A DNA stretch of 64,000 nt from Bacillota bacterium (GTDB taxonomy: Bacteria; Bacillota; SHA-98; UBA4971): the NCBI GenBank assembly GCA_012516125.1, contig JAAYXB010000014.1, positions 62,001-126,000 on the forward strand, written 5' to 3'. The notes under the pieces were generated by a model. That model made no database searches and had not been told where the DNA came from. It was given only the letters and a program-made list of their open reading frames with translations. A program made the translations under genes and the position numbers. This document shows, in pieces, positions 1 to 64,000 of the stretch. Numbering within the stretch: position 1 is the stretch's first letter; every line of letters starts with the position of its first letter.

Positions 1-1344
1 TTCGTCAGTGATGGATCGCACACAGGTGGCCTCTATGCCGTTCTCCGCCATGACCTCGCGGAACCTGCGGGCGCGGTCGTCGGTGGTCACCACCACGACC
101 ACCCGGTGGTTCTTTCTGCGCCAGGCCTTGAGGTCTTTCACCAGCAGGTCGAACTTGCCGTGATAGGGGCTTGCGGGCTTCGCCGAGAACGATCTGACTC
201 GGTCGGTATGGGTGAGGTCCGCGCCCCGGGCGAGCAGCACGAATTCCACGCGCTGGTGGCGGCCTAGGAAGGCCATGGCCTCCTCTGCGGACGCAAAGAG
301 CGAAGCCTCCGTCGGAAGCACCCTCCCGGCCTGCAGAAGCGTCGCGTATGCCTCGCGCACCTCGGCCTCGAAGCCAAGAAGCGCTTCCTTGAGGCGCGCC
401 GGCTCATCCACGACCACCACCGGGTCAGCCGCGTAGTCGAGGATGGTGTCCAGTTCAGGGTAGAATGCGGGAGCATACTGGTCATCGCCGTCAAAGAAGA
501 AGCCCTGACGAAGCTTTTCCAGGGCGGCGTCGGTACGATCCCGCAGCGATCTCGCTTCAACTGTACGCCCGAGACCCTCGAGCCGCCTGCATTGCGAGGC
601 AGCCTGTGCTTCGATACGGGTGAGGCCTGCATCGCGGGCGTCCGATGAAACGAGAAACTCACGGGCCGGCGCAATGCTCGCATGCCCGACCTCGCGGCTC
701 GACCGCTGGCTCGCCGGGTCGAACTCCCTTATTGAATCGATGTCGTCGTCGAAGAACTCGATCCGGAGCGGCGACGCGCTGTCAGGCGGGAACACGTCGA
801 GGATGTCTCCCCTTGCAGAGAACTGGCCGCGCCTTTCCACGAGCTCCGCCCTCTCGTAACCCATAGCCGCAAACCGCGCCGCAAGAGAGTCGCGGTCGTG
901 TCTTTCACCGGACTTGAGAGTGACCGCAAACCCTGAGAAAACCTCCGCCGGAACGAGCCTTCTCGCAAAAGCCCTGGCCGGCACGATCACCACAGCCCGC
1001 CTGCCCCTTGCCAGGCACGCCTTGACTGCGACTCTTTGCGCAAGCAAGTCGGTATTCTCCGCGGCCTCTTCGTGCGGCCATAGCTCGAGCGCAGGGAAAG
1101 TAAGCACCTCGCCCGGGGACAGGAGCGTGGCAAGGTCTTCTCCGAGCTTCTCCGCCTGCTGTGGGCTGTACGTCACTACGATGAACGGGCGCGCCGGGAT
1201 GCTGCGGTACAGCGCGGACAGGACGTAGCTCTTCATCGACCCTGCAAGGCCCAGAACCACCTGGGACGGTGTCCTTCTCTCGAGGCCAGATGCGATATTT
1301 GCGAACTCCGGGGACTCCCGAAGCACTGAGAGAAAGCTGTTCAA
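1..1344 (-). CDS. mfd: Mfd, transcription-repair coupling factor (N-terminal part, cut by window edge)
   Basis: Mfd releases RNA polymerase stalled at DNA damage and recruits UvrA. The first 448 codons are present; the rest lies beyond position 1. The visible part is the UvrB-like N-terminal module: GLAGSMKSY near residue 33 occupies the place of the degenerate Walker A loop, followed by the stretch MGYERAELVE and the signature GDILDVFPP, both typical of Mfd. No ATG is available near the homology start; a TTG at 1344 lies 8 nt after AGGAGG and gives MNSFLSVL, so I chose it. The frame is fully open to the window edge. The RNA polymerase-binding and translocase domains cannot be assessed. Confidence 0.92.
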   Translation of the reverse strand, partial: MNSFLSVLRESPEFANIASGLERRTPSQVVLGLAGSMKSYVLSALYRSIPARPFIVVTYSPQQAEKLGEDLATLLSPGEVLTFPALELWPHEEAAENTDLLAQRVAVKACLARGRRAVVIVPARAFARRLVPAEVFSGFAVTLKSGERHDRDSLAARFAAMGYERAELVERRGQFSARGDILDVFPPDSASPLRIEFFDDDIDSIREFDPASQRSSREVGHASIAPAREFLVSSDARDAGLTRIEAQAASQCRRLEGLGRTVEARSLRDRTDAALEKLRQGFFFDGDDQYAPAFYPELDTILDYAADPVVVVDEPARLKEALLGFEAEVREAYATLLQAGRVLPTEASLFASAEEAMAFLGRHQRVEFVLLARGADLTHTDRVRSFSAKPASPYHGKFDLLVKDLKAWRRKNHRVVVVVTTDDRARRFREVMAENGIEATCVRSITDE

Positions 1345-1400
1345 GAAGCACTCCTCCTGGGACCGGGATTCCGTGTGGACTATGCGTGTTACGCCCCGGG

Positions 1401-1440
1401 AACGGCGCGCCAAACGGCGCTCCAAGCGGAGCGCCTTGAC
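1401..1440. repeat. Fragment of the dispersed palindromic element (single internal hairpin)
   Basis: GGCGCTCC-AAGC-GGAGCGCC at 1416-1435 followed by TTGAC is nearly identical to one internal hairpin of the long palindromic elements at 21129, 29442 and 42138, where it reads GGCGCCCC-AAGC-GGGGCGCC. The rest of the element is not recognisable here, so this is a relic or an independently spread hairpin. It lies upstream of mfd. Confidence 0.5.
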
Positions 1441-1489
1441 GACACTTAGGTAGACCCTGGTAGACCCCGAATGTTGCCCATGCCGAAAA

Positions 1490-1521
1490 GGGCTTTAGCC
1501 CAAGACCCCCGTCTAAAGCCC
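1490..1521 (-). terminator. Rho-independent terminator of the feo operon
   Basis: GGGCTTTAG and CTAAAGCCC form a perfect 9-bp stem with a 14-nt loop. Read on the minus strand the stem is followed at once by TTTT. It lies 76 nt past the stop of the PrsW-like gene, where the speE-fur-feo transcript would end. Confidence 0.7.
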
Positions 1522-1597
1522 TACCGACACCGGCGTTTTCGATTGTCGCCTGCGCTTCATTATATTATCCGCGACGAAACTAAGTCAATCTCTTGCA

Positions 1598-2035
1598 TCA
1601 TGAGCGGCGGCCTGCGTCCATCAGTGCAACTATGGCGACGTTCCACAGGGCGTGGGCCACGGCCGCGGTGGTCACCGCGAGGAGCGGCTGTCGCGTGAGA
1701 GCGAGGACCGCCTGCGTCAGAGCGCCGAATGCGGTATGACTCAGAAAGCTCACCGCTCCCGCTGCAAACCCGGGCCCCGACCGCGAAGCCCGCCCCCGCC
1801 GTCCCGAGACGTCGTACACGGCCTCCACCGCGCCGAAACCAAGGTGCACCACGACCACGGGCGCTGCCATGGCCAGCGCGAACCCCGTCTTCGCAGCCTC
1901 CTCGACGCCCGGACCCAGCAGGAACGCGAGGAGCGGGCCGGGCCGCCCGCCGCGCGACGCCGCCCTGTTGAACAGGAAAGCCGCGCCCGACGCCAGGGCA
2001 GAGGCCGTAAGGGACCGTAGCCCCATCACAAGCAA
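1598..2035 (-). CDS. Small PrsW-like putative intramembrane metalloprotease
   Basis: A 145-residue, very hydrophobic protein with about four membrane segments. It carries the motif order of the PrsW/CPBP-type intramembrane proteases: EEAAK near residue 45, GAVEAVYD near 68, SHTAFG near 98 and AHALWN near 127. PrsW proteases cleave membrane-embedded anti-sigma factors; the substrate here is unknown. It is shorter than Bacillus PrsW (about 220 residues) and may be a minimal member. The gene starts 10 nt after feoA and is the last gene before the terminator, so it is probably co-transcribed with the iron-uptake genes. Family assignment rests on motif spacing only. Confidence 0.55.
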   Translation of the reverse strand: MLVMGLRSLTASALASGAAFLFNRAASRGGRPGPLLAFLLGPGVEEAAKTGFALAMAAPVVVVHLGFGAVEAVYDVSGRRGRASRSGPGFAAGAVSFLSHTAFGALTQAVLALTRQPLLAVTTAAVAHALWNVAIVALMDAGRRS

Positions 2036-2045
2036 AGCTTTTCTA

Positions 2046-2375
2046 TCATCCCTTCGCGCCGCGAGGCCGCTCTTCCGCGCGGATCACCCGTTCCACCTCG
2101 ATTCGCTCCGCAATGGCTCGGTCCACGGCGACCCGCGTGTTCCCGACCTCGAAGACGAATGCCGGGAAGGTCAGATCGACTCTGACCTCGCTTCCCGGAA
2201 TGACGGCCATGGCAAGAAGCTTCTGAAGGAGCGGTGCGCTCGCGTTCCTGACATGCACCACGCGCCCTCGCTCGCCGACCCCGAGCGCCGCCAGCGGGCA
2301 TGTGAGCCGCGGGCGCTCGCCACTTATTGTGCCGCATCGCGCGCGGAATATCCTTGCCCCGCTGCCCCCATTCAC
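2046..2375 (-). CDS. feoA: FeoA, ferrous iron transport accessory protein
   Basis: FeoA is a small SH3-like cytoplasmic partner of FeoB. The product has 109 residues; the FeoA core begins at LAALGVGERGRVVHV and continues through LLQKLLAMAVIPGSEV and ends in a basic-acidic tail. The start is a GTG whose last two bases are the first two of the feoB stop TGA (GTGA overlap), indicating translational coupling. That start gives an N-terminal extension of roughly 25 residues over usual FeoA proteins (about 75-85), so initiation may occur later, but no closer start codon is in frame. Confidence 0.8.
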   Translation of the reverse strand: MNGGSGARIFRARCGTISGERPRLTCPLAALGVGERGRVVHVRNASAPLLQKLLAMAVIPGSEVRVDLTFPAFVFEVGNTRVAVDRAIAERIEVERVIRAEERPRGAKG

Positions 2376-3946
2376 GGCAGAGCACCGGTCCCCGTCAGGA
2401 TCAGGTTGAGGACATAACCCGAAGCAAAGGCGACCACCAGGGTCACCCCGGTGATGGCGAGCGCGGCGCGCGAGCCGCGTTCCTTCCACATCATGGCGAA
2501 CTGCGCGACGCACGGCACGAATAGCGTCAGAGAGACCGACGCCACGACAAGCTGCGATCCGGTCAGCTTTCCGGCCCTCGCGAGGTCGTACAGTCCTGCT
2601 GCACCGTAGTCCCGCCGGAAAAAGCCGAAGAGGAACGCGAACGCCGCCTCCGACGGCAGGCCGATGAGCCTCACCGGGACCTCCAGCCCCTTGAGCACCA
2701 GCTGAAACAGGCCTATCATCCTGCCGATCCAGACAACGAGGCTCGCGCCCATGAAAAGCGGCATGACTTCGACGAAGTACCATTTCATGCGAGTGAAGGT
2801 TTTGGCGAGCACGTTCGACATAACCGGCACCCGGAGCGGGGGCACCTCCATGTAGAAAACCGGCCTTTCGCCCGGAAGGAACCGCGAGGATGCGCGCCCC
2901 GCAGCAAGGAATGCGGCGCCCACCACGCCCGCCCACAGGAAAAGGGCCCGCGGCCTACTCGCGAGCATCCCCAGGATCACGCCGAGCTGTGCTGAGCATG
3001 GCACTGCGAGCGCCAGGAGCAGTGTGGCGATGGTCCGTTCCCGCCTGGTCTCGAGGGTCCGCGTCACCATCGTGGCCATGGTGCCACAGCCGAAGCCCAG
3101 GGTTATCGGGATCACCGCCCGTCCGCTGAGCCCGACCAGCTTGAAGGCCCTGTCCGCCATGAGGGCGAGCCTCGGCAGGTAGCCGGTGTCCTCAAGGACC
3201 GAGAACATCAGGAAGAACGTGCCCACGATCGGGAGCACGATTGCCACCGAGTAGCGAAGCCCCAGCGTGATGACGCCATATTCGCCGGCGATAAGCTCCC
3301 TCAGAGCAACACTGCCTATGTGCCGTGCTACAAGGGCGTTCACGACAGGGTTTACCACATCGCCGAACAGGCGCCTCTCGAGGAAGTCCACCACGGTGCC
3401 GGCGCCGAACACTCCCACGAACCTATACAAACCAAAGTACAGAACGAGTAGGAGCAAAGGAATCGCCGTCGGTGGGAAGAGCGTCAGGAAATCCAGGGCC
3501 TGCGCAGCCCGGCTCACGTGGCGCGGACCTGTCGTGGTCACCCGCCGGGCGATGAGGTCCGCCCGCTCCTGGCGCTCCAGGCCGATGAGATACGGCAGGG
3601 GCATATCGTAGCGGCTCACGGCCCGCTCCACGGTCTTGCGGACCCTTTCGTAGCGCTCGCGGCCCTCGGTGCGCCGCACAAGGGTGTGCACGTCCCTATC
3701 ACCGGAGAGGAGCAAGAGCGCGATGGCCCTCCTCGACATGCGGTAACGCCCCTGGAGCACGGCCTCGATCTCACGCGCCGCGCGCTCTATCGGGCCCTCG
3801 GAGCCCCTTGAGATGCGTGCAGGTGATGCCGCCGGAGATACCAGAGACACCCTGGACACGTGCCGCCACCCTGTCCTTGAGCGCGTCCACCCCGAGGCCG
3901 CGCGTGAGCACCGTGCCGACCACGGGCACACCGAGCTCGCGTTCAA
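2372..3946 (-). CDS. feoB: FeoB, ferrous iron permease, C-terminal part (separated by a frameshift)
   Basis: This frame holds the helical linker (MSRRAIALLLLSGD) and all the transmembrane part of FeoB: the Gate motifs LPIVGTFFLMFSVLEDTGYLPR and GCGTMATMV are present, as is the second Gate with PCSAQLGV and a later PCVAQF. FeoB moves Fe2+ across the inner membrane. Homology enters this frame only at about 3830 (ARISRGSEGPIERAA); upstream residues back to 3946 are out-of-frame translation of the G domain. The N-terminal G domain is complete in another frame (3771-4343), so the gene is split by a one-base shift between roughly 3790 and 3840. No ribosome-binding site for separate translation is evident. 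Confidence 0.8.
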   Translation of the reverse strand: MNASSVCPWSARCSRAASGWTRSRTGWRHVSRVSLVSPAASPARISRGSEGPIERAAREIEAVLQGRYRMSRRAIALLLLSGDRDVHTLVRRTEGRERYERVRKTVERAVSRYDMPLPYLIGLERQERADLIARRVTTTGPRHVSRAAQALDFLTLFPPTAIPLLLLVLYFGLYRFVGVFGAGTVVDFLERRLFGDVVNPVVNALVARHIGSVALRELIAGEYGVITLGLRYSVAIVLPIVGTFFLMFSVLEDTGYLPRLALMADRAFKLVGLSGRAVIPITLGFGCGTMATMVTRTLETRRERTIATLLLALAVPCSAQLGVILGMLASRPRALFLWAGVVGAAFLAAGRASSRFLPGERPVFYMEVPPLRVPVMSNVLAKTFTRMKWYFVEVMPLFMGASLVVWIGRMIGLFQLVLKGLEVPVRLIGLPSEAAFAFLFGFFRRDYGAAGLYDLARAGKLTGSQLVVASVSLTLFVPCVAQFAMMWKERGSRAALAITGVTLVVAFASGYVLNLILTGTGALP

Positions 3947-4343
3947 GGCCTGGGATGTCTACTCTTATCCCTATGCGCTCGGCCTCGTCCAGTATGTTCA
4001 CTCCGAGGACCAGCGGGAACCCAGCCTCGATGAGCTGCAGGGTGAAGGGAATCATCCGGCGGAGGTTGCGCGCGTCCACCACGTTCACCACGATGTCGAC
4101 GTCCTCAGCAAGGAGAAGTGACAGCGTCACGCGCTCCTCCTCGGTGATGGGCACGAGCGAATACGCGCCCGGCGTGTCTATGACCTCGAAGGGGATGCCG
4201 CGGATCCTGGCGAGGCCACGCGAAACCTCGACCGTGGTCCCAGGGTAGTTGGACACGGTGGCGTACGCGCCAGTGAGGGCGTTGAACAGCACGCTCTTGC
4301 CGACGTTGGGAGCCCCGACGATGGCAAGCTTCCTTCGGCGCAC
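3771..4343 (-). CDS. feoB: FeoB, N-terminal GTP-binding domain (separated by a frameshift)
   Basis: The G-protein domain of FeoB: G1 GAPNVGKS at residues 10-17, a G2 threonine in NYPGTTVE, G3 DTPGAYS, and NILDEAERIGI in the G4 position. GTP hydrolysis here regulates iron flux through the membrane domain. The start is GTG at 4343 with GGAGG 11 nt upstream, 50 nt after the fur stop. After SGGITCTH the frame runs into non-FeoB sequence and stops, while the linker and permease continue in another frame. A single-base error or mutation near 3800-3840 is the simplest explanation; a true two-protein FeoB is the alternative. Confidence 0.85.
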   Translation of the reverse strand: MRRRKLAIVGAPNVGKSVLFNALTGAYATVSNYPGTTVEVSRGLARIRGIPFEVIDTPGAYSLVPITEEERVTLSLLLAEDVDIVVNVVDARNLRRMIPFTLQLIEAGFPLVLGVNILDEAERIGIRVDIPGLERELGVPVVGTVLTRGLGVDALKDRVAARVQGVSGISGGITCTHLKGLRGPDRARGA

Positions 4344-4393
4344 GAGAGATCTCGCCTCCGAGCGCAGGTTCAGGAATGGAAATCAGGATTATG

Positions 4394-5068
4394 TTATTCG
4401 TCGTCACGGGTGTTTGCTCCGAACTCTCCTGAGCCCGGGCCAGTCTGAGATTGGGAGTCGGGGTGGGGGTGGACACTGAGCTGGGAATGGGGCTGCGGCT
4501 GGGATTGGGGATAAGGATAGGGATGGGGATGGGGATGGGGATGGCGCCAGGCCTCGCCCTGCGCTCGGGGCTGGGTCAGGGTCTGGGCCTCATCCTGGGC
4601 CTGGGCCGCCTCGCGCGCGCCCCGCGCGGCGGCCTGACACTGCCGGCAGTACCCGTAGACCCTGAGGCTGTGGTCCACGATGTCGAACCCGGTGCGTTCG
4701 GAGATGGCCTCCTCTATATCGTCGAGAAGGTCCTCGTTGAACTCGGAGATGCCACCGCAGCTCAGGCATATGAGGTGATGGTGGTAGTGCTTCTGGAACT
4801 CAGGGTTGAACTCGTACCGGCTTCCTTCCTCGCCGAACTGCAGCTTGTGGATGATGCCGAGGTTCTCGAAGACCTCGAGGGCCCGGTACACGGTGGCAAG
4901 ACCGATGTCCGGGCACTCCTCCTTCGTGCGCCGGTATATCTCGTCAGCAGAAAGATGCAGGTCCGCATGCTTCACCAGGACGCGCAGAATGGCCTCTCGC
5001 TGCGGGGTCAATCGCAGGTCTTTCTCAGCAAGAAGCTCCCTTATGTCCGAAAGCTCCCTGGGCACCAC
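4394..5068 (-). CDS. fur: Fur/PerR-family metal-responsive repressor with long His-Pro tail
   Basis: Residues 1-145 are a complete Fur-family protein: winged helix (LTPQREAILRVL, IGLATVYRALEVFENLG), the metal cluster KHYHHHLICLSCG and the structural-zinc pair CRQC near residue 141. Ordinary Fur ends about here; this protein continues for about 80 residues of low complexity, with repeated HPHP, YPYP and QPQP units and a acidic end, encoded by a GGGATG/GGGATA-type hexamer. Start GTG at 5068 with AGGAGG 4 nt upstream; 22 nt after speE. It sits directly before feoBA and most likely controls it. Whether the tail binds metal is inference; Fur, PerR and Zur cannot be told apart by sequence alone. 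Confidence 0.88.
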   Translation of the reverse strand: MVPRELSDIRELLAEKDLRLTPQREAILRVLVKHADLHLSADEIYRRTKEECPDIGLATVYRALEVFENLGIIHKLQFGEEGSRYEFNPEFQKHYHHHLICLSCGGISEFNEDLLDDIEEAISERTGFDIVDHSLRVYGYCRQCQAAARGAREAAQAQDEAQTLTQPRAQGEAWRHPHPHPHPYPYPQSQPQPHSQLSVHPHPDSQSQTGPGSGEFGANTRDDE

Positions 5069-5090
5069 GCCACCTCCTGTTTGCGGCCCC

Positions 5091-5966
5091 TTACGGGCCT
5101 GCGGGCCCTGGGACCTGCGGGCTTTGCGGGCTTTTTAGGCTTTGTGGGCGCACAAGCTGCTCCACGAACTTCGGCAGCACGAACGCAGCCCTGTGGACCT
5201 CAGGCGTGTAATAGCGCGTCTTCAGGTCCACGGTCCGCGCGTCCCAGACCGGGTCATGCTTCTTCGACGCGAGCACAAAACTCCACAGCGCTCCGGGGTA
5301 GGAGGGAATCACGGCAAGGTAAAGCCGCACTATGGGAAAGATCTGCCGAAGGTCACGAACGACCCGCCCTATGAGCTCGCCGTGGAAGAACGGCGACTCC
5401 ATCTGGGCACAGAACACCCCGTCGTCGGTCAGGGACCGGTGCGAGGCACGATAGAAGTCCTCCGAGAAAAGCACGGCCCCGGGACCTACGGGATCGGTGG
5501 AGTCACAGATGATGACATCGTACTCGCCGGGATGGGACCTGACGTGCTCGGCTCCGTCGCCGACCATTATGTGGCACCTGGGGTCCTGGAGAGAGCTGGA
5601 CAGGTGCGGAAGGTGCCGACGGCTTGCTTCGATGACCCCCTCGTCTATCTCGGCCAGCACGGCGGTCTCCACTGAGCCGTGCTTGAGCACCTCACGGATG
5701 CTGCCGCCGTCGCCCCCGCCTACCACAAGGACCTTCCGAGGGCACGGGTGGGTGCACAGGGGTACGTGAGTGATCATTTCGTGATACACGAACTCGTCCA
5801 GGTCGGTGGTCATGACGTAGCCGTCGAGGACGAGAACCCTCCTGTTATCGACGGTCTCAAGCACCGCGATGTCCTGGTACCTGGTCTTTTCGCGGTGGAT
5901 AGTCCGGGCGACCTTCAGAGACAGCGCAACGCCCGGATTCTGCTTTTCGGTGAACCAGAGTTCCAC
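5091..5966 (-). CDS. speE: Spermidine synthase (polyamine aminopropyltransferase)
   Basis: Transfers aminopropyl from decarboxylated S-adenosylmethionine to putrescine. The glycine-rich cofactor loop VVGGGDGGSIREV, the acidic LAEIDEGVIEASRRHLP and the catalytic region CDSTDPVGPGAVLFSEDFY are all present. I start at GTG 5966 (MELWFTEK), where spermidine synthases begin and which has GGGAGG 7 nt upstream; an open frame extends 23 codons further but lacks homology. Length about 291 residues, with a proline-rich tail past the usual end. It is the first gene of the speE-fur-feo run. Confidence 0.93.
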   Translation of the reverse strand: MELWFTEKQNPGVALSLKVARTIHREKTRYQDIAVLETVDNRRVLVLDGYVMTTDLDEFVYHEMITHVPLCTHPCPRKVLVVGGGDGGSIREVLKHGSVETAVLAEIDEGVIEASRRHLPHLSSSLQDPRCHIMVGDGAEHVRSHPGEYDVIICDSTDPVGPGAVLFSEDFYRASHRSLTDDGVFCAQMESPFFHGELIGRVVRDLRQIFPIVRLYLAVIPSYPGALWSFVLASKKHDPVWDARTVDLKTRYYTPEVHRAAFVLPKFVEQLVRPQSLKSPQSPQVPGPAGP

Positions 5967-6197
5967 ACCTCCGCCTCCCTTTCGGCCCGGGATTTCTCGC
6001 GCCGCTATTATATTCCTGGGCACAGGGCATGTCAACGATGGAAGGGGAGGCGCGTGGGAGCGGAGAGGCAGAAGAGCGAAGCAGCGGAGGCATGAGGCCG
6101 ACGTGCTGCAGCCGACGAGACGCGCAAGCCGGGCGCAAAGCCCGCGCCCGGCTGCAGGAACCGAGTGTGCCGTATGTGCTGCCGAGAAGAGGCGAGG

Positions 6198-6572
6198 TCA
6201 CCTGCTATATCCGGCGGCCCTGGGTTTGAATGTCTTGCACATGGTATGTTCAGACGCCCAGGCCGTGAACTCGCCTCCGCCGAGGGTCTCGCCGCGCTCA
6301 CCGGTTCGGCCGATCCCCACGTCGCCGCCCCTGGCTGCGCCACGAGTTTCCTCACGCTCACCGATTCGGCCAACCTCCACGTCGACGCCTCTCGCCGCAC
6401 CGCGGGCTCCGCTGCGTTCACCTATTCGGCCGACCTCCATGCCGGCGCCTCTTGCCGCGCCGCGCTGGGCGGGGTTCCTGTTCACCTCGATGGCGTCAGC
6501 CTCACAAACGTTGCCCGAGCCCCAGTAAACGCACTCGCTTACCGTGCATTTCACCCCAGTTATCCTACCCAT
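6198..6572 (-). CDS. DUF1540 protein interrupted by three 20-residue repeats
   Basis: The N-terminal part, VKCTVSECVYWGSGNVCEA, and the C-terminal part, SEHTMCKTFKP, are the two halves of a DUF1540 domain, a small family with four conserved cysteines thought to bind metal and found mainly in Bacillota. In normal members the halves are a few residues apart. Here three tandem 20-residue units (GAARGxDVEVGRIGER type) are inserted between them in frame. The start at 6572 has GGAGGTG about 7 nt upstream. It is about 124 residues against the usual 45-60. Function of the family is unknown. Confidence 0.7.
   Translation of the reverse strand: MGRITGVKCTVSECVYWGSGNVCEADAIEVNRNPAQRGAARGAGMEVGRIGERSGARGAARGVDVEVGRIGEREETRGAARGGDVGIGRTGERGETLGGGEFTAWASEHTMCKTFKPRAAGYSR
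6282..6461 (-). repeat. Three tandem 60-bp repeats inside the DUF1540 gene
   Basis: Three consecutive 60-bp units encode residues of the form GAARG..(M/V)(E/G)(V/I)GR(I/T)GER. The units differ at several bases, so this is not a recent perfect duplication. All are a multiple of three and keep the reading frame. Confidence 0.85.
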
Positions 6573-6690
6573 CCTCATCACCTCCACCCAAAAGGGTGCC
6601 ACGGGAATGAGATTTTATGCCTTCCAGTGACGCTTGTCGCCGCGGTTCCCGGCGGACCCGTGGTGTGCGTCACCCGTCCCAATTCGAGGC

Positions 6691-6783
6691 GAAGAACCCG
6701 TGACATGCGTCAACTGTCGGCCCAAGCGACTGCAGCGACGCCAACAAGGGCAATATCAGGAGATCCATACGTAACAACATAGT
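6691..6783 (+). ncRNA. Repeated 5' element, copy 1 (candidate structured RNA upstream of the AbrB-type gene)
   Basis: The stretch beginning GACCCGTGACATGCGTCAAC-like and ending ATCCATACGTAAC matches a second locus at 25846-25929 over nearly its whole length, with scattered substitutions and a few gaps. Near the ends TGCGT and ACGTA can pair (one G-U), and the second copy has CTACGT/ACGTAG at the same places, so the stem is kept by compensating changes. Both copies lie on the plus strand upstream of a plus-strand gene. No known riboswitch consensus was recognised. It could also be a relic of a mobile element. Confidence 0.4.
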
Positions 6784-6917
6784 CTTAGCTACAAGCAGCC
6801 GGTGCTTTCTCGCGCCATCCTCAGGGCTGAATACGCTCCCGGCCGTAGACAATACTATGGGTAACGACGCAGCCGATGAAACCCCCTTACCATTCCATGC
6901 AGGAGGCACCACGTGAC

Positions 6918-7121
6918 GTGGCCGAGTACATCCTCGAGATCGACAAAAAAGGCAGGATCACCCTGCCTCAGGATCTGCTCGTGCAGCACAGGCTGGCAGC
7001 GGGAGACAAGCTGGTAGTGAGATCGCGCCACGGGAGGATTGAGGCGCAAAAGCTGGCCATGACCCACCTGGAGCAGGCGCAGATAGCCCGCAGGCCCGTG
7101 GAAAGGCGCATCCTTCAATAG
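6918..7121 (+). CDS. AbrB/SpoVT-type small DNA-binding protein
   Basis: A single swapped-hairpin AbrB domain: YILEIDKKGRITLPQDLL followed by AAGDKLVVRSRHG. Such proteins are transition-state or sporulation regulators, or antitoxins. No toxin gene lies beside it. The GTG at 6918 has AGGAGG 11 nt upstream and gives 67 residues; an ATG at 6876 would add 14 residues but lacks a ribosome-binding site. The 3' end overlaps the convergent triphosphatase gene by 7 bp. Confidence 0.75.
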   Translation: MAEYILEIDKKGRITLPQDLLVQHRLAAGDKLVVRSRHGRIEAQKLAMTHLEQAQIARRPVERRILQ

Positions 7122-7765
7122 CAGGCCGCAGCATCATCGGATGGACCGCTCGAGCCGGGCGTGCCGTCAGAGCGCGTGTGGCCCAGCGCCGCACCGCCAC
7201 CACGCCCACCCTCCCCGGCATAGTGCTCCGGGCGAAGCAGCTTGACCAGGGCGCAGGTTATCGTGTATTCCCACGACTTCTCGCGCGGGAGCAACCCGCA
7301 TGTGAAGTATCCGATGGCCCCCAGTTTCTGCTTGGAGTTGTGGACCCCTGTGAGCTCGTCCATAACCGGGCCAAGCTCGCGCCCGGCGGCTATCTCGCGC
7401 CCAACGGCGGGCGGAAGGGGCATCGAGGCGCCACGCGCGACTGAGAGGACCCCGTCGCGGGTGATTATGGCGCACCATCCGATAAGATGGGCCTCGCGCT
7501 CCCCGCCATCGCCCTCGCCCCCGCTCTCGAACGCGACGCCGCCCTCAAGCCCGACGCCCACGTCTGCGTCGGTCGTTGCGAGCACATGCGCGGCGCGCGC
7601 CACGGCGCACCGGCGGGTCTCGTCATCGCCCAGGGGCTGGTCGGGCAGGCCCAGATCAACATCGATTCCTTCAACTTTGATGTCCCTGTCGCGAAAAGCC
7701 CGGGCGAACACGCTTCGCACCGCCCGGACCTTCACGGGGTTCGTGGAGCCGACTATGACTTCCAC
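7115..7765 (-). CDS. Inosine/xanthosine triphosphatase (YjjX/DUF84 family)
   Basis: Hydrolyses non-canonical purine nucleoside triphosphates (ITP, XTP) to keep them out of nucleic acid. The start VGSTNPVKVRAVRSVF, the LGLPDQPLGDDETRRCAVARA region, VGLEGGVA and the C-terminal NSKQKLGAIGYFTCG are typical of the family. Start GTG at 7765, with GGAGGG 9 nt upstream. The last 30 residues are Gly/Ser-rich and beyond the family core. It overlaps the AbrB-type gene tail to tail. Confidence 0.88.
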   Translation of the reverse strand: MEVIVGSTNPVKVRAVRSVFARAFRDRDIKVEGIDVDLGLPDQPLGDDETRRCAVARAAHVLATTDADVGVGLEGGVAFESGGEGDGGEREAHLIGWCAIITRDGVLSVARGASMPLPPAVGREIAAGRELGPVMDELTGVHNSKQKLGAIGYFTCGLLPREKSWEYTITCALVKLLRPEHYAGEGGRGGGAALGHTRSDGTPGSSGPSDDAAACY

Positions 7766-7837
7766 CTGGTGGTTCCCTCCGCATACAGTGGACAGACTAA
7801 AGAGGCATAGGCCGAGAGTCTCGTTCGTCCCGCGGCC

Positions 7838-9277
7838 TCATCTCAGCCGGCGCGGGTCGCGCGGATCTATGATGAGCGGCTGGTCCTCTTCGTCGTCCTC
7901 CTCCTCGGCGGTGTCGGTTTGTTCCTCCTCTTCCCAGTCTTCGTCCCATTCTTCCTGCCAGTCTTCGTCCCAATCTTCGTCCCAGCCCTGCTCCCAGCCC
8001 TCGTCTTCTTCGTCTTCGCGGAGAGCCTGGTCGACGATGCCCTCGGCCGTCGCGGTCCCGAAAAGGGGCCTCACCATGCGGTGCCGTTCTATCTCAGCCC
8101 TGAGCCGGCGGAGCCTCCTCGCTTCGGGTGTGCCCTCCCTCACAACGCCAATGCTACGTTCCACGAGCACCTCGACGAACGGGATCTCGCGAAGGGGCTT
8201 ACCGTCCGCGATGGCAAGCGCAGCGGCGAAAGCAGAGCGCGCAGGCTTCTCCCGGCCGTCGAGGAGCAGCAAGTACGCCGTTTCCTCCAGGCGCCTCCGG
8301 TACTTCTGCGCCACCTCCTGGGTAAACAGGGCCGCTATGGCTTCGTCGACGATCGCACGAAGACGCTCGTTCCGAACGGTCTTGCTCGTGTAGATGACGC
8401 TCTTTGCCACGGCGAGGGCTTTCTCCCGGTACGGCTTCGTCTCTTCATCATCGAGGCCCCAGGGACACGCGAACAGCAGGCTCAGAAGACGGCTCGAGTC
8501 GCGGAGCGCCGTGGCATCACCTCTTATCTCGTCGGCATCCATCTTCTCATAGATGATCGGACGAGTGGGAGCCGGAGGCATGCGCTTCACAGCCTCGCTA
8601 TACAAGAGGTACTCTCGAGGCATCTCCCCCGCAGCCGCGCGCCTGGCCTCGGCGGCCTCTTTCAGCAGGAACCTTGCGTGCTCTGTGTCGATCTCTACAA
8701 GCCTCATCTCCTCTACGGCGTCGCGCATGAATTCCTCGAGCTCGCGCTTGCTCCCGTGGAACACGCGGCAGTCATCGATTCCGAAGTCTTCGCCCAGTAC
8801 CCACACGATGAAGGCCCTGCCCCGGGCTGGGGCCCACACGTGGGTGGCGAGCACTCTCGTGCCCACCCAGTCGTAGTACCCGGCGAACGCCCTTTCGACC
8901 TTGCCGGCAGGCACGGGGATCACCGGCACTCGCTTGGTTGCAGGTTCCGGCCCGGCAGCGGGATGAACGCCGGCGGACCTCAGCCTATGCAATGATCGGC
9001 CGGCTTCCTTGCGCACGGCCTTACTATCCGCCAGGTCTTGTATCCTCACGAGTGCATCGGCCGCCGACTCGTCTCGCACCTCGCTCAGGGCGCGCGCCGC
9101 GGCCCGAGCGACGCGAGGGTTGTCGCCCGTCGCGAGCCGTTCGAGGCCAGCCACGGCAGCAGCTTGCATGCTCCGAGCCGCGTTGCCAAGAATGCTGTCA
9201 ATCTCTTCGTCCGAACGCGCCTCGAGCTCCTCGGGCGCAGGTATGCCAGGTTCACTCCTCGAAGCCTCCGTGTCCAT
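7838..9277 (-). CDS. HEAT-like repeat protein of unknown function with acidic WDEDW tail
   Basis: I do not recognise a named family. Residues about 15-110 form alpha-helical pairs resembling HEAT repeats (GLERLATGDNPRVARAAARAL). The middle, about 120-410, is a mixed alpha/beta region with the notable stretch YDWVGTRVLATHVWAP. The last 60 residues are extremely acidic with repeated WDEDW/WEEEW units and end in DPRDPRRLR. No signal peptide or membrane segment is seen. I prefer the ATG at 9277 (MDTEASRSEPG; GGAGG 12 nt upstream) over a longer frame to 9349. It stands alone, convergent to no close gene. Confidence 0.6.
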   Translation of the reverse strand: MDTEASRSEPGIPAPEELEARSDEEIDSILGNAARSMQAAAVAGLERLATGDNPRVARAAARALSEVRDESAADALVRIQDLADSKAVRKEAGRSLHRLRSAGVHPAAGPEPATKRVPVIPVPAGKVERAFAGYYDWVGTRVLATHVWAPARGRAFIVWVLGEDFGIDDCRVFHGSKRELEEFMRDAVEEMRLVEIDTEHARFLLKEAAEARRAAAGEMPREYLLYSEAVKRMPPAPTRPIIYEKMDADEIRGDATALRDSSRLLSLLFACPWGLDDEETKPYREKALAVAKSVIYTSKTVRNERLRAIVDEAIAALFTQEVAQKYRRRLEETAYLLLLDGREKPARSAFAAALAIADGKPLREIPFVEVLVERSIGVVREGTPEARRLRRLRAEIERHRMVRPLFGTATAEGIVDQALREDEEDEGWEQGWDEDWDEDWQEEWDEDWEEEEQTDTAEEEDDEEDQPLIIDPRDPRRLR

Positions 9278-9349
9278 TTCCGCAACAGGCCTCCCCCGCA
9301 CATAGCCCACGCGGCCAGGCAGCACCGAGCATAACCTGCCCGCAGGCAA

Positions 9350-9779
9350 TTAACATCACTATTCTACCCATGTTGCGGAATCCCTGCCGCAGCAGTCAGA
9401 GCAAAGACCCGGCATTTGCCACCTGGCACGCGGGTTCGCCGGTTCGACGCGAACTTCACGGATACCCAGAAGATCCCAGAAACGCGAGACAGCGATCTTA
9501 TGCAAACCTTTCGCTGGACGGGAGCGCGGGCCTCGCCCCAATCCACAGCTTCCACGCGCTGCTTGCGGAACTTGGGCACGCTCGCGCGAAACACCGTCAG
9601 GATTCCGAAGCTCCCTGATGTTCTTTCACTGTGACCACGACCCCACCCCCCTCCAGAGGAAGGCCTTGAGGCGTGCAGCCCTTAACACACACGTAGACAG
9701 AACCTCCCGGCGGGAACGCCGCAAAAAGACGCCGTTACATTTCCGCTTCTGTCGCCAGGAACTTCGGTTTGGACAGTGC
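9350..9779. other. Intergenic stretch without recognisable gene
   Basis: I see no supported coding sequence here: short frames on both strands lack homology, ribosome-binding sites and the codon pattern of the neighbours. No repeat element of the window's families is present. It separates the HEAT-like gene from the 3' end of the TrmB operon. Confidence 0.5.
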
Positions 9780-9805
9780 GGGGCGGCCTACCGAGAGGCC
9801 GCCCC
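9780..9805. terminator. Strong hairpin after the binding-protein gene
   Basis: GGGGCGGCCT and AGGCCGCCCC form a perfect 10-bp stem with loop ACCGAG, 55 nt past the stop of the solute-binding protein gene. No T-run follows on the minus strand, so it may protect the 3' end of the transcript rather than act alone as an intrinsic terminator. Confidence 0.5.
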
Positions 9806-9860
9806 ACCAGCGTGGAGGTACGTGGAGTTCGCCAGGAGTGCGAGGTACGCAGGCTTCCCG

Positions 9861-11084
9861 TCACTTCATCTCTGCTATAGCCTGCCTGATGGTGGTTACG
9901 GCGTCAGCAAGCGCTGCTTCCGGAGTCTTGTCCCCTCGCAGGGCTAGTTCAATTGCCTGGTTCATCGGGCTCCACACTGCGTTCATGGCTGGTATGTCTG
10001 GAAGCACTGAGCAGTACGACGCCTGGGCGCCGAACCCAGCAACCTCCGGGGTGCTCCTCACGTCCGGCATTGCAAGGACATCAGTCCTTGTGGGTATGCC
10101 CTCAGCTGCCTTGAACGATTTGTACATCGCATCAGCTGACGTAATGTACGCGATAAACTTCAGGGCGTCTCCCTTCCTCTTGCTGTAGGAGCTTATGTGC
10201 CACCATTTGAGGCTCACGAAGGGGGCCGGGTACTTGCCGTTATCCAGTTTCGGGATTGGGGCCACCCCGTACTTGATTCCGGCCTGCTTGACACCGGCAA
10301 TCACCCACGGACCGTCGATTATGGCACAGGCCTTCTTCTCAGTGAACTTCGTCTGCGAGACGACGTGGTCGGTTCCGACAGGCACGAGCCCCTCGTCGCG
10401 AAGGGTCTTGAGGAGCTTGATTGCCCTGACTGAGCCCGCGTTGTCAAGGCCGATATCCCTGACGTTCCAGTCGTCATCGGTCTTCCCAAAGACGTATCCG
10501 CCATAGCCCTTCATTATCCCGTAGGTATAATAGAAGTTCTCAAGCGGCCACAGTACGCCGAAGAGCCCTCTTACCTTGAGCTCGCGCGACCTCTGGACGA
10601 GTTCCGCCATCGTGTCGGGCGGGTCCGGCATAAGCTCACGGTTGTAGATGAGTGCCACCGAGGAGATGTCGTATGGCACGCCGTACAGCTTCCCGAAGTA
10701 GGTTGCAGCTTCGATCCCAACTTCGATGAAGTGTTTGAGATCCAGGAGAGACTTTTCGATCGGGGACACCATCCCGGTCGATACCAGCATCCCCAGTTGG
10801 CCGCTCAGGCAGGGAAAAACGTCCGGCCCTTTGCCGAGCGGCCCGGCCAGCTGGACCTTGTTGGCTGTTTCGAGGACTGACACGGGTTCGACCTTGACCG
10901 CTATGCCGGTTTCCTTAGACCACTTGGCAGCCAGGTCCTGGATCGTGTTCAGCTTGTGAGGCTCGCACCATACCAGGAGCGGCTCGGTGGAAGCGGCCAC
11001 TCCGAGGGCTGGTAGCAGCACCAGAAGAGCCACTGCCAGAGAGAGAATCAGCCGACGCACAACGTTTCCTCTTATTAGGGTCAT
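9861..11084 (-). CDS. Extracellular solute-binding protein of a maltose-type ABC importer
   Basis: Binds a sugar or sugar derivative outside the cytoplasmic membrane and delivers it to the permease. An N-terminal signal segment (LILSLAVALLVLLPALGVAA) precedes a family-1 binding protein with AAKWSKETGIAVKVEPVSV, GKGPDVFPCLSGQLG, YGVPYDISSVALIYNREL and KACAIIDGPWVI in the usual order. GGGAGGAG lies 8 nt before the ATG at 11084. It is the last gene of the TrmB-MalF-MalG operon, after a gap of about 200 bp, which often lets the binding protein be expressed at a different level. No lipobox cysteine is seen, which would fit a periplasmic protein in a diderm cell. Substrate unknown. Confidence 0.88.
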   Translation of the reverse strand: MTLIRGNVVRRLILSLAVALLVLLPALGVAASTEPLLVWCEPHKLNTIQDLAAKWSKETGIAVKVEPVSVLETANKVQLAGPLGKGPDVFPCLSGQLGMLVSTGMVSPIEKSLLDLKHFIEVGIEAATYFGKLYGVPYDISSVALIYNRELMPDPPDTMAELVQRSRELKVRGLFGVLWPLENFYYTYGIMKGYGGYVFGKTDDDWNVRDIGLDNAGSVRAIKLLKTLRDEGLVPVGTDHVVSQTKFTEKKACAIIDGPWVIAGVKQAGIKYGVAPIPKLDNGKYPAPFVSLKWWHISSYSKRKGDALKFIAYITSADAMYKSFKAAEGIPTRTDVLAMPDVRSTPEVAGFGAQASYCSVLPDIPAMNAVWSPMNQAIELALRGDKTPEAALADAVTTIRQAIAEMK

Positions 11085-11283
11085 GTCCGGATCTCCTCCC
11101 TGCTCGTCGAGTTATCACGCGTCCAGATGACGCAGGCACTGTAACACCGACCGTTCCCGCACGGAAATCAAATGAAACATTGCCGAGATTGACGCCAGAC
11201 TAACGATCACATGGGGCCTCTCCCGCCCTCGCAACTCTCACCTCCATGAAGTCAGCGTTTTTCGTCCGTCTTCTTTGTCAGTC

Positions 11284-12150
11284 TCATTTCACCGCGCCCC
11301 GGGTGAGGCCGGGGATGATGTACCGCTCGGAGCTCAGGAAAATGAGGACCATGGGAATCGCAGCGAGAACCGAAACTGCCGAGAATAGCGGCCAGGATGT
11401 CGCAAACTGCGATATGGTCAGGCTCCTCATCCCCATGGCGAGGGTCCACTTGCTACTCGAGGTAATTACGACCTGGGCCAGGAGGTAATCTGCATACGGC
11501 CCTATGAAGTTGATGAGCCCCACGACATACAGGATCGGCTTTGCGAGCGGAAGAACGATCCTCGTGAACGCGCCGAAGCGGGTCGCGCCGTCTACGAGTG
11601 CAGATTCCTCAATGGACCTCGGAAGCGAGTCGAAGTAGCCTTTAAGCAGCCAGACAGAGAATGGGATGCTTCCTGCTGCGTAGATGAGGATTAACCCCAG
11701 ATGGGTGTCGAGAAGCCCTGACCAGCCCAGGAGCGTGTAGAGGGCAACTATCGCCATGAAGCCTGGGAACATCTGGATTATGAGTAACCATATGAGGCTC
11801 GCACGTCTTCCTGGGAACCTCATCCTTGAGAAAGCATAGGCCGCCGGGGCCGCCAGGACAAGCGCTGCAAGGGAACTCATGGCGGAGACCTTGACCGTGT
11901 TGAAGAACCACCTGGGAAAGAAGATATTCCTGTCGGTGAAGATCTGGCGGTAATTTCCCAGGGAGGCCTCGGTCGGGATAAGGCTTGAGCCCACGATTCC
12001 TGCGGTCGCCCTGAACGAGCACGATACTATCCAGAGGAGAGGATATAGCACGAAGACACATGCGATCACGAGAACGAGGTATGCGCCTGCTGTGCCGGGC
12101 CGGCCGGCCCGAACTGGTCTTGTGCATTTGGGTTTGAACCTGTCAGCCAT
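11284..12150 (-). CDS. MalG-type sugar ABC transporter permease
   Basis: Inner-membrane permease with six predicted helices. The cytoplasmic EAA loop that contacts the ATPase is SIEESALVDGATRFGAFTRIVLPLAKP. The start overlaps the upstream malF-type gene by 8 bp, so the two are translationally coupled. No ATP-binding subunit is encoded nearby; a shared MalK/MsmX-type ATPase elsewhere in the genome would be needed. Confidence 0.9.
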   Translation of the reverse strand: MADRFKPKCTRPVRAGRPGTAGAYLVLVIACVFVLYPLLWIVSCSFRATAGIVGSSLIPTEASLGNYRQIFTDRNIFFPRWFFNTVKVSAMSSLAALVLAAPAAYAFSRMRFPGRRASLIWLLIIQMFPGFMAIVALYTLLGWSGLLDTHLGLILIYAAGSIPFSVWLLKGYFDSLPRSIEESALVDGATRFGAFTRIVLPLAKPILYVVGLINFIGPYADYLLAQVVITSSSKWTLAMGMRSLTISQFATSWPLFSAVSVLAAIPMVLIFLSSERYIIPGLTRGAVK

Positions 12151-13486
12151 CCTGCTCGCCCTCCCCCTGAAGCTGCATTATTGCTCCCGAGAGCCTGAAG
12201 TTCAGCATGCTCATGCCGACGACGATCAGGAAAATGATCACAGCCAGCGCTGATGCATAGGACCACTGGAGCTGCTGGAAGCCGAGGTTATAAACCCATG
12301 TAATCAGGATGTCAGTGGCCCCTGACCCTCTTGAGCTCGGCACGGCCGGCCCGCCTCCGGTGAGAAGGTAGATGATGCTGAAATTGTTGAAGTTCCCAGC
12401 GAAAGAGAGCACCAGGACCGGCGCGACGACTCGGAAGAGTAGTGGGAAGGTGATGCGGGCAAAGCAATCCCACGCAGATGCTCCGTCCACGCGAGCGGCC
12501 TCGTAGAGCTCAGTGGGGATACTCTGAAGCGCTGCCGATGACACTGCCATGTTGAACGGGAACCCCACCCACACGTACGTAAGGAGTACGGCGATTTTCG
12601 CCCAGAACGGATCCTGGAACCACGGGATTGCCCGAAGCCCGATGGATTTCAGAATCTGGTTCACCGGTCCGAATGTCGTGTTGAAAAGGCCGGAAAAGGT
12701 CATAATGGACACGGTGGCTGGGATGGCCCACGGGAGCATCAGAATGGCCCGGAACAAGCTTCGCCACCTCACACCCGGGTTCAGGAGGGCGAGCGCAATG
12801 CCCAGCCCGAGGCCGAACGCGAGTGTAGTTCCGAGCACCGCCCAGGTAATGTTCCAGACGAACACCCGGAGGAATTCGGCACGCCAGGGTGAGAGCGGTG
12901 ACAATATCCTCTTGAAGTTCTCAAAGCCTACCCAGCTGAAAAGGTTGGCCGGGGGCGAATGGTAGAGGTTATAGTTGGTGAACGCCAGGCAGATGCCGAA
13001 TACGAGCGGAACGAGAATCACAAGGGTCGCCCCTGCGAACGCAGGCGCTGTGTAGAGGTAGGGGGAGACCGCCCCAAAAGAACGGAGGCGCACCCTCCGG
13101 GACGCCTGCCGCTGCCCCCTTGCGCCCCTTGCGGCGTCGAGCACGTTATAGACGTGGAATGAGCCGTACATGAGGGCGACCATTGCTGCGAGAATGCCGG
13201 CAAGCAAGATCTGCCTCGAGTCATCGACACCGGGCCTTGTTCCCAGGGTCCCGAGCCTGGCAAGCGGGAGCGCGAGAACGCGAAAGTACAAGACACAGAA
13301 CAGCACCTCGATGAGCGCGAAGAGAGCGCCGCGCGTGCCTCTTCCGAACACCATCTGTCCAAGCCCGGCCACGGGGACTGATAGGAGCCCCGCGACAAAC
13401 GGTCTTGCGCAAGCTGGATCGAATACAGGCTTTGGGGAGACCCGCCTTGTGGAACCTTCACCGCGCTGACATTTCGCCTTCGACAT
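12143..13486 (-). CDS. MalF-type sugar ABC transporter permease with extra N-terminal membrane segments
   Basis: The core from about residue 145 is a normal MalF permease (LYTAPAFAGATLVILVPLVFG; EAA loop ELYEAARVDGASAWDCFARITFPLL). The first 130 residues add three hydrophobic segments (FVAGLLSVPVAGLGQMVFG and others), an architecture seen in some long MalF proteins. I start at the ATG at 13486 (MSKAKCQRG), with GGGAG 9 nt upstream, rather than a GTG ten codons earlier. It pairs with the overlapping MalG-type gene. Confidence 0.88.
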   Translation of the reverse strand: MSKAKCQRGEGSTRRVSPKPVFDPACARPFVAGLLSVPVAGLGQMVFGRGTRGALFALIEVLFCVLYFRVLALPLARLGTLGTRPGVDDSRQILLAGILAAMVALMYGSFHVYNVLDAARGARGQRQASRRVRLRSFGAVSPYLYTAPAFAGATLVILVPLVFGICLAFTNYNLYHSPPANLFSWVGFENFKRILSPLSPWRAEFLRVFVWNITWAVLGTTLAFGLGLGIALALLNPGVRWRSLFRAILMLPWAIPATVSIMTFSGLFNTTFGPVNQILKSIGLRAIPWFQDPFWAKIAVLLTYVWVGFPFNMAVSSAALQSIPTELYEAARVDGASAWDCFARITFPLLFRVVAPVLVLSFAGNFNNFSIIYLLTGGGPAVPSSRGSGATDILITWVYNLGFQQLQWSYASALAVIIFLIVVGMSMLNFRLSGAIMQLQGEGEQDG

Positions 13487-13578
13487 AATCCTGCTCTCCC
13501 TGATGATCGGCGCCACTTCCGTGTGTGTTGCATCGAATGGCTTGCAGGCCGGGCGGTGGCATTGCCGCAGCCGTCACC

Positions 13579-14697
13579 TTACGCTCCTGCGGTGCGTGGC
13601 GTGCGGGCGCGCAACATGGCTTTGAACATCGATATTACTTCCTCGGCCTCGGCCCGCGTAGCCGTGGTAACACAGAATACAACTTTAGCCTTGGATGCAA
13701 GCTCGAAGCACTGTTCAACCTCCTCCGCCGACGCGTTTATGGCGAGCGCGGGTGTGTCTGCCGTCCCGTCAGTGAGTGATGGGATTCGCTGGATGAGTTC
13801 CTCGAGTATCGTGACAGGGCGCCGCTGATTCGGATCGTCGACGATCTGAAGCTGCCTCAAGCCCCTAAGTTTGAGGAATTCGGGGACGGCGTGCGCTCCA
13901 GCCGAGTGACAGTGGATGTCGCACTGCCCGAATCTTCGGATAAGCTCCTGTGTGTATGGGAGGCCGAACTCGACATAGTGAGAAGGCGAGCACAAGCTCG
14001 CAATGTCTTCGGAGATCGCGATTCTGTCAGGGGCTGTATGAAGTGATGCAAACTTGTGAACCAACCCATCCCGGAATACCTGGGCATTTTGTGCCCGAGC
14101 GAACCAGTCGATCGCGTCCACGCAAAACCCGAGGAGCTTATGAACCCAGGCCGGATCTTCATAAAGGTCCAGGTAAATGGCTTCTCCGCGTAGGGACCAA
14201 GCCAGGTCGAGCGGAGAGTAGTAGCCCCTCGCAAACGGGATACGATAGGGCGCGATCCTCTCGACCATGTACCTGGTAGCGAGGTTCAGCATGAGAAACC
14301 ACTTGTTCCGTGGATCGAGCTTCAGGGAGTCGAGGGCTTCCTTATCAGGGAGGACCGGCTGAACCCAACTGGTGTCAGGGCCGAATTCGATTTCTCCGGC
14401 GACAAACGCGCTGTACTCGCCGATACCGAGGTATGGCCCAACTGCGGGAACCCAGTCGTCTTCCAGTCCACGTCTCATCTCCATGAGTTCGGCCTGGTAC
14501 TCGAGGTAGTCGTCCAGGTACTGCGTGAGCTGCGTCTCGTAGTCGTAGGAATCGAGGCGAGGACCCTTTGCTTCGAGCACCCCTGGGAAGGTGTAAAGGA
14601 GCGGCCCGAGGGTCCCGGGAGGGGATGAGAAGAACCGGCGTATGCGCTCGACACAGGAGTCTACATCTGGCTTATAGTACGAGATGTCTTTGAACAT
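13579..14697 (-). CDS. Uroporphyrinogen decarboxylase-like (UroD/MtaA-superfamily) protein
   Basis: A TIM-barrel protein of about 370 residues related to UroD and corrinoid-dependent methyltransferases. Recognisable parts are the PYTQELIRRFG helix and CDIHCHSAG, which sits where the superfamily places its metal or substrate ligands, followed by GLRQLQIVDDPNQRRPV. These catabolic-operon homologues are mostly uncharacterised and are not haem-synthesis UroD. The ATG at 14697 has GGAGG 7 nt upstream; an earlier ATG overlaps the TrmB stop. A decayed RACo-like gene nearby (16659-17270) hints at former corrinoid chemistry in this locus. Substrate unknown. Confidence 0.7.
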   Translation of the reverse strand: MFKDISYYKPDVDSCVERIRRFFSSPPGTLGPLLYTFPGVLEAKGPRLDSYDYETQLTQYLDDYLEYQAELMEMRRGLEDDWVPAVGPYLGIGEYSAFVAGEIEFGPDTSWVQPVLPDKEALDSLKLDPRNKWFLMLNLATRYMVERIAPYRIPFARGYYSPLDLAWSLRGEAIYLDLYEDPAWVHKLLGFCVDAIDWFARAQNAQVFRDGLVHKFASLHTAPDRIAISEDIASLCSPSHYVEFGLPYTQELIRRFGQCDIHCHSAGAHAVPEFLKLRGLRQLQIVDDPNQRRPVTILEELIQRIPSLTDGTADTPALAINASAEEVEQCFELASKAKVVFCVTTATRAEAEEVISMFKAMLRARTPRTAGA

Positions 14698-14723
14698 GAG
14701 ACCCCTCCGTTCATCATCGCCCG

Positions 14724-15569
14724 TCATCGCCTGACCTGTACCGGTATGTTCTCCGCACTGAGACCAAGTCTTCTATGGTAGTCGGTGACCACCCGCATAT
14801 AATCATCTGCCGAATGGATACACCTGGAGAGATCTCCCACGGATGCTACGAGCTGCGAAAGGTGGAAGATATCGAGCGTAAGCTGCTCCACGACGAGCTG
14901 GACAATTAGAGGGTTGGTCGTCAGTATCCCCAGGTTGCTGTCGTCTCGAATATCACCGATAAGGACCGTTCTGCCATCCGCGACGACCACTAGGCGCCGA
15001 TGAGGCCAGATTTTCCGGACGATGTCCTCGTCGAGGCCATACTCGTGAACGATACCGACCCTGAACGGGACCCTGCTGTGAGAGAATATGACCACCTTGA
15101 CCCCTCGTGCCGCGGCGTCCTCCAGCTCACCTCTGAGCGGCACAGAGTCGCTGCCCCAAACTGAGAGGGCCACCTCGTGCTCTGCGCCTCTTACGAGCTC
15201 CCGTGCCCGGTGGATCGTGTTCTCATAGCCCGAGATCCCGAGAATGTAACAGTCCTCGCCGATCCCGCTCTCGATCCTGGCAAGCTCAGTCTCAAGTCTG
15301 TCGAAACTCGTCTGCCACTCAGCCCTGCAACGGAGAAGAAGCTGGGAAGGTGGCAATGGGGCGTAGAGAACTGGGTCCGAATCCACCTTGAGCACGTAAC
15401 CTTTTTCAACGAGGCGCTCGAGGACCCCGTATATGACCGACCTCTTGATCCCCGATTGTTTGCTGACCTCGTACCCATTGGCCCGCCCCAGCCGAAGGAG
15501 GCATTTATAGGCCTTTGCCTCGTTGAGGGATAGCCCAATGCCCTGGAGAGCTTCAACCAGCCCAGCCAA
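14724..15569 (-). CDS. TrmB-family sugar-responsive transcriptional regulator
   Basis: TrmB proteins repress or activate sugar-transport operons depending on bound sugar. Residues 1-80 form the TrmB winged helix (GLSLNEAKAYKCLLRLGRANGYEVSKQSG; KRSVIYGVLERLVEKGYV), followed by a coiled linker and the C-terminal phospholipase-D-like sensor domain (CYILGISGYENTIHRARE). Start TTG at 15569 with AAGGA 9 nt upstream. It heads the operon with the UroD-like gene and the importer, and a 7-bp inverted repeat lies about 30 bp upstream of it, which makes autoregulation likely. Confidence 0.85.
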   Translation of the reverse strand: MAGLVEALQGIGLSLNEAKAYKCLLRLGRANGYEVSKQSGIKRSVIYGVLERLVEKGYVLKVDSDPVLYAPLPPSQLLLRCRAEWQTSFDRLETELARIESGIGEDCYILGISGYENTIHRARELVRGAEHEVALSVWGSDSVPLRGELEDAAARGVKVVIFSHSRVPFRVGIVHEYGLDEDIVRKIWPHRRLVVVADGRTVLIGDIRDDSNLGILTTNPLIVQLVVEQLTLDIFHLSQLVASVGDLSRCIHSADDYMRVVTDYHRRLGLSAENIPVQVRR

Positions 15570-15599
15570 TTTGAGTCATCCTTTCGATGATGCCGTAGA

Positions 15600-15623
15600 T
15601 AGTAGTCATGTCCTTAACTACTA
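15600..15623. promoter_or_regulatory. Candidate TrmB operator
   Basis: TAGTAGT-N10-ACTACTA is a perfect 7-bp inverted repeat centred about 42 bp upstream of the trmB start, between it and the divergent amidohydrolase. An AT-rich stretch (minus strand TAATATAG) that could serve as a -10 box overlaps it. Binding by the adjacent TrmB protein is inference from position and symmetry. Confidence 0.5.
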
Positions 15624-15850
15624 TATTAAGGCTGAGTTGAGGCGATGTCAAGGCCGGAAAGGAGCACGCCGATCTCGTCCAATGGTGGGGCGCGGAACAG
15701 CTATCCTGGAGCAGGAGAGAGTCTGGGGCAGGCGAATCAGGATAAAGGCGGAGACCACACGCCATGTCCAGGGACTCTGCATGGCAAATTTGAGCATATG
15801 TGAGTCTGACCCTGGAGGCGACCGGGACGAGATGTTGGGTGGGGTGGATC

Positions 15851-16615
15851 ATGACTTGGCGGCGAACGCGCCTTGTGTGTGACTGTCACTGCCATGTTGG
15901 GGCGTTCTACGACGAGCTCAAAGGGCAACAAGTCTCGTGTCGAGCGGACATCCTCTCAGGTCTCATGGTTCGGGCGGGAGTGGACATTGCGCTAGTATCG
16001 TGTATAGGAGCTTCGCGAGACCCCGTGAAGGCGAACAGTCGCCTGCTCGACGAGCTGGCGAGTTACTCAGGCCTACTTCCGGTGTTGTGGGTGACCCCGG
16101 GCAGCATGAGTGTGGAGGTGGCAGCAGCCCTGGTCTCCCAGGGATTCCTGGGGCTGAAGTTCCATCCGACAATGGGACGGTATCAAGCTGACTCCACAGT
16201 GGTCGACCCCTACCTTGAGCTCTGCAGGAAACACAGGATCCCGGCACTGTTTCACTGCGCTGCTGATGATTACTGTGCCCCGGAACGATACGCCTGGCTT
16301 GCGAAGAGATTCCCGGACGTCGACATCATTCTCGCCCACATGAACCTCTTCGGGAACCCTTGGGACGCTGTGAGGGTGGCTGAAGAGCACGAGCGGGTCT
16401 ACCTGGACACCAGCTGGGCGGGACCGGAGGCAGTCCTTTATGCATACCGGCGGCTCGGCCCTGCAAAGATCCTGTGGGGCACTGATGCCCCGCTCGGAGG
16501 GCAATCACATTACAGGGACGAAAAAGTCCGGAAGCTCGTTGAATCCGAACTGCCGGAGCACGACGCAGGACTGATTCTCTTCGGCAACGCCGCCCGGCTC
16601 TACCGGCTGCGATGA
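15851..16615 (+). CDS. Metal-dependent amidohydrolase (amidohydrolase-2 TIM barrel)
   Basis: A 254-residue hydrolase of the amidohydrolase superfamily: the first-strand metal motif is CDCHCHVG near residue 11 (HxH), then GLKFHPTMGRYQ with the second-site histidine, FHCAADD, DIILAHMN, and the late aspartate in ILWGTDAPLGG. Likely acts on a small carboxylic or lactone substrate taken up or produced by the divergent operon. I use ATG 15851, with GGGGTGG just upstream; a frame open to 15800 has no support. It shares the regulatory region with trmB. Confidence 0.85.
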   Translation: MTWRRTRLVCDCHCHVGAFYDELKGQQVSCRADILSGLMVRAGVDIALVSCIGASRDPVKANSRLLDELASYSGLLPVLWVTPGSMSVEVAAALVSQGFLGLKFHPTMGRYQADSTVVDPYLELCRKHRIPALFHCAADDYCAPERYAWLAKRFPDVDIILAHMNLFGNPWDAVRVAEEHERVYLDTSWAGPEAVLYAYRRLGPAKILWGTDAPLGGQSHYRDEKVRKLVESELPEHDAGLILFGNAARLYRLR

Positions 16616-16658
16616 CTGGAGACCCGGCTAAGGTATCGGCCTGCTACTCGAGGAATAC

Positions 16659-17270
16659 CTACTCCGCGAACATGTCCTGGGAACCCTGGTGAGCTGCGAG
16701 CTTAACGTGTTCGCTCGAGTCCGCCAGCTCATGGGCCCGCGCGTGTGCCTTATCGCTAAGGATCGGCAGGGCTGAACCCTCTCGGGCCGCATTTCCGACT
16801 GCGCGATTGCGCACGCACGTGCCCGTTTCGTCCTGGGCAGAAGACCAATCTCGGTAGCTGCGCCTTTGTGCAGGTATGTCCCGAATGCGCCGGCCAGGTA
16901 CACGTTGGCCAGGTCCTCAACCGCAAGGGCTGCTTCGGCGAAGAGGAGCTCGACTCATGCAGGAATCGCGCCTTTGGCGAGATGAAGCTCGCGGACATCT
17001 CTTTGAGTCAAGGCCACCCGCCGCGGAGGGAGAACCCGCGGCTTGGGCAGGCACCTTCCCTGCACCGGCTGCGCAAGGCCCTATCGCGAGGGCGGGGCCC
17101 GGTTGGTTATCCGCGAGCCTTCGGGCAAGGGGAGCGCGCGAGCCCTGGGTTTCACGGTTGACGCCTCCGCTGGCGTCTATGACCCCGGCCCTGCGGAGCC
17201 CCGCCACCAGGGACAACGGGCCCCGAGCCACACATCGCACGCCGCATGCCGCTGCTTCACAATGCAACTA
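16659..17270 (-). pseudogene. Decayed RACo-like (DUF4445) corrinoid-activation gene, C-terminal part
   Basis: Minus-strand translation recovers the C-terminal ASKHA domain of reductive activators of corrinoid proteins, but in pieces: LRRAGVIDASGGV near 17160; LTQRDVRELHLAKGAIPA then an in-frame TGA at 16957-16955; VELLFAEAALAVEDLANVYL and AGAFGTYLHKGAATEIGLLP; after a shift of frame near 16800-16850, VGNAAREGSALPILSDKA to a stop at 16659. Intact RACo proteins carry these segments in one frame. The N-terminal ferredoxin and middle domains are not detectable. Reads as a genuine pseudogene with one nonsense mutation and at least one frameshift. Confidence 0.75.
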
Positions 17271-17382
17271 CTCAATTCAGTTCGAAGTTCCTCGCGTTCG
17301 CTCGACTCGGATCTGACTGGACGTGCGCCCTCCGCTTCGAGTGCCGGGGACCCGATTAGCAGAGCATCTACGAGCCCATACT

Positions 17383-18831
17383 TCAAGCCCTGCACCGGTC
17401 CTCCGTCCTGCACGAAGCACCCCTTGTGCCGCTGGCGACGCCCTGCCTGCGGGACGACCCCGGGACGATCTTCCCCAGCACCACGCGCCGCCCGGCGCCG
17501 GTCGCCGCCGGCACGTTCGTCGGACGCCCCCGCACAGCCTCGCTCGCGAGGATCGCGAAGGCGATGGCCTCTTTGGCATCGCTGGAGATCCCGAAGTCCT
17601 CATGGGTGAGGACGACGACGCCCGGAAGGCGCTCGCGCAGCATGGCAAGGAGCGTCGGGTTATATGCCCCGCCGCCGCCCACGATGACCTCATCGACCGC
17701 CCGGCCGCACCTCGGGACCACCCATCGCCTGTAGCTTGCGGCGACGGACTCGGCCGTGAGCGCTGTCGCGGTGGCCACAACGTCCTCGCCGGGGATACCG
17801 AGGGCTGACGCCCTCGCCATCATCTCCTGCGCATACTGCGCGCCGAACTCCTCACGGCCGGTGGTCTTCGGGGGTTCCTTCGCGAAGAACGGGTGCAAGA
17901 GCGCCCATGCGAGGAGGTCTTCCCTCACCCTGCCGGATGCCGCCATCCTGCCGTCCTCATCGAATGCCTGTCGCCCCCCGGTCAGGATGGACACAACTCC
18001 GTCGATGACCATGTTGCCGGGACCGGTGTCGAACGCGAACACGTCGGCGAGGCCGCACCCGGCCGGAAGCGCCGTGAGGTTGGCGATGCCCCCGATGTTC
18101 TGGATGATCCTGGTACGGCGCGCATCCCGAAACAGGACATAGTCGGCGTACGGCACAAGCGGCGCCCCCTGGCCTCCCGCGGCCACATCGCGCACGCGGA
18201 AGTCCGCGACGGTGGTGATGCCGGTACGTTCGGCGATGACGGCAGGCTCGCCTATCTGAAGAGTGGACCTCGTCCGCACACCACAGCACGTCTCAGGCTC
18301 GGGGATGTGGTAGATGGTCTGGCCATGGGAGCCGATGAGGTCCACGTCCTCAGGCCCGAGGCCCGCCGCGCGGATAACCTCAAGGGCGGCAGCGGCGAAA
18401 ACCTCCCCGAGCACGAAGTTCATGCGGCAGACCTCATCCACGCTGGATGCCTCAGGCCGCATGAGGGTGAGCACGCGGGCGCGGAGGTCTGGAGGATAGG
18501 GAATCCTTCTGAACACCACTCCTCCAAGCTTGATGGACGGCGCCTCACAAGCGTCCGTAGCCCTGTCCTTGGCCTCGACCGCGGCGGCGTCCGCCGCGGG
18601 TCCGCTCATGGCAGCGCTGGCGGTATAGCTCGTGGCACAGCTTGCGGCACAGCACGCGGCATAGCTCGCGGTGTGGCTCGTGGCATAGCTCGCGGCATAG
18701 CTCGCGGGATGACCCATGGGGCAGCCTGTAGCATCGCCTGCGGCGCTACAGCAGCTATCGTGGATCTCCACGAGCGCCGCGTCCACGCCGTCCGCCGAGG
18801 TGCCCGACATAAGGCCGACGACTCTCAGCAC
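17383..18831 (-). CDS. anmK: Anhydro-N-acetylmuramic acid kinase with low-complexity insertion
   Basis: Phosphorylates 1,6-anhydro-MurNAc released during cell-wall turnover to MurNAc-6-phosphate. Signatures: GLMSGTSADGVDAALV at the start (ATP phosphate loop), GSHGQTIYHIPE, QIGEPAVIAERTG, NIGGIANLT, FDTGPGNMVIDG and GGGGAYNPTL. The family is about 370-390 residues; this protein has 482. About 75 extra residues lie at 24-98, with four-residue Ala-Ser-Tyr units (ASYA, ATSH, AASC) from a 12-bp repeat, between the first strand-loop and LGGVVFRRIPYP. The start GTG overlaps the hydrolase gene by 7 bp. The C-terminus also has about 25 non-family residues. Confidence 0.9.
   Translation of the reverse strand: MLRVVGLMSGTSADGVDAALVEIHDSCCSAAGDATGCPMGHPASYAASYATSHTASYAACCAASCATSYTASAAMSGPAADAAAVEAKDRATDACEAPSIKLGGVVFRRIPYPPDLRARVLTLMRPEASSVDEVCRMNFVLGEVFAAAALEVIRAAGLGPEDVDLIGSHGQTIYHIPEPETCCGVRTRSTLQIGEPAVIAERTGITTVADFRVRDVAAGGQGAPLVPYADYVLFRDARRTRIIQNIGGIANLTALPAGCGLADVFAFDTGPGNMVIDGVVSILTGGRQAFDEDGRMAASGRVREDLLAWALLHPFFAKEPPKTTGREEFGAQYAQEMMARASALGIPGEDVVATATALTAESVAASYRRWVVPRCGRAVDEVIVGGGGAYNPTLLAMLRERLPGVVVLTHEDFGISSDAKEAIAFAILASEAVRGRPTNVPAATGAGRRVVLGKIVPGSSRRQGVASGTRGASCRTEDRCRA
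18614..18711 (-). repeat. 12-bp tandem repeat inside anmK
   Basis: About eight imperfect copies of CATAGCTCGCGG (plus-strand reading) run in register with the anmK frame and encode four-residue units rich in Ala, Ser, Tyr and Cys. Unit length is a multiple of three, so copy-number change would not break the gene. Confidence 0.85.
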
Positions 18832-19886
18832 AGCAAGCTCACCACCACGTTGTGGAACCTCGGCCGGAGCCTTATGTGCGCCTCGTTCGTCCGGCCGAAG
18901 TGCACCCTGTTCGTAAGAAGCACGGCGAAGATATCGAGCTCAGGGTCGATCCATACGGACGTGCCGGTGAAGCCCGTGTGCCCGAAAGCCCTGGGCGACA
19001 TGAGGTCACCCGCCGACGAGAGCACGCCATCGCCGCGGACGGCCCACCCGAGGCCGCGGCTTTCGCCAAGGCGCGGGCCGGTATGGTCGCGCGTCATGGC
19101 CCGCACCGTTGCGGGCGACAGCACGCGCGCCCCACCGAGGGACCCTTCGCCGAGGAGCATCTGGCAGAACACGGCAAGGTCCCCCACGGTGGAAAAAAGC
19201 CCGGCGTTGCCGCTCACCCCGCCCATGGCGAAGGCGTTCTCGTCATGCACCTCCCCGACGAGCACCCGTCCGCGCCACTTGCAGTGCTCCGTGGCGGCGA
19301 CCCGCCCCCTCATCCCTTCCGGCGGGTTGAAGTATGTGTCGCGCATCCCGAGCGGGCCGAACACCTCGTCTGCAAGGAACACGTCCATGGGCCGCCCTGC
19401 GACCCGGCCCACCACCTCGCCGAGAATGATGAAGCCCAGGCAGCTATACACCACCTTGCTGCCGGGCTCGTATTCCAGGGGCATCTTCGAGATTCTCCCG
19501 ATCATGTCCTGGGGAGAGGACGCATGCAGGTAGAGATCCGCCCAGGCGGGAAGCCCTGATGTGTGCGTGAGGAGATGACGGATGGTGACGTTCTCCTTGC
19601 CCGCCGCGCCGAACTCGGGGATGAATTCCTTCACCGCATCGTCCAGCCTCATCCTGCCCCTCTCAATAAGAAGCATCGTCGCGGTCGCCGTGGCGACGCA
19701 CTTGGTGACCGAGGCGAGGTCGAACAGGGTGTCGGGCCTCATGCGCCTCTTCTCCGGGTGGACCATGGCAAACCCGCAGGCTCCCAATCCTGCCACGCCA
19801 TCTCTGGTGCCGAACGCCCACGACGCCCCGGGGATCTCGCCCGAGGCGCAAGCCTCCTCCAGCAGCTCCTCCACGCGCCGTTCCAT
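18825..19886 (-). CDS. Serine hydrolase of the beta-lactamase/penicillin-binding class C fold
   Basis: About 353 residues with the class C layout: nucleophile motif SVTK in DLASVTKCVA, a second motif YSC in KVVYSCLGF where most relatives have YSN, and the third-strand motif HTG in FGHTGFTGTS. No signal peptide is seen, so it is probably cytoplasmic. Relatives include esterases and D-aminopeptidase-like enzymes; linked to anmK and nagZ, a role in muropeptide or sugar-ester cleavage is plausible but unproven. I use the ATG at 19886; a GTG at 19904 is an alternative. Its stop overlaps the anmK start. Confidence 0.8.
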   Translation of the reverse strand: MERRVEELLEEACASGEIPGASWAFGTRDGVAGLGACGFAMVHPEKRRMRPDTLFDLASVTKCVATATATMLLIERGRMRLDDAVKEFIPEFGAAGKENVTIRHLLTHTSGLPAWADLYLHASSPQDMIGRISKMPLEYEPGSKVVYSCLGFIILGEVVGRVAGRPMDVFLADEVFGPLGMRDTYFNPPEGMRGRVAATEHCKWRGRVLVGEVHDENAFAMGGVSGNAGLFSTVGDLAVFCQMLLGEGSLGGARVLSPATVRAMTRDHTGPRLGESRGLGWAVRGDGVLSSAGDLMSPRAFGHTGFTGTSVWIDPELDIFAVLLTNRVHFGRTNEAHIRLRPRFHNVVVSLLC

Positions 19887-20118
19887 CACGCTGCAATCAC
19901 CCACCTCGCAAGGCGCTGACCCGTCCCGGTCCCTGTCCCGGTCCCGGTCCTGGTCCCGGCCCTAACCCCAGCCCTAAGCTCATTTTCCGCAGTAGAAACG
20001 TCTTCCCAGCTAAAGGGCGCAATGGTCGCGTGCCGCAAAACAGTTGGAGGACCCCGGTAACAGGCCCTTTAGCAGGTCATTGCTCAATTTGGCCGCGCTC
20101 CTAATGCGGAAAACGGGC
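19887..20118. other. Intergenic stretch with a GGTCCC microsatellite
   Basis: Contains a CCGGTC/CCTGGT-type hexamer run at about 19920-19970 and otherwise no supported gene. It is the start of the upstream region of the serine hydrolase-anmK pair; no clear promoter was read. Confidence 0.5.
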
Positions 20119-20242
20119 TAAGTGAGGGTGCGTTAGTGCTTGCCCCTTTTCCAGTAGTTCCCGGGTTGCCGGTGTCGCACTCTCTCTTTGAGTCACCGGC
20201 AACACCTCCCAGAAGTCGGAGGCATTTCTGCACCCTCACTCA
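20119..20242. repeat. Dispersed palindromic element, copy A (short form)
   Basis: Begins TAAGTGAGGGTGC and ends GCACCCTCACT; the inner stem GTTGCCGGTG-type / CACCGGCAAC encloses a short loop. About 124 bp, the same form as the copy at 61167. It lies 53 bp past the gntR-type stop codon. Confidence 0.85.
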
Positions 20243-20295
20243 GCCCCGTCGTTCAGGCACCGGCTACCCCAACGGAACCGGCGACGGCCGCGCCA

Positions 20296-21045
20296 TCACG
20301 CCTGGCGCCTCGCCAGGTCCACGTAGAACTTGTACCTGTCGCCTCGATACACTGCCTTCGCAAGCTCCACCGGCTCCCCCGAGGAGGTGAAGGTGACCCG
20401 CTCGATGAGGAGCAAGGGGCTGCCCTGCTCCACCCCGAGAAGGCCGGCCTCGTATTCATTGGCGAGAACAGGCTCGATGGTCTGGCGGGCCGTGGCCAGC
20501 CTGACGCCAAACCTCGTCTCGAGCAGCGCATACAGCGACTGCGCGTTGAGGTCCTCGTTCGCCAGGGACGGCGCAACCTGGTACGGCACGTGCGAGGTCT
20601 CGAGGGCCATGGGCTCGCCGTTCGCAAGGCGCAGGCGCTCGATTCGGATAACGCGCCTATCCACGCCGAGCTTCAGGACGCTTGCCATCTTCTTCGTCGC
20701 CTGGATGCACCGCACGTCGATGACGCGCGCCCCCGGAACGAGGCCCCGGCGGGTCATGTCCTCGGTGAAGCTGGTGAGGTTCACCATACCCTGCTCTATC
20801 TTGGGCTCGGCGACGAACGTCCCTTTGCCCTGCCTTCGATAAAGGAGACCCATGCGCACAAGCTCCGTGATGCCCTGCCTCACGGTCATCCGGCTGATGC
20901 CGTACTCCTGCGCGATCTCGCGCTCGGACGGCAGGCGGTCGCCCGGCTTGAGCTCCTCGTTCTCGATCTTCTCCTGGATCATCCGTCTGAGCTGGTGGTA
21001 TAGGGGGATCATGCCTCTTTCGTCATGTCCAGTCATGGCGCACAT
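20296..21045 (-). CDS. GntR/HutC-family regulator (YvoA/NagR-like)
   Basis: N-terminal GntR winged helix (IPLYHQLRRMIQEKIENEEL; LPSEREIAQEYGISRMTVRQ) and C-terminal UTRA effector domain (SFTEDMTRRGLVPG; ALETSHVPYQVAPSL; QTIEPVLANEYEAGLLG). HutC-type proteins sense sugar phosphates or amino acids; YvoA of Bacillus senses GlcNAc-6-phosphate. Between nagZ and anmK it likely controls amino-sugar recycling. Several in-frame starts exist near 21054-21036; I chose ATG 21045. Palindromic elements lie on both sides of the gene. Confidence 0.85.
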   Translation of the reverse strand: MCAMTGHDERGMIPLYHQLRRMIQEKIENEELKPGDRLPSEREIAQEYGISRMTVRQGITELVRMGLLYRRQGKGTFVAEPKIEQGMVNLTSFTEDMTRRGLVPGARVIDVRCIQATKKMASVLKLGVDRRVIRIERLRLANGEPMALETSHVPYQVAPSLANEDLNAQSLYALLETRFGVRLATARQTIEPVLANEYEAGLLGVEQGSPLLLIERVTFTSSGEPVELAKAVYRGDRYKFYVDLARRQA

Positions 21046-21128
21046 TCGCGTCACCGCCCTCGGCTCATTATGCTACTTACGCTGCTCGCACCGCCCTGCA
21101 TGCTGCGCTGCGCCCCGCCTTCCCCTCC

Positions 21129-21323
21129 TAAGTAAGGGTGCGTTAGTTCTCGCCCCTCTTCCAGTAGTTGCCGGGTTGCCGGTGTTGCACTCGGGGACGG
21201 CGCCCCAAGCGGGGCGCCTTGACAAAATCCGGCCCGTCTGGCCAGTGGCCGGATTTTGACACCCCTCGTGCAATCACCGGCAACCCCTCCCAAAACTCGG
21301 GAGCATTTCTGCACCCTCACTTA
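21129..21323. repeat. Dispersed palindromic element, copy B (long form)
   Basis: 195 bp from TAAGTAAGGGTGC to GCACCCTCACTTA. Inside the second stem (GGTTGCCGGTG / CACCGGCAACC) are two further hairpins: GGCGCCCC-AAGC-GGGGCGCC and CAAAATCCGGCC / GGCCGGATTTTG. The terminal TTA (plus strand, 21321-21323) is the nagZ stop codon TAA. Confidence 0.92.
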
Positions 21324-23108
21324 GAGCCTGTGCCCGACCGGGTACATGCCAGGTATCTGCACCGGAAGCCTCCCCGTCGGCTTCGCCCGGCCAAGGAGGA
21401 CGTCGGCCAAAGCCTCCATGCTCACGCTAGATGCATTGAACGCTGCGAGGTAGGTGCCCACTGTGTCGTATTTCCGAAGGTCGTAGGGCTCGCGCAGGGC
21501 GACCGCTATCACCCGCCGGTGCTTCGCGGCGATGCTCGACACGAGCGCCGCCTGCCCCGCCCCCGCAGAAGACCACGCTCTGTAGGTCAGGATGATGACC
21601 GTGTCATACCGCTGGGCTCTCGCCGCGATGTCCTCCCGCTGGGCGGCATCGGGGTTGGTCGGCATCGATACCTCGTCCACGGTCTCGAGGGCGGGCCTGA
21701 GATAGCTCGCAAGGCTCGTTGGCTCGCCCGACTCGTCCTCAACCTGCGTGAGCGTCCCCACCTTCGGGAATACCACAAGGAGCCTGCCGGCAGACCGGGC
21801 GCTGAGGGGGACGAGTCCCTTCGCGTCCCTCACGAGGCAGATGGCACGGCGCGCCGCGTCGAGGGCAAGCTTGCGGTCCGCGTCCGACCCGACCAGCGCC
21901 TTTGCCCTGTTCGCGTCCACCAGGGGCGAGGCGAGGATGCCGCGCTTCTCCTTAACCGATAGAATCCTGCGCACCGACTCATCGACGCGCGCCATCGGGA
22001 TCTCGCCGGACTTCGCTGCCTGGACGAGCGCATCCGCCACGCGCACCGCGTCCTGCCAGTCCTTGGGCCACCCTATGAGGACCATGTCGGCCCCGGCATT
22101 CACGGCCATCACCGCGGCCTCCCCCAGGCCGAAGTTCTTCACTATGGCGCCCATCTCCATCGCGTCGGTCACGATGAGACCCCCAAATCCCATCTCCTGC
22201 CGGAGCAGGCCGGTGAGGACGGCGCGCGAGAGCGTGGCCGGCATCCCGGGTTTCGGCTCGACCGCCGGGAACGTAACGTGCGCCGTCATGATGGCGTCCA
22301 CGCCGGCATCGACCGCCGCCTGGAAAGGCTTGAGTTCGACGTCTTTGAGCCTCTTCCTGTCGTGAGGCACCGTCGGAAGGTCGATGTGCGAATCTAGCGA
22401 GGTGTCGCCGTGGCCTGGGAAGTGCTTCGCCGTGGCGCTCACCCCTTCTTTCTGAAAGCCCTGGATCATCGCCACACCGAGGCGGGCGACGGCCTCCGGC
22501 GACTCGCCGAAGGACCGTATTCCGATGACGGGGTTGCTCGGGTTGCTGTTGACGTCGACCACCGGCGCGAAGTTCATGTTGATCCCGCAGGCCCGAAGCT
22601 CACGCGCCGTGGCCTCTGCAACCCGGCGTGCAAGCTCGGCGTCCCCCGCCGCGCCGAGACCCATGTTGCCTGGGAAAGGCGTCGCCCCAGGGAGCCTCGT
22701 GACGTAGCCGCCCTCCTGGTCGGCGGCAACGAATAGCGGGATCCCGGCCCCCGATGACGCGGCCATCTTCTGCAGCTCGTTTACGAGGTACGCTGTCTGG
22801 AAGGGGTCCGACAGGTTCCGTGAGAACAGGATAACCCCTCCCAGGTGCCATTTCTCAATGAGGGTTCGCACCTCGGCCTCAGGGAGCTTGCCAGGAAACC
22901 CAGCCATGACCATCTGTCCGACCTTCTCCTCGAGGCTCATGCGAGAAAGCAGGGCGTCTACGCGGCTTTCTCCAGGCGCGGCTGTCGCGTCCATTTCCAG
23001 TCCTCCCATCACCAGAACGACGCATGCTATTGCCATCGGCACCAAGGCCACAGTTTTCGGGCGGGGTCGTACTATCATCTGAACCACTCGCTTTACTACT
23101 CGCCTCAA
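21321..23108 (-). CDS. nagZ: Beta-N-acetylhexosaminidase, glycoside hydrolase family 3 (NagZ-type), exported
   Basis: Cleaves terminal GlcNAc from muropeptides or other GlcNAc glycosides. The NagZ-type catalytic loop KHFPGHGDTSLDSH supplies the His-Asp acid/base pair, and VTDAMEMGAI supplies the aspartate nucleophile; ADQEGGYVTRL and NMNFAPVVDVN are family-typical. An N-terminal membrane/signal segment (VALVPMAIACVVLVMGG) implies export, unlike cytoplasmic E. coli NagZ. A C-terminal alpha/beta sandwich domain follows as in Bacillus NagZ (YbbD). Start TTG at 23108 with GGAGGTG 7 nt upstream. Its stop codon is formed by a palindromic element. Confidence 0.9.
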   Translation of the reverse strand: MRRVVKRVVQMIVRPRPKTVALVPMAIACVVLVMGGLEMDATAAPGESRVDALLSRMSLEEKVGQMVMAGFPGKLPEAEVRTLIEKWHLGGVILFSRNLSDPFQTAYLVNELQKMAASSGAGIPLFVAADQEGGYVTRLPGATPFPGNMGLGAAGDAELARRVAEATARELRACGINMNFAPVVDVNSNPSNPVIGIRSFGESPEAVARLGVAMIQGFQKEGVSATAKHFPGHGDTSLDSHIDLPTVPHDRKRLKDVELKPFQAAVDAGVDAIMTAHVTFPAVEPKPGMPATLSRAVLTGLLRQEMGFGGLIVTDAMEMGAIVKNFGLGEAAVMAVNAGADMVLIGWPKDWQDAVRVADALVQAAKSGEIPMARVDESVRRILSVKEKRGILASPLVDANRAKALVGSDADRKLALDAARRAICLVRDAKGLVPLSARSAGRLLVVFPKVGTLTQVEDESGEPTSLASYLRPALETVDEVSMPTNPDAAQREDIAARAQRYDTVIILTYRAWSSAGAGQAALVSSIAAKHRRVIAVALREPYDLRKYDTVGTYLAAFNASSVSMEALADVLLGRAKPTGRLPVQIPGMYPVGHRL

Positions 23109-23599
<491 letters not shown>

Positions 23600-25702
23600 A
23601 TGGACAAGAGGGTGACGCATAACCTGAAGCTCCTCATCGCCGCGGCAGTCGCGGGGCTGGTGGTGTTCGGCGTCGCCACGCCCGCGTTCTGTCAACGCTT
23701 CTCATTCATCCCCGAGGGCGATGAGCGCATTCCGTGTCCCCAGGGCTACGTTTACGAGCGCGAGATCTCAACGATCGGTTTTTCGTCGCCAGAGGACCTC
23801 TTCATCGATTCCTGGGGCAACCTTTTCATAGCGGACACCGGGAACAACCGCATCGTCAGAATAGACCCTTCAGGTGCCCTCCTTGGGGAGATTCGCGGCC
23901 CCGCCGCCGGGCGGATGCTTTCGGGACCGCAAGGCGTCTTCGTGTCACGCGATGGCACCACGTATGTGGCGGACACCGGAAACTACCGGATCGTGGTCTT
24001 CGGCCCGGACGGCGGCACGAAGTTCGTCATCGAGCGCCCGAGATCCTACCTCTTTCGGGGCGAGATGGCGTTTACCCCGACGAAACTGGTCGTTGACAGG
24101 CGAGGGTTTATCTACGCGGTCAACAAGGACGACTACCGGGGGATTCTCGTTTTCGACGGGGAGGGCAAGTTCCGGGGATTCTTCGGCTCGAACCCCGTGG
24201 GCTTCAACTGGCGCGCCCTGCTCATAAGGCTCTTCGCCACGAAGGCCCAGAAGGAACGGATAGCCAGGGACCTGCCACCGCCCCACTCCAACGTCACCAT
24301 CGACGACCAGGGCTACATATACTCGTCTACATACTATGACACCAAGAACCAGATAAAGAAGCTGAGCCCCGCCGGAGTCGACGTGTACAACAAGGGCCTC
24401 GTGATCAGGTATGGCGAGCGAAGGCGCGCCGGCAACCCCGCCTTCGTAGACATCGCCGTGGACGACCAGGGCATCATCTCCGCCCTGGACGCAGGCACGG
24501 GGCAGGTCTACCAGTATGACCAGGACCGCCACCTCCTGCTTCTCTTCGGGACGAAAGGCGACGGCAAGAGCCAGTTCAAGCTCCCTTCGAGCATCTCCGT
24601 GGACAGCGCCCGCAAGATATACGTGCTGGACAAGGACATCGGCGTCATCAAGGTCTTCAGGCCGACTCACTTCGCCACGCTCGTCCACACCGCAAGCCGG
24701 CTCTATTACGACGGACGGTATGCGGAGGCGGAAGCGCCCTGGCGCGAGGTCATTCGCCTCAACTCCAATTACTCCCTCGCGCACACCGGCATAGGCAAGG
24801 CGGCGCTCAAGCGCGGGGACCTCGAAACGGCGATGGCGCACTTCCGCTACGCGAAGGACTACATCGGCTACTCCTCCGCGTTTGCGAAGCTGCGGTACAG
24901 GTACCTGCGCGAACACTTCGGATCGTTCATGGGATGGGTAGGGTTCCTCATCGCCCTCCTCGTCGCCGCCAGGTGGGCTATCGGGCGTGTGATGGCACGT
25001 CCTCACGAGAAGTCGGGCTGGGTCGCAAGGTTCATCCAGTTCACGTTCAACATGATCAGCAGCCCCTTCGAGACGTTTCTCGTGCTCAAGGCCGAGGGGC
25101 CAGTGGCCATGGCCTTCGTCATGGTCGGCCTCGCCATCGCGGCGCGCGTCTTCACCTTGAAGGTCACAGGGTTCCAGCTTGCCCAGGCGAACCTCTTCGA
25201 GGCTCTCTCCCGGCTGAGCCGTTACCAGTGGACGTTTACCGGGTTTTACCTGGGACAGGCGGACCCGGACGAGATCTCCATCGCAGCGGAAGCCGTGAAG
25301 GTGCTGCTCCCCTGGGCGCTCTGGGTCATCGCCAACTACGGAGTCAGCACCATCCACGGCGGCGAGGGCTTTTTGCGCGACGTACTGGTAGGAAGCGCTT
25401 TCTCCCTGGCCCCTTACGTCGTTTTCGCGCCGCCCCTCGCCCTTCTCACGAACGTCGGAACCTGGGACGAAAGAGGCCTCTTCGTCACGCTGTGGTGGGG
25501 AATTGCGCTCTGGGTCGCGTTCCTCATGTTCAACCAGGTGAGGGTGATGCACAACTACGAGTTCGCGGAGGCCTTGTGGGTCTCGCTGGTCACGATCTTT
25601 GGAATGCTGGTCCTCATCGGGGCGGGCGGGCTTACCTACTCCCTCACGAGCCAGATGGTGAACTTCGCCCGCGAGGTGGCGGTCGAGCTGTCCATCAGGT
25701 GA
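23600..25702 (+). CDS. NHL-repeat, TPR and YIP1-domain membrane protein
   Basis: 700 residues. A signal peptide (LLIAAAVAGLVVFGVATPAFC) is followed by NHL beta-propeller repeats at about 55-340 (SPEDLFIDSWGNLFIADTGNNRIVRID and several similar), a TPR pair at about 360-420, a membrane helix at about 440-460, and a C-terminal YIP1-type membrane domain with about five helices. The propeller would lie outside the cytoplasmic membrane. The protein is the first gene of the DUF5696/dual-importer locus; it could be a sensor or scaffold for the transport complex, but no member is characterised as far as I know. The ATG at 23600 has GTTAGGAG a few bases upstream. Confidence 0.82.
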   Translation: MDKRVTHNLKLLIAAAVAGLVVFGVATPAFCQRFSFIPEGDERIPCPQGYVYEREISTIGFSSPEDLFIDSWGNLFIADTGNNRIVRIDPSGALLGEIRGPAAGRMLSGPQGVFVSRDGTTYVADTGNYRIVVFGPDGGTKFVIERPRSYLFRGEMAFTPTKLVVDRRGFIYAVNKDDYRGILVFDGEGKFRGFFGSNPVGFNWRALLIRLFATKAQKERIARDLPPPHSNVTIDDQGYIYSSTYYDTKNQIKKLSPAGVDVYNKGLVIRYGERRRAGNPAFVDIAVDDQGIISALDAGTGQVYQYDQDRHLLLLFGTKGDGKSQFKLPSSISVDSARKIYVLDKDIGVIKVFRPTHFATLVHTASRLYYDGRYAEAEAPWREVIRLNSNYSLAHTGIGKAALKRGDLETAMAHFRYAKDYIGYSSAFAKLRYRYLREHFGSFMGWVGFLIALLVAARWAIGRVMARPHEKSGWVARFIQFTFNMISSPFETFLVLKAEGPVAMAFVMVGLAIAARVFTLKVTGFQLAQANLFEALSRLSRYQWTFTGFYLGQADPDEISIAAEAVKVLLPWALWVIANYGVSTIHGGEGFLRDVLVGSAFSLAPYVVFAPPLALLTNVGTWDERGLFVTLWWGIALWVAFLMFNQVRVMHNYEFAEALWVSLVTIFGMLVLIGAGGLTYSLTSQMVNFAREVAVELSIR

Positions 25703-25845
25703 TCGTGTGCCCAGGGCTATCCAGGCGTCGGGTGGCCGTGCGCAATCCGGCTTCACAGATTCGCATGGGTTCTTCGGTAGGCATGATGCTACTCTGTCAG
25801 ATACGAAATGTGTGTGACCGCGCTGTTCCAGGAAGACCGTTCCCG

Positions 25846-25929
25846 GAAGACCCGTGACCTACGTCAACTGTCAGCTCAGGCAACGGCAGCGACGGCAATA
25901 CCAGGAGATTCATACGTAGCAGGGTAGTA
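25846..25929 (+). ncRNA. Repeated 5' element, copy 2 (candidate structured RNA upstream of DUF5696)
   Basis: Second copy of the element at 6691-6783, sharing CCCGTGAC, CGTCAACTGTC, GCAGCGACG and CATACGTA in order. CTACGT at 25859-25864 and ACGTAG near 25914-25919 form a perfect 6-bp terminal stem. It lies between the NHL-YIP1 gene and the DUF5696 gene on the coding strand, so a cis-regulatory RNA is a reasonable guess. Confidence 0.4.
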
Positions 25930-26070
25930 CCAATGTTGGGTGGGCTTGAGGTGCCCAGGCATCCTCAGGTCTTGAGGAGTGGTTGCAGGTTGCGCATCCT
26001 GGGGCGGGACGTTTCCGCAAGAAAAAAGGCAAGGAAAGGCGATCAGAGCCGTACTGCGGTTCGTTCGGGC

Positions 26071-28452
26071 ATGGGCCCGGGCATGGACATGGAGCACGAA
26101 AGGGTCCGCTGGGCCGGCTGGACGACCGTCGCTGGCATGCTTGCGGCCTTCGCGCTCGTGACCATCATCACAGGAGCGCGCTTCCTGACGCTGACACCGG
26201 CTCTGGCGCAGGGCACCGGAGAAGGGCAGTTGCCATCGCTGTTCTCCGGAGAGTTCGGGTTCCCTGAGGAGCCCGAGCCGGGCGCCGCTGAGGCCGAGCC
26301 GGCCGACCAGGCCGCGCCCGCCCCGCCGGAATCGCCTGTAGGCCCTGACTTCGAGCTTGTGGCCTCCAGTGCGAACCTCGAGCTTTACATGAACAAATCC
26401 GACTCGCGCCTCGCCGTGCGCGATCTTCGGTCGGGCAAGATCTGGCGCTCGAGCCCCGAGGTGGGCGATCGCCCGCTCAAGGGCGGGTCTCTCTGGCGCC
26501 AGCACATGGACTCCGCCTTCGTCGTCACCTACACCGACGCAAGGAAGCGGGGCACGAAGGTCACCAACAACATCCGCGAGGCCGCGACCATCTCATGGGA
26601 GCCGCTGGAGTGGGGCCTGAAGGCACGCTATGACATGCCGAGGCTGGGCATAGCCCTCTCCATCGAGTATCGCCTCGGCGATGACTACCTGGACGTGCGC
26701 ATCCCGGGCGATGAGATAGAGGAGCGAAGCGAGTTCAAGCTGGTGACGATTGAGCCTCTCCCCTTCTTCGGCGCGACATTCGACGACATCGATGGCTACA
26801 TGCTCATCCCCGATGGGAGCGGCGCCCTCATGCATTTCGGCGGGCGCCGTGGCGAGCCCAGGCGCGCGTTCTATGAACCCATCTACGGCCATGACTGGAT
26901 CGCCAAGAACATCTACTCCATCCTGACGCATGTCTCGATGCCCGTCTTCGGCATCGCCCACTCCGGCGCGGAGGGCCGCGAGGTGCCCGGTTCGTTCCTT
27001 GCCATCGTGACAAGGGGCGACTTCGAGGCCAGGATCACCTGCTCGCCCGCAGGGTACATCACCGATTTCAACCGCGCAAGCGTCGAGTTCCTCGCAAGGC
27101 GGCAGTACTCCGCGCCCATCAGCGCCCAGGTCTTCGTAAACACCTTTACCGACGACCTCATCCGGGGAGAGCGCTCCGCAAGATATGTGTTCCAGGCAGG
27201 CGACGAGGCTGGCTACCCGGGAATGGCCGCGGCCTATAGAAACTACCTTGTGAAGGATAGAGGGCTTACCAGGAACGCCGACGCCGATCCTGGCGCCGCC
27301 CCCGCCCGTCTTCAGCTTCGGATTTTCCACGGGATCACGAAGAAGACGGGCATGCTCTCTCGGTTCATCCCCATGACCACTTTTGACGAGGCCCGCGTCA
27401 TCCTCGACGCGCTTCTCGACGCAGGCATCACCGGCATGGACGTGACCCTCGTCGGCTGGACGCGCGACGGCTACGACGGCGCCGCGCCGTTACGGCTTCC
27501 GCCCGACACGCGCCTCGGTGGCGAGAAGGGCCTCGCGGCATTTGTCGCCTACGCAAAGTCGAAGGGCCAGAGGGTATTCCTCGAGGATAACTACCTCGAC
27601 GCCTTCCGGGGCAACGGCGGATTCTCCACGCGAACGGACGTCCTCCGGGGCTACGACAAGCTCCCCCGGTTCATCGAGCCGGACAACTTCTTCCTGACGC
27701 CCGACGCCGCCATGCGCCATGCGTCCCACGACATGCCCATTATGGCGAGGCTCGGGGTGGACGGCATCGACATCCGTTACCTGGGCCAGTATGCGCTGTC
27801 CCACACTGAGCGCCGCCGCTCGGAGCGGCGCGACGAGGTGACCGCGAAATGGCTCAAGCTTGCGGACCTCGCCCGGCGCAAGTTCGGCAGCGTAGGCTCC
27901 ATTGGCGGCGACATGTACGTCCTCGGCTACGTGGACCGGATAACCGACGTCTGGATGGAGGACAGCGAGTACGAGTTCGTTGACGAGGACGTCCCATTCT
28001 ACCAGATGGTGGTGCATGGGCTCGTGCCCTACTGCGGTTACCCGGGCAACCTCCGCAGCGACCCGGACATCGAGTTCCTGAAGATGATCGAGTACGGCGC
28101 CCTGCCCGCCTTCGAGCTGACCTACGGGCACTCGTCGGCCCTTCGGGAAACCCAGTACAACATGCTCTTCAGCTCCTTCTACAAGGACTGGATCGACGTC
28201 GCGGCGAAGGAATGGCGCGTGGTCTGCGCCGAGATGGGCGACCTCCAATCGAAGCTCATGACGGGCCACAGGGTCATCGCGCCCGGCGTCAGGGAGACTG
28301 CGTACGAGGACGGCACCCGGGTCGTCGTGAACTACAACGAGTTCGACCAAGAAGTGGACGGGACGCTGGTCCGCGCCCGCAGCTATGCGGTAGTTCGCCG
28401 CGACGCCGCCACCGGAGACTCCCGCACCCGCGAAGGGGGGACCGCAAGGTGA
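26071..28452 (+). CDS. DUF5696 protein, putative exported glycoside-hydrolase-like enzyme
   Basis: About 793 residues: an N-terminal membrane/signal segment (TTVAGMLAAFALVTIITGA), a Pro/Glu/Ala-rich linker, an N-terminal beta domain (NLELYMNKSDSRLAVRDLRSGKIW, a form typical of this family), then a TIM-barrel-like region with MTTFDEARVILDALLDAGI, MDVTLVGWTRDGYDG, GQRVFLEDNYLDAF and DGIDIRYLGQYALS. The arrangement resembles retaining or inverting glycosidases, but catalytic residues cannot be assigned. Its stop overlaps the next permease start. Starts upstream to 25933 are open; I chose the ATG before the signal segment, with low certainty. Confidence 0.75.
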   Translation: MGPGMDMEHERVRWAGWTTVAGMLAAFALVTIITGARFLTLTPALAQGTGEGQLPSLFSGEFGFPEEPEPGAAEAEPADQAAPAPPESPVGPDFELVASSANLELYMNKSDSRLAVRDLRSGKIWRSSPEVGDRPLKGGSLWRQHMDSAFVVTYTDARKRGTKVTNNIREAATISWEPLEWGLKARYDMPRLGIALSIEYRLGDDYLDVRIPGDEIEERSEFKLVTIEPLPFFGATFDDIDGYMLIPDGSGALMHFGGRRGEPRRAFYEPIYGHDWIAKNIYSILTHVSMPVFGIAHSGAEGREVPGSFLAIVTRGDFEARITCSPAGYITDFNRASVEFLARRQYSAPISAQVFVNTFTDDLIRGERSARYVFQAGDEAGYPGMAAAYRNYLVKDRGLTRNADADPGAAPARLQLRIFHGITKKTGMLSRFIPMTTFDEARVILDALLDAGITGMDVTLVGWTRDGYDGAAPLRLPPDTRLGGEKGLAAFVAYAKSKGQRVFLEDNYLDAFRGNGGFSTRTDVLRGYDKLPRFIEPDNFFLTPDAAMRHASHDMPIMARLGVDGIDIRYLGQYALSHTERRRSERRDEVTAKWLKLADLARRKFGSVGSIGGDMYVLGYVDRITDVWMEDSEYEFVDEDVPFYQMVVHGLVPYCGYPGNLRSDPDIEFLKMIEYGALPAFELTYGHSSALRETQYNMLFSSFYKDWIDVAAKEWRVVCAEMGDLQSKLMTGHRVIAPGVRETAYEDGTRVVVNYNEFDQEVDGTLVRARSYAVVRRDAATGDSRTREGGTAR

Positions 28453-29444
28453 ATCCCGAGGCCAGGCGCCCGCAAAGCTCGAGGTCAAGGTCCAGCTCGC
28501 GACCGGCGCCGGGATCTATACCAAGGTCGATGCCGAGATCGATGCCGAGGCCGACGGCAAAGCCGGTGGCGAGGCAGAGGTTCAAGCTGAGCCTCTCAGG
28601 AAGGCGCGCATTGTGGGGCTTCATCCTCCTCACTCCGTGGTTTGCCGGGATGGCCATCTTCGCCCTGGGGCCGTTCGTTCAGTCGTTCGTGATAAGCCTG
28701 AGCGAGGTGGACCTCATCCGCGGCTTCAACCTGAGGTTTGTCGGCCTCGCAAACTACCGCGAGGCGTTCGTGGTGGACCAGAGGTTCGTGCCGCTCCTCC
28801 TGCGCACGATTGCGGACAGCGTCATCAACGTCCCGATCATACTGGTCTTCTCGCTCGTAGCCGCCTTCCTCATAAACCAGCGTATCAGAGGGCTTGGGTT
28901 CTATCGCGCCGTCTTTTTCCTCCCCGTAGTGGTTGTTTCCGGAATAGTTGTGGAGCAGCTCTTCAACCAGGACATAGCTAACACGATGTACAGCGGGATC
29001 ATCCCAATCGTGCTGATGGTCTTCAGGTATTTCGGGAATCAGGTTGCCACGATGGTAGCCAACTTTCTGTCCACGATCCTCATGGTCCTGTGGCGATCGG
29101 GGGTGCAGATCCTCCTCTTCCTTGCCGGCCTTCAGGGGATCTCATGCACCTATTACGAGGCTGCGAGGGTGGACGGCGCAACAGACTGGGAGGTCTTCTG
29201 GCTGGTCACCCTCCCTATGCTCACGCCGATCATCCTGGTGAATATCATCTACACCATCGTAGACTCGTTTACTGACGTCTTCAACGAGATGCTGTTCTTC
29301 ATAAAGGACGTCGGGTTCTCGGGCAGCTTCAGGCTGGGGTACGCCGCTGCCCTCGGATGGATCTACTTTCTCATGATTTTCATCATCATCGCCATCGTGA
29401 CCCTGTCATCCCGCAGGTGGGTCTTCTATGGCGGTGAACGCTAA
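28449..29444 (+). CDS. MalF-type sugar ABC transporter permease (first pair)
   Basis: Six-helix permease with the EAA loop YYEAARVDGATDWEVFWLVTLPML. The start GTG at 28449 overlaps the DUF5696 stop and has AAGGGGGG about 8 nt upstream, so the two are coupled. The first 50 residues are low-complexity and basic (SRSRSSSRP, IPRSMPRSMPRP), encoded by short repeats. The stop codon TAA is the first three bases of palindromic element C. Confidence 0.87.
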   Translation: MNPEARRPQSSRSRSSSRPAPGSIPRSMPRSMPRPTAKPVARQRFKLSLSGRRALWGFILLTPWFAGMAIFALGPFVQSFVISLSEVDLIRGFNLRFVGLANYREAFVVDQRFVPLLLRTIADSVINVPIILVFSLVAAFLINQRIRGLGFYRAVFFLPVVVVSGIVVEQLFNQDIANTMYSGIIPIVLMVFRYFGNQVATMVANFLSTILMVLWRSGVQILLFLAGLQGISCTYYEAARVDGATDWEVFWLVTLPMLTPIILVNIIYTIVDSFTDVFNEMLFFIKDVGFSGSFRLGYAAALGWIYFLMIFIIIAIVTLSSRRWVFYGGER

Positions 29445-29636
29445 GTGAGGGTGCAGAAATGCTCCCGACTTTTGGGAGAGGTTGCCGGTGATTGCACGAG
29501 GGGTGTCAAAATCCGGCCACCGGCCAGACGGGCCGGATTTTGTCAAGGCGCCCCGCTTGGGGCGCCGTCCCCGAGTGCAACACCGGCAACCCGGCAACTA
29601 CTGGAAGAGTGGCGAGGATTAACGCACCCTCACTTA
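29442..29636. repeat. Dispersed palindromic element, copy C (long form)
   Basis: 195 bp, the reverse-complement arrangement of copy B with near-identical sequence, including both internal hairpins. It begins TAAGTGAGGGTGC and ends GCACCCTCACTTA; flanking CGC and GCG extend the terminal pairing. It sits between the two permease genes of one operon, where it must be transcribed. Confidence 0.93.
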
Positions 29637-29707
29637 GCGGATTCTGTTTGGCAAGGTGAGGGCGAGTTTTCACGATCAGGCTGAAGAAGCAGCAGGAGGC
29701 GTTCCAG

Positions 29708-30691
29708 GTGGCAGGCTCCCGTCAGGTCACATATAGCGCGATAACCGGCCTTGCCGCCCGGCTGCGGGCCTCGATGCGGCCCGACGCCCGGGGCGTGCCG
29801 GTCATGTTGGTGTGGGCGAGGAGGCTCCAGAATCTCTTTTTCAAGGCCCTCCTCTACCTCGTGCTGACCGGGATCGCCTTCACCTTCTTGCTCCCCATCA
29901 TCTACATGGCGAGCACCGGGCTCAAGACCGTCGAGGACTACATAGACCCCGGCGTGCGCTGGGTGCCCACCGAGCCGAACTACAACAACTTCGTCCTCGC
30001 CTATCAGGGCCTGGCGTACCTCGCCACTCTGCGCAACAGCTCCCTTGTAGCAGTGGTCTCCGCCCTCGGCCAGATCATCTCGTGCTCGATGATCGGGTAC
30101 GCCTTCGCCCGGATCAGGTTCCCCGGCCGCGAGTTTCTCTTCCTGCTAGTGCTTTTCACCTTCATAGTGCCGCCACAGACGATCGTGGTGCCTCTCTTCA
30201 TACTCTATCGGCGCCTTGGCTGGATAGACACGTACTGGCCGTTCATCGTGCCCAGTTTCCTCGGTCACGGCCTGCGCGGCGCGCTGTTCATCCTTATCTT
30301 CCGGCAGTTCTTCCGCAGGCTTCCATGGGAGCTGGAGGACGCGGCCCGCATCGACGGCTGCAACGAGTTCCAGACATACTTGCGCATAATGCTGCCGCTC
30401 GCGAGGCCGGCGATCCTGGTAACTTTCCTCTTCTCGCTGGTATGGCACTGGAACGACTTCTACGAGCCGATGATGTACCTCATGAAACTCGAGAAATTCA
30501 CGATGCCGCTGCGCCTGCGGATGCTCCAGACGGGGCTTGAGCAGATCTACGGCGGACAGGGAGCCAATCTCATGAACGAGCCGCTCGTGATGGCCGCGGC
30601 GCTTCTCGTCATCGCGCCGCCGCTCATCCTCTACGCGTTCGCGCAGCGCTATTTCGTGGAGAGCATAGAACGCACGGGGCTGGTTGACTGA
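29708..30691 (+). CDS. MalG-type sugar ABC transporter permease (first pair)
   Basis: Permease partner of the preceding gene, with six helices and the EAA loop WELEDAARIDGCNEFQTYLRIMLPLARP. Start GTG at 29708 with AGGAGG 8 nt upstream. An N-terminal extension of about 40 residues precedes the first helix. It is separated from its partner only by palindromic element C. Confidence 0.88.
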   Translation: MAGSRQVTYSAITGLAARLRASMRPDARGVPVMLVWARRLQNLFFKALLYLVLTGIAFTFLLPIIYMASTGLKTVEDYIDPGVRWVPTEPNYNNFVLAYQGLAYLATLRNSSLVAVVSALGQIISCSMIGYAFARIRFPGREFLFLLVLFTFIVPPQTIVVPLFILYRRLGWIDTYWPFIVPSFLGHGLRGALFILIFRQFFRRLPWELEDAARIDGCNEFQTYLRIMLPLARPAILVTFLFSLVWHWNDFYEPMMYLMKLEKFTMPLRLRMLQTGLEQIYGGQGANLMNEPLVMAAALLVIAPPLILYAFAQRYFVESIERTGLVD

Positions 30692-30692
30692 C

Positions 30693-33600
30693 ATGAGGAA
30701 GGGTATAACCAGGCTGGCTAGCGCCGTTACATTCCTGATACTGCTCCTCCTGGGCGCGGCGCTCTCGTGCCCGGAAGTTGCCCTGGCACAGACACAGCCC
30801 AAGGACGAGGCTGTCGAGGTTGGGACCGGGGCACGGGCTGAGACCGGGGACATCTTTCGTCTCAAAGAGCGGCCGTACGCCGACGTGCTCGCGGACTTGC
30901 GGGCCGAGGGACTCGCATCCGCGCTCGACGTGGACATCACTGTGCCCGCCTGGCGTTACGCCGCCGCCCAGGCGGACGTGCGTGTCGCAGAAGAGATGGG
31001 CGGCGAAGGCCCGGCCCTCGTGTGGGCGGGTGAGGAGGGCTGGGTCGAGTGGGAGGTCCACGTGCCGAAGTCCGGCCTGTACAACATCGAGCTCAGGTAT
31101 TACCCGCTCCCCGGGAGACGCGCGTCCATCCAGCGAGACCTCAAGATAGACGGCGAGTATCCTTTCGCGGAGGCAAAGAAACTCATCTTCCAGCGCACCT
31201 GGCGCGACGCAGGCCCGCCTGCCACCGACAACCGGGGCGACCACGTCAGGCCGCGACAGGTCGAGGTGCCGATGTGGCGCACGGTGCGCCTGGAGGATGC
31301 GGACGCCATGCACGACCGGCCGTTCCTCTTCTATCTCTCTGCGGGAAAGCACCGACTTCGCATGGGCGGCATCCGCGAGCCGATCGTCCTCAAGTATCTG
31401 CGGATATGCCCCGGAGAGCAGATCCCGGCGTACGGCGACGTGCTGAAAGAATACAGGCGGCTCGGCTACGAGCCCGTTCAGAACGCGTTCGTGAAGATCC
31501 AGGCCGAGGATGCGGCCTTGAAGTCAGACCCCACGATCAGACGCGAGTATGGCGAGGATCCGCTCTCTGAGCCCATCTCCCACGACCACAGGCTGCTATC
31601 GGAGTTCGGGGGCTTGCGCTGGCGCCGGGGCGGCCAGTTCGTGTCGTGGAAGTTCTCCGTCCCGAAGACCGGGCTGTACCAGATCGCCATGCGCGTCTGG
31701 CAGCCATGGAGCCACGAGCCGATCTACCGTGAGATCCGCATCGACGGCAAGGTCCCGTTCCAAGAGATGCTCCAGGTGCCTTTCCGCGAGGACCCCGGGT
31801 GGAGGATGCAGGTGCTCGCGGACAGATGCGGCGAGCCGTACCTTTTCTACCTCGAAGAGGGCGAGCACACTCTCACCATGACCGTGAAGGTAGGGCCCAT
31901 CGCGCCCGTCATTTGGAGCATGGAGCAGGTCCAGAGGACCCTCTCCATGGTGGGCCGCGAGGTCATAATGCTCACCGGCTCGAATCCCGACCCCAACATG
32001 GAGTGGGAGCTCGACCGGCAGATCCCGGACCTCATCCCAACGCTCGAGAGCGTCGTAAGGAAGCTGGAAGCCACCTACGCGGACCTCGTGCGCGTGTCCA
32101 CGAAGCCGAGCAGCGTCGCAAACAACCTGAAGATGGTGGCATCGCAGCTCAAAAGCATGATAGCCAATCCCGATTCCATTCCCACCCGTATCGAGCAGCT
32201 CGCGAACAGCCAGGCACAGCTGGGCCAGGGGGCCCTGGGCCTTCGCAACCACCCGCTCCAGATGGACTACATCCTCATCACCTCGCCCGGCGCGCGCCTG
32301 CCACGCGCGAGGGCCACCATCGGCGAGCAGCTTGCCAGGGGGGTCCGGGAGTTCCTGAGGTCCTTCAGGAAGGACTACTCGGGCGTGGGGAGCACGTTTG
32401 GGCAGGCCGGCGGCGGGATCGGCGAGACCACCCTCAACGTGTGGATCGCGCGCGGGCGCGACTGGGCGGAGATCATAAAAGACCTCATCGAGGAGGACTT
32501 TACCCCGAGGACGGGCGTGAGAGTCAACGTCAACATCATGCCGGCGGGCGACATCAGGGCGCTCCTCCTCTCCGCCGTGGCGGGGCGCGCGCCCGACATC
32601 GCCATGGGCGTGGACGCGAACTTCCCCGTGGAGTTCGCCATCAGGGGCGCGCTCGAGCCGCTCGACAAGTTCCCGCACTACCCGGAGGTCACGAAGAGGT
32701 TCCGGCCGGGGGCGCTCGTCCCCTTCCGGTATCGTGGCGCCTCTTACGCCCTGCCTGAGGAGCAGAACTTCACCATGCTCTTCTACCGGAAGGACATCCT
32801 CGGCGAGCTTGGCCTTACGCCTCCCGAGACCTGGGATGATGTGTACGGCCTCATGTCTACGCTACACCAGAACGGGCTTGACTTCTATTACCCGTACGGC
32901 CTATTCACGCCGTTCTTGTTCCAGCACGGCGGCAACTACTACACGCCTGACGGCCTCCGGTCGGCGCTGGACACGCCAGAGGCCCTTGCGGCCTTCAAGG
33001 AATGGACCGGGCTTTATACGAGCTACAAGGTGCCGACCATAGCCAACTTCTACATGCGAATGCGCACCGGCGAGATGCCCATAGGCATCGCCGACTACTC
33101 CACGTACGTCCTGCTATCCACCGCCGCTCCGGAGATAACGGGATGGTGGGAGATGAGGCCGATGCCCGGCCGAAGGCTGCCGGACGGCAGGATCGACCGC
33201 TCCACCGGTGGCACGTCCAGGGCGGTGATGATGTTCCGACAGAGCCGGCACAAGGAGGCTGCGTGGGAGCTCATAAAGTGGTGGACGTCCACCGAGGTCC
33301 AGGTGCGCTTCGGCACCGAGCTCGAGGCGCTTCTCGGAGTCGAGGCCAGATGGAACAGCGCCAACGTGGAAGCGCTCAAGGAGCTACCATGGCCCAGAAA
33401 GGACATCGAGGCCGTGCTGGAGCAATGGGAATGGTTCCGGGAGCAGCCCGTCGTGCTGGGAGGCTACTACACGTCCCGCCACGTCATCAACGCCTGGAAC
33501 CGCGTGGTGCTCGAGGGCTGGAACCCGCGCGAGGCCCTGGAGCAGGCGGTCGAGGACATCGACCGCGAACTGCGCAAGAAGCAGGAGGAGTTCGGCGTGT

Positions 33601-33749
33601 TCGCAACGGGCGCTGGGGCTGATACTAAGACTGAGACTGAGACTGGGGCTGAGGCTGAGGCTGAGGCTGAGGCTGGGGCTGGGGCGAGAACCGGGACTGG
33701 GATCGAAGCCGAGGCCGGGACCAGGACCGGCGGTGCCACCGGACGGTGA
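30693..33749 (+). CDS. Giant solute-binding protein with two N-terminal beta-sandwich-like modules
   Basis: About 1,018 residues. Signal segment 1-33; two related modules at about 75-240 and 280-430, each with the pattern VPKSGLYNIELR / VPKTGLYQIAMR, an IDG(E/K)xPF motif and a closing FLFYL / YLFYL-GxH(R/T)L strand, resembling carbohydrate-binding beta-sandwiches; a helical region at about 430-580; then a family-1 solute-binding domain from about 590 (TGVRVNVNIMPAGDIRALLL, GRAPDIAMGVDANFP, FYRKDILGELGL). The tail is Glu-Ala/Gly-Thr repeats. It probably captures a complex carbohydrate for the first permease pair. Its TGA stop lies in a truncated palindromic element. Confidence 0.82.
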   Translation: MRKGITRLASAVTFLILLLLGAALSCPEVALAQTQPKDEAVEVGTGARAETGDIFRLKERPYADVLADLRAEGLASALDVDITVPAWRYAAAQADVRVAEEMGGEGPALVWAGEEGWVEWEVHVPKSGLYNIELRYYPLPGRRASIQRDLKIDGEYPFAEAKKLIFQRTWRDAGPPATDNRGDHVRPRQVEVPMWRTVRLEDADAMHDRPFLFYLSAGKHRLRMGGIREPIVLKYLRICPGEQIPAYGDVLKEYRRLGYEPVQNAFVKIQAEDAALKSDPTIRREYGEDPLSEPISHDHRLLSEFGGLRWRRGGQFVSWKFSVPKTGLYQIAMRVWQPWSHEPIYREIRIDGKVPFQEMLQVPFREDPGWRMQVLADRCGEPYLFYLEEGEHTLTMTVKVGPIAPVIWSMEQVQRTLSMVGREVIMLTGSNPDPNMEWELDRQIPDLIPTLESVVRKLEATYADLVRVSTKPSSVANNLKMVASQLKSMIANPDSIPTRIEQLANSQAQLGQGALGLRNHPLQMDYILITSPGARLPRARATIGEQLARGVREFLRSFRKDYSGVGSTFGQAGGGIGETTLNVWIARGRDWAEIIKDLIEEDFTPRTGVRVNVNIMPAGDIRALLLSAVAGRAPDIAMGVDANFPVEFAIRGALEPLDKFPHYPEVTKRFRPGALVPFRYRGASYALPEEQNFTMLFYRKDILGELGLTPPETWDDVYGLMSTLHQNGLDFYYPYGLFTPFLFQHGGNYYTPDGLRSALDTPEALAAFKEWTGLYTSYKVPTIANFYMRMRTGEMPIGIADYSTYVLLSTAAPEITGWWEMRPMPGRRLPDGRIDRSTGGTSRAVMMFRQSRHKEAAWELIKWWTSTEVQVRFGTELEALLGVEARWNSANVEALKELPWPRKDIEAVLEQWEWFREQPVVLGGYYTSRHVINAWNRVVLEGWNPREALEQAVEDIDRELRKKQEEFGVFATGAGADTKTETETGAEAEAEAEAGAGARTGTGIEAEAGTRTGGATGR

Positions 33750-33920
33750 AGGTGCAGAAGCCCTGCCGACTTTGGGAGGGGTTGGCGGTGCTTGCACGAG
33801 GGGTGTCAAAATCCGGCCAGCGGCCCGACGGGCCGGATTCTGGCGAAGCGCGCCCCGCTTGGGGCACCGTCCGCGAATGCAACACCGGCAACTCACCAGA
33901 TGTTGGCAAACCGGCAAGAA
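33747..33920. repeat. Dispersed palindromic element, copy D (long form, ends degraded)
   Basis: Starts TGAAGGTGCAG instead of the full terminal repeat, keeps GGGGTTGGCGGTG, the CAAAATCCGGCC / GGCCGGATTCTGG-type hairpin and the GCGCCCCGCTTGGGGC hairpin with changes, and loses the right terminal repeat. It separates the giant binding protein gene from the next permease gene. Confidence 0.8.
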
Positions 33921-33933
33921 GGCGGTGAGAGCT

Positions 33934-34908
33934 GTGAAGGGCGTAACCTGGGGAGAGCAGGTCAAGTGGGCGGACCGGGTAGGCCGGTCGCGGCGTCGGG
34001 CGGCGGGCTGGCTCGCAAGGCTGTGGCAGGAGATGAAGAAGCATCGGGTGTCCTATTACTTCATGGCGCCCTACCTGGTCCTCTTCTTCGTTTTCACTGT
34101 CATCCCGGTCATCACCGCCATATACCTTAGCTTTACGTACTTCAACGTGCTGGAGCCGCCGAGGTGGATAGGTTGGTCCAACTACCGGCTTCTGTTCTTG
34201 GAAGACGACGTGTTCCTGATAGCCCTCAAGAATACCCTGGTCTTCGCGGTCATCGCCGGCCCCATCGGGTACATCGCCTCGTTCATGCTGGCCTGGCTTA
34301 TAAACCAGTTGAGGTTCCGGGCCGCGTATACCCTGGCGTTCTACGTACCCTCTATCACGAGCGGCATAGCCATGGCCGTGGTGTGGATGTACTTCTTCAG
34401 CAGCGACAGGCTGGGCCTCATAAACTACGTCCTCATTAACCTCGGCATCATCAACGAGCCTGTGCTATGGCTCCACGACAAGGACACCATCCTGCCCGTG
34501 ATAATCATCGTCTCGCTGTGGATGTCCATGGGAGCAGGGTTCCTGGCGTTCGTGGCAGGCCTCAAGAACGTCCCTGAGGAGCTTTACGAGGCAGGCAGGG
34601 TGGACGGCATCAGGAACAAGCTGGAGGAAATGTGGCTCATCACCGTGCCGCTTATGAAGCCGCAGCTCCTCTTCGGCGCCGTCATGGCCGTGGTGAGCTC
34701 GTTCCAGGTCTTCGGCGTGGCCATGCAGCTTGCCGGGTTTCCAAGCCCGCTCTATGCGGGGCACACCATCCTGACGCACCTGCACGACTACGCGTTCATC
34801 AGGTACGAGATGGGGTACGCATCGGCCATCTCGGTCGTGCTGTTCGCGATCACGTTCGGGCTGAGCCGGATCTTCATGAGGATCTTCTCGACCCACGGGG
34901 ACTACTGA
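33934..34908 (+). CDS. MalF-type sugar ABC transporter permease (second pair)
   Basis: Six-helix permease (VSYYFMAPYLVLFFVFTVIP at the first helix) with the EAA loop ELYEAGRVDGIRNKLEEMWLITVPLM. The frame is open from 33733 but that part is translated palindromic repeat; GTG 33934 (or 33925) lies just past the element and is the more likely start. Membrane topology and length of about 324 residues are normal for the family. Confidence 0.86.
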   Translation: MKGVTWGEQVKWADRVGRSRRRAAGWLARLWQEMKKHRVSYYFMAPYLVLFFVFTVIPVITAIYLSFTYFNVLEPPRWIGWSNYRLLFLEDDVFLIALKNTLVFAVIAGPIGYIASFMLAWLINQLRFRAAYTLAFYVPSITSGIAMAVVWMYFFSSDRLGLINYVLINLGIINEPVLWLHDKDTILPVIIIVSLWMSMGAGFLAFVAGLKNVPEELYEAGRVDGIRNKLEEMWLITVPLMKPQLLFGAVMAVVSSFQVFGVAMQLAGFPSPLYAGHTILTHLHDYAFIRYEMGYASAISVVLFAITFGLSRIFMRIFSTHGDY

Positions 34909-34963
34909 GCGTGCCGGCGGGAGTAAGGCCGAGGCCGACGTTTCGCGATACGGGGGTATCCAC

Positions 34964-35869
34964 ATGGTAGCGCAGCGACGAGAGAATCAACATTACAGGC
35001 GCCGCAACATGCGCCCCAACAGGCCCCGCAGGTTGAAATGGGGGCGGGTCATGCTGTATGTGTTCGTGACAGCCCTCGCGGCGTTCATGGCCATGCCCCT
35101 CATCTACCTCATCTCGTCGGCTTTCAAGCCCATCGAGGAGCTTTTCGTGTTCCCGCCGAGGTTCTTCGTGCGGCACCCGACGACCCGTAACTTCGTCGAG
35201 CTCCTTCTCGCCGTAAGCGGCAGCTCCGTGCCGTTCTCAAGGTTCGCGTTCAACAGCATCTTCGTCTCGTCGGTAACAGTGCTCGGGAGCGTCATACTCT
35301 CGAGCATGGCCGCATACCCGCTTGCGAAGCACAGGTTTCCAGGGAAGGACCTCATCTTCCTCGGGATCGTGTCCGCGCTCATGTTCGCGCCCGAGGTGAC
35401 GCAGATCCCGCGCTACCTTGTGGTAAACAGGCTGGGGCTCATCGACACCTATGGGGCCCTCATCATCCCGAACCTCGCCGGCGCGCTGGGGCTGTTCCTT
35501 ACGAAGCAGTTCCTGGAGCAGATCCCTGGCGTTTTGCTGGAGGCGGCGCGGGTGGACGGCGCCTCGGAGTGGACCATCTTCACCAGGGTGATCATGCCCA
35601 TTATCAAGCCCGCCTGCGCCACCGTGGCGATGCTGGTGTTTGTAGCAGCGTGGAATGACACCTTCAGCCCGCTGGTGTTCACGCGCAGCGAGGCGATGAA
35701 GACCCTGCCCCTCGCGGTGCAGACTATCGCCGGCGGGCCGGGCGTCGTGGCGCGCACGGGCGCGGTGATGGCGGCCACTTTCGTCCTGACGATGCCGACC
35801 ATCATCGTATTCTTGCTGCTTCAGCGCCTGGTTCTGGAGACCATGGTGCACTCGGGAATCAAGGCGTAG
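34964..35869 (+). CDS. MalG-type sugar ABC transporter permease (second pair)
   Basis: Partner of the preceding permease, 301 residues, with a basic N-terminus, six helices and the EAA loop VLLEAARVDGASEWTIFTRVIMPIIKP. The ATG at 34964 has GGGGG 7 nt upstream. With the binding protein at 36193 it makes a second, conventional importer in the same locus, again without an ATPase gene. Confidence 0.9.
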   Translation: MVAQRRENQHYRRRNMRPNRPRRLKWGRVMLYVFVTALAAFMAMPLIYLISSAFKPIEELFVFPPRFFVRHPTTRNFVELLLAVSGSSVPFSRFAFNSIFVSSVTVLGSVILSSMAAYPLAKHRFPGKDLIFLGIVSALMFAPEVTQIPRYLVVNRLGLIDTYGALIIPNLAGALGLFLTKQFLEQIPGVLLEAARVDGASEWTIFTRVIMPIIKPACATVAMLVFVAAWNDTFSPLVFTRSEAMKTLPLAVQTIAGGPGVVARTGAVMAATFVLTMPTIIVFLLLQRLVLETMVHSGIKA

Positions 35870-35993
35870 GAAGTCACGGCAAGAGCATCGGGGACGGCTG
35901 GCACGCTTCTGCTTCTGCTTCTGCTTCTGAAGGAAATGGTTGGCAGGGTTTTGCAGAGTAAGAATCGCTCGCCAGGGGAGGAAACAAACGGGT

Positions 35994-36055
35994 TGCGTCG
36001 AAATGATATGTGGGAATGGATATAACAATATGTCCACTATCCTGGATTCGACGCA
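35994..36055 (+). promoter_or_regulatory. Long inverted repeat upstream of the second binding protein
   Basis: TGCGTCGAA at 35994 and TTCGACGCA at 36047 form a perfect 9-bp inverted repeat spanning 62 bp; inside it GGATA and TATCC, or GTGG and CCAC, can also pair. It lies in a 320-bp gap between permease and binding protein. It may be an operator pair, an attenuator-like structure or a transcript-processing hairpin that raises binding-protein expression. Confidence 0.4.
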
Positions 36056-36192
36056 GTTCAACGAGAGTCACAGGAGCGCGGAGAGACGGAGAGGAGGTGG
36101 TAACAGGTCTGTCGCGAGAGCCTTCAGGTGTGACTGGATCGGGACCGTGGGACTTGTACAACGTCAACCCACTTGAAAGGAGCTGACCAGGG

Positions 36193-37473
36193 TTGAAGAG
36201 GTGCGGACTGGTTCTGGTTGTCCTTCTGTTGTTCTCGCTTCTCGTGCCATCCCTTGCGTTCGCGCAGACCACCATCAAGTGGTGGCACTGGAACGCGCCC
36301 GAGAGGCAAGCGTACTTCGAGCCGCTACTGGCGAAGTTCGAGAAGGAGACGGGCATCAAAGTCGAGGCCGAGTTCGTCGGATGGGCTGAACTCAAGGAAA
36401 AGCTGATCCTGTCGGTCGCAGGCGGGGTTGCGCCTGACGTGACCGCCGTGTCGTCCGCGTGGGGCGACGAGGTCGGCGAGAAGGGCGCCTTCCTGGACCT
36501 TACCACGCTCATCAACCGGGACAAGGCCGAGTTCAAGCAGGTGTTCCCGACTGCTTTCGCCCTCTGGAAGACTGCGAAGGGCGAGCAGTACGCGTTTCCG
36601 TTTGACCTCGACATCCCTGCGCTGTTCTACAACAAGGAGCTTTTCGACGCCGCGGGCATGGAATACCCGAACGACAAGTGGACGTGGGACGACATGCTCA
36701 GGGCCGCCATCGCTCTTACCAAAGACACCGACGGCGACGGCCAGCCGGACCAGTACGGGTTCACCACTTGGTACTTTCACTGGGCAACGCTCGTGTGGGC
36801 AAACGGCGGCAGCCTGCTCACGCCAGATGGCAAGAAGCCCAACCTGAACACCTCAGAGGCCAGGCAGGCGCTGGAGTTCTACAGGAAGATATTCGCGCAC
36901 AATGTGAACTGCGATATGGCCAACGCAAAGCGCCTCGGAAGCCCACACCCGCCCGCGCTCTGGAAGGCCGGGAAGATCGGCATGATGCCGGCTGGAGCCT
37001 GGGCACCCAGCATCTGGATGTATGACACCGACAAGAAGCAGTACGTGATGGACTTCGACGTGGCGCACATGCCGCTGAGCCCGAAGGGCAAACGCGCCGT
37101 GCAGATGGACGGCCAGGGCATGGCGATACTCGCGAACTCAAAGAACGTGGAGGCCGCGTGGAAGTTCGTGAAGTTCCTGGCCAGCGTCGATGTGCAGACC
37201 ATGAGCGGCCGCGACCTCGGGCAGTTCCCAATCCGCCGCGATGTCGCGCTTACCGAGGCGTTCCTGCCGCCGGATAAGCCGCCGGCGAACAAGAAGGTCT
37301 TCGTGGAGGTCGCCGAGTACGCTTACGCGTACCCCAAGGTCCCAAGGTGGAAGGACGCCTATAAGATCATGAACAGCGAGATAGCCAAGTACGCTGTGGG
37401 CAACCAGAGCCTTGACGAGGCCCTTGCCAATATCGAGAAGCTGGTTCCGCCCGCTCTGGCGGGAACCCAGTAG
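36193..37473 (+). CDS. Extracellular solute-binding protein (second importer)
   Basis: 426 residues: signal peptide (VLVVLLLFSLLVPSLAFAQ), then a family-1 binding protein with TTIKWWHWNAPERQAYFEPLL, EKETGIKVEAEFVGWAEL, GGVAPDVTAVSSAW, FPFDLDIPALFYNKELFD and a late KFVKFLASVDVQ. The WWHW and DLD stretches suggest aromatic stacking on a sugar. Start TTG at 36193, with AAAGGAG 10 nt upstream. No lipobox cysteine. It ends 6 bp from the convergent histidine kinase gene. Confidence 0.9.
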   Translation: MKRCGLVLVVLLLFSLLVPSLAFAQTTIKWWHWNAPERQAYFEPLLAKFEKETGIKVEAEFVGWAELKEKLILSVAGGVAPDVTAVSSAWGDEVGEKGAFLDLTTLINRDKAEFKQVFPTAFALWKTAKGEQYAFPFDLDIPALFYNKELFDAAGMEYPNDKWTWDDMLRAAIALTKDTDGDGQPDQYGFTTWYFHWATLVWANGGSLLTPDGKKPNLNTSEARQALEFYRKIFAHNVNCDMANAKRLGSPHPPALWKAGKIGMMPAGAWAPSIWMYDTDKKQYVMDFDVAHMPLSPKGKRAVQMDGQGMAILANSKNVEAAWKFVKFLASVDVQTMSGRDLGQFPIRRDVALTEAFLPPDKPPANKKVFVEVAEYAYAYPKVPRWKDAYKIMNSEIAKYAVGNQSLDEALANIEKLVPPALAGTQ

Positions 37474-37479
37474 ACCAGG

Positions 37480-39534
37480 TTAGTAGTGCTTTGCGGCGGG
37501 GAGGCGCACCGTGAAGGTGCTGCCCTCCCCTTCTTTGCTTTCCACGGAGATCGTGCCTCCGTGAGCCTCCACAATGCCGTGGCTCACGGCGAGCCCGAGG
37601 CCAACGCCGGTGCTTCGAGTGGTGAAGAAGGGTGTGAAGATCTTGGCGAGATTCTCGCGGGGGATGCCAAGTCCCGTGTCGGCAAATTCCACCCAAACGT
37701 AGCCGCCACCCCTGCCGCTTGCTCCGGCGCGCCGGCCCGGGCATCTGCCCGTTCCCCGGCGCCGCCGGTCGACGCCAAGGCGAACCCTGAGGACCCCGCC
37801 GTCCGGCATCGCCTGTATGGCGTTCACGGCGAGGTTCAGGAATACCTGCTTGAGCTGGGCCTCATCCGCGAGGACCGGTGGGAGTCCCGCTCCAGGGGCC
37901 TCCGCGGTACCAGCATCGGTACGCTCCTCGCCCGGCCGCCCCCCTTCCCCTTTCGGCGTTGCTCCCTCTCCTCCCGCTTTCCCCCTTCTTTCTCCTCCTT
38001 CTACTTTTCCCTCTACTTCTATCCTCACGCCGGCTGCAGCCGCCTGACGCTCCACGAGGTAGAGCGTGTCCTCAACGACGCGCCGTACGTCGGTGGGCCT
38101 CAGGTGCATCTCCTGATGGCGTGAGAACACCGTGAGGTTCTTGATAATGGACGAGCAGCGCGCGGCCTCCTCCTCGATGGCCCTGAGCGGCTTCAGGTAT
38201 TCGTTGGGAGGGTCGATGGTTTTTGCGATCTTGTCCGCAAGATGCTCTGCGCACGCCGATATGATGCCGATGGGGTTGTTTATCTCGTGGGCTATGCCGG
38301 CGGCGAACTCGCCCACCACCTTCATGCGCTCCGCGTGCCTCAGGCGTTCACCCAGGCTCACCCGCACCGTCACGTCCTCGGCCACGATAATGGCGCCTGT
38401 CACAACGTCGCCCGCGCCTGCGGCCATGCCCGGAGACCCGTCCCCGTCCTGGCCCTGGCCCCCGGCTTCCTGCTGCCCTTCGCTGGGCTGCCTGTCCTGC
38501 GCGCTCACAAGTGGGCATACCCTGCACGAAATGACGTATTCCCTGCCATCCGGCGCATGTTGCCTCATCTCGTCGCTCTCCAGGGTTTCCCCTTCCTCGA
38601 GCACCTCCCTGAGGACGTCCCCAAGGCCCGCTTCGGCCTGTTCAGGCAGGACCTCGAAATACTTCCTCCCCAACGCCTGCTCCGCCGGGATCCCGGTAAT
38701 GGCCTGCATCCCACTGTTCCAGGTGGTGATGACGAGGTCCTTGTCCACCACCGCGAGGCCTATCGTCAGGCTCTCGATGATGCTCTCGTTATACTCTTTC
38801 AGCGCCGAAAGCTCCCTGTTAGCCTGACCGAGGTCCGCGTACAGCTCGGCGTTCTCGAGCGCGGCGGAGGCGTACGCCGCAAGGATCGTGAGGAACCTGA
38901 TCTCGTCGCGGGTTCGCTCGTGGATGCTCGGCGTGTACACAGTCAGGACGCCGGTCACCTCGCCGCGCACCGCGAGGGGCACCGAAAGGGCGAAGGTCAT
39001 CCCCTCCCGGCCCATGTCCTCGAAGTACGTGCTTGCCTCGCCCGCGCCGTCAACACCGGCGAGGGGTTTCCCGAGCCGGACCACCTGCCCGAGGGAGCTT
39101 GTATCAACGGGAACAGACCCGCTCTTCTCAACGAACTCAGGAGACAGGCCGTGGTGAGCCTTCAGGACGAGGTGGGATCTATCGCGGCTCAGGATGCGGA
39201 TGGCGCAGCCCTGGGACGGGACGAGGCGGCTCGCAATCACCGCAATGCGGTCCAGAACCTCATCGGGCCGGCGGATGGACATGAGCTCCTTCCCGACCTC
39301 GAAGAGGCTTGCAAGTTGCAGCACACGCCGGTTGAGCTCGGCATTTGCGGCCACGAGTTCTTTCTGGAGGGCGAGGTCGTTCTCGGCAAGGCCTGACACG
39401 AACTCGCGCATGGAGGCAAGCTGTTCCCGTGCCTCGGCGATCCTGCGCCGTGCCGCACGCCTTTCCAAATAAGCAAATGCCAGCGCCCCCGCGGCCATGG
39501 CGGCGAGCGCCGCATCTACCCAGGCACTGCCCAT
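37480..39534 (-). CDS. Membrane-anchored GAF-PAS sensor histidine kinase
   Basis: One N-terminal membrane helix (WVDAALAAMAAGALAFAYL), a coiled coil, a GAF domain (about 95-240), a PAS domain (SIIESLTIGLAVVDKDLVITTWN), HisKA with the phospho-acceptor in GIAHEINNPIGI, and HATPase (NLAVNAIQAM, FADTGLGIPRENLAKIFTPF, GVGLGLAVSHGI). Two low-complexity insertions occur, one in the PAS region (QPSEGQQEAGGQGQDGDG) and a 50-residue Gly/Glu stretch before the N box. ATG 39534 chosen with GGGGTG 7 nt upstream. The NtrC-type gene just upstream is the obvious partner. Confidence 0.9.
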   Translation of the reverse strand: MGSAWVDAALAAMAAGALAFAYLERRAARRRIAEAREQLASMREFVSGLAENDLALQKELVAANAELNRRVLQLASLFEVGKELMSIRRPDEVLDRIAVIASRLVPSQGCAIRILSRDRSHLVLKAHHGLSPEFVEKSGSVPVDTSSLGQVVRLGKPLAGVDGAGEASTYFEDMGREGMTFALSVPLAVRGEVTGVLTVYTPSIHERTRDEIRFLTILAAYASAALENAELYADLGQANRELSALKEYNESIIESLTIGLAVVDKDLVITTWNSGMQAITGIPAEQALGRKYFEVLPEQAEAGLGDVLREVLEEGETLESDEMRQHAPDGREYVISCRVCPLVSAQDRQPSEGQQEAGGQGQDGDGSPGMAAGAGDVVTGAIIVAEDVTVRVSLGERLRHAERMKVVGEFAAGIAHEINNPIGIISACAEHLADKIAKTIDPPNEYLKPLRAIEEEAARCSSIIKNLTVFSRHQEMHLRPTDVRRVVEDTLYLVERQAAAAGVRIEVEGKVEGGERRGKAGGEGATPKGEGGRPGEERTDAGTAEAPGAGLPPVLADEAQLKQVFLNLAVNAIQAMPDGGVLRVRLGVDRRRRGTGRCPGRRAGASGRGGGYVWVEFADTGLGIPRENLAKIFTPFFTTRSTGVGLGLAVSHGIVEAHGGTISVESKEGEGSTFTVRLPAAKHY

Positions 39535-39627
39535 TGGACAACACCCCGCAAGCTGCCCTGAAAACATGCGGTGGCTGCCACTTTCATCCCTTATATGGTG
39601 GCGGCAGCCGGCCGCCATGGAGCACTA

Positions 39628-41037
<1,410 letters not shown>

Positions 41038-41196
41038 CCTCAAATCACCCCGCCCCGGGTGACTCTCGCGCGCAGGAGCCCGCAGCACGCAAGTTCGCGT
41101 CATATCTACGGTTTTCGACATCTAGATGGAATATCCTTCTTGTAGTGGGCGACAGATGGCGCAAGAGGTTGATGGATGGCAATTCGCGGCCCGGGA

Positions 41197-41688
41197 TCAC
41201 CGCTCCTTGTCGACGAATCTTGGGTCGGGCTTGGCTCGTCCGTGCCCGTTATACGCGTGGCTCGCCGTCCTCCCATGGGCAAGCTCGGCAAGCTTCGCCT
41301 CCATCTCGGCTCTTCGGGCCCGGGCCATTTCCCGGAGTTCGACATCGAGCTCGAGGGCCTGGCGGTGCATGGCCGCCGCCTTGCGGCGCGCCTCCACCAC
41401 CTGGGGGTCGGCAAGCGCCTCCTGGACTGCAGTGGCGCGGCCGGTCGCAGGCCTCAGGTCGGAAAGCTCCTCCTCCAGCTCCCGCCGCCTTGCTTCGAGC
41501 TTCACGATATCGTCGATGTGCTCGCCGCGCCCTGCTAGAGAGTCACAGAGGGAGGCATAGTCCCCGGCCTGGAGAAGCTCTATCTCGTGTTTCAGGTGCC
41601 GCACGACCTTCTCCAGAAGCAGCGCCTCCCGGTTGTAGCTCTCGGCGATCTCGGCCGTCCTTTGCTCACGCAGGTCCTTCTTGCTCAA
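41197..41688 (-). CDS. Coiled-coil protein, possibly a flagellar export chaperone
   Basis: 163 residues, almost entirely alpha-helical and charged (LLEKVVRHLKHEIELLQAGDYASLCDSLAGRGEHIDDIVKLEARRRELEEEL). Helical length and a position at the edge of the fliD-flaG-fliS cluster resemble FliT or FlgN chaperones, but no diagnostic motif is present and flgN is encoded elsewhere in the window. Could equally be an unrelated coiled-coil protein. Confidence 0.5.
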   Translation of the reverse strand: MSKKDLREQRTAEIAESYNREALLLEKVVRHLKHEIELLQAGDYASLCDSLAGRGEHIDDIVKLEARRRELEEELSDLRPATGRATAVQEALADPQVVEARRKAAAMHRQALELDVELREMARARRAEMEAKLAELAHGRTASHAYNGHGRAKPDPRFVDKER

Positions 41689-41716
41689 CCTGTGCCCTCC
41701 CCGGTTTCTTCAGGTC

Positions 41717-41800
41717 TTACGCCATTGAGACATCCTGAGCCCGCACCGACCGCGGGTTCCACGACCCTATATCCGCTTGACCATGTTGCACTTCGGGCAC
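41717..41800 (-). CDS. Possible 27-residue small protein with strong ribosome-binding site
   Basis: AAGGAGGT stands 5 nt before a GTG opening a 27-codon frame. The same frame is open upstream to 41932 and there reads cysteine-rich (CPQYGERATCDMGRRNRVACMQAGFCC); in a neighbouring frame TCPKCNMVKRI ends in a stop. A broken zinc-ribbon protein or a true small gene are both possible. Weak case. Confidence 0.25.
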   Translation of the reverse strand: MPEVQHGQADIGSWNPRSVRAQDVSMA

Positions 41801-42137
41801 GTTGTACCTCCTTGAAGTGTCATCGCAACAGAACCCGGCCTGCATACAAGCGACACGATTCCGCCTGCCCATGTCGCAGGTCGCACGCTCCCCATATTGC
41901 GGGCACGAACCCCGGAAGAAGGCGACCTCCACCCCTAGAGCCAGAGCCGCACTTTGCGAGCGATATCCTCACAAACGAGGCGTCCGCGCGCCACGCCGTG
42001 TTCCCCCGCGCGGGGTCCCCGGGGTACGCTTCCGCCCCACTGCTGGGCGCAAAGCCCCGGGGCATATAGCGAGCTCTGGGGACCCCAAATTCGCCGGAGA
42101 ACCGCCAAGACTTTTGTCCAGACTCGCATCCGGACAC

Positions 42138-42334
42138 TAAGCGAGAGTTCGTCAGTTCCTCCCGCCTTCCCATTAGGTATCGGGTTGCCGGTGTTGCACT
42201 CGGGGACGGCGCCCCAAGCGGGGCGCGCTTCGCCAAAATCCGGCCCGTCGGGCGAGTGGCCGGATTTTGACACCCCTCGTGCAACCACCGGCAACCCCTC
42301 CCAAAAGTCGGGAAGACTCCTACACTCTCACTTA
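42138..42334. repeat. Dispersed palindromic element, copy E (long form)
   Basis: 197 bp with slightly diverged ends (TAAGCGAGAGTTC and CACTCTCACTTA) and well-kept internal stems, including GGCGCCCCAAGCGGGGCGC and CAAAATCCGGCC / GGCCGGATTTTG. Its terminal TTA (42332-42334) is the fliD stop codon. Confidence 0.92.
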
Positions 42335-43786
42335 GTAGGCAAACAGCGTGTTCGCCTGGGCCATGAAGCTGTTGAGCAGGGCGCTCTGCGCGCTCATGAG
42401 CTGCATGGCCCGGATGAGCGACGAAAACTCTGATCGGAGAGCCTTCTCCCGTATGGCAAGGCGTTCCTCAAGATCCTTCACCCTCGAGTCAATCCTGTTG
42501 ATCTGGTTCGTGATGGACTGTTGCTGTCGCGCGATGATGCCCGTCAGCTCCTTCACGAACGGGTCCATCAGGTCTCGCATCTTGACCGCGACCCCGGTCG
42601 CGGACGTGAAAAGGTCGCGCACCGCCTCAGGGTGGTCTGATAGCGCCGCATCCAGCTTCGCCTCGTCGCTCAGGACAAGGTTGCCCGCGCTATCGAGGGT
42701 GATGCCGATGTCGTAGAGCCTTGTGGGGTCGGGGTAGGCAAGGCCGTCAACCCTGCCCTGGACAACCCGGTTCATCTTCACCTTCAGCTCTAGGTATGTG
42801 GCGTCACCCGCGAGATCCCCGCGTATTCCGGCGTCGGGATCGACAAGAGTCTTGCTGTTGAGATACTTGATAGTCGAGTTGTAACTTGAAATGAAGGACT
42901 TGATCTTAGCCTTCACCAAACTTGTGTCGCGCTTGACTTCGATGCTCACCGAAGCATCCCCGGTGGCCTGGGCTTTCTTGAGCGTGAAGGTGACCCCGGA
43001 AATCGCATCGGACACCTCGTTGGACGAGCGGACGAACGAGAGGCCGTTCAGCGTGAACCTGGCATCGAGCGTGTCGCGGGCTGCAAGGTAGCCCCCGGTT
43101 GTGTCCGAGGCCTGGACGGACGAGCTCGTGCCGGACGCCCAGAGGATGTTGTCGGTGCCACCCGCTTCCGCCAGAGTGATGGCGCTGGCGCTCCCCGTGG
43201 ACTTCGCGGTGATGACAAGGCGGGAGGTGCCCGCCTGCTCGCTTACCACCGCCGCGCTTACTGCGGTGTTCGCAGCAGATGCGTTGATTGCGCTCGCTAT
43301 GTTCGCCAGGACCGTGGCGTTGTCCTGGCCTGCCACCACCTGAACGGTGATGTTCCAAGATGTGCTGCCCACAGTTACGGTAAAAGTCTTCGTGCCCTCG
43401 CCCGCCGCCTGGGAGATCTCTGTGCCCGTGCTGGTGAAGGTGTTCGAGACCACCACGTCGTACTTTGCGAGCCTTTCGACGAAGATGCTGTAGGTAGCCC
43501 TGGCTGCCGAAGTGGTGACCTTCGCCGCGACCACGTCAGGGTTGCTCGAAACCGCGGTCCGGGCGTCATAGAGCGATGCGAGGTCGTCAGGGACGAGGTC
43601 GGCCGACGCATTCTTCAGCGCGAGCAGCGAGGAGTTGAGGTCCCGGAACATCGCTGCCCTCGTGGTAAGTGCTTCCTTCGCGGCCTTCAGATCGGCAACG
43701 GGCTTCGACTCGATCTCCATGTATTTCTTGATAAGTTCCTCGAGCTGATTCGTACCCGTTGTGAGAGGCGGTATGCCGAGGCTCAC
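42332..43786 (-). CDS. fliD: FliD, flagellar filament cap protein (HAP2)
   Basis: FliD caps the growing filament and folds incoming flagellin. The N-terminal IPPLTTGTNQLEELIKKYMEIESKPVADL, the middle threonine/alanine-rich domains (ATYSIFVERLAKYDVVVS), and the C-terminal coiled coil INRIDSRVKDLEERLAIREKALRSEFSSL with MSAQSALLNSFMAQAN are diagnostic. Start GTG 43786 (VSLGIPPL) with GGAGG 8 nt upstream. The final residues LFAY are followed by a TAA belonging to palindromic element E. Confidence 0.93.
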   Translation of the reverse strand: MSLGIPPLTTGTNQLEELIKKYMEIESKPVADLKAAKEALTTRAAMFRDLNSSLLALKNASADLVPDDLASLYDARTAVSSNPDVVAAKVTTSAARATYSIFVERLAKYDVVVSNTFTSTGTEISQAAGEGTKTFTVTVGSTSWNITVQVVAGQDNATVLANIASAINASAANTAVSAAVVSEQAGTSRLVITAKSTGSASAITLAEAGGTDNILWASGTSSSVQASDTTGGYLAARDTLDARFTLNGLSFVRSSNEVSDAISGVTFTLKKAQATGDASVSIEVKRDTSLVKAKIKSFISSYNSTIKYLNSKTLVDPDAGIRGDLAGDATYLELKVKMNRVVQGRVDGLAYPDPTRLYDIGITLDSAGNLVLSDEAKLDAALSDHPEAVRDLFTSATGVAVKMRDLMDPFVKELTGIIARQQQSITNQINRIDSRVKDLEERLAIREKALRSEFSSLIRAMQLMSAQSALLNSFMAQANTLFAY

Positions 43787-43840
43787 AACAACCACCTCCG
43801 CTTGAGCTCTATGCTCCATCCTCGTGCTGTGCCTGTGTGC

Positions 43841-44278
43841 CTACCGCTTTCTATCCACCACGAGACCCGCGAACTCTCTGAGGTGCTCCATCATCGTCGC
43901 GAGTTCCTCAGGAGGGATGTACCGCACAACTTCGCCGGTGACGTTATCGATCACCTTGATGGTTACCTCGCCGGTGTCGCTGTCCACATGAAAGGTGACC
44001 CTGATGTTCACGACGCTCTCGGCGAGAAGCCGCGCTATGCGTTCTGCCCGCTCCTGCTCCTGCCGGGCACGCTCGGCTTCGGCCTCAGCTTCTGCCGCAG
44101 CTTCGGCCTGCGTTTCCCGCGGATCCCTCACCGCGTCCTGCCCGCGCGTGCCCTGCGCCGTCGCTCGCTGGGCCCACTCTTCGGGTACGCGCACAAGGCG
44201 CGGCACTACGTGACGCGCCTGGGTATTCGCGAGCATATCCAGGTGTCTCAGCCTGACCTCCGCAACTGTGACTTCCAC
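43841..44278 (-). CDS. flaG: FlaG-family flagellar protein
   Basis: The C-terminal 60 residues are a FlaG domain (VVNIRVTFHVDSDTGEVTIKVIDNVTGEVVRYIPPEEL), found next to fliD/fliS and affecting filament length. Ahead of it lies a highly charged helix with an EAEAEAEAERAR run. Start GTG 44278, just inside the fliS end region (6 bp after its stop), with a GGTG motif upstream. Confidence 0.85.
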   Translation of the reverse strand: MEVTVAEVRLRHLDMLANTQARHVVPRLVRVPEEWAQRATAQGTRGQDAVRDPRETQAEAAAEAEAEAERARQEQERAERIARLLAESVVNIRVTFHVDSDTGEVTIKVIDNVTGEVVRYIPPEELATMMEHLREFAGLVVDRKR

Positions 44279-44284
44279 GCGGGA

Positions 44285-44707
44285 TCACCTCGTGGCCGAG
44301 GCGCCCACCCTCTCCGGCCCACCTGCAGCCACGCTTGCGCCAGGCGGGCTGGCAGGGCTCCCCATGCCCTTCATGGCCGCCGCCCAGGTCTCCCGGAGCG
44401 GGCGCATTATGGAAAGTACCTCGTCGAACTTCCCCTCCCAAACCCTCTCCATCGCGTATCTATACAGTCGAAACAGCCCCACCGCGATCTCGCCCTGGTC
44501 GAGGTCGAGGCCGTCGATGAGCGTCGCAATGCCGGCCGATGCCTTCTTCTTGTCCTTCGCCCTGCAGCTCGCGATGATGTGGTCGTACACCATCAGCACG
44601 AGCTCCTCGGGCTTCGCCGAAAGCACCTGCTGCGCCCGGTAGACACCGTACGCGCTCCTGCCTCTGTATTCGCTCGTCGCCTGCAGCACTTCGAGTTCAG
44701 CGTTCAT
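44285..44707 (-). CDS. fliS: FliS, flagellin export chaperone
   Basis: FliS binds the C-terminus of flagellin before secretion, and in Bacillota takes part in the FliW-CsrA switch indirectly. YRAQQVLSAKPEELVLMVYDHIIASCRAK and the following four-helix pattern (IDGLDLDQGEIAVGLFRLYRYAMERV) are typical. ATG 44707 chosen, with GGAGG 8 nt upstream; the upstream frame is not coding-like. Gly/Ala-rich tail of about 25 residues. Confidence 0.9.
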   Translation of the reverse strand: MNAELEVLQATSEYRGRSAYGVYRAQQVLSAKPEELVLMVYDHIIASCRAKDKKKASAGIATLIDGLDLDQGEIAVGLFRLYRYAMERVWEGKFDEVLSIMRPLRETWAAAMKGMGSPASPPGASVAAGGPERVGASATR

Positions 44708-44825
44708 CGGCGCAACCTCCAGTCGGCCCCGGGTTTCATCGGCCCTCCGTGTCGCTCCCTCTTGTCGAGGGGGGTCTCTATGACCAAGCATCAGGCGTGT
44801 GTAAGCCAGCCTCCTGCAACCCTTG

Positions 44826-44940
44826 CACTACGCGTGAGTTCACGTGCTTGCGCCAATTGTCCGGTGGGTGCCGCATTATCGATGCTGCACTCTCTTACCA
44901 GACATCAAGGTTCCCTTGTGCAATCACCGACAACCCCAGC
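44826..44940. repeat. Dispersed palindromic element, copy F (degenerate)
   Basis: Alignment with the consensus can be followed through GTGAGTTC, TTGCGCCAATTGTC, GGTGGGTGCCGC, GCTGCACTCTC and the closing GTGCAATCACCGACAACCCC, but stems are broken and terminal repeats are lost. It lies in the 490-bp gap between flagellin and fliS, in which no gene is seen. Confidence 0.55.
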
Positions 44941-45200
44941 GCAATCCCCATGACCAACGGCCACGCGGACCCGCGATATCTCATTCGGCGCTCGCAACTC
45001 ACCGGGCGCTTCCCCACAACCTGGCCGGGCCTGGTATCGGGTACGACCGCCCGCCGGCACCGCACCCTTCTTCTGACACACCTTCCGCCTGTCCTGGCTC
45101 CCCTACTGGACGCCCGTGAGGGGAAGGTCCTCTTCCCCCCACGAGCAACACCCACGCTGTAGACCGATCTCGACCCGAATTCGGAGCCGAGTTACGTCAA

Positions 45201-46427
45201 CTACCTGAACAGACCCAGCACCGCCTGCGGCGCCACGTTCGCCTGCGCCAGCATCGCGGTAGCCGTCTGCTGCAGGATCTGGTACTTCATCGCCTCGAGC
45301 TGCTCGGCCGCAATGTCGGCGTTCATGATACGGTTGTACGCCGCTTCTGTGTTCGTCTTGGCAACGACAAGGTTCTCTTCCTTGAATGTAAGCCGAGACA
45401 CTATAGCACCGATGTTTTTGATGCTGCTGCTTACCGTCGCAATCGCTTGGTCGACGTTTCGCATGTAGGCAGTCGCACTTTCGTTGCTTGAGACGCTGCC
45501 CCCTTGCTTGGTGTAGTCTATCCTAAACGTGGCAACCTTATCGCTTGTTGCCAGGTCGCTCGCCGCCGGCAGGATTATCGTGAGCCCACGGCCCGTGTTC
45601 AGCGTCAGGTCTCCGAAGCTGGCAGAGGTCCCGGACACCGTCATCGAACTGGCAAGGACGTTGCTGCTGCCGTCGTCCGCGTTGTTGCTATCGATTTGGA
45701 CGATGTTGCCTGCCCCGTCTCTCAACGTCACTATCATCGTGCTTGTCCCGCTGGCCTCATAGTCCCAACTGAGAGTGACCTGGTACATCCCCGATGCCAG
45801 CTCAGCATATTCGCCGTACACATCGGAAGTCCCGACTGCGCTGGCAAGCCCGGTCGGCAACGCTTCCAGAGCGCTCACGGCACGCGACACGCTCCCCAGG
45901 TTTACCCCGAGAGCGATCTGGTCATGCGCCCGCGTCAAGTCAACATCAGTCGTCGCTTCTGCCTGGAATCCAGTCTGGAACTTGAGGTTCAGGCCTCCGG
46001 CTATCAGCTTCTGCCCGTTCCACTCGGTCTCATCGACGATCTTGTTTATCTCGGTAAGGAGCTGAGTTATCTGGTCCTGGATGGCCGTACGCTCCGCATC
46101 GCCGAGAGTGTCGTTGGCGGCCTGCTCCGCCTTGTCCCTGATCAGGAGGAGGATGTCATTTATCTTGGTCAGGCTGCCCTCCGCCACGGCAAGCAGGTTC
46201 TTTGCGTCGCCGATGTTGTCGAGCGCAACGCCCAGGCCACGGCTCTTGTAGTTAAACTTCGTCGCGATCGTGAGGCCCGCCGGATCATCGGCAGCTTCGT
46301 TTATCCGCCGGCCCGTGGACAGCCGCAACTGGTGGATGCCCAGCTTCGTGTTGACAGCCTTCAGCGCGTTCAACGCGTTTAAGCCCGCTATGTTCGACGC
46401 TATTCTGGTCAGATCGCCTTGTGCCAT
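45201..46427 (-). CDS. fliC: Flagellin
   Basis: The filament subunit. N-terminal D0/D1 helices (NIAGLNALNALKAVNTKLG, RLSTGRRINEAADDPAGL, DKAEQAANDTLGDAERTAIQDQI) and C-terminal D1/D0 (IMNADIAAEQLEAMKYQILQQ, AQANVAPQAVLGLF) are complete; the central D2 region is Ser/Thr-rich, a likely target for O-glycosylation. AAGGAGGT lies 8 nt before ATG 46427. A sigma-28 promoter 212 bp upstream leaves a leader of about 200 nt, long enough for CsrA control as in Bacillus hag. Confidence 0.96.
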   Translation of the reverse strand: MAQGDLTRIASNIAGLNALNALKAVNTKLGIHQLRLSTGRRINEAADDPAGLTIATKFNYKSRGLGVALDNIGDAKNLLAVAEGSLTKINDILLLIRDKAEQAANDTLGDAERTAIQDQITQLLTEINKIVDETEWNGQKLIAGGLNLKFQTGFQAEATTDVDLTRAHDQIALGVNLGSVSRAVSALEALPTGLASAVGTSDVYGEYAELASGMYQVTLSWDYEASGTSTMIVTLRDGAGNIVQIDSNNADDGSSNVLASSMTVSGTSASFGDLTLNTGRGLTIILPAASDLATSDKVATFRIDYTKQGGSVSSNESATAYMRNVDQAIATVSSSIKNIGAIVSRLTFKEENLVVAKTNTEAAYNRIMNADIAAEQLEAMKYQILQQTATAMLAQANVAPQAVLGLFR

Positions 46428-46638
46428 TTCTCTATACCTCCTTGCGATTCATCCCGCAGCCCTTCTGCGAGGCGAGGATCCTTCCTCTTGCCGCGCTTTG
46501 CCACGCGGGGCGCGGCCACGCCCGCGCGGGCTCTTGGTCCATCGGGGAGCCCGGCCCGGGGTCAGGTATCTGTTATGCTACCATTCGCTCACCTCCCTTC
46601 GCCGAGGGCTGGCTTCAGACCTGCCTCCTGTATCTTAT

Positions 46639-46665
46639 TAGTCGGCAGATTCGTGCGAGACTTTA
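46639..46665 (-). promoter_or_regulatory. Sigma-28 promoter of flagellin
   Basis: Minus strand TAAA-N15-GCCGACTA, differing from the sigma-28/SigD consensus TAAA-N15-GCCGATAA at one or two positions in the -10 box. Position 212 bp before the flagellin start. Overlaps no gene. Confidence 0.8.
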
Positions 46666-46709
46666 CCCCGGAGGCTCAGCAGACCGCGAACCCCGGAGAC
46701 AACCCGCGG

Positions 46710-48305
46710 TCATTGCCCCACCACCGCGCCCACCGTCTCCTCCGCGGAGGGTTCCGGATACAGTCCCCCTTTGAAGGTCCGGGTCAACTCAAGCAGGAGA
46801 TTAACGGTGGTCACGTCGCCTGGCGCAGCTCGCAAGGCCTTCAAGTAAGTTAGGAATCCATCGTGCTTTCTCCCGGTATGAACGAGACAGGCGGCAACCC
46901 GCGCCAGTATCTCCCCGTCGGGAACGTAGCCCAGCGCAAGTGCGCCGGTGTACAGGTTCAGAGCACTCTTATAAAGCCCCCTGTTGAATTCCTCGTCGCC
47001 GGCACGTTTCCGGTCACGGGCTTCCTCTTCGAGGACCTGTCGTAGAAAGTGGAGGCCCGCGAGGCAATCCCCCGCAAGCCTGGGCTTTCCGGCCTCTATG
47101 TCCGAGAGTACACGCTGCACGGTGGTCAGGTACTGGGCGTCTCTGGGCAGGTAGCGCGCCGCGTCAACGAGGAAGGCGACTGCCCCTGTAAGGTCCCCCA
47201 TCCGCAGACTGCACCTCGCAGCCATAGTCCTGCTTTTCCATGTGTTGATCGACGGGTCGAATCCGAGACTGTCCTGTGGTCGGAACCCACCATGGTCAGC
47301 TCGCGAAGCGATTCGGACAAACAGGTCTCGGGCTTCCTGAAGTTCGCCGCGTTCAAACATGACAAGGCCCATTTGATACTGCGCCAGCACGGACTCGGGA
47401 AATGCCGCAAGAGCCCGGTCGGCGCAAGCCTTTGACAGATCGAGTTCACGATTCTTCATGTACGCGCAAGACAATAGAAGGAGCGCATGAATCCCTGCTG
47501 CGTATTCCGTTGTCCTCTCCCGAGCGCGTGTAAGTGCAGCCACCGCAGCCCGGAGATGGCCTATCGCCTCTTGCGTCCGACCCTCCTCAAGAAGAGTCGC
47601 ACCGAGCTTATAGCGATAGTACTCGTTGTCGGCGGCCGACAGGGCCTTCTCCAACAAGACAAGATTGCGCTGGCGCTTGTTGCGCTTCCGCATTGTGTCC
47701 TCGCGGTATCCCTCGTGAATCACCGTGAAGCCCTCTAAAACCAGCGGGACGTACTCCCTGGAAAGAGGGGAAAGAGGGCCCCCTTGAGGCAGAACGGGTC
47801 GTTCGTGAACAGGACCCTCAAATACGACGCCGTAATGGTTGGGGAAGAACCTTGACGCGACGTGTTCCGTCACCCTGGTTGGACTGCAGTGATTCTCGAT
47901 CCGGCAGGCATACACCGCTTTCGGGCCAGCCCCGGAAGCAATTGCCCGCAATGGACTTGCGGAACCTGGCCCCAACCTCTCGTCCGCATCCAGCACGAGG
48001 ATCCAGCCGCACGTGGCGTGCCTGAGGCTCTCGTTCCGGGCGGCGGCGAAATCGTCGTTCCACTCGTAGTGGTAGACCTTCGCGCCGTACTGGCGGGCGA
48101 TCTCGACGGTGCGGTCGGTGGAGCCGGTATCGACGATGATGATCTCATCAACGACGCCCTTGACGCTGTCGAGGCACGCTGGGAGGAACTCTTCCTCGTT
48201 CTTCACGATCATGCAGAGGCTGATCTGGTGCTGCTTCTCGGTCTTCACGCGTCTTGCCTGGGCTCGTTTCTTCGTCTGTCTTTTCATTGCGTGTTTACTC
48301 GCCAT
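46710..48305 (-). CDS. Family-2 glycosyltransferase with TPR domain, probable flagellin glycosyltransferase
   Basis: 531 residues: GT-A domain (SLCMIVKNEEEFLPACLDSVKGVVDEIIIVDTGSTDRT, the metal-binding DAD in LVLDADERLG) at about 27-220, then TPR-type helices to the end (FPESVLAQYQMGLVMFERGELQEA and others). This resembles SunS-like and other protein glycosyltransferases. Preceded by its own sigma-28 promoter and placed right behind flagellin, it probably modifies Ser/Thr of flagellin. Start ATG 48305, with GGAGGAG 12 nt upstream. Donor sugar unknown. Confidence 0.85.
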   Translation of the reverse strand: MASKHAMKRQTKKRAQARRVKTEKQHQISLCMIVKNEEEFLPACLDSVKGVVDEIIIVDTGSTDRTVEIARQYGAKVYHYEWNDDFAAARNESLRHATCGWILVLDADERLGPGSASPLRAIASGAGPKAVYACRIENHCSPTRVTEHVASRFFPNHYGVVFEGPVHERPVLPQGGPLSPLSREYVPLVLEGFTVIHEGYREDTMRKRNKRQRNLVLLEKALSAADNEYYRYKLGATLLEEGRTQEAIGHLRAAVAALTRARERTTEYAAGIHALLLLSCAYMKNRELDLSKACADRALAAFPESVLAQYQMGLVMFERGELQEARDLFVRIASRADHGGFRPQDSLGFDPSINTWKSRTMAARCSLRMGDLTGAVAFLVDAARYLPRDAQYLTTVQRVLSDIEAGKPRLAGDCLAGLHFLRQVLEEEARDRKRAGDEEFNRGLYKSALNLYTGALALGYVPDGEILARVAACLVHTGRKHDGFLTYLKALRAAPGDVTTVNLLLELTRTFKGGLYPEPSAEETVGAVVGQ

Positions 48306-48352
48306 CGCCAGACCGCGCTCCTCCGAACGGTGTCGTATCGTGTCTATTCATC

Positions 48353-48379
48353 ATATCGGCAACCGTGCTCGTCTCTTTA
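48353..48379 (-). promoter_or_regulatory. Sigma-28 promoter of the glycosyltransferase gene
   Basis: Minus strand TAAA-N15-GCCGATAT at 48379-48353, 48 bp before the start codon at 48305. Spacing is exactly 15. Confidence 0.8.
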
Positions 48380-48478
48380 GCCCGGCCAGTTTGAAAAGCA
48401 CGCGGGATGGCCGGGGTGTGTCGGAATTCGGCGACCGGATTCATGACACGTTCCCCCAAGGGAAAGGCAGGAAAAACC

Positions 48479-48505
48479 TAAAACAATGGCGAAATGTGCC
48501 GATAC
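48479..48505 (+). promoter_or_regulatory. Sigma-28 promoter of the chemoreceptor gene
   Basis: Plus strand TAAA-N15-GCCGATAC at 48479-48505, 155 bp before the mcp start. With the promoter at 48353 it forms a divergent pair of sigma-28 promoters. Confidence 0.85.
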
Positions 48506-48593
48506 CTGTACTGAGGGTCTCGCGGATAGCAGGATACCAGGGATATCAAGGATACGAGGATATCACGGATACCAAGATGCCGCGGATAGAGGA

Positions 48594-48644
48594 AGGTTAG
48601 CGATACCGGAAGGTTAGTGACACCGCAAGGTTGGGGATACCGGG
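48594..48644 (+). repeat. Three tandem 17-bp repeats in the mcp leader
   Basis: AGGTTAGCGATACCGGA, AGGTTAGTGACACCGCA and AGGTTGGGGATACCGGG follow one another directly, ending at the ribosome-binding site GGGAGGGG. Further GGATA words (48540-48590) precede them. All lie in the transcribed leader. Confidence 0.7.
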
Positions 48645-48659
48645 AGGGGTGAGCCTTTT

Positions 48660-50534
48660 ATGAGGTCTCGGATCCGGTTTGGCGTGGGATTCAAGATTAT
48701 CGCGAGCTTTTTTTTGCTTCTCCTCTTCATGGCGGTGATGGGCTATTTCGGTTTGCAAGGAGTCACCAGGGTCAGCACCGACCTTGGGAGGGTGGTCGAC
48801 GAACAGATGCTTCGGCTGACCCAGATTGAGAGGCTACACGGCGCGTTTGAGAGATTCACCATCGCCCTGCGCGGCTTCCTTCTCTTGGGTGACTCGAGGC
48901 TGCACAACGCTCTGAAAGACGCCGATGCGGAGATTCAGGAGCAATTTGATGCGCTCTCTGGCGCCACCGTAAAGGGAGAGGGCGAATTCGCCGGAGAAGG
49001 CAAAACCGTCGCAGATATACGGAAGCTGTGGGACGAATGCCGGAACACGATTTTCAACTACATCGATAACGGCCAGCGAGGCGAGGCGCTGGGTTACATG
49101 ATGGCCGAGGGCGACGGCATCATCAACAACATCCAGGACGAGCTTGCGACGGGCCATAAGGCATACCAAGATGCCGCGGCATCGGCCGGCGAGGCAGCGA
49201 AGATCGCGGCAAAGAATGTGCGCGAGCGAGCCATGGCCATCTTCGCCGCCGCTGTGGTGCTGGGTCTCATCCTTGCCCTCATACTTGCCGCAGGCATCAC
49301 GCGGCCAACGAGAGCCCTCGCCCGCGTTGCCCAGGAGGTCGCCGCGGGCCACCTCCAGGTCGAAGTGCCTGGCACCAGGAGGCGCGACGAGGTGGGCGTC
49401 ATGGCCCGGGCCTTCTCCGAGATGGTCACGAGCCTCCGGACCGTGGTGGAAGAGCTACGGAGCCACGCCAAGCACGTGGCGTCCACCGGGCAAGAGGTCG
49501 CCGCAAGCGCCGACGAGGCGGCCACCGCCACCGAGCAGGTGGCGAGGACCATCGAGCAGGTGGCAAAAGGCGCCGCGGAACAGAGCACGAGCGCTCAGAC
49601 CACGTCCACGGCCACAAGCCAGCTTTCGACTGCCATCGAGCAGATAGCCAAGGGCGCGCAGGAGCAGGCCTTCTCGGTGAACGAGGCCAACACCGTGGTC
49701 GCGTCCATGGCCCGCCTCATGGAGGGGGTCTCGAAGGCCGTTGACTCGCTCATCGCGGCCGCCGAGAAGAGCCGCGCCGCCGCAGGCAGCGGCTCTCGAG
49801 CCGTCGATGACGTCATCGTGGGCATGGACGACATCCGCAAGCAGGCCGAGGCCGTCGCCGCAGGCATCAAGGAACTCGGAGCCCACTCGAGCGAGATCGG
49901 GAAGATCATCGAGGTCATCGACGACATCGCGGAGCAGACAAACCTCCTCGCGCTGAACGCCGCCATCGAGGCGGCCCGCGCAGGCGAGCACGGCAAGGGC
50001 TTCGCCGTCGTTGCCGACGAGGTGCGCAAACTCGCGGAGCGCTCCGGCAAGGCGACCAAGGAGATCGCGGGGCTCATCAGCACCATGCAGAGGAGCATCG
50101 AGATGGCGAGCAAGGCCACAGACCTCCAGGCGAGCCGCGTGTCCCAGGGAACTCAGCTTGCCGGCCAAGCCGGCCAGGCCCTGCGCGAGATAGACGCGAC
50201 CATGAACGCGATGAACGCAGAGGTGGAGAAGATCGCCGCAGCCGTCAAGGAGCTCGAGTCGTCGAGCGCGCAGGTGGTCAAGGCAATGGACAACATGGCC
50301 AGCATCACCGAGGAGAACACCGCGGCTACCCAGCAGATGACCGCGTCTGCCGACGAGGTCCGGAAGGCTGTGCAGGCTATGGCCGCCGTGTCGGAAGAGA
50401 CGGCGAGCGCGGCTGAGCAGGTGTCAGCGTCCACGGGCCAGATGAGCTCAGCCATAGAGCAGATCGCCGCATCTGCGCAGGATCTTGCAAGGATGGCCGC
50501 AGACCTCGAGAAGCTGGTGGCAAGGTTCACGTAG
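48660..50534 (+). CDS. Methyl-accepting chemotaxis protein
   Basis: 624 residues: TM1 ([16 protein letters not shown]), a periplasmic four-helix-bundle sensor at about 35-190, TM2 ([23 protein letters not shown]), HAMP, and a long signalling domain with the invariant hairpin tip [32 protein letters not shown]. Ala/Thr/Gln-rich helices carry the methylation sites. First gene of a mcp-cheW pair under a sigma-28 promoter, divergent from the glycosyltransferase. Ligand unknown. Confidence 0.95.
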
Positions 50535-50572
50535 GAGAAGGTCCGCCCAGGAAGGAGAGGAGAGATCGCAAG

Positions 50573-51109
50573 ATGTCTACCTCGGTCAACACATCAGTCG
50601 ACGCAGCGAACCTGAAGATGGAAACCGGGGAAACCCGTGCGCAGGCGATCTCCGCCACAAAGCACGTCGTCGTGTTCCAGCTCGGCAAGGAACTTTACGC
50701 CGTTGGCATCAGCGACGTGCGGGAGATCGTGCGCATGCAGCCCATCACGCCGGTGCCGAGCGCCCCGGACTACGTGGAGGGCGTCGTGAACCTGCGTGGC
50801 CAGGTCATCCCCGTGCTCAGCCTTGCCAGGCGCCTCGGGCTTCCAGCCCAGCCCGTCACGCCATCCACCCGCATCGTGGTGGTTCAGGCGGGGCAGGATA
50901 CCATCGGGATGATCGTGGATTCTGTGGTCAAGGTGGCGCACATACCGGAGCAGGATATCGAGAGGCCGGAGGCTCTTGCAAGGGAAGGGGCTAGCCTCGC
51001 ATACATCGTGGGGATCGCGAGGGCGGAGGACAGGCTCATCACTTTGATCGATCTTGAGCAAGCCCTTTCATTTGCCTCCACACCCGGGCAAGCGCAGCGA
51101 AATCAGTGA
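50573..51109 (+). CDS. cheW: CheW, receptor-kinase coupling protein
   Basis: Links chemoreceptors to CheA. Typical sequence: VVFQLGKELYAVGISDVREIVRMQPITPVPSAPDYVEGVVNLRGQVIPVLSL and IVVVQAGQDTIGMIVDSVVKV. 178 residues, with about 25 extra N-terminal residues. It follows mcp by 38 bp. Its last 71 bp are antisense to the 3' end of csrA, both frames being used. Confidence 0.94.
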   Translation: MSTSVNTSVDAANLKMETGETRAQAISATKHVVVFQLGKELYAVGISDVREIVRMQPITPVPSAPDYVEGVVNLRGQVIPVLSLARRLGLPAQPVTPSTRIVVVQAGQDTIGMIVDSVVKVAHIPEQDIERPEALAREGASLAYIVGIARAEDRLITLIDLEQALSFASTPGQAQRNQ

Positions 51110-51308
51110 GGGTGGCGCCAGAAGCTGCTTCGTTCTCGCGTTTTATCTCTTCATAGATCTCCTCGCGGTATATCTTGAGGTCGGCGGGTGCGGTGATCCC
51201 CAGCTTCACGTAGGCCCTGCCGGCCTTCGTGTCCACTGAGATGACCGTGACCTTGATGTCGTCGGCGATGATGACGCTCTCACCGCTTCTGCGCGTCAGG
51301 ACAAGCAC
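51039..51308 (-). CDS. csrA: CsrA, carbon storage/flagellin translation regulator
   Basis: RNA-binding dimer that blocks ribosome binding at GGA motifs; in Bacillota represses flagellin translation and is titrated by FliW. MLVLTRRSGESVIIADDIKVTVIS, KLGITAPADLKIYREEIYEEIK are diagnostic. 89 residues, longer than the usual 60-75; the extra C-terminal part (from about residue 62) overlaps cheW tail to tail. Its start overlaps fliW by 29 bp. Confidence 0.93.
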   Translation of the reverse strand: MLVLTRRSGESVIIADDIKVTVISVDTKAGRAYVKLGITAPADLKIYREEIYEEIKRENEAASGATLTDFAALARVWRQMKGLAQDRSK

Positions 51309-51759
51309 CGGCCAACCCGACCTTTCCCTCGCGGACGTCTTCGGGGAAGATATGCGCGGCCAGCGGGAAACCGGACCCGCGCAGGGGCACCTGCCTGCCC
51401 TGACCCGTGCGCGCGTTCACCACGAGTGGGGCGAAGAGGTTCGCCGTGGCAAGCAGGGGGTCATCAGGCACCGTCACAATGACATAGAGGAGCACGTCGC
51501 TGCGGTCCGTTATATCAAGGTCAGGGCAAGCCTCACCGAGGTCCGGGTCATAATCGGGCCAGAAGAGCAGCGGATCCACCAGGATGAAGGCGAGGTTCCC
51601 CGAGGTCGCCCGAAGCCACCTGAACGGGCCGGGGTCCCCTGACTCAACAAGGTCGTATTCCCGGACGTCCTCGAAGCCGAAGATCCCCTCTTCAAACACG
51701 ACCCTCACCCGGCCCACCACCTCCTCTGCCCAGGGTGCCTGCCGCCCCGCGCCCCGCAT
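51280..51759 (-). CDS. fliW: FliW, flagellar assembly factor and CsrA antagonist
   Basis: FliW binds CsrA unless occupied by free flagellin. VRVVFEEGIFGFEDVREYDLVE, PFRWLRATSGNLAFILVDPLLFWPDY and the later DVLLYVIVTVPDDP with NLFAPLVVNARTGQGRQV match the family. N-terminal strand is atypical, and several GTG starts (51720, 51708) are possible besides 51759. Overlaps csrA by 29 bp. Confidence 0.88.
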   Translation of the reverse strand: MRGAGRQAPWAEEVVGRVRVVFEEGIFGFEDVREYDLVESGDPGPFRWLRATSGNLAFILVDPLLFWPDYDPDLGEACPDLDITDRSDVLLYVIVTVPDDPLLATANLFAPLVVNARTGQGRQVPLRGSGFPLAAHIFPEDVREGKVGLAGACPDAQKR

Positions 51760-51804
51760 AAGCCGCGCGGGCCACCGTGCCGTCTCCCGCGCCGCTCACT
51801 CTGC

Positions 51805-52728
51805 TCACTCGATAGCGGTTATGAGCGTTGTCTGGTGTTCCGGTCGGGCAAGGTCGATCTCGGTGGACGTCTCTACCTGCGCGCCGCCCTCCTCCCTGAC
51901 GAGGCGCACGACCGGGCGCGTGACCATGCCCCGGGAAAGCCTCGCCACCACCGCAAGCTCTCCCGTGCTGAGGCGCACGAGCGCCGCCTCCGGGAACGGC
52001 GATACGCAGCCCAGCATCACCCGCACCACATCCTTGTCAAACTCGAAGCCGGCCGCGCTCATCATGTAATCGACCACCTCGCCCGGCATCATGTGCCTGT
52101 CGAGGCGGGACCGGACGAGCATGGAGCTGTAAACGTCAGCGCACGCAACTATCCGCGAGTACGGGTGAATGTCTGACCCGCGCAAGCCCCTGGGATAGCC
52201 GCTGCCGTCCATCCGCTCGTGGTGCTGGGCCACGATGGCTTTGGTGAACGCCGAGATCCTCGGGTGCTGCCTGAGGACTTTCACGCCCAGCTCAGGGTGG
52301 GCGTACATCTTCTTCGCGTCCTCAGGCGCAAGCCCCTCGCCCTCCCTGTAGCTTGCGTCCGGAGCGACTGAAACCAGCGCCATGCCAACGTCGTGCAGTA
52401 ACGCCCCCAGGCCGATATCCAGGATGCGGGCCTTCTCACCCATGGCGAGCGCGATGGCCACCGAGAACACCGCTACGTCGAACGGATGCACGTATTCGTA
52501 CTCGTCGGGCTCATCAAAGACGGTCCACGACACCAGGACGTGCGCCGCGGCCTTGGATACGTCGGACCTGATACCCTCGACGACCTCAACCAGATCATCG
52601 TAGGGCGGCTCAACCGCGGGAGCACCCGCTTGTCTGAGCTGCGTAAAGAGGTCCTGCATGAGCTTCAAGGCACGGTCTCGCACATCTTCCGAGACAACGC
52701 CTGTCCCTCTTCCAACCAACACAACCAC
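51805..52728 (-). CDS. HD-GYP domain protein, putative cyclic-di-GMP phosphodiesterase
   Basis: 307 residues: helical N-terminal region, then an HD-GYP domain: HPFDVAVFSVAIALAM, LLHDVGM (HD pair), HPELGVKVL, QHHERMDGSGYPRGLRG (HHE...GYP), RIVACADVYSSML. These hydrolyse cyclic-di-GMP. C-terminal beta domain (TGELAVVARLSRGMVTRPVVRLV). Between fliW and cheR, so motility-related. Start uncertain among 52728-52719. Confidence 0.9.
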   Translation of the reverse strand: MVVLVGRGTGVVSEDVRDRALKLMQDLFTQLRQAGAPAVEPPYDDLVEVVEGIRSDVSKAAAHVLVSWTVFDEPDEYEYVHPFDVAVFSVAIALAMGEKARILDIGLGALLHDVGMALVSVAPDASYREGEGLAPEDAKKMYAHPELGVKVLRQHPRISAFTKAIVAQHHERMDGSGYPRGLRGSDIHPYSRIVACADVYSSMLVRSRLDRHMMPGEVVDYMMSAAGFEFDKDVVRVMLGCVSPFPEAALVRLSTGELAVVARLSRGMVTRPVVRLVREEGGAQVETSTEIDLARPEHQTTLITAIE

Positions 52729-52767
52729 CTCAGTCAGACTTGACTTACGTCTTGCCGCCCGCGCCGC

Positions 52768-53559
52768 CTACGCGACGACCGGGTCCCGCTTTCGGTAGAA
52801 GAATGGCGAAATGAGATCAAACCCAAGCTCGGACGCGGCCATTATGGTCTCGGTGCCCCCGATGAACAACACGCCTCCGGGCCGCAGGCTCGCGTGGAAC
52901 CCCTTGAACACCCGGGCCTTGGCCTCCTCGGTGAAGTAGATCATGACGTTTCGGCAGAGGATGAGGTCGCAGTCCTGCTCATACGCATCGGCCAGCAGGT
53001 TGTGAACCCGAAACTCGACCATCTGGCGTACCGAGTCTTTCAGCCTGAGCCTGTCTCCTTCTACCGTAAAGTATTTCTGCACAAGGTCAGGCCTTACCTC
53101 CTTGACATCGTCTCGCGTGTAAACCGCTTCACGCGCGAGGTGGAGCGCAGATGAGTTTATGTCTGTGCCGATGATCCGGTGCCTTGAGCCGGGTGTGAAC
53201 TCTCTCAGGATCATGGCGACACTGTACGGCTCCTGGCCAGCGGAACATCCGGCCGACCATACCTTCAGTGTCGGTCGCTCCTTTAGGAGACCCGGCAGGA
53301 TGGTCTTCGCCAGTTCATCGAACTTCTCGCGATTTCGAAAGAAATTGGACACGTTTATGGTCACAAAATCCACGAAATCCCGAAGCAGTGCGGGGTCTTG
53401 TTCCATTGCCCGCCAGTAATCGAAGAGGCTCGCGTGCCCCGACCTCGTAAGCGCTGCGGCCAGCCTGCGTTTCATCTGGTTTTCCTTGTAGCAGCCGAGA
53501 TCTATTCCTGCCGCCTGCATGACCTTCCTTCGGAAAAGGTTGTACTCCATCTCTTGCAC
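52768..53559 (-). CDS. cheR: CheR, chemoreceptor methyltransferase
   Basis: Methylates receptor glutamates with S-adenosylmethionine. Helical N-terminal domain (YNLFRRKVMQAAGIDLGCYKENQMKRRLAAAL), then the methyltransferase with VWSAGCSAGQEPYSVAMIL (cofactor loop), IIGTDINSSALHLAR, DLILCRNVMIYF and LRPGGVLFIGGTE. 263 residues, usual length. GTG 53559 or ATG 53550 start. Confidence 0.95.
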   Translation of the reverse strand: MQEMEYNLFRRKVMQAAGIDLGCYKENQMKRRLAAALTRSGHASLFDYWRAMEQDPALLRDFVDFVTINVSNFFRNREKFDELAKTILPGLLKERPTLKVWSAGCSAGQEPYSVAMILREFTPGSRHRIIGTDINSSALHLAREAVYTRDDVKEVRPDLVQKYFTVEGDRLRLKDSVRQMVEFRVHNLLADAYEQDCDLILCRNVMIYFTEEAKARVFKGFHASLRPGGVLFIGGTETIMAASELGFDLISPFFYRKRDPVVA

Positions 53560-53676
53560 GTCTGTTGCAGCTCCTGAATCGTTTAGTCGCGACCCCGCCC
53601 CATCCTCCCTGTCCTCTCCTTGTGCCTGACCGCACCACGCTATGCGATCTTGTCGCGCCCAGCAATACCAGGTCTC

Positions 53677-54816
53677 CTACCCAATCCTTCGGACCAGTTC
53701 CACGATGGCCCCGGCCACTTCGTGGACAGGGACCACCACGTCAGCGAGCCCCTGCTCGATCACAGCCCTGGGCATGCCGTAGATGACGCATGTCGATTCA
53801 TGCTCTGCTATGGTTCTCCCGCCCGCCGCCTTGATGGCAGCCATGCCGGCCGCGCCGTCCCTACCCATTCCTGTGAGCACCACTCCGACCAGCCGGTCTC
53901 CATAGACGCGCGCCGCGGACTCCATCGTGGTATCAACGGACGGTCTCACGCCGTTTCGCGGCGGATCTGTGGTGAGCACCACCTCGCCATCGCCGATGAC
54001 CGACATGTGGTGCCCACCCGGCGCAACCAGCGCGACCGCGTCGGCAAGCCTGTCCCCGGCCTCAGCTTCCTTCACCGCTATGGCCGAGGCTTCGTCGAGC
54101 CTTGCCGCAAGCGACCTCGTAAACCCTGGGGGCATGTGCTGCACAACGAGTATAGCCGCGCGGATGTCGCCGGGCAAAGCCGGGAGAACCTGGTTGAGCG
54201 CTGAGGGACCGCCAGTAGAAGAGCCGATAACCACAGCGATATCCGACTCCTTGATCGGACCTGCCTTCCGGCTCTCCCCGCCTGCGAGGCGGCTGAGGAG
54301 AACGGTTTCGGAGGGAATGGTTCGGCCGTGTCCGCCGCCTCCAGGCAGTGCGTCTCCGCCCACCTTCGCTCCCCGTGCTCCCCCTGGCCTTGCGACCCCC
54401 GGCGCCCGCACTTTCGCCCGCGCCGCCAGCTTCACCTTGGCAACGAGCTGGTCGCGGATCTCACCGAGCCCAACGGTCATCGAGTGCGACGGCTTGGCGA
54501 CGAAATCGACGGCGCCGAGTTCCAGCGCCTGGATGGTGACGGCCGCGCCCTCCTGGGTCAGGGCGCTCAGCATCACCACGGGGACAGGTCGCTCGCTCAT
54601 AATCGCCCGCAGCGCTGCAAGGCCGTCCATCACCGGCATCTCGACATCCATCGTAATAACGTCGGGCCGGAGGGCGCGGGCCTTCTCCACCGCCGCCCTA
54701 CCGTCCCGGGCGATGTCGACCACGGTAATGTCAGGGTCTGACCCCAGCATATCCGAAACCACTTTGCGTGTAAAGGCTGAGTCGTCGACGACAAGCACTC
54801 TGATTGGCAGGTCCAC
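53677..54816 (-). CDS. cheB: CheB, chemoreceptor methylesterase/deamidase
   Basis: Receiver domain (VLVVDDSAFTRKVVSDML; phospho-acceptor in VITMDVEMPVMDGL), Gly-rich linker, and catalytic domain with the serine in IGSSTGGPSAL, histidine in LVVQHMPPGFTRS and aspartate in LTGMGRDGAAGM. 379 residues. Follows cheY by 36 bp. Confidence 0.95.
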   Translation of the reverse strand: MDLPIRVLVVDDSAFTRKVVSDMLGSDPDITVVDIARDGRAAVEKARALRPDVITMDVEMPVMDGLAALRAIMSERPVPVVMLSALTQEGAAVTIQALELGAVDFVAKPSHSMTVGLGEIRDQLVAKVKLAARAKVRAPGVARPGGARGAKVGGDALPGGGGHGRTIPSETVLLSRLAGGESRKAGPIKESDIAVVIGSSTGGPSALNQVLPALPGDIRAAILVVQHMPPGFTRSLAARLDEASAIAVKEAEAGDRLADAVALVAPGGHHMSVIGDGEVVLTTDPPRNGVRPSVDTTMESAARVYGDRLVGVVLTGMGRDGAAGMAAIKAAGGRTIAEHESTCVIYGMPRAVIEQGLADVVVPVHEVAGAIVELVRRIG

Positions 54817-54852
54817 GGAATCAGATCTCCCTTTCCACTCACCAGCAGGCTG

Positions 54853-55209
54853 TCAACCGACCAGTTTCTTGAGGGACGCGAGCACCTTATCGGGGTCGAA
54901 GGGCTTAAGGAGGTAGTCACGCGCCCCGGCCATGATGGCCTCCATAACCAGCGACTGCTGGCCCACTGCCGTGCACATGATCACCTTGGCATGCGGGTCG
55001 CGTTTCTTGATCTCCTTAAGCGCGGCGATCCCGTCCATCACAGGCATGGTGATGTCCATGAGAACTGCGTCCGGGGAGGTCTCCACGTACTTCTTTACGG
55101 CCTCCTCCCCGTCCTGCGCCTCCTCGACCTGGTACCCATGCTCCTCCAGGAGTTTCCGCGATCTCATCCTCATGAACGCCGCATCGTCCACGATGAGCAC
55201 CCTGGGCAC
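54853..55209 (-). CDS. cheY: CheY, chemotaxis response regulator
   Basis: 118-residue single receiver domain: VLIVDDAAFMRMRSRKLL, phospho-acceptor in AVLMDITMPVMDG, the switch TAVGQQSLVMEAI and the lysine of LLKPFDPDKV. The GTG start directly follows the cheC stop with no intervening base. Its phosphorylated form switches the motor. Confidence 0.95.
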   Translation of the reverse strand: MPRVLIVDDAAFMRMRSRKLLEEHGYQVEEAQDGEEAVKKYVETSPDAVLMDITMPVMDGIAALKEIKKRDPHAKVIMCTAVGQQSLVMEAIMAGARDYLLKPFDPDKVLASLKKLVG

Positions 55210-55965
55210 CTATATCACCCCGCTCCCCTTTGCGTTGCCCGAGCTCAGCGCATTGAGGATGGTTGCGAGAGAGTTGTTGGTGGGCACAATGAAGAACAGA
55301 GCTTCGACGCTCTCGAGGCTCTGCGTGAGCACCGTCTGGGCCACCAAGGCGTCCCTGCCCCCCGTTTGGCCTGGACCGCTGCCGCTGCCGCTGCTTTCGC
55401 TCGCTCCGGCCGACGCGTCCCTGGTGGCCACCGAGGCCTCCAGCATCTTCGAGACAAGCGTCTCTCCGTCGAGCACCGGCGGAGCGGGCATAGCGCGAAG
55501 GCCTGTGGCCTCCGCCAGTGAGTTTAGAAAGAAGGAGCCCGCCAGGTTGCCGACCTCGCAAAGGGCCGACCCGCCCATCTCCGTCAGGCTGGTGGTCGTT
55601 CCAGGCTCGTTGCCCATGAGTATGTCCACCAGCCGATAAGCGCTGGGACGCGGGAAAATGAGTATGACGTCACCTGTGACGTCGCCCGTAAGCCCGATCC
55701 TCACGCCAATCGTAGGCTCTTCCACGCTATGCTTTGCTACCCTCGAGATGTCTTCGCGCACCACGAAACACACGTCAGGCACGCTCATCTCGATCTTTCG
55801 GCCTATCATGTCGGAGAGCACCGATGCCGCGCTCTCCATGCCCTTCGCCAGGATGCCCCTGAGTGTCTCAAGTTCGCTAGCACTGTAACTGGTAGTCGGA
55901 GCGATCGTCGTTCCCTCCTTCAGAACCTGACCCGGAAATATGGCTGCGGCCCATGGCCTTCTCAA
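55210..55965 (-). CDS. cheC: CheC-family CheY-phosphate phosphatase
   Basis: CheC relatives dephosphorylate CheY-P. Core: ETLRGILAKGMESAASVLSDM, GDVTGDVILIFPRPSAYRLVDIL, then SALCEVGNLAGSFFLNSLAEATG. The second active-site motif (E-x2-N in CEVGN) is kept, but the first, normally REIGN, reads RGILA, so one of the two sites is lost. The frame is open from TTG 55965, inside cheA. A strong AAGGAGGG lies over the cheA end with no ATG, GTG or TTG after it in frame, only an ATC 7 nt on; the true start is therefore unclear. Confidence 0.85.
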   Translation of the reverse strand: MRRPWAAAIFPGQVLKEGTTIAPTTSYSASELETLRGILAKGMESAASVLSDMIGRKIEMSVPDVCFVVREDISRVAKHSVEEPTIGVRIGLTGDVTGDVILIFPRPSAYRLVDILMGNEPGTTTSLTEMGGSALCEVGNLAGSFFLNSLAEATGLRAMPAPPVLDGETLVSKMLEASVATRDASAGASESSGSGSGPGQTGGRDALVAQTVLTQSLESVEALFFIVPTNNSLATILNALSSGNAKGSGVI

Positions 55966-58066
55966 GCACCCTCGCGACGTCCAGGATCAGGGCGACCCGC
56001 CCATCACCGAGAATGGCGCCTCCCAGCACACCCCTGGCGCATCTCGCGAGCCTGCCCAGGCTCTTGATGACTATCTCCTGCTCGCCCAGCAGGGAATCAA
56101 CGATGATGCCAACCCGCACGTCCTCGTATCTCGCCACCACCACGAGCGCCCGCCCGCTGGACCGGTCAGGGCATTCCGTCGGGGTCCCATCCCCGGACTC
56201 CGACGCCATCACCCCGTTACCTCTCCCTGCAAAGTCCCGCAAGTCAAAGACGGGGAGCACTTTGCCCCTCAGGACTATCGCGTGCCCCTGGCCGACAGGC
56301 TTGACCTCTGAAAGGGGCACGCGTGTGACCTCAACCACCGACGACAATGGCACCGCGAACTCCTGACCGCACGACTCCACAAGAAGCGCCCTGAACACCG
56401 CGAGCGTGAGCGGCACCGACAGGGCGAAAGTCGTCCCCTTGCCGACGGACGTCTTCACCCTCACGGTCCCCCCGAGCTTCTCAACGTTGGTGCGGACGAT
56501 GTCAAGGCCCACGCCGCGCCCCGACACGTCATTCACCTGGCTTGCAGTGGAAAAGCCCGGCTGGAAGATGAGCTCGATGGCCTCCTCGTCTGAGAGAGCC
56601 GCAGCGACCTCTGGGGAAATGATCCCCTTGCGGACGGCTGACTCGCGGACGCGCACGAGGTCAATGCCTCCACCGTCGTCCTCAACGATTATGACCACGC
56701 GGTCCTCCACGTGGCGTGCGGCCAGCCGCACCCGCCCCTTCTCGGGCTTGCCGCGGCGCACGCGCTCGTCGGGCGGCTCGATGCCATGCCCGACGGCGTT
56801 GCGAAGGAGGTGGATGATCGGGTCCGCCACCTCCTCTATCAGCGCCCGGTCGAGCTCGGTGTCCTCGCCCTCAACCACGAACTCCACCAGCTTGCCCGAG
56901 CTTGCGGCGGTATCGCGGACCATCCTGGGAAACCGCTTGAAGAGGCTCGCGAGCGGCGTCATCCTGGCCTTCATGATCTCTTCCTGAAGCTCGGTTGTGA
57001 GCCGGCTCATGTGGGCCGTGATCTGCTCGAGGTCCTCGATAGGCTCCGAGTGCCCGTCCAGCGCTGCAAGGCGCCTCTGGACCTCGGCGAGCCTGGCCTC
57101 ATCTATTGCGAGTTCGGATACTATGCGGACGAGCCTGTCGAAGGCCTCGATGCCGACGCGGATGGTCTCTCCCTGCGACCGCCCCAGCAGCCTCGGGACG
57201 TCGGTTGTCGCAGACTCGCCGCAACTCCCACTCCCACCGTTGCCGCCTGGTTCCCGCCCGCTGCTCCCGCCCGGACTGCCACCGCCATCGCCAACGCTAT
57301 CGCCGGCGGTGCTCGGAAGGGCCGCTGCATCGCGCTGAGATACGTCGGCACCACCGGCAGCCAGAGCCTCCTCCGTGCCACGACTTTCGGGCTGGAACCG
57401 GCGCACCTCCACACGCTCCACATCGCTGACCTCGCCGACCTTCCGTTCCACCTCTGTCTCGTCGACATGCGAGGCAAGCACCAGTACGGCCGACAGGTCG
57501 AGGCCGGCCTTCTCAGCCCTGATCTCGTCGATGGACGGCCGCGACCCGGCAACTGTGCCGAGCTCCTGGAGAGCCTGGATCACCTGGAGCGCACGCACAG
57601 GAGGCATCACCGTGTCGTCCGCGAACTTCACGCGCACCTCATACGTGCCCGCCCCCAGGGATGCAGCCTCGGCAAGCCTTGCCACGAGCGCCTCGACGTC
57701 GATTCTGCCCTCGCCCTCAGCATCTGGACCACTGGACAAGTCGAACTCCGCCGCAAGCCCCCGCAGGCCATCGACTGCCTCGAGAAGCACGTTCACGAGC
57801 TCCTGGCGAGGCGCAAGCCTGCCGTCTCGCATGGCCGCAAACACGTCCTCCATGGCGTGGGCAAGCGTAGACATCCTGGAGTACCCGACCGTGGCCGACG
57901 AGCCCTTAACGGTATGCGCGATGCGGAACATGTCCTGGAGGAGGCGCGGGTCATGGCCCTCGCCTTCGAGCTTGACGATCTCCTCTTCGAGCACTTCGAG
58001 CTGGTCGAGGGTCTCATCGAGGAAAAGCCTGATGTCCTCGGGACTCAGAGTGTATCCTTCCGCCAC
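55877..58066 (-). CDS. cheA: CheA, chemotaxis histidine kinase
   Basis: 729 residues: P1 with phospho-histidine H51 in FRIAHTVKGSSATVG; P2-like region (about 150-260); P3 dimer helices (ELAIDEARLAEVQRRLA); P4 ATPase (HLLRNAVGHGIEPPDERV, IIVEDDGGGIDL, GRGVGLDIVRTNVEKLGG); P5 CheW-like domain to the end (LLVESCGQEFAVPLSSVVEV). A Gly/Ser-rich linker precedes P3. The N box has G for the usual D (AVGHG), a minor change. Follows flgL by 14 bp. Confidence 0.95.
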   Translation of the reverse strand: MAEGYTLSPEDIRLFLDETLDQLEVLEEEIVKLEGEGHDPRLLQDMFRIAHTVKGSSATVGYSRMSTLAHAMEDVFAAMRDGRLAPRQELVNVLLEAVDGLRGLAAEFDLSSGPDAEGEGRIDVEALVARLAEAASLGAGTYEVRVKFADDTVMPPVRALQVIQALQELGTVAGSRPSIDEIRAEKAGLDLSAVLVLASHVDETEVERKVGEVSDVERVEVRRFQPESRGTEEALAAGGADVSQRDAAALPSTAGDSVGDGGGSPGGSSGREPGGNGGSGSCGESATTDVPRLLGRSQGETIRVGIEAFDRLVRIVSELAIDEARLAEVQRRLAALDGHSEPIEDLEQITAHMSRLTTELQEEIMKARMTPLASLFKRFPRMVRDTAASSGKLVEFVVEGEDTELDRALIEEVADPIIHLLRNAVGHGIEPPDERVRRGKPEKGRVRLAARHVEDRVVIIVEDDGGGIDLVRVRESAVRKGIISPEVAAALSDEEAIELIFQPGFSTASQVNDVSGRGVGLDIVRTNVEKLGGTVRVKTSVGKGTTFALSVPLTLAVFRALLVESCGQEFAVPLSSVVEVTRVPLSEVKPVGQGHAIVLRGKVLPVFDLRDFAGRGNGVMASESGDGTPTECPDRSSGRALVVVARYEDVRVGIIVDSLLGEQEIVIKSLGRLARCARGVLGGAILGDGRVALILDVARVLEKAMGRSHISGSGSEGGNDDRSDYQLQC

Positions 58067-58080
58067 TTCGTCACCGACCC

Positions 58081-59016
58081 TTACCGCAAGTAGTCCACAA
58101 GGGATGTCTGCATTATCCCGGCAGCCGCGCCGAGCGCGGCCCTGTACACCGTCTCCTGCAACTGCAAGTCCGTGATTGCCTTGAACACGTCAGCGTCCTC
58201 CGTCTTGGAAAGGAGCGCTTCAAGCTCCACCTCGTCCTGGGAAAGCTTCATAGATACCCTGTCGAGCCGCCGCACCTTCGCCCCGATGCCCGTGACGAGG
58301 TTCATGATCCTGTCCTGCGCTGCCTGGGTGGCGGCGATGTCAGATGCAATGTCGTCTTGGAACGTCGCTGACGCATCCCCAGCGAGAAGGTGGTCGCGGA
58401 GGGCCACGAGGATCTCGAACAGGTTCCTGCCGTTCGCCTCGGGGATACCGTTCATGAATGCCTCCTCGCCGTTTGTGTTGATCTGCATCGTGGTACCGGG
58501 CTCGACCTCGATTCGCTTTTGGCCGGTATCGCCTTCGTATGTGACAACATAGCTAGGAGGGCTCGCGTTCTCAGTAAGCACAAAAGGCCTTGTCAATGTC
58601 TTAAGGCCCGCGAAAATGTATCTACCATCGTACTGCGTGTTCGCAAGATCCACAAGCTCAGAGATGAGCCCGTCCACGTCCTGCGCAAGCGCCCGTCGCT
58701 CGTCGTCTGAAAGAGTGCTGTTCCCCGCGCGAAGCGCGGCGTCGGCGGCGTTCTCGAAGACCTCCTGCGCCTTCATGAGGGCCCGCTCGGTGGCGCCGAG
58801 CCAGTCCCTGGCATCGTCGATGTTGGTCTTGTGTTGCGCGACACCAGCCCGAAGCGCCCGGATGGCAAGGCCTCGCGATGCAGCGATCGGGTCGTCGGAC
58901 GGCTTTCGCACGCGCTTTCCGGTGGATATATCCTCCGACAGCTTCTGCATGCGGGCAAGCTGCTGGGCGATGTCCCTGGACAGGTTGTTCAGAAGATAAC
59001 TCGTGCTGATGCGCAA
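58081..59016 (-). CDS. flgL: FlgL, hook-filament junction protein (HAP3)
   Basis: Second junction protein between hook and filament. ISTSYLLNNLSRDIAQQLARMQKLSEDISTGKRVRKPSDDPIAA and the C-terminal SMKLSQDEVELEALLSKTEDADVFKAITDLQLQE are flagellin-like ends typical of FlgL. 311 residues. Start TTG 59016 after GGAGGGGGTG (about 7 nt). Confidence 0.95.
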   Translation of the reverse strand: MRISTSYLLNNLSRDIAQQLARMQKLSEDISTGKRVRKPSDDPIAASRGLAIRALRAGVAQHKTNIDDARDWLGATERALMKAQEVFENAADAALRAGNSTLSDDERRALAQDVDGLISELVDLANTQYDGRYIFAGLKTLTRPFVLTENASPPSYVVTYEGDTGQKRIEVEPGTTMQINTNGEEAFMNGIPEANGRNLFEILVALRDHLLAGDASATFQDDIASDIAATQAAQDRIMNLVTGIGAKVRRLDRVSMKLSQDEVELEALLSKTEDADVFKAITDLQLQETVYRAALGAAAGIMQTSLVDYLR

Positions 59017-59147
59017 ACCACATCACCCCCTCCGAATGGCCAACCGCAGGATGGGCGACACCAGGCACGTGCCCCGTTCAAGCGCAAGCGCAATCTCAAG
59101 CACCGGTGCAATGGCAGACGCGGACGCGGGCGCGAGCGCGTGAAGCC

Positions 59148-60611
59148 CTACCTGCCGACGAGGCCCGTCCCGTTGATGAGGGTGTCCAGCATCTCATCTA
59201 TGGCGGTGGTAAGCCTTGCCGCGGCCTCGTACGCCCGCTGGTAACGCATGAGGTTCACCATCTCTTCGTCGATGGACACCCCTGAGATGCTGTCCTTGTT
59301 GTTCGTGTACTGCTGCAGCGTCGCCTCGTGCACCTGCACCATGTGCGCGGCCTGCCGGGCGTTCGTCCCGACGTCGGCGATAATCTGCTGATAGAACCCG
59401 CCGAAGCTGACCTTGCCGCCGCCCATCGTGAGGGCGTCCTCGAGACCTGCGATGGCAAGCGCTACCGAACCGTCTCCGGCGACCCCAGGCGTGGCGGCCG
59501 CAGCCACCTTCGCGACATCGCCGCCGGCGTCTGGGTCGAGGGCCGGGTTCACGCTGAGCACGCGGCTTCCCGGGTCATAGATGTAAAAATCTCGCTGCGG
59601 CGGAGGCTCTGGCGGGTCATCGAGCCCGTAACCTTGCCTGTGCTGCTCGTTGATCCTCTCGGCAAGGGTAGTTGCAAGATCCTCAACGTCCTCATAGTAA
59701 GTCGGCAGGTCGCCGTTCCTCACCTCGAGCAGGCCGCCGACCTCGCCGCCGCTGATATCCGCCGAGTCTCCATTATTCGCCCAAACCACGCGGGATTCCT
59801 GCTCCTCCACCCCGGAACCAAGCAATTCCCCAGGCAGGGTTCCTGACTCAAACCGCAGCTCGTTCACCCTGTCCTCGCGCACAAGCTCGCCAGAGCCGAC
59901 CTGGATGACCACGGACCCGTCTTTGGCCTCGAAGGCGCTGATATTGATCAGCCTCGACAGGCGCGCGATGGCGACGTCCCGCTTGTCCTTGAGATCTGCC
60001 GGGTCATTACCGATTGCGGTGATCCTTACGATCTCCTTGTTCTGGGCCGCGATCTCCCTGGCGAGGGCGTTGATTTCGTCCACCCTGGTGGCTATGCCGT
60101 CGTCCAGGTCGCGTGCGAGCTCACGCAGGCCGCGCAGCACCTGGTTAAAGTAAGACGCGAGGGTCTTCGCTTCCTCCACGAGGGCCGTGCGCACGGCGAT
60201 GCTCTCCGGGCGCTTGGACAGCTCATCCCATGCGGCGAAGAACTTGCTCAGGGCATCGGCCAGGCCCACATCGGACGGCTCCCCGAAAATCGCTTCCACC
60301 TGCGATAGGGCGTCATTTCTGCCATCCCAGAGGCCCAGGGTCACGCCGGCCTGGCGGATACGGCTTTCGACAAACCCGTCGAAGACGCGCTTTATCCTGA
60401 CTATCTCGACGCCTGTGCCCACGGTGCCGGGGCGCTTGAACCCCGCGCCAGTCTCCACGACATAGCCCGGCGTCGCCGCGAGGATGGGCTCCCGGCGCAC
60501 GTACCCGGGCGTGCCGGCGTTCGCGATGTTGTGCCCGATCACCTCGAGCGCCCTCTGATGCGCCACGAGGGCGCGCCTTGCGGTCTCAAGAGCGAGAAAA
60601 GTGGAGCGCAT
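59148..60611 (-). CDS. flgK: FlgK, hook-filament junction protein (HAP1)
   Basis: First junction protein. N-terminal FLALETARRALVAHQRALEVIGHNIANAGTPGYVRREPIL and C-terminal SGVSIDEEMVNLMRYQRAYEAAARLTTAIDEMLDTLIN are the rod/hook/junction signatures. 487 residues. Start overlaps flgN by 26 bp. Confidence 0.95.
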   Translation of the reverse strand: MRSTFLALETARRALVAHQRALEVIGHNIANAGTPGYVRREPILAATPGYVVETGAGFKRPGTVGTGVEIVRIKRVFDGFVESRIRQAGVTLGLWDGRNDALSQVEAIFGEPSDVGLADALSKFFAAWDELSKRPESIAVRTALVEEAKTLASYFNQVLRGLRELARDLDDGIATRVDEINALAREIAAQNKEIVRITAIGNDPADLKDKRDVAIARLSRLINISAFEAKDGSVVIQVGSGELVREDRVNELRFESGTLPGELLGSGVEEQESRVVWANNGDSADISGGEVGGLLEVRNGDLPTYYEDVEDLATTLAERINEQHRQGYGLDDPPEPPPQRDFYIYDPGSRVLSVNPALDPDAGGDVAKVAAAATPGVAGDGSVALAIAGLEDALTMGGGKVSFGGFYQQIIADVGTNARQAAHMVQVHEATLQQYTNNKDSISGVSIDEEMVNLMRYQRAYEAAARLTTAIDEMLDTLINGTGLVGR

Positions 60612-61110
60612 GCGGCTTTCCCGCCTTTCTCCCCAGGGCTATGGTGTTGATCGAGTATGTGTTCCGGCCCTCGCGGCCCGCGTACAGCCGGGTCGCGAAG
60701 TCGATGTAGTCGAGGATGTTGTTTATGAGCACGATGTTTCCGCTGTTGATCACGGCGTGCTCCTCAAGGATGGGCGCAAGCTGCTGGAGGATGCTCCTGT
60801 ATCTCTCCAGGCACTCCTCCCCCGCCGAAGACATAACCTCCTCGCACGTGGCGCCGTCCCGCCCCGGACCCGGGCCCCGGCCCAGGCTGCGCGCGACCTC
60901 GCTGAGGAGGGCGAGCCTCGCGTTCATCGCCGCGCGTATCTTTGCAACCACGGCCTCCACGTCGCGCAGCGTGGCCGTGAGGGCGTCGGTATCAAAAGAA
61001 ACGAGAAGCCCTTGCTCCCGGCGGGAGAGGTCGAGGAGATCCCTGTGAAGGGCGACCTCTTCCTCGAGGAGATCGAGGATCTCGTTACACCGTCGAGCGA
61101 TATCCTGCAT
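60586..61110 (-). CDS. flgN: FlgN, export chaperone for FlgK/FlgL
   Basis: 174-residue helical protein (LLEEEVALHRDLLDLSRREQGLLVSFDTDALTATLRDVEAVVAKI) matching the FlgN family, including the NINNILDYIDFATRLYA-type C-terminal helix (here LINNILDYIDFATRLY). Position between flgM and flgK is the standard order. Start ATG 61110. Confidence 0.85.
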   Translation of the reverse strand: MQDIARRCNEILDLLEEEVALHRDLLDLSRREQGLLVSFDTDALTATLRDVEAVVAKIRAAMNARLALLSEVARSLGRGPGPGRDGATCEEVMSSAGEECLERYRSILQQLAPILEEHAVINSGNIVLINNILDYIDFATRLYAGREGRNTYSINTIALGRKAGKPHALHFSRS

Positions 61111-61166
61111 CTCGGTTCACTCACCCCGCGCCGCCGCGCAGCACAAGCGCAGGCCCGAGCGGCGCC

Positions 61167-61289
61167 TAAGTGAGGGTGCGTTAGTTCTTGCCCTTTTCCA
61201 GTACTTGCCGGATTGCTGGTGTTGCACTCTCTCTTTGAGTCACCGGCAACCCCTCCCAAAACTCGGGAGCATTTCTGCACCCCCACTTA
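61167..61289. repeat. Dispersed palindromic element, copy G (short form)
   Basis: 123 bp, TAAGTGAGGGTGC to GCACCCCCACTTA, with the inner stem CCGGATTGCTGGTG-like / CACCGGCAACC and no additional hairpins. It lies between flgM and flgN, inside what should be one transcript. Confidence 0.92.
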
Positions 61290-61304
61290 AGGCCGGCAGG
61301 GCGC

Positions 61305-61601
61305 TCAGGATGGCTTCACTAGCTTGCGGGCGACCATGTCGCCGCTCACCCTGTAGGTGCCGGCCTCGAGGTCCCTGCGAATGGCCTCGGCCCTCGCCTT
61401 TCGCGCTGCGGCAATCTCATCGAGTCTCTGGTGTGCGCGTTGTAGCTCGCGCGCGCGGTCGGAGACGATGACCTCATCCGCGTCCGCCTCCGCCTTTTCC
61501 CGTTTCTCCTGGGCCTCCCGGGCCTCCCTGGACTTGCTCGCCTCGGCTTGCTCTGCATACCTGCTGAGGATCCTGCGCAGCCCCTCGTTTTCGACCTTCA
61601 C
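61305..61601 (-). CDS. flgM: FlgM, anti-sigma-28 factor
   Basis: Binds and inhibits sigma-28 until exported through the completed hook. The C-terminal part ELQRAHQRLDEIAAARKARAEAIRRDLEAGTYRVSGDMVARKLV is typical. About 98 residues from GTG 61601, with AGAGAGG 8 nt upstream. It lies 42 bp after a perfect -10 sigma-28 box, so it is feedback-controlled. Confidence 0.88.
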   Translation of the reverse strand: MKVENEGLRRILSRYAEQAEASKSREAREAQEKREKAEADADEVIVSDRARELQRAHQRLDEIAAARKARAEAIRRDLEAGTYRVSGDMVARKLVKPS

Positions 61602-61642
61602 GGCACGCACCTCTCTCCGATGCCGACTCGTTCTCGGTGATC

Positions 61643-61670
61643 TTATCGGCAAGTTAAGGCGAGGTGTTTA
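61643..61670 (-). promoter_or_regulatory. Sigma-28 promoter of the flgM-flgN-flgK-flgL operon
   Basis: Minus strand TAAA-N16-GCCGATAA: the -10 box is a perfect consensus match, and the -35 TAAA includes the flgJ stop codon TAA. Spacing is one longer than the ideal 15. Confidence 0.75.
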
Positions 61671-62114
61671 GTCCTCCGCAAGCCCATTCTCGCCGGTGGG
61701 ATTGCCCAGACGATGGCCCCCCAGTCGCGACGGCGGCACCGCCTGCCGCGACAACTGTCTTACGAGGATCTCGGCAAGGCCGATGCCTCCGCGCCCCGCC
61801 ATCTTCTTCGCGATCTCCTGGTCGAACATGCTCTGGAACACATCCTCGCCGCGCCCGCCGCTGAAGAGGTCGTCCTTCGGGACGGTCCTGCGCATTTCCT
61901 TGAGGAGTTGCTCCAGGAACACCGACTCCAACTCCTCGCAGGCTTTCCTCAGCTCGGCGTCGGTGCACGCACCGACGCTCGCGGTCGCCCTTGCCGCACC
62001 GGTGCTGCCATCCACAGCCTTAGTCCCGGTGGCAGGCGGGCGCGGCGTCTGGGCACGGTGCAAGGCCGTAGGTTGCGCGCAAGTTCCGGCATTACCGACC
62101 CGCATATCGCCCAC
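61668..62114 (-). CDS. flgJ: FlgJ-like rod-binding protein (no muramidase domain)
   Basis: The core ELRKACEELESVFLEQLLKEMRRTVPKDDLFSGGRGEDVFQSMFDQEIAKKMAGRGGIGLAEILVRQL is the rod-binding domain that caps the flagellar rod during assembly. The C-terminal peptidoglycan hydrolase of enteric FlgJ is absent, as in many phyla. Start GTG 62114, with AAGGGGG 9 nt upstream. Follows flgI. Confidence 0.88.
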   Translation of the reverse strand: MGDMRVGNAGTCAQPTALHRAQTPRPPATGTKAVDGSTGAARATASVGACTDAELRKACEELESVFLEQLLKEMRRTVPKDDLFSGGRGEDVFQSMFDQEIAKKMAGRGGIGLAEILVRQLSRQAVPPSRLGGHRLGNPTGENGLAED

Positions 62115-62255
62115 TGGTCCGTTCCCCCTTGAGAGACACATGTTCATCTGTCGTAAGAGGGGCAGCCCCGCCCGGGTGGCAACCCGGACCGCGGCAGCGG
62201 TGATGACCGACAACGTTCGCCCGCCTGAAAGCGGCGCGCACCTGTGACGCCTCGC

Positions 62256-63509
62256 TCACAGGACCTCGATCTCCGCGAGAAGCGCCCCGCATGCCTTGAG
62301 CGCCTGCAAGATGGCGATGATATCCCGGGGCGTCGCTCCGACGGCGTTGAGCGCCGCCACAAGGGCGTCCACCGTGTCCACCGAGGAAACGTCGAACACT
62401 GTGCCCGTCCCTGTGCCCGTCGTGCCCGTCCCAGTCCCTGTCCCGGCGGTCGCGGCAACCTGGCCGCGGCCCGGCAGAGCAGGGCCGCCTGCAGCGGGGT
62501 TCGAGTCCGCAGCCCCGGCCTGCGCTTGAGCTGTGGCCTGCCCATCGCCTCCTCCGGGAGCAACAGGAGCCGGACTCTCCGCCTTTGCAGAAATCTGCAC
62601 CCGCAGGCTGCCGTGGGAGACCACGGCGGGAAGCACCCTGACGTTGCCACCGATGACGACAGTGCCCGTGCGCTCGTTGAACACGACACGGGCCGGGACA
62701 TCCGCCGTCACAGGGATCTCCCCGATAAGCGCCACAAGCCCCACCAGGTTGTCGGCGTACTCCGGTGGCACCTGCACCTCCACGGCGCCTGCGTCGGCAG
62801 CCTTTGCCACGCCCTCGCCCAAGCGTGCGCAGATCGCTTTCGCCACACGGTCAGCTGTGACGAAGTCCGGCTCAGACAACGCCAGGGTGATCGTGCCGCT
62901 CGCCGCGCCGGCAATTGCCGCAACAAGCTCCCGCTCAACTGTGGCCCCCTGCGGGATGCCGGCCACCGTCGGATGCACTTTCTGGCGAGCGCCTCCGGCG
63001 GCCCCGCCGCCAAGCGAGATAACTCCTTGCGCCGCTGCGTACATCTTCTCGTCGGGCCCGAGGAGCGGCGTGAGGAGGAGCGTCCCCCCTTCGAGGCTCC
63101 GCGCATCGCCGAGTGATGACACCACCACATCGAGCCGGTCCCCCACGCGGGCGAACGCCGGCAACTTCGCGGTCACCATGACAGCGGCCACGTTCTTCAC
63201 GCGCATCTGGTCCGGCGTAATCTTGATGCCGAACCTCATCAGCATGTTCGCCACCGACTGGACGGTGAACATCGCGCCGCCGGAATCCCCGGTGCCTTTC
63301 AGCCCGACGACCAGCCCGTAGCCAATGAGGTCGTTGTCCCTCACGCCCTCCACCCGTGTGATATCCTTGATCCTTGATTCGGCACAGGCTACCAGCGTAA
63401 ACCTGGCGAACGCGGCTGCGAGCACCACAAACGCCACGAGAAGCGCAGGCACGAAGCCGTAGCGGCGCCGCTGCGGACTCGTGGTGCACTCACCTGAGTG
63501 GGAGTTCAC
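62256..63509 (-). CDS. flgI: FlgI, flagellar P-ring protein
   Basis: P-ring subunit in the periplasm. Signal segment (YGFVPALLVAFVVLAAAFARF) then SRIKDITRVEGVRDNDLIGYGLVVGLKGTGD, NVAAVMVTAKLPAFARVGDRLDVVVSSLGDARSLEGGTLLLTPL and the terminal DIIAILQALKACGAL, all diagnostic. A Gly-Thr repeat (GTGTGTTGTGTGT) enlarges the variable loop before the C-terminal domain. GTG 63509 follows GGGAGG by 5 nt; both lie in palindromic element H. An ATG at 63623 in the same frame would add 38 residues translated from the element. Confidence 0.94.
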   Translation of the reverse strand: MNSHSGECTTSPQRRRYGFVPALLVAFVVLAAAFARFTLVACAESRIKDITRVEGVRDNDLIGYGLVVGLKGTGDSGGAMFTVQSVANMLMRFGIKITPDQMRVKNVAAVMVTAKLPAFARVGDRLDVVVSSLGDARSLEGGTLLLTPLLGPDEKMYAAAQGVISLGGGAAGGARQKVHPTVAGIPQGATVERELVAAIAGAASGTITLALSEPDFVTADRVAKAICARLGEGVAKAADAGAVEVQVPPEYADNLVGLVALIGEIPVTADVPARVVFNERTGTVVIGGNVRVLPAVVSHGSLRVQISAKAESPAPVAPGGGDGQATAQAQAGAADSNPAAGGPALPGRGQVAATAGTGTGTGTTGTGTGTVFDVSSVDTVDALVAALNAVGATPRDIIAILQALKACGALLAEIEVL

Positions 63510-63616
63510 CAATCCCTCCCACTTTTCCAGCAGATGCCGGATTGCCGGTGTTGCACCTTCCCTTGAGTCACCGGCAACCCCTCCCAAGGTCGAGAGAGCT
63601 TCTGCACTCTCACTTA
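63494..63616. repeat. Dispersed palindromic element, copy H (short form)
   Basis: 123 bp with one worn end (CTGAGTGGGAG) and one better end (GCACTCTCACTTA), inner stem ATTGCCGGTG / CACCGGCAAC. It sits between flgH and flgI and covers the probable flgI ribosome-binding site and start. Confidence 0.85.
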
Positions 63617-63659
63617 GTCTCATAGCAGGCTCCACCTCCTGCTCGTCGCAAGGCCTCTT

Positions 63660-64000
63660 TCAGAACAGAAAGTCGAGTATCCCGGCGAAAAACCGCCCGA
63701 GAAAGGACAGCAAGCCCTTTCTCTGCTCAGCATTGAGCGAACCCTCGTATTTTATCTCTGCGTTCGCGATGTACGTTGAGAGCACCGTGTTGTCGGCGCC
63801 AATGTCCTCGGGCCTCACTATGCCCGTGATGACGATGTTCTGCCTCTCCCGGTTTATCACGAGCGCCTGGGCGCCTTCGATCCTGAGGTTGCCGTCGGGC
63901 AGCACCTCTGTGATCCTGGCGGTCATCCTGGCGACCAGGTTCCCTGACCGAGACGTGGTGTTCTGCCCGCTGGACTTGGTGTTCGCGGAGAAGCCCGTCT
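63660..64000 (-). CDS. flgH: FlgH, flagellar L-ring lipoprotein (C-terminal part, cut by window edge)
   Basis: L-ring subunit in the outer membrane. The visible end has VARMTARITEVLPDGNLRIEGAQALVINRERQNIVITGIVRPEDIGADNTVLSTYIANAEIKYEG, the standard FlgH C-terminus, and ends LLSFLGRFFAGILDFLF. The lipoprotein signal is outside the window. Adjacent to flgI in the usual order. Confidence 0.95.
   Translation of the reverse strand, partial: TGFSANTKSSGQNTTSRSGNLVARMTARITEVLPDGNLRIEGAQALVINRERQNIVITGIVRPEDIGADNTVLSTYIANAEIKYEGSLNAEQRKGLLSFLGRFFAGILDFLF

Follow-up and report, generated by a model that had tools for sequence, protein, structure and literature searches.

The minus strand of the window at 16647–17241 carries the 3′ third of a RACo pseudogene (DUF4445, corrinoid reductive activator), at the edge of an island of about 8 kb; the other island genes follow the order and orientation of a cassette which, in family f63, includes a complete corrinoid methyl-transfer set. 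The window is the whole stretch of 64,000 nucleotides analysed here (G000:C92:62001–126000), part of the 3.24 Mb draft genome of a Bacillota bacterium. We propose that the lineage acquired this cassette, that the cassette's own corrinoid module decayed, and that the loss was tolerated through an equivalent module on contig C63 of the same genome working in trans; we put the probability of this reading at roughly 0.6. Within it, the loss of the module is a well-supported step and tolerance through C63 a less sure one; the C63 module may serve the six remaining island genes in trans.

A preliminary description of this DNA, made from its letters alone, had proposed the remnant of a C-terminal ASKHA domain of RACo on the minus strand, and had made that proposal depend on profile similarity to DUF4445. 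Such similarity was found: a whole-genome search with Pfam RACo_C_ter (PF14574, cut-off 27 bits) returned the remnant as a single match spanning one TGA (E 4.4e-17, 62.4 bits). From 17241 to 16647, three pieces in differing frames match the domain in order. Taken separately, the profile matched the minus-strand pieces 16628–16954 (E 3.8e-9, 36.5 bits, profile positions 152–200), 16659–16916 (E 0.011, profile 198–244) and 16955–17080 (E 0.087, profile 128–149), and gave no match to 17081–17176 or 17177–17599. With the intact C63 RACo as query, tblastn aligned 17017–16796 (54% identity over 74 residues) and found a further match in another frame between 17222 and 16647. The extent first proposed, 16659–17270, marks the same place with slightly different limits.

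Frame-tolerant alignment of 16500–17500 with the RACo of the f63 genome G160 scored 344, where 60 dinucleotide shuffles gave a mean of 60.7, a standard deviation of 7.8 and a maximum of 90. The corresponding scores, each with the maximum of 60 shuffles in brackets, were 298 (79) for the RACo of G280, 322 (96) for the genome's own C63 RACo and 169 (79) for its own C30 RACo; a start at 17474 in the alignment to the C63 RACo falls inside anmK and was taken as noise. When the window was tiled in 700-base steps on both strands, 16801–17500 on the minus strand scored 274, and the 178 of 182 tiles lying outside 16600–17300 reached at most 79. That the similarity arose by chance is refuted by these shuffle and tile controls and by the profile matches, and its probability is negligible. 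The remnant, whose GC content is 0.66, shares the C-terminal ASKHA domain with the RACo/AcsV/Ram activators (DUF4445; solved relative 3zyy) but differs from them in consisting of the C-terminal third only. Since the locus lacks one open reading frame, it is a pseudogene and not a working member of the family.

What survives is the last ~190 codons, with one in-frame TGA (16955–16957) and two or three frame changes. The TGA, already reported at 16957, lies within the PF14574 match, is crossed by the tblastn alignment and stands at 16957 in all nine alignments to RACos of the same clade. Selenocysteine at this codon was considered and rejected, since this position is Gly in all four aligned intact RACos and the reading frame is in any case disrupted. 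The single frameshift of the preliminary description has to be replaced by two to three, a count that depends on the price set for a frame change in the aligner: prices of 15 and 20 gave three with each of five references, and a price of 25 gave two or three. Two changes, at ~17017–17046 and 16802–16814 for most references, were present at each price tried, and a third lies near 17213 in most alignments. Three intact RACo genes used as controls gave zero frame changes at prices 15 and 20. A price of 10 over-calls, placing two compensating changes (gone at price 15) in an open permease gene of the island and as many as four in a control gene that is intact, and was not used.

The first ~375 codons of the gene, its 5′ two thirds, are missing. 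The N-terminal parts of eight RACos, covering the 2Fe-2S, linker and middle domains, gave no repeatable trace upstream of 17241. Likewise, no repeatable trace of a RACo N-terminus, corrinoid protein, second methyltransferase (MT2), PocR/AraC regulator or MetH-activation-like protein was found in four stretches of the window. One candidate trace of the N-terminus at 15560–15880, where one of 20 values lay above every shuffle (z 3.5, 30 shuffles), was rejected: with new shuffles it did not lie above all of them (48 against 53), and seven other RACos gave no repeat.

The genome is a draft in 98 contigs, and the lesions could in principle be sequencing or assembly errors in an intact gene. We consider this very improbable, because several separate lesions and a large truncation of ~375 codons are concentrated at a single point of a 150 kb contig, beside six open genes in which 1960 neighbouring codons show zero lesions at a fair price.

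The island (9350–17382) lies between anmK (17383–18831, minus strand) and a gene for a protein of 503 residues (7838–9349, minus strand). Next to the remnant, and convergent with it as in G160 and G280, is a gene for an Amidohydrolase_2 family protein of 271 residues (15800–16615, plus strand; the real start may be 15866), which is 48% identical to its G160 orthologue and free of lesions. The remaining genes are all on the minus strand. A TrmB-family regulator of 281 residues (14724–15569; 59–60% identity to the G160 TrmB) overlaps by four bases the start of the gene for a UroD-superfamily protein (13579–14727; orthologues suggest a start at 14697), for which we propose the role of MT1, the first methyltransferase. 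They are followed by two permeases of an ABC importer (12143–13516 and 11284–12150, respectively 56–59% and 69–74% identical to f63 orthologues) and by a solute-binding protein (9861–11084), whose nearest NCBIfam models are GanS and MalE, both below their cut-offs.

The anmK flank is conserved in three of five congeners (G001, G003 and G005), and in all three the island is absent after anmK. The next gene is DUF84/ITPase-like in G001 and G003; in G005 the 503-residue gene follows anmK directly and is itself followed by an ITPase-like gene, a label that is a reading of the open reading frames and not a profile result. A DNA search of window positions 13500–20000 against the five congeners matched nothing within 13500–17457 (E 0.001). 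The GC content is 0.57–0.61 over ~9.5–16.5 kb and mostly 0.62–0.69 in the surroundings, and GC3 is 0.68–0.74 in six island genes as against 0.75–0.86 in four flank genes. We infer, with good support, that the island entered the lineage from outside. Two further congeners, G004 and G002, are without window positions 9281–37476 at this place (28 kb, including anmK, NagZ and more), the region of the 503-residue gene being joined to 37477 and beyond. Because G004, the closest congener, and G002 lack the whole block, the insertion of the island cannot be dated from them. No long repeats were found at the island end in 9300–9900, and 16600–17500 holds one 16-base direct pair (16706–16721 and 17293–17308). 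The window contains no tRNA. Rfam at gathering thresholds gave no match in the window or in loci L154, L113 and L142, and no B12 riboswitch was seen there.

Orthologues of the UroD-like protein have a narrow distribution. Among 398 sampled genomes of the phylum, seven have matches at E 1e-30 or better, including its own; the other six (of 397) all belong to family f63, with identities of 54–59%. A search of the 12 genomes of the class of G160 returned the same six, and none of the five congeners has an orthologue. Within the eight genomes of f63, RACo occurs in exactly the six that have the UroD-like protein, with one match each, and the other two have neither; the count is small, these six genomes representing only three genera.

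In G160 the cassette is complete. It comprises a TrmB regulator (opposite strand), a PocR/AraC regulator, a corrinoid protein, an MtaA-like UroD protein, an intact RACo, a protein with a Met_synt_B12 activation domain, an amidohydrolase (opposite strand), the UroD-like protein, two permeases and the binding protein. The window agrees with this arrangement in gene order and strand from the remnant to the binding protein, with two exceptions: some genes have been lost, and TrmB stands between the amidohydrolase and the UroD-like gene, unlike in G160. The position of TrmB counts against a simple correspondence. The G280 cluster is similar, with RACo, corrinoid protein and second methyltransferase sharing a cluster with the UroD-like protein; its contig starts inside the regulator, and two extra genes lie between the amidohydrolase and the UroD-like gene. 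In G234 the halves of the cassette are on two contigs, both ending inside the MetH-activation-like gene. Linkage is looser in G092, where the corrinoid module is ~10 kb from the UroD-like gene on the same contig, and in G257 and G324 the module was not shown to adjoin that gene; these genomes count against a fixed association. Two kinds of match lie behind the labels MtaA-like and methyltransferase-type corrinoid protein: those to the closest NCBIfam models (MtaA/CmuA family; MtgC and pyl_corrinoid), none of which reaches its cut-off, and those of the C63 copies to Pfam URO-D and B12-binding, which exceed theirs.

Given that the cassette is complete in G160 and similar in G280, the remnant most probably derives from the cassette's own activator. 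The cassette's corrinoid protein and second methyltransferase are also gone from the window.

We note three further features of these and related loci. The protein that comes after RACo in the f63 loci is, in the G160 locus, small and stand-alone (L154 8328–9176) and matches the MetH activation domain PF02965 at 25.4 bits (cut-off 25); it left no trace in the tested window stretches. A further UroD-family gene, not typed as Mlp, lies 4 kb upstream in G160 (L154 1446–2573). In a plasmid search, one record of 72,556, the plasmid OY725838.1 (L209) of the anaerobe Subdoligranulum, carries a 28% identical homologue of the UroD-like protein, with three other UroD-family matches and, within 9 kb, a PocR/AraC-like regulator, a RACo, an MT2 and a short stretch similar to the corrinoid protein.

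The remnant could alternatively have arisen by duplication and decay of the C63-type RACo of this genome, with no relation to the island. Its best single scores are indeed with the C63-type RACos of G003 and G001 (355 and 353), not with those of f63 (344, 341, 301, 298, 293 and, for a partial sequence, 259), so that the C63-type proteins score as high as the f63 ones; in this comparison the genome's own C63 RACo scored 312 and that of G004 303. In a tree of 22 rows, however, the remnant falls in a clade with five f63 and four C63-type RACos of the genus (support 100/99) and outside both subgroups, the four C63-type RACos forming a well-supported group without it (98/97) and the f63 RACos another (82/86). 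A second reading of the remnant sequence gave the same picture, on a remnant branch that is long (1.23), a situation in which the tree program warns that placements are unsure. The position of the remnant outside the C63-type group is not what a recent copy of the C63 gene would show. Next to the amidohydrolase it has the same place and orientation as RACo in G160 and G280, and at E 0.001 no additional PF14574 match of such a type turned up in any congener. We therefore regard an unrelated duplicate as improbable, and it is synteny, not the tree, that ties the remnant to the cassette.

The genes that remain have fared differently from the RACo gene. Aligned with their G160 counterparts, the six show no stop over 1960 codons, and all except the permease gene mentioned above are free of frame changes even at price 10. 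At the rate of the remnant (four lesions in ~190 codons), ~41 lesions would be expected. This argues that the six genes have stayed under selection while RACo decayed; such selection gives no indication of what they do.

The preliminary description suggested that the locus may have lost a corrinoid methyl-transfer pathway while the UroD-like protein and importer remained. For the locus itself this is very probably right: the six f63 genomes with a UroD-like orthologue each carry a RACo, clustered with it in G160 and G280. It does not extend to the genome, which has not lost corrinoid chemistry. Both the intact RACo and the corrinoid protein that the description proposed to look for elsewhere are on contig C63. 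The RACo there has Fer2, linker, middle and C-terminal domains (match to 3zyy at E 4.6e-89) and adjoins a corrinoid protein and an MtaA-like UroD protein (MT2). A second, AcsV-like RACo on contig C30 falls short of the AcsV cut-off (672.7 of 800 bits); its neighbours are the Wood–Ljungdahl genes for CODH, ACS alpha/beta, the ACDS gamma subunit, MeTr and formate–THF ligase, all five above cut-offs. B12-binding domains (PF02310) occur at five places in the genome, and C63 has the only methyltransferase-type corrinoid protein among them; the other four places encode lysine 5,6-aminomutase beta, ornithine aminomutase OraE, a MiaB-type methylthiotransferase and a 571-residue protein (L161 1486–3201) with a weak N-terminal B12-binding match and no NCBIfam assignment. 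Three UroD-family genes were found in the genome: the C63 MT2, a second gene on C63 and that of the window.

The C63 corrinoid protein is present in three of the five congeners (as a partial match in G003), and C63-type RACos occur in the same three, so the module is old in the genus. Compared with five f63 genomes, G324 not included, the C63 proteins are 69–76% identical for the corrinoid protein (67–91% among the f63 proteins themselves), 69–73% for MT2 (73–87%) and 64–69% for the RACo C-terminus (62–89%). With an equivalent module already in the host, the local activator would have been redundant and its loss tolerated, which we hold to be the less sure part of the proposal.

Some peculiarities of the C63 module are recorded here. 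Its MT2 (L113 733–2007) has an insertion rich in Gly and Ala and resembling collagen (Pfam Collagen E 1.1e-4, under the cut-off) that is not seen in the aligned f63 MT2s, and its RACo has a Gly/Ser-rich insert. The module (L113, L114) clusters with a NagZ homologue (43%) and, from a reading of the open reading frames, with ROK, Gfo/Idh, kinase and SIS-type sugar genes, much as the window island has anmK and NagZ for neighbours.

The UroD-like protein is the candidate MT1 of the cassette. It is a divergent member of its family, matching Pfam URO-D at 24.0 bits (cut-off 23.9), which counts against a confident assignment, and it has no NCBIfam match. Profile comparison (hhalign) with an alignment of UroD and MT2 proteins gave 97.4% probability (E 1.5e-11, 141 columns), and a search of the PDB with the sequence and with profile A1 found nothing meaningful. 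A single-sequence AlphaFold2 model was discarded (mean pLDDT 37.6, pTM 0.22). At the His-Cys-Cys site, in a low-identity alignment to MT2s, the histidine (H274) is kept and neither cysteine position is Cys in any of the six aligned sequences; the window protein and five of the six f63 orthologues have HSAG in place of HxCG.

On the strength of the absent cysteines, and with the local corrinoid module gone, it could be argued that corrinoid chemistry has ceased in the island, that the UroD-like protein acts on the imported solute in some other way and that the module was lost as useless. We think this unlikely, if worth keeping in view. The same HSAG site is found in five aligned f63 orthologues, whose genomes keep RACo, and HSAG therefore did not arise with the loss of the module. 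Moreover, passages of PMC10418091 state that O-methyltransferases of the UroD superfamily replace one or both cysteines. A kept histidine without cysteines would fit an oxygen rather than a sulphur substrate, within the limits of a low-identity alignment. A sugar-like solute for the importer is only a guess, the binding protein being below the GanS and MalE cut-offs, and an O-methylated sugar is perhaps the substrate. A fuller version, in which the cassette demethylates an imported O-methylated sugar or oligosaccharide with corrinoid, the UroD-like protein is a new class of MT1, TrmB senses the sugar, the importer is GanS/MalE-like, and one shared module serves several plug-in MT1–importer units in trans, we offer as a rather doubtful speculation.

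For this family it is established (PMC6739815 and PMC13222342, in part) that MT1 methylates a Co(I) corrinoid protein, MT2 passes the methyl group on, and an activator re-reduces Co(II) with ATP. In our proposal, the UroD-like protein, as MT1, would transfer a methyl group from the imported solute to the Co(I) corrinoid of the C63 protein; the C63 MT2 would hand it on, and the C63 RACo would use its 2Fe-2S cluster and ATP to re-reduce corrinoid that had slipped to Co(II). The cassette's own corrinoid protein, second methyltransferase, activator and MetH-activation-like protein would have been deleted or have decayed, before or after the island arrived. A precedent for a distant activator is reported in a section of PMC13222342: in Acetobacterium dehalogenans, the activator for a chloromethane system with a UroD fold has a locus number far from cdmBC.

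The Acetobacterium systems Odm, Vdm and CdmBCA likewise combine MT1, corrinoid protein, MT2 and an ATP-dependent activator, CdmB having a UroD fold and the activator gene being able to lie away from MT1 (parts of PMC13222342 and PMC6739815). They differ in their substrates, which in these accounts are aromatic ethers or haloalkanes, and in CdmA, the presumed MT2, which is thought to use tetrahydrofolate (PMC13222342, in part), whereas the MT2 here is MtaA-like (URO-D). Type 1 mlp clusters, as presented in passages of Kountz and Balskus (PMC10418091), also combine a corrinoid protein and a Ram/RACE activator with proteins of the UroD superfamily, and the H-x-C and C motif is conserved in the MT2 of the cassette. 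Those clusters, however, have three Mlps, nearly all His-Cys-Cys, and are read by these authors, in the same passages, as thiol/selenol systems. The cassette has one MtaA-like protein, adjoining the corrinoid protein and RACo in G160 and G280, and a divergent UroD-like protein without the cysteines, together with TrmB, an amidohydrolase and a sugar-type importer. The main text of PMC10418091 has no mention of ABC transporter, sugar, TrmB or amidohydrolase, and no system combining RACo, UroD and a sugar importer was recognised in the open-licence literature searched by those words.

As a pseudogene the remnant is unremarkable. It is of value as a fossil, linking corrinoid methyl transfer with a sugar-type importer and with a poorly known UroD-like protein whose sequence, taken alone, gives hardly any sign of such a link. 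The locus also offers a natural experiment, in which an MT1–importer unit is without its own activator and corrinoid protein and a spare set is present in the genome, so that the sharing of corrinoid modules between substrate-specific units becomes testable.

Two minor observations concern the surroundings of the island. The window's AnmK, whose nearest named relatives (65–69% identical) are in uncultured Bacillota/Firmicutes MAGs such as UBA5449, has a repetitive insert rich in Ala, Ser and Tyr (~18600–18775), which exceeds the corresponding stretch of G001 and G003 in length and does not resemble it. The host is probably an uncultured, anaerobic member of the Bacillota. An interspersed repeat of ~50–200 bases occurs at 20118–20182, 21128–21324, 29441–29637, 33746–33892, 61241–61289 and 63569–63618; its copies are 77–88% like those in G004, and some also resemble one in G002.

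Follow-up and report, generated by a model that had tools for sequence, protein, structure and literature searches.

Gene content of the locus

The window analysed here is a 64,000-nucleotide stretch of a Bacillota genome that is available as a 98-contig draft (98.5% complete, 4.2% contamination). It contains a transport cassette whose genes lie in the order NHL-Yip1 protein, DUF5696 protein, permease 1, permease 2, large solute-binding protein (SBP), permease 3, permease 4 and second SBP. Transcribed divergently from the cassette, across an intervening gap of 491 bp, is an operon for NagZ, a GntR regulator, a hydrolase and AnmK (Table 1). No ATPase gene was found within the cassette. In the nearest outside clade, a 43%-identical relative of the second SBP adjoins the cassette. 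Genes for a GAF/PAS sensor histidine kinase and a sigma-54-activating response regulator border the cassette (37480-41121 of the window, minus strand).

Table 1. Genes, receptor domains and candidate operator, in window coordinates
Feature	Coordinates	Strand	Evidence or remark
AnmK, anhydro-N-acetylmuramic acid kinase	17383..18831	-	NF007148, 494.6 bits vs 387
Serine hydrolase, beta-lactamase/PBP4B family	18825..19904	-	profile search
GntR/UTRA (HutC-type) regulator	20296..21054	-	profile search
NagZ-type GH3 beta-N-acetylhexosaminidase, apparent signal segment	21321..23108	-	NF003740, 211 bits vs 207
ATGTCTAGACAT palindrome, candidate GntR operator	23362..23373	.	in gap between divergent operons
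Signal segment, NHL propeller, TPR, Yip1 membrane domain	23600..25702	+	equivalent of 'X' in C. bescii operon
DUF5696 protein, exported or anchored	25933..28452	+	distant GH129 glycosidase relative
CUT1 permease 1	28449..29444	+	start inferred from homologues
CUT1 permease 2	29708..30691	+	profile search, cassette comparison
Large solute-binding protein, 1018 aa	30693..33749	+	signal segment, two CBM6/35-like modules, helical stalk, SBP_bac_1 domain, low-complexity tail
Module 1, residues 84-245	30942..31427	+	conserved loop insertion: R168, D179, E191, W195, D202
Module 2, residues 261-415	31473..31937	+	profile and model
Helical stalk, residues about 416-575	31938..32417	+	structure model
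Family-1 solute-binding domain, residues 576-970	32418..33602	+	profile search, alignment
CUT1 permease 3, XloF-like	33925..34908	+	start uncertain
CUT1 permease 4, XloG-like	34964..35869	+	profile search, cassette comparison
Second solute-binding protein, ordinary size, 426 aa	36193..37473	+	profile search

Comparison of the DUF5696 protein with PDB profiles gave 8rzk/5opq as the best matches (~6e-10), with the alpha-N-acetylgalactosaminidase 5wzn at 4.7e-9. We take these structures to be of the GH129 class, and judged by such profile matches the DUF5696 protein appears remotely GH129-like. The aspartate of the LDGW motif in 5wzn, a possible catalytic residue, aligns with aspartate in some DUF5696 members and with valine in the window protein. 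A literature search of partial coverage found no papers on DUF5696.

Domain organization of the receptor

The open reading frame of the large SBP, hereafter the receptor, is genuine and begins with ATG. An alternative TTG start is present at 30684, and the TTG version overlaps the stop of the upstream permease gene. Module 1 carries VPKSGLYNIELR..IDGEYPF and module 2 carries VPKTGLYQIAMR..IDGKVPF, and profile-profile comparison indicates that the two are homologous (99.7% probability, E 1.1e-25, 40% identity over 91 columns). The SBP domain matches SBP_bac_1 (PF01547) across residues 592-870 with 89.1 bits against a cut-off of 26 and is the most conserved part of the receptor, at 50% mean identity among 24 cluster representatives. 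Some polar and aromatic residues in the module 1 loop (those named in Table 1) are kept across the 24 sequence clusters; from the alignment, such retention could reflect a common feature of the ligands or a common protein partner.

Similar to other family-1 SBPs of CUT1 transporters, the receptor scores above the SBP_bac_1 cut-off and adjoins CUT1 permease genes (28449-30691 and 33925-35869). Unlike them, it has about 575 extra N-terminal residues, and no lipobox was seen by eye. Lipoprotein anchoring was considered and rejected, as by eye the cysteine of an ALSC sequence misfits a lipobox and is unconserved in two congeners. The final ~45 residues (33617-33746 of the window) form a low-complexity tail of Glu, Ala, Gly and Thr encoded by short imperfect DNA repeats, with no counterpart in the aligned relatives.

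Fold of the tandem modules

An AlphaFold2 model of residues 53-575, built with 20 aligned homologues (pLDDT 84, pTM 0.83), consists of two beta domains followed by the helices of the stalk (model residues 349-466). When the model was compared with the PDB, the significant neighbours were mostly CBM6, CBM35, CBM22-tandem and CBM-bearing glycosidase structures, with target-normalised TM-scores of ~0.65-0.71 for isolated CBM6 and CBM35 chains. The structural neighbours include further jelly rolls too, insecticidal Cry proteins among them; therefore, the comparison establishes a fold class and not a function. Sequence profiles agreed weakly (best E about 0.008 and 0.05), with consistent matches to CBM6 and CBM35, and performed better than a search of the PDB with the N-terminal region as one sequence, which returned weak matches only. 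The receptor falls below the Pfam CBM cut-offs (CBM_35 14.6 vs 28), and one stand-alone relative of the modules exceeds that for CBM_35 (32.3 vs 28). Model and profiles together support the assignment of both modules as beta-jelly-rolls of the CBM6/CBM35 kind. They share with CBM35 and CBM6 the jelly-roll fold and a weak profile similarity, but differ in lying under the curated cut-offs and in being fused to an SBP instead of an enzyme.

The initial annotation of this DNA described a binding protein of roughly 1,000 residues in which two related modules, each with an IDG-x-x-PF motif, and a helical stalk precede a family-1 binding domain. Every element of that description is borne out by the reading frame, the paired motifs, the module homology, the modelled helices and the SBP_bac_1 match, and the carbohydrate-binding sandwich that it anticipated agrees with the modelled resemblance to CBM6, CBM35 and CBM22; an unrelated fold did not appear.

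Exported proteins consisting of one or two such modules without an SBP domain are encoded at nine loci (genome family f9), and two of the f9 proteins adjoin genes for permease 3/4-like and ATP-binding proteins. Fusions of an SBP with CBMs were not found in the literature covered, which was partial and is weak evidence of novelty.

Distribution of the architecture and its cassette

Of 398 genomes drawn evenly across Bacillota, 45 have a match to the N-terminal region, a minority of them in short module-like proteins only, and the architecture within the conserved cassette is present in roughly a tenth of the genomes. The complete architecture also occurs in Paenibacillus, Bacillus, Lederbergia, unclassified Bacillota and one Chloroflexota MAG; no relatives were found in viral contigs. 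At all 19 loci in named genomes the order is large SBP, permease 3, permease 4, NHL, Yip1, DUF5696, permease 1, permease 2, varying just by rotation or part fusion. Among 20 further loci from many families, 17 have the receptor together with permeases 3 and 4, NHL, Yip1 and DUF5696; of the other three, two are truncated where their contigs end, and one is short, comprising the receptor plus permeases 3 and 4 only. The uniqueness implied by the initial annotation is therefore wrong. The NHL-TPR-Yip1 and DUF5696 proteins accompany the receptor at nearly all loci. Elsewhere, the cassette has GH43, arabinofuranosidase, GH2, DUF2961, GH5 or sulfatase genes as neighbours, and given these differing glycosidase neighbours its cargo probably varies between organisms.

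Relation to XloE of Caldicellulosiruptor bescii

The locus in C. bescii comprises a large SBP (XloE, Athe_0174), two permeases, an NHL-Yip1 protein, a DUF5696 protein, two further permeases and an ordinary SBP, followed by GH43 and GH10 enzymes. This order matches the operon given in PMC8579813 as xloEFG-X-GH129-axoFGE, followed by xylan enzymes and induced on xylan, in which 'X' is the NHL-Yip1 protein and 'GH129' the DUF5696 protein. The xloE operon is a member of the XynR regulon and is described as an ABC transporter (PMC8579813 and PMC12285236). About 150 bases upstream of the C. bescii homologue we found ACTAGTAAACGCTTACGATA, an exact match to the published XynR operator at the xylan degradation locus (Athe_0174), a site that XynR binds (PMC12285236). 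The available text of the XloE literature makes no mention of CBM-like modules. Thus, a cassette of the XloE type has already been partly annotated in C. bescii, and an SBP with tandem CBM-like modules, tied to this cassette in so many of the sampled Bacillota genomes, has apparently gone unremarked.

XloE and the window receptor are alike in domain order, in cassette genes and in their SBP domains (47% identity). They differ in that the window cassette has a rotated order and a divergent NagZ/AnmK operon, in that GH10 and GH43 were not found in the window genome (one profile each, 98-contig draft), and in their phylogenetic position: in a tree of 49 proteins, some on long branches, the window clade stands apart from the Caldicellulosiruptor clade with 100% SH-aLRT.

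The divergent NagZ-AnmK operon

This set of NagZ, a GntR regulator, a PBP4B/beta-lactamase-family hydrolase and AnmK resembles muropeptide salvage operons. The palindrome ATGTCTAGACAT in the gap between this operon and the cassette is identical in three members of the genus, in which its flanks have diverged. Its core, TGTCTAGACA, has a single occurrence in the 3.24-Mb genome, where ~1.3 would be expected by chance, and the chance expectation within the 491-bp gap is about 2e-4. The sequence TGGTNTANACCA, which we take to be a NagR/DasR-type operator, was sought in the gap and is absent; the conserved palindrome differs from it.

NagZ, the hydrolase and AnmK are arranged alike in two other cassette-bearing members of the genus, and GntR was recognised in one of these. 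In genomes outside the genus, the surroundings of the cassette revealed neither NagZ nor AnmK. Among 13 genomes of the family, AnmK occurs in seven, the cassette in four and both in three. Four of the 13 have AnmK but no cassette and one has the cassette but no AnmK, so the link between them is not obligate. The initial annotation had guessed at a cell-wall glycan as the ligand; this gains indirect support from the divergent operon and the shared palindrome, but is weakened by the separate occurrence of AnmK and cassette. One congener is without the cassette, NagZ, GntR and the hydrolase, and its AnmK gene directly adjoins the histidine kinase gene whose window counterpart flanks the cassette. 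A single deletion or insertion would explain this locus, which demonstrates linkage and not function.

Elsewhere in the window genome, genes for MurQ, NagA, NagB and two NagK-like kinases (below the model cut-off) lie together, and no transporter was recognised beside them. AmpG gave no match in this genome (one profile, 98-contig draft). An Omp85 protein is encoded, which implies an outer membrane.

A model for the receptor

We consider it likely that the protein is the glycan-uptake receptor of an XloE-type cassette. Exported by its signal segment, it would form the extracytoplasmic part of an uptake cassette with two pairs of CUT1 ABC permeases. The SBP domain would hand an oligosaccharide to permeases 3 and 4, powered by a shared ATPase encoded elsewhere, which is presumed because the cassette encodes none. 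The stalk-borne CBM35/CBM6-like modules probably hold the parent glycan, or else place the receptor beside the GH129-like DUF5696 and NHL-Yip1 proteins; fragments could thereby be made and bound next to the permeases, with the modules adding avidity or positioning the receptor in an envelope complex. Glycan binding by the modules would make the cassette a Bacillota counterpart of surface glycan-binding uptake machines.

As to cargo, an amino-sugar or peptidoglycan-derived saccharide in the periplasm of a diderm cell seems most likely. Through the shared palindrome, the GntR regulator would control the cassette together with NagZ and AnmK, while MurQ, NagK, NagA and NagB would complete catabolism. 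We regard this account as a whole, with its amino-sugar or peptidoglycan cargo and GntR co-regulation, as about equally likely to be right or wrong, and its narrower component, that the cargo here derives from peptidoglycan, is put forward tentatively, as less likely than not. More speculative, and on balance unlikely, is the proposal that a GntR-controlled ABC importer for peptidoglycan fragments replaces AmpG in diderm Bacillota, with the tandem modules gripping murein strands or fragments in the periplasm. Such a role would parallel YejBEF-YepA of Agrobacterium, an ABC importer for peptidoglycan recycling (cited in PMC11980594) by which wall fragments enter through an ABC transporter instead of AmpG; the analogy is one of proposed function only. 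A murein cargo here would point to a way in which diderm Bacillota that lack AmpG reclaim their wall.

The alternative that survives best, possible though somewhat improbable, is that the modules are jelly-roll docking surfaces that bind no glycan and join the receptor to DUF5696, NHL-Yip1 or the permeases. The near invariance of the cassette and the sub-threshold Pfam CBM scores are in keeping with docking, and retention of the module 1 loop residues despite differing glycosidase neighbours is easier to reconcile with an unvarying partner than with glycans that change. However, the nearest folds are mainly glycan-binding CBMs, and related modules stand alone in exported proteins without an SBP domain, one of them above the CBM_35 cut-off.

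We are more doubtful of the design put forward in the initial annotation, in which the SBP domain would receive fragments of a polymer first caught by the modules at the cell surface. The domain architecture invites this reading, a GH129-like extracytoplasmic protein of the cassette could supply fragments, and the C. bescii operon also encodes secreted xylan enzymes (the GH10 and GH43 of the locus; PMC8579813). Nevertheless, in an organism whose genome encodes Omp85, export over the inner membrane would bring the receptor into contact with saccharides of the periplasm, which makes surface capture less natural, and with no lipobox visible its exposure to an external polymer is doubtful. Xylan oligosaccharides, as for XloE, were set aside as the leading substrate guess and are very unlikely: the shared cassette and architecture and the XynR-controlled, xylan-induced operon of C. 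bescii (PMC8579813 and PMC12285236) are outweighed by the lack of GH10 and GH43 matches (one profile each, draft genome), the separation into different major clades and the amino-sugar character of the local genes.

Dispersed repeats at the locus

A G+C-rich, hairpin-forming dispersed repeat of ~107 bp (about 90-93% identity) has at least 40 copies in the genome. Four of these lie in the window, at 21175-21279 (-), 29486-29590 (+), 33785-33905 (+) and 42184-42290 (-), and two of the four separate transporter operon genes. Congeners hold diverged copies (79-84%).
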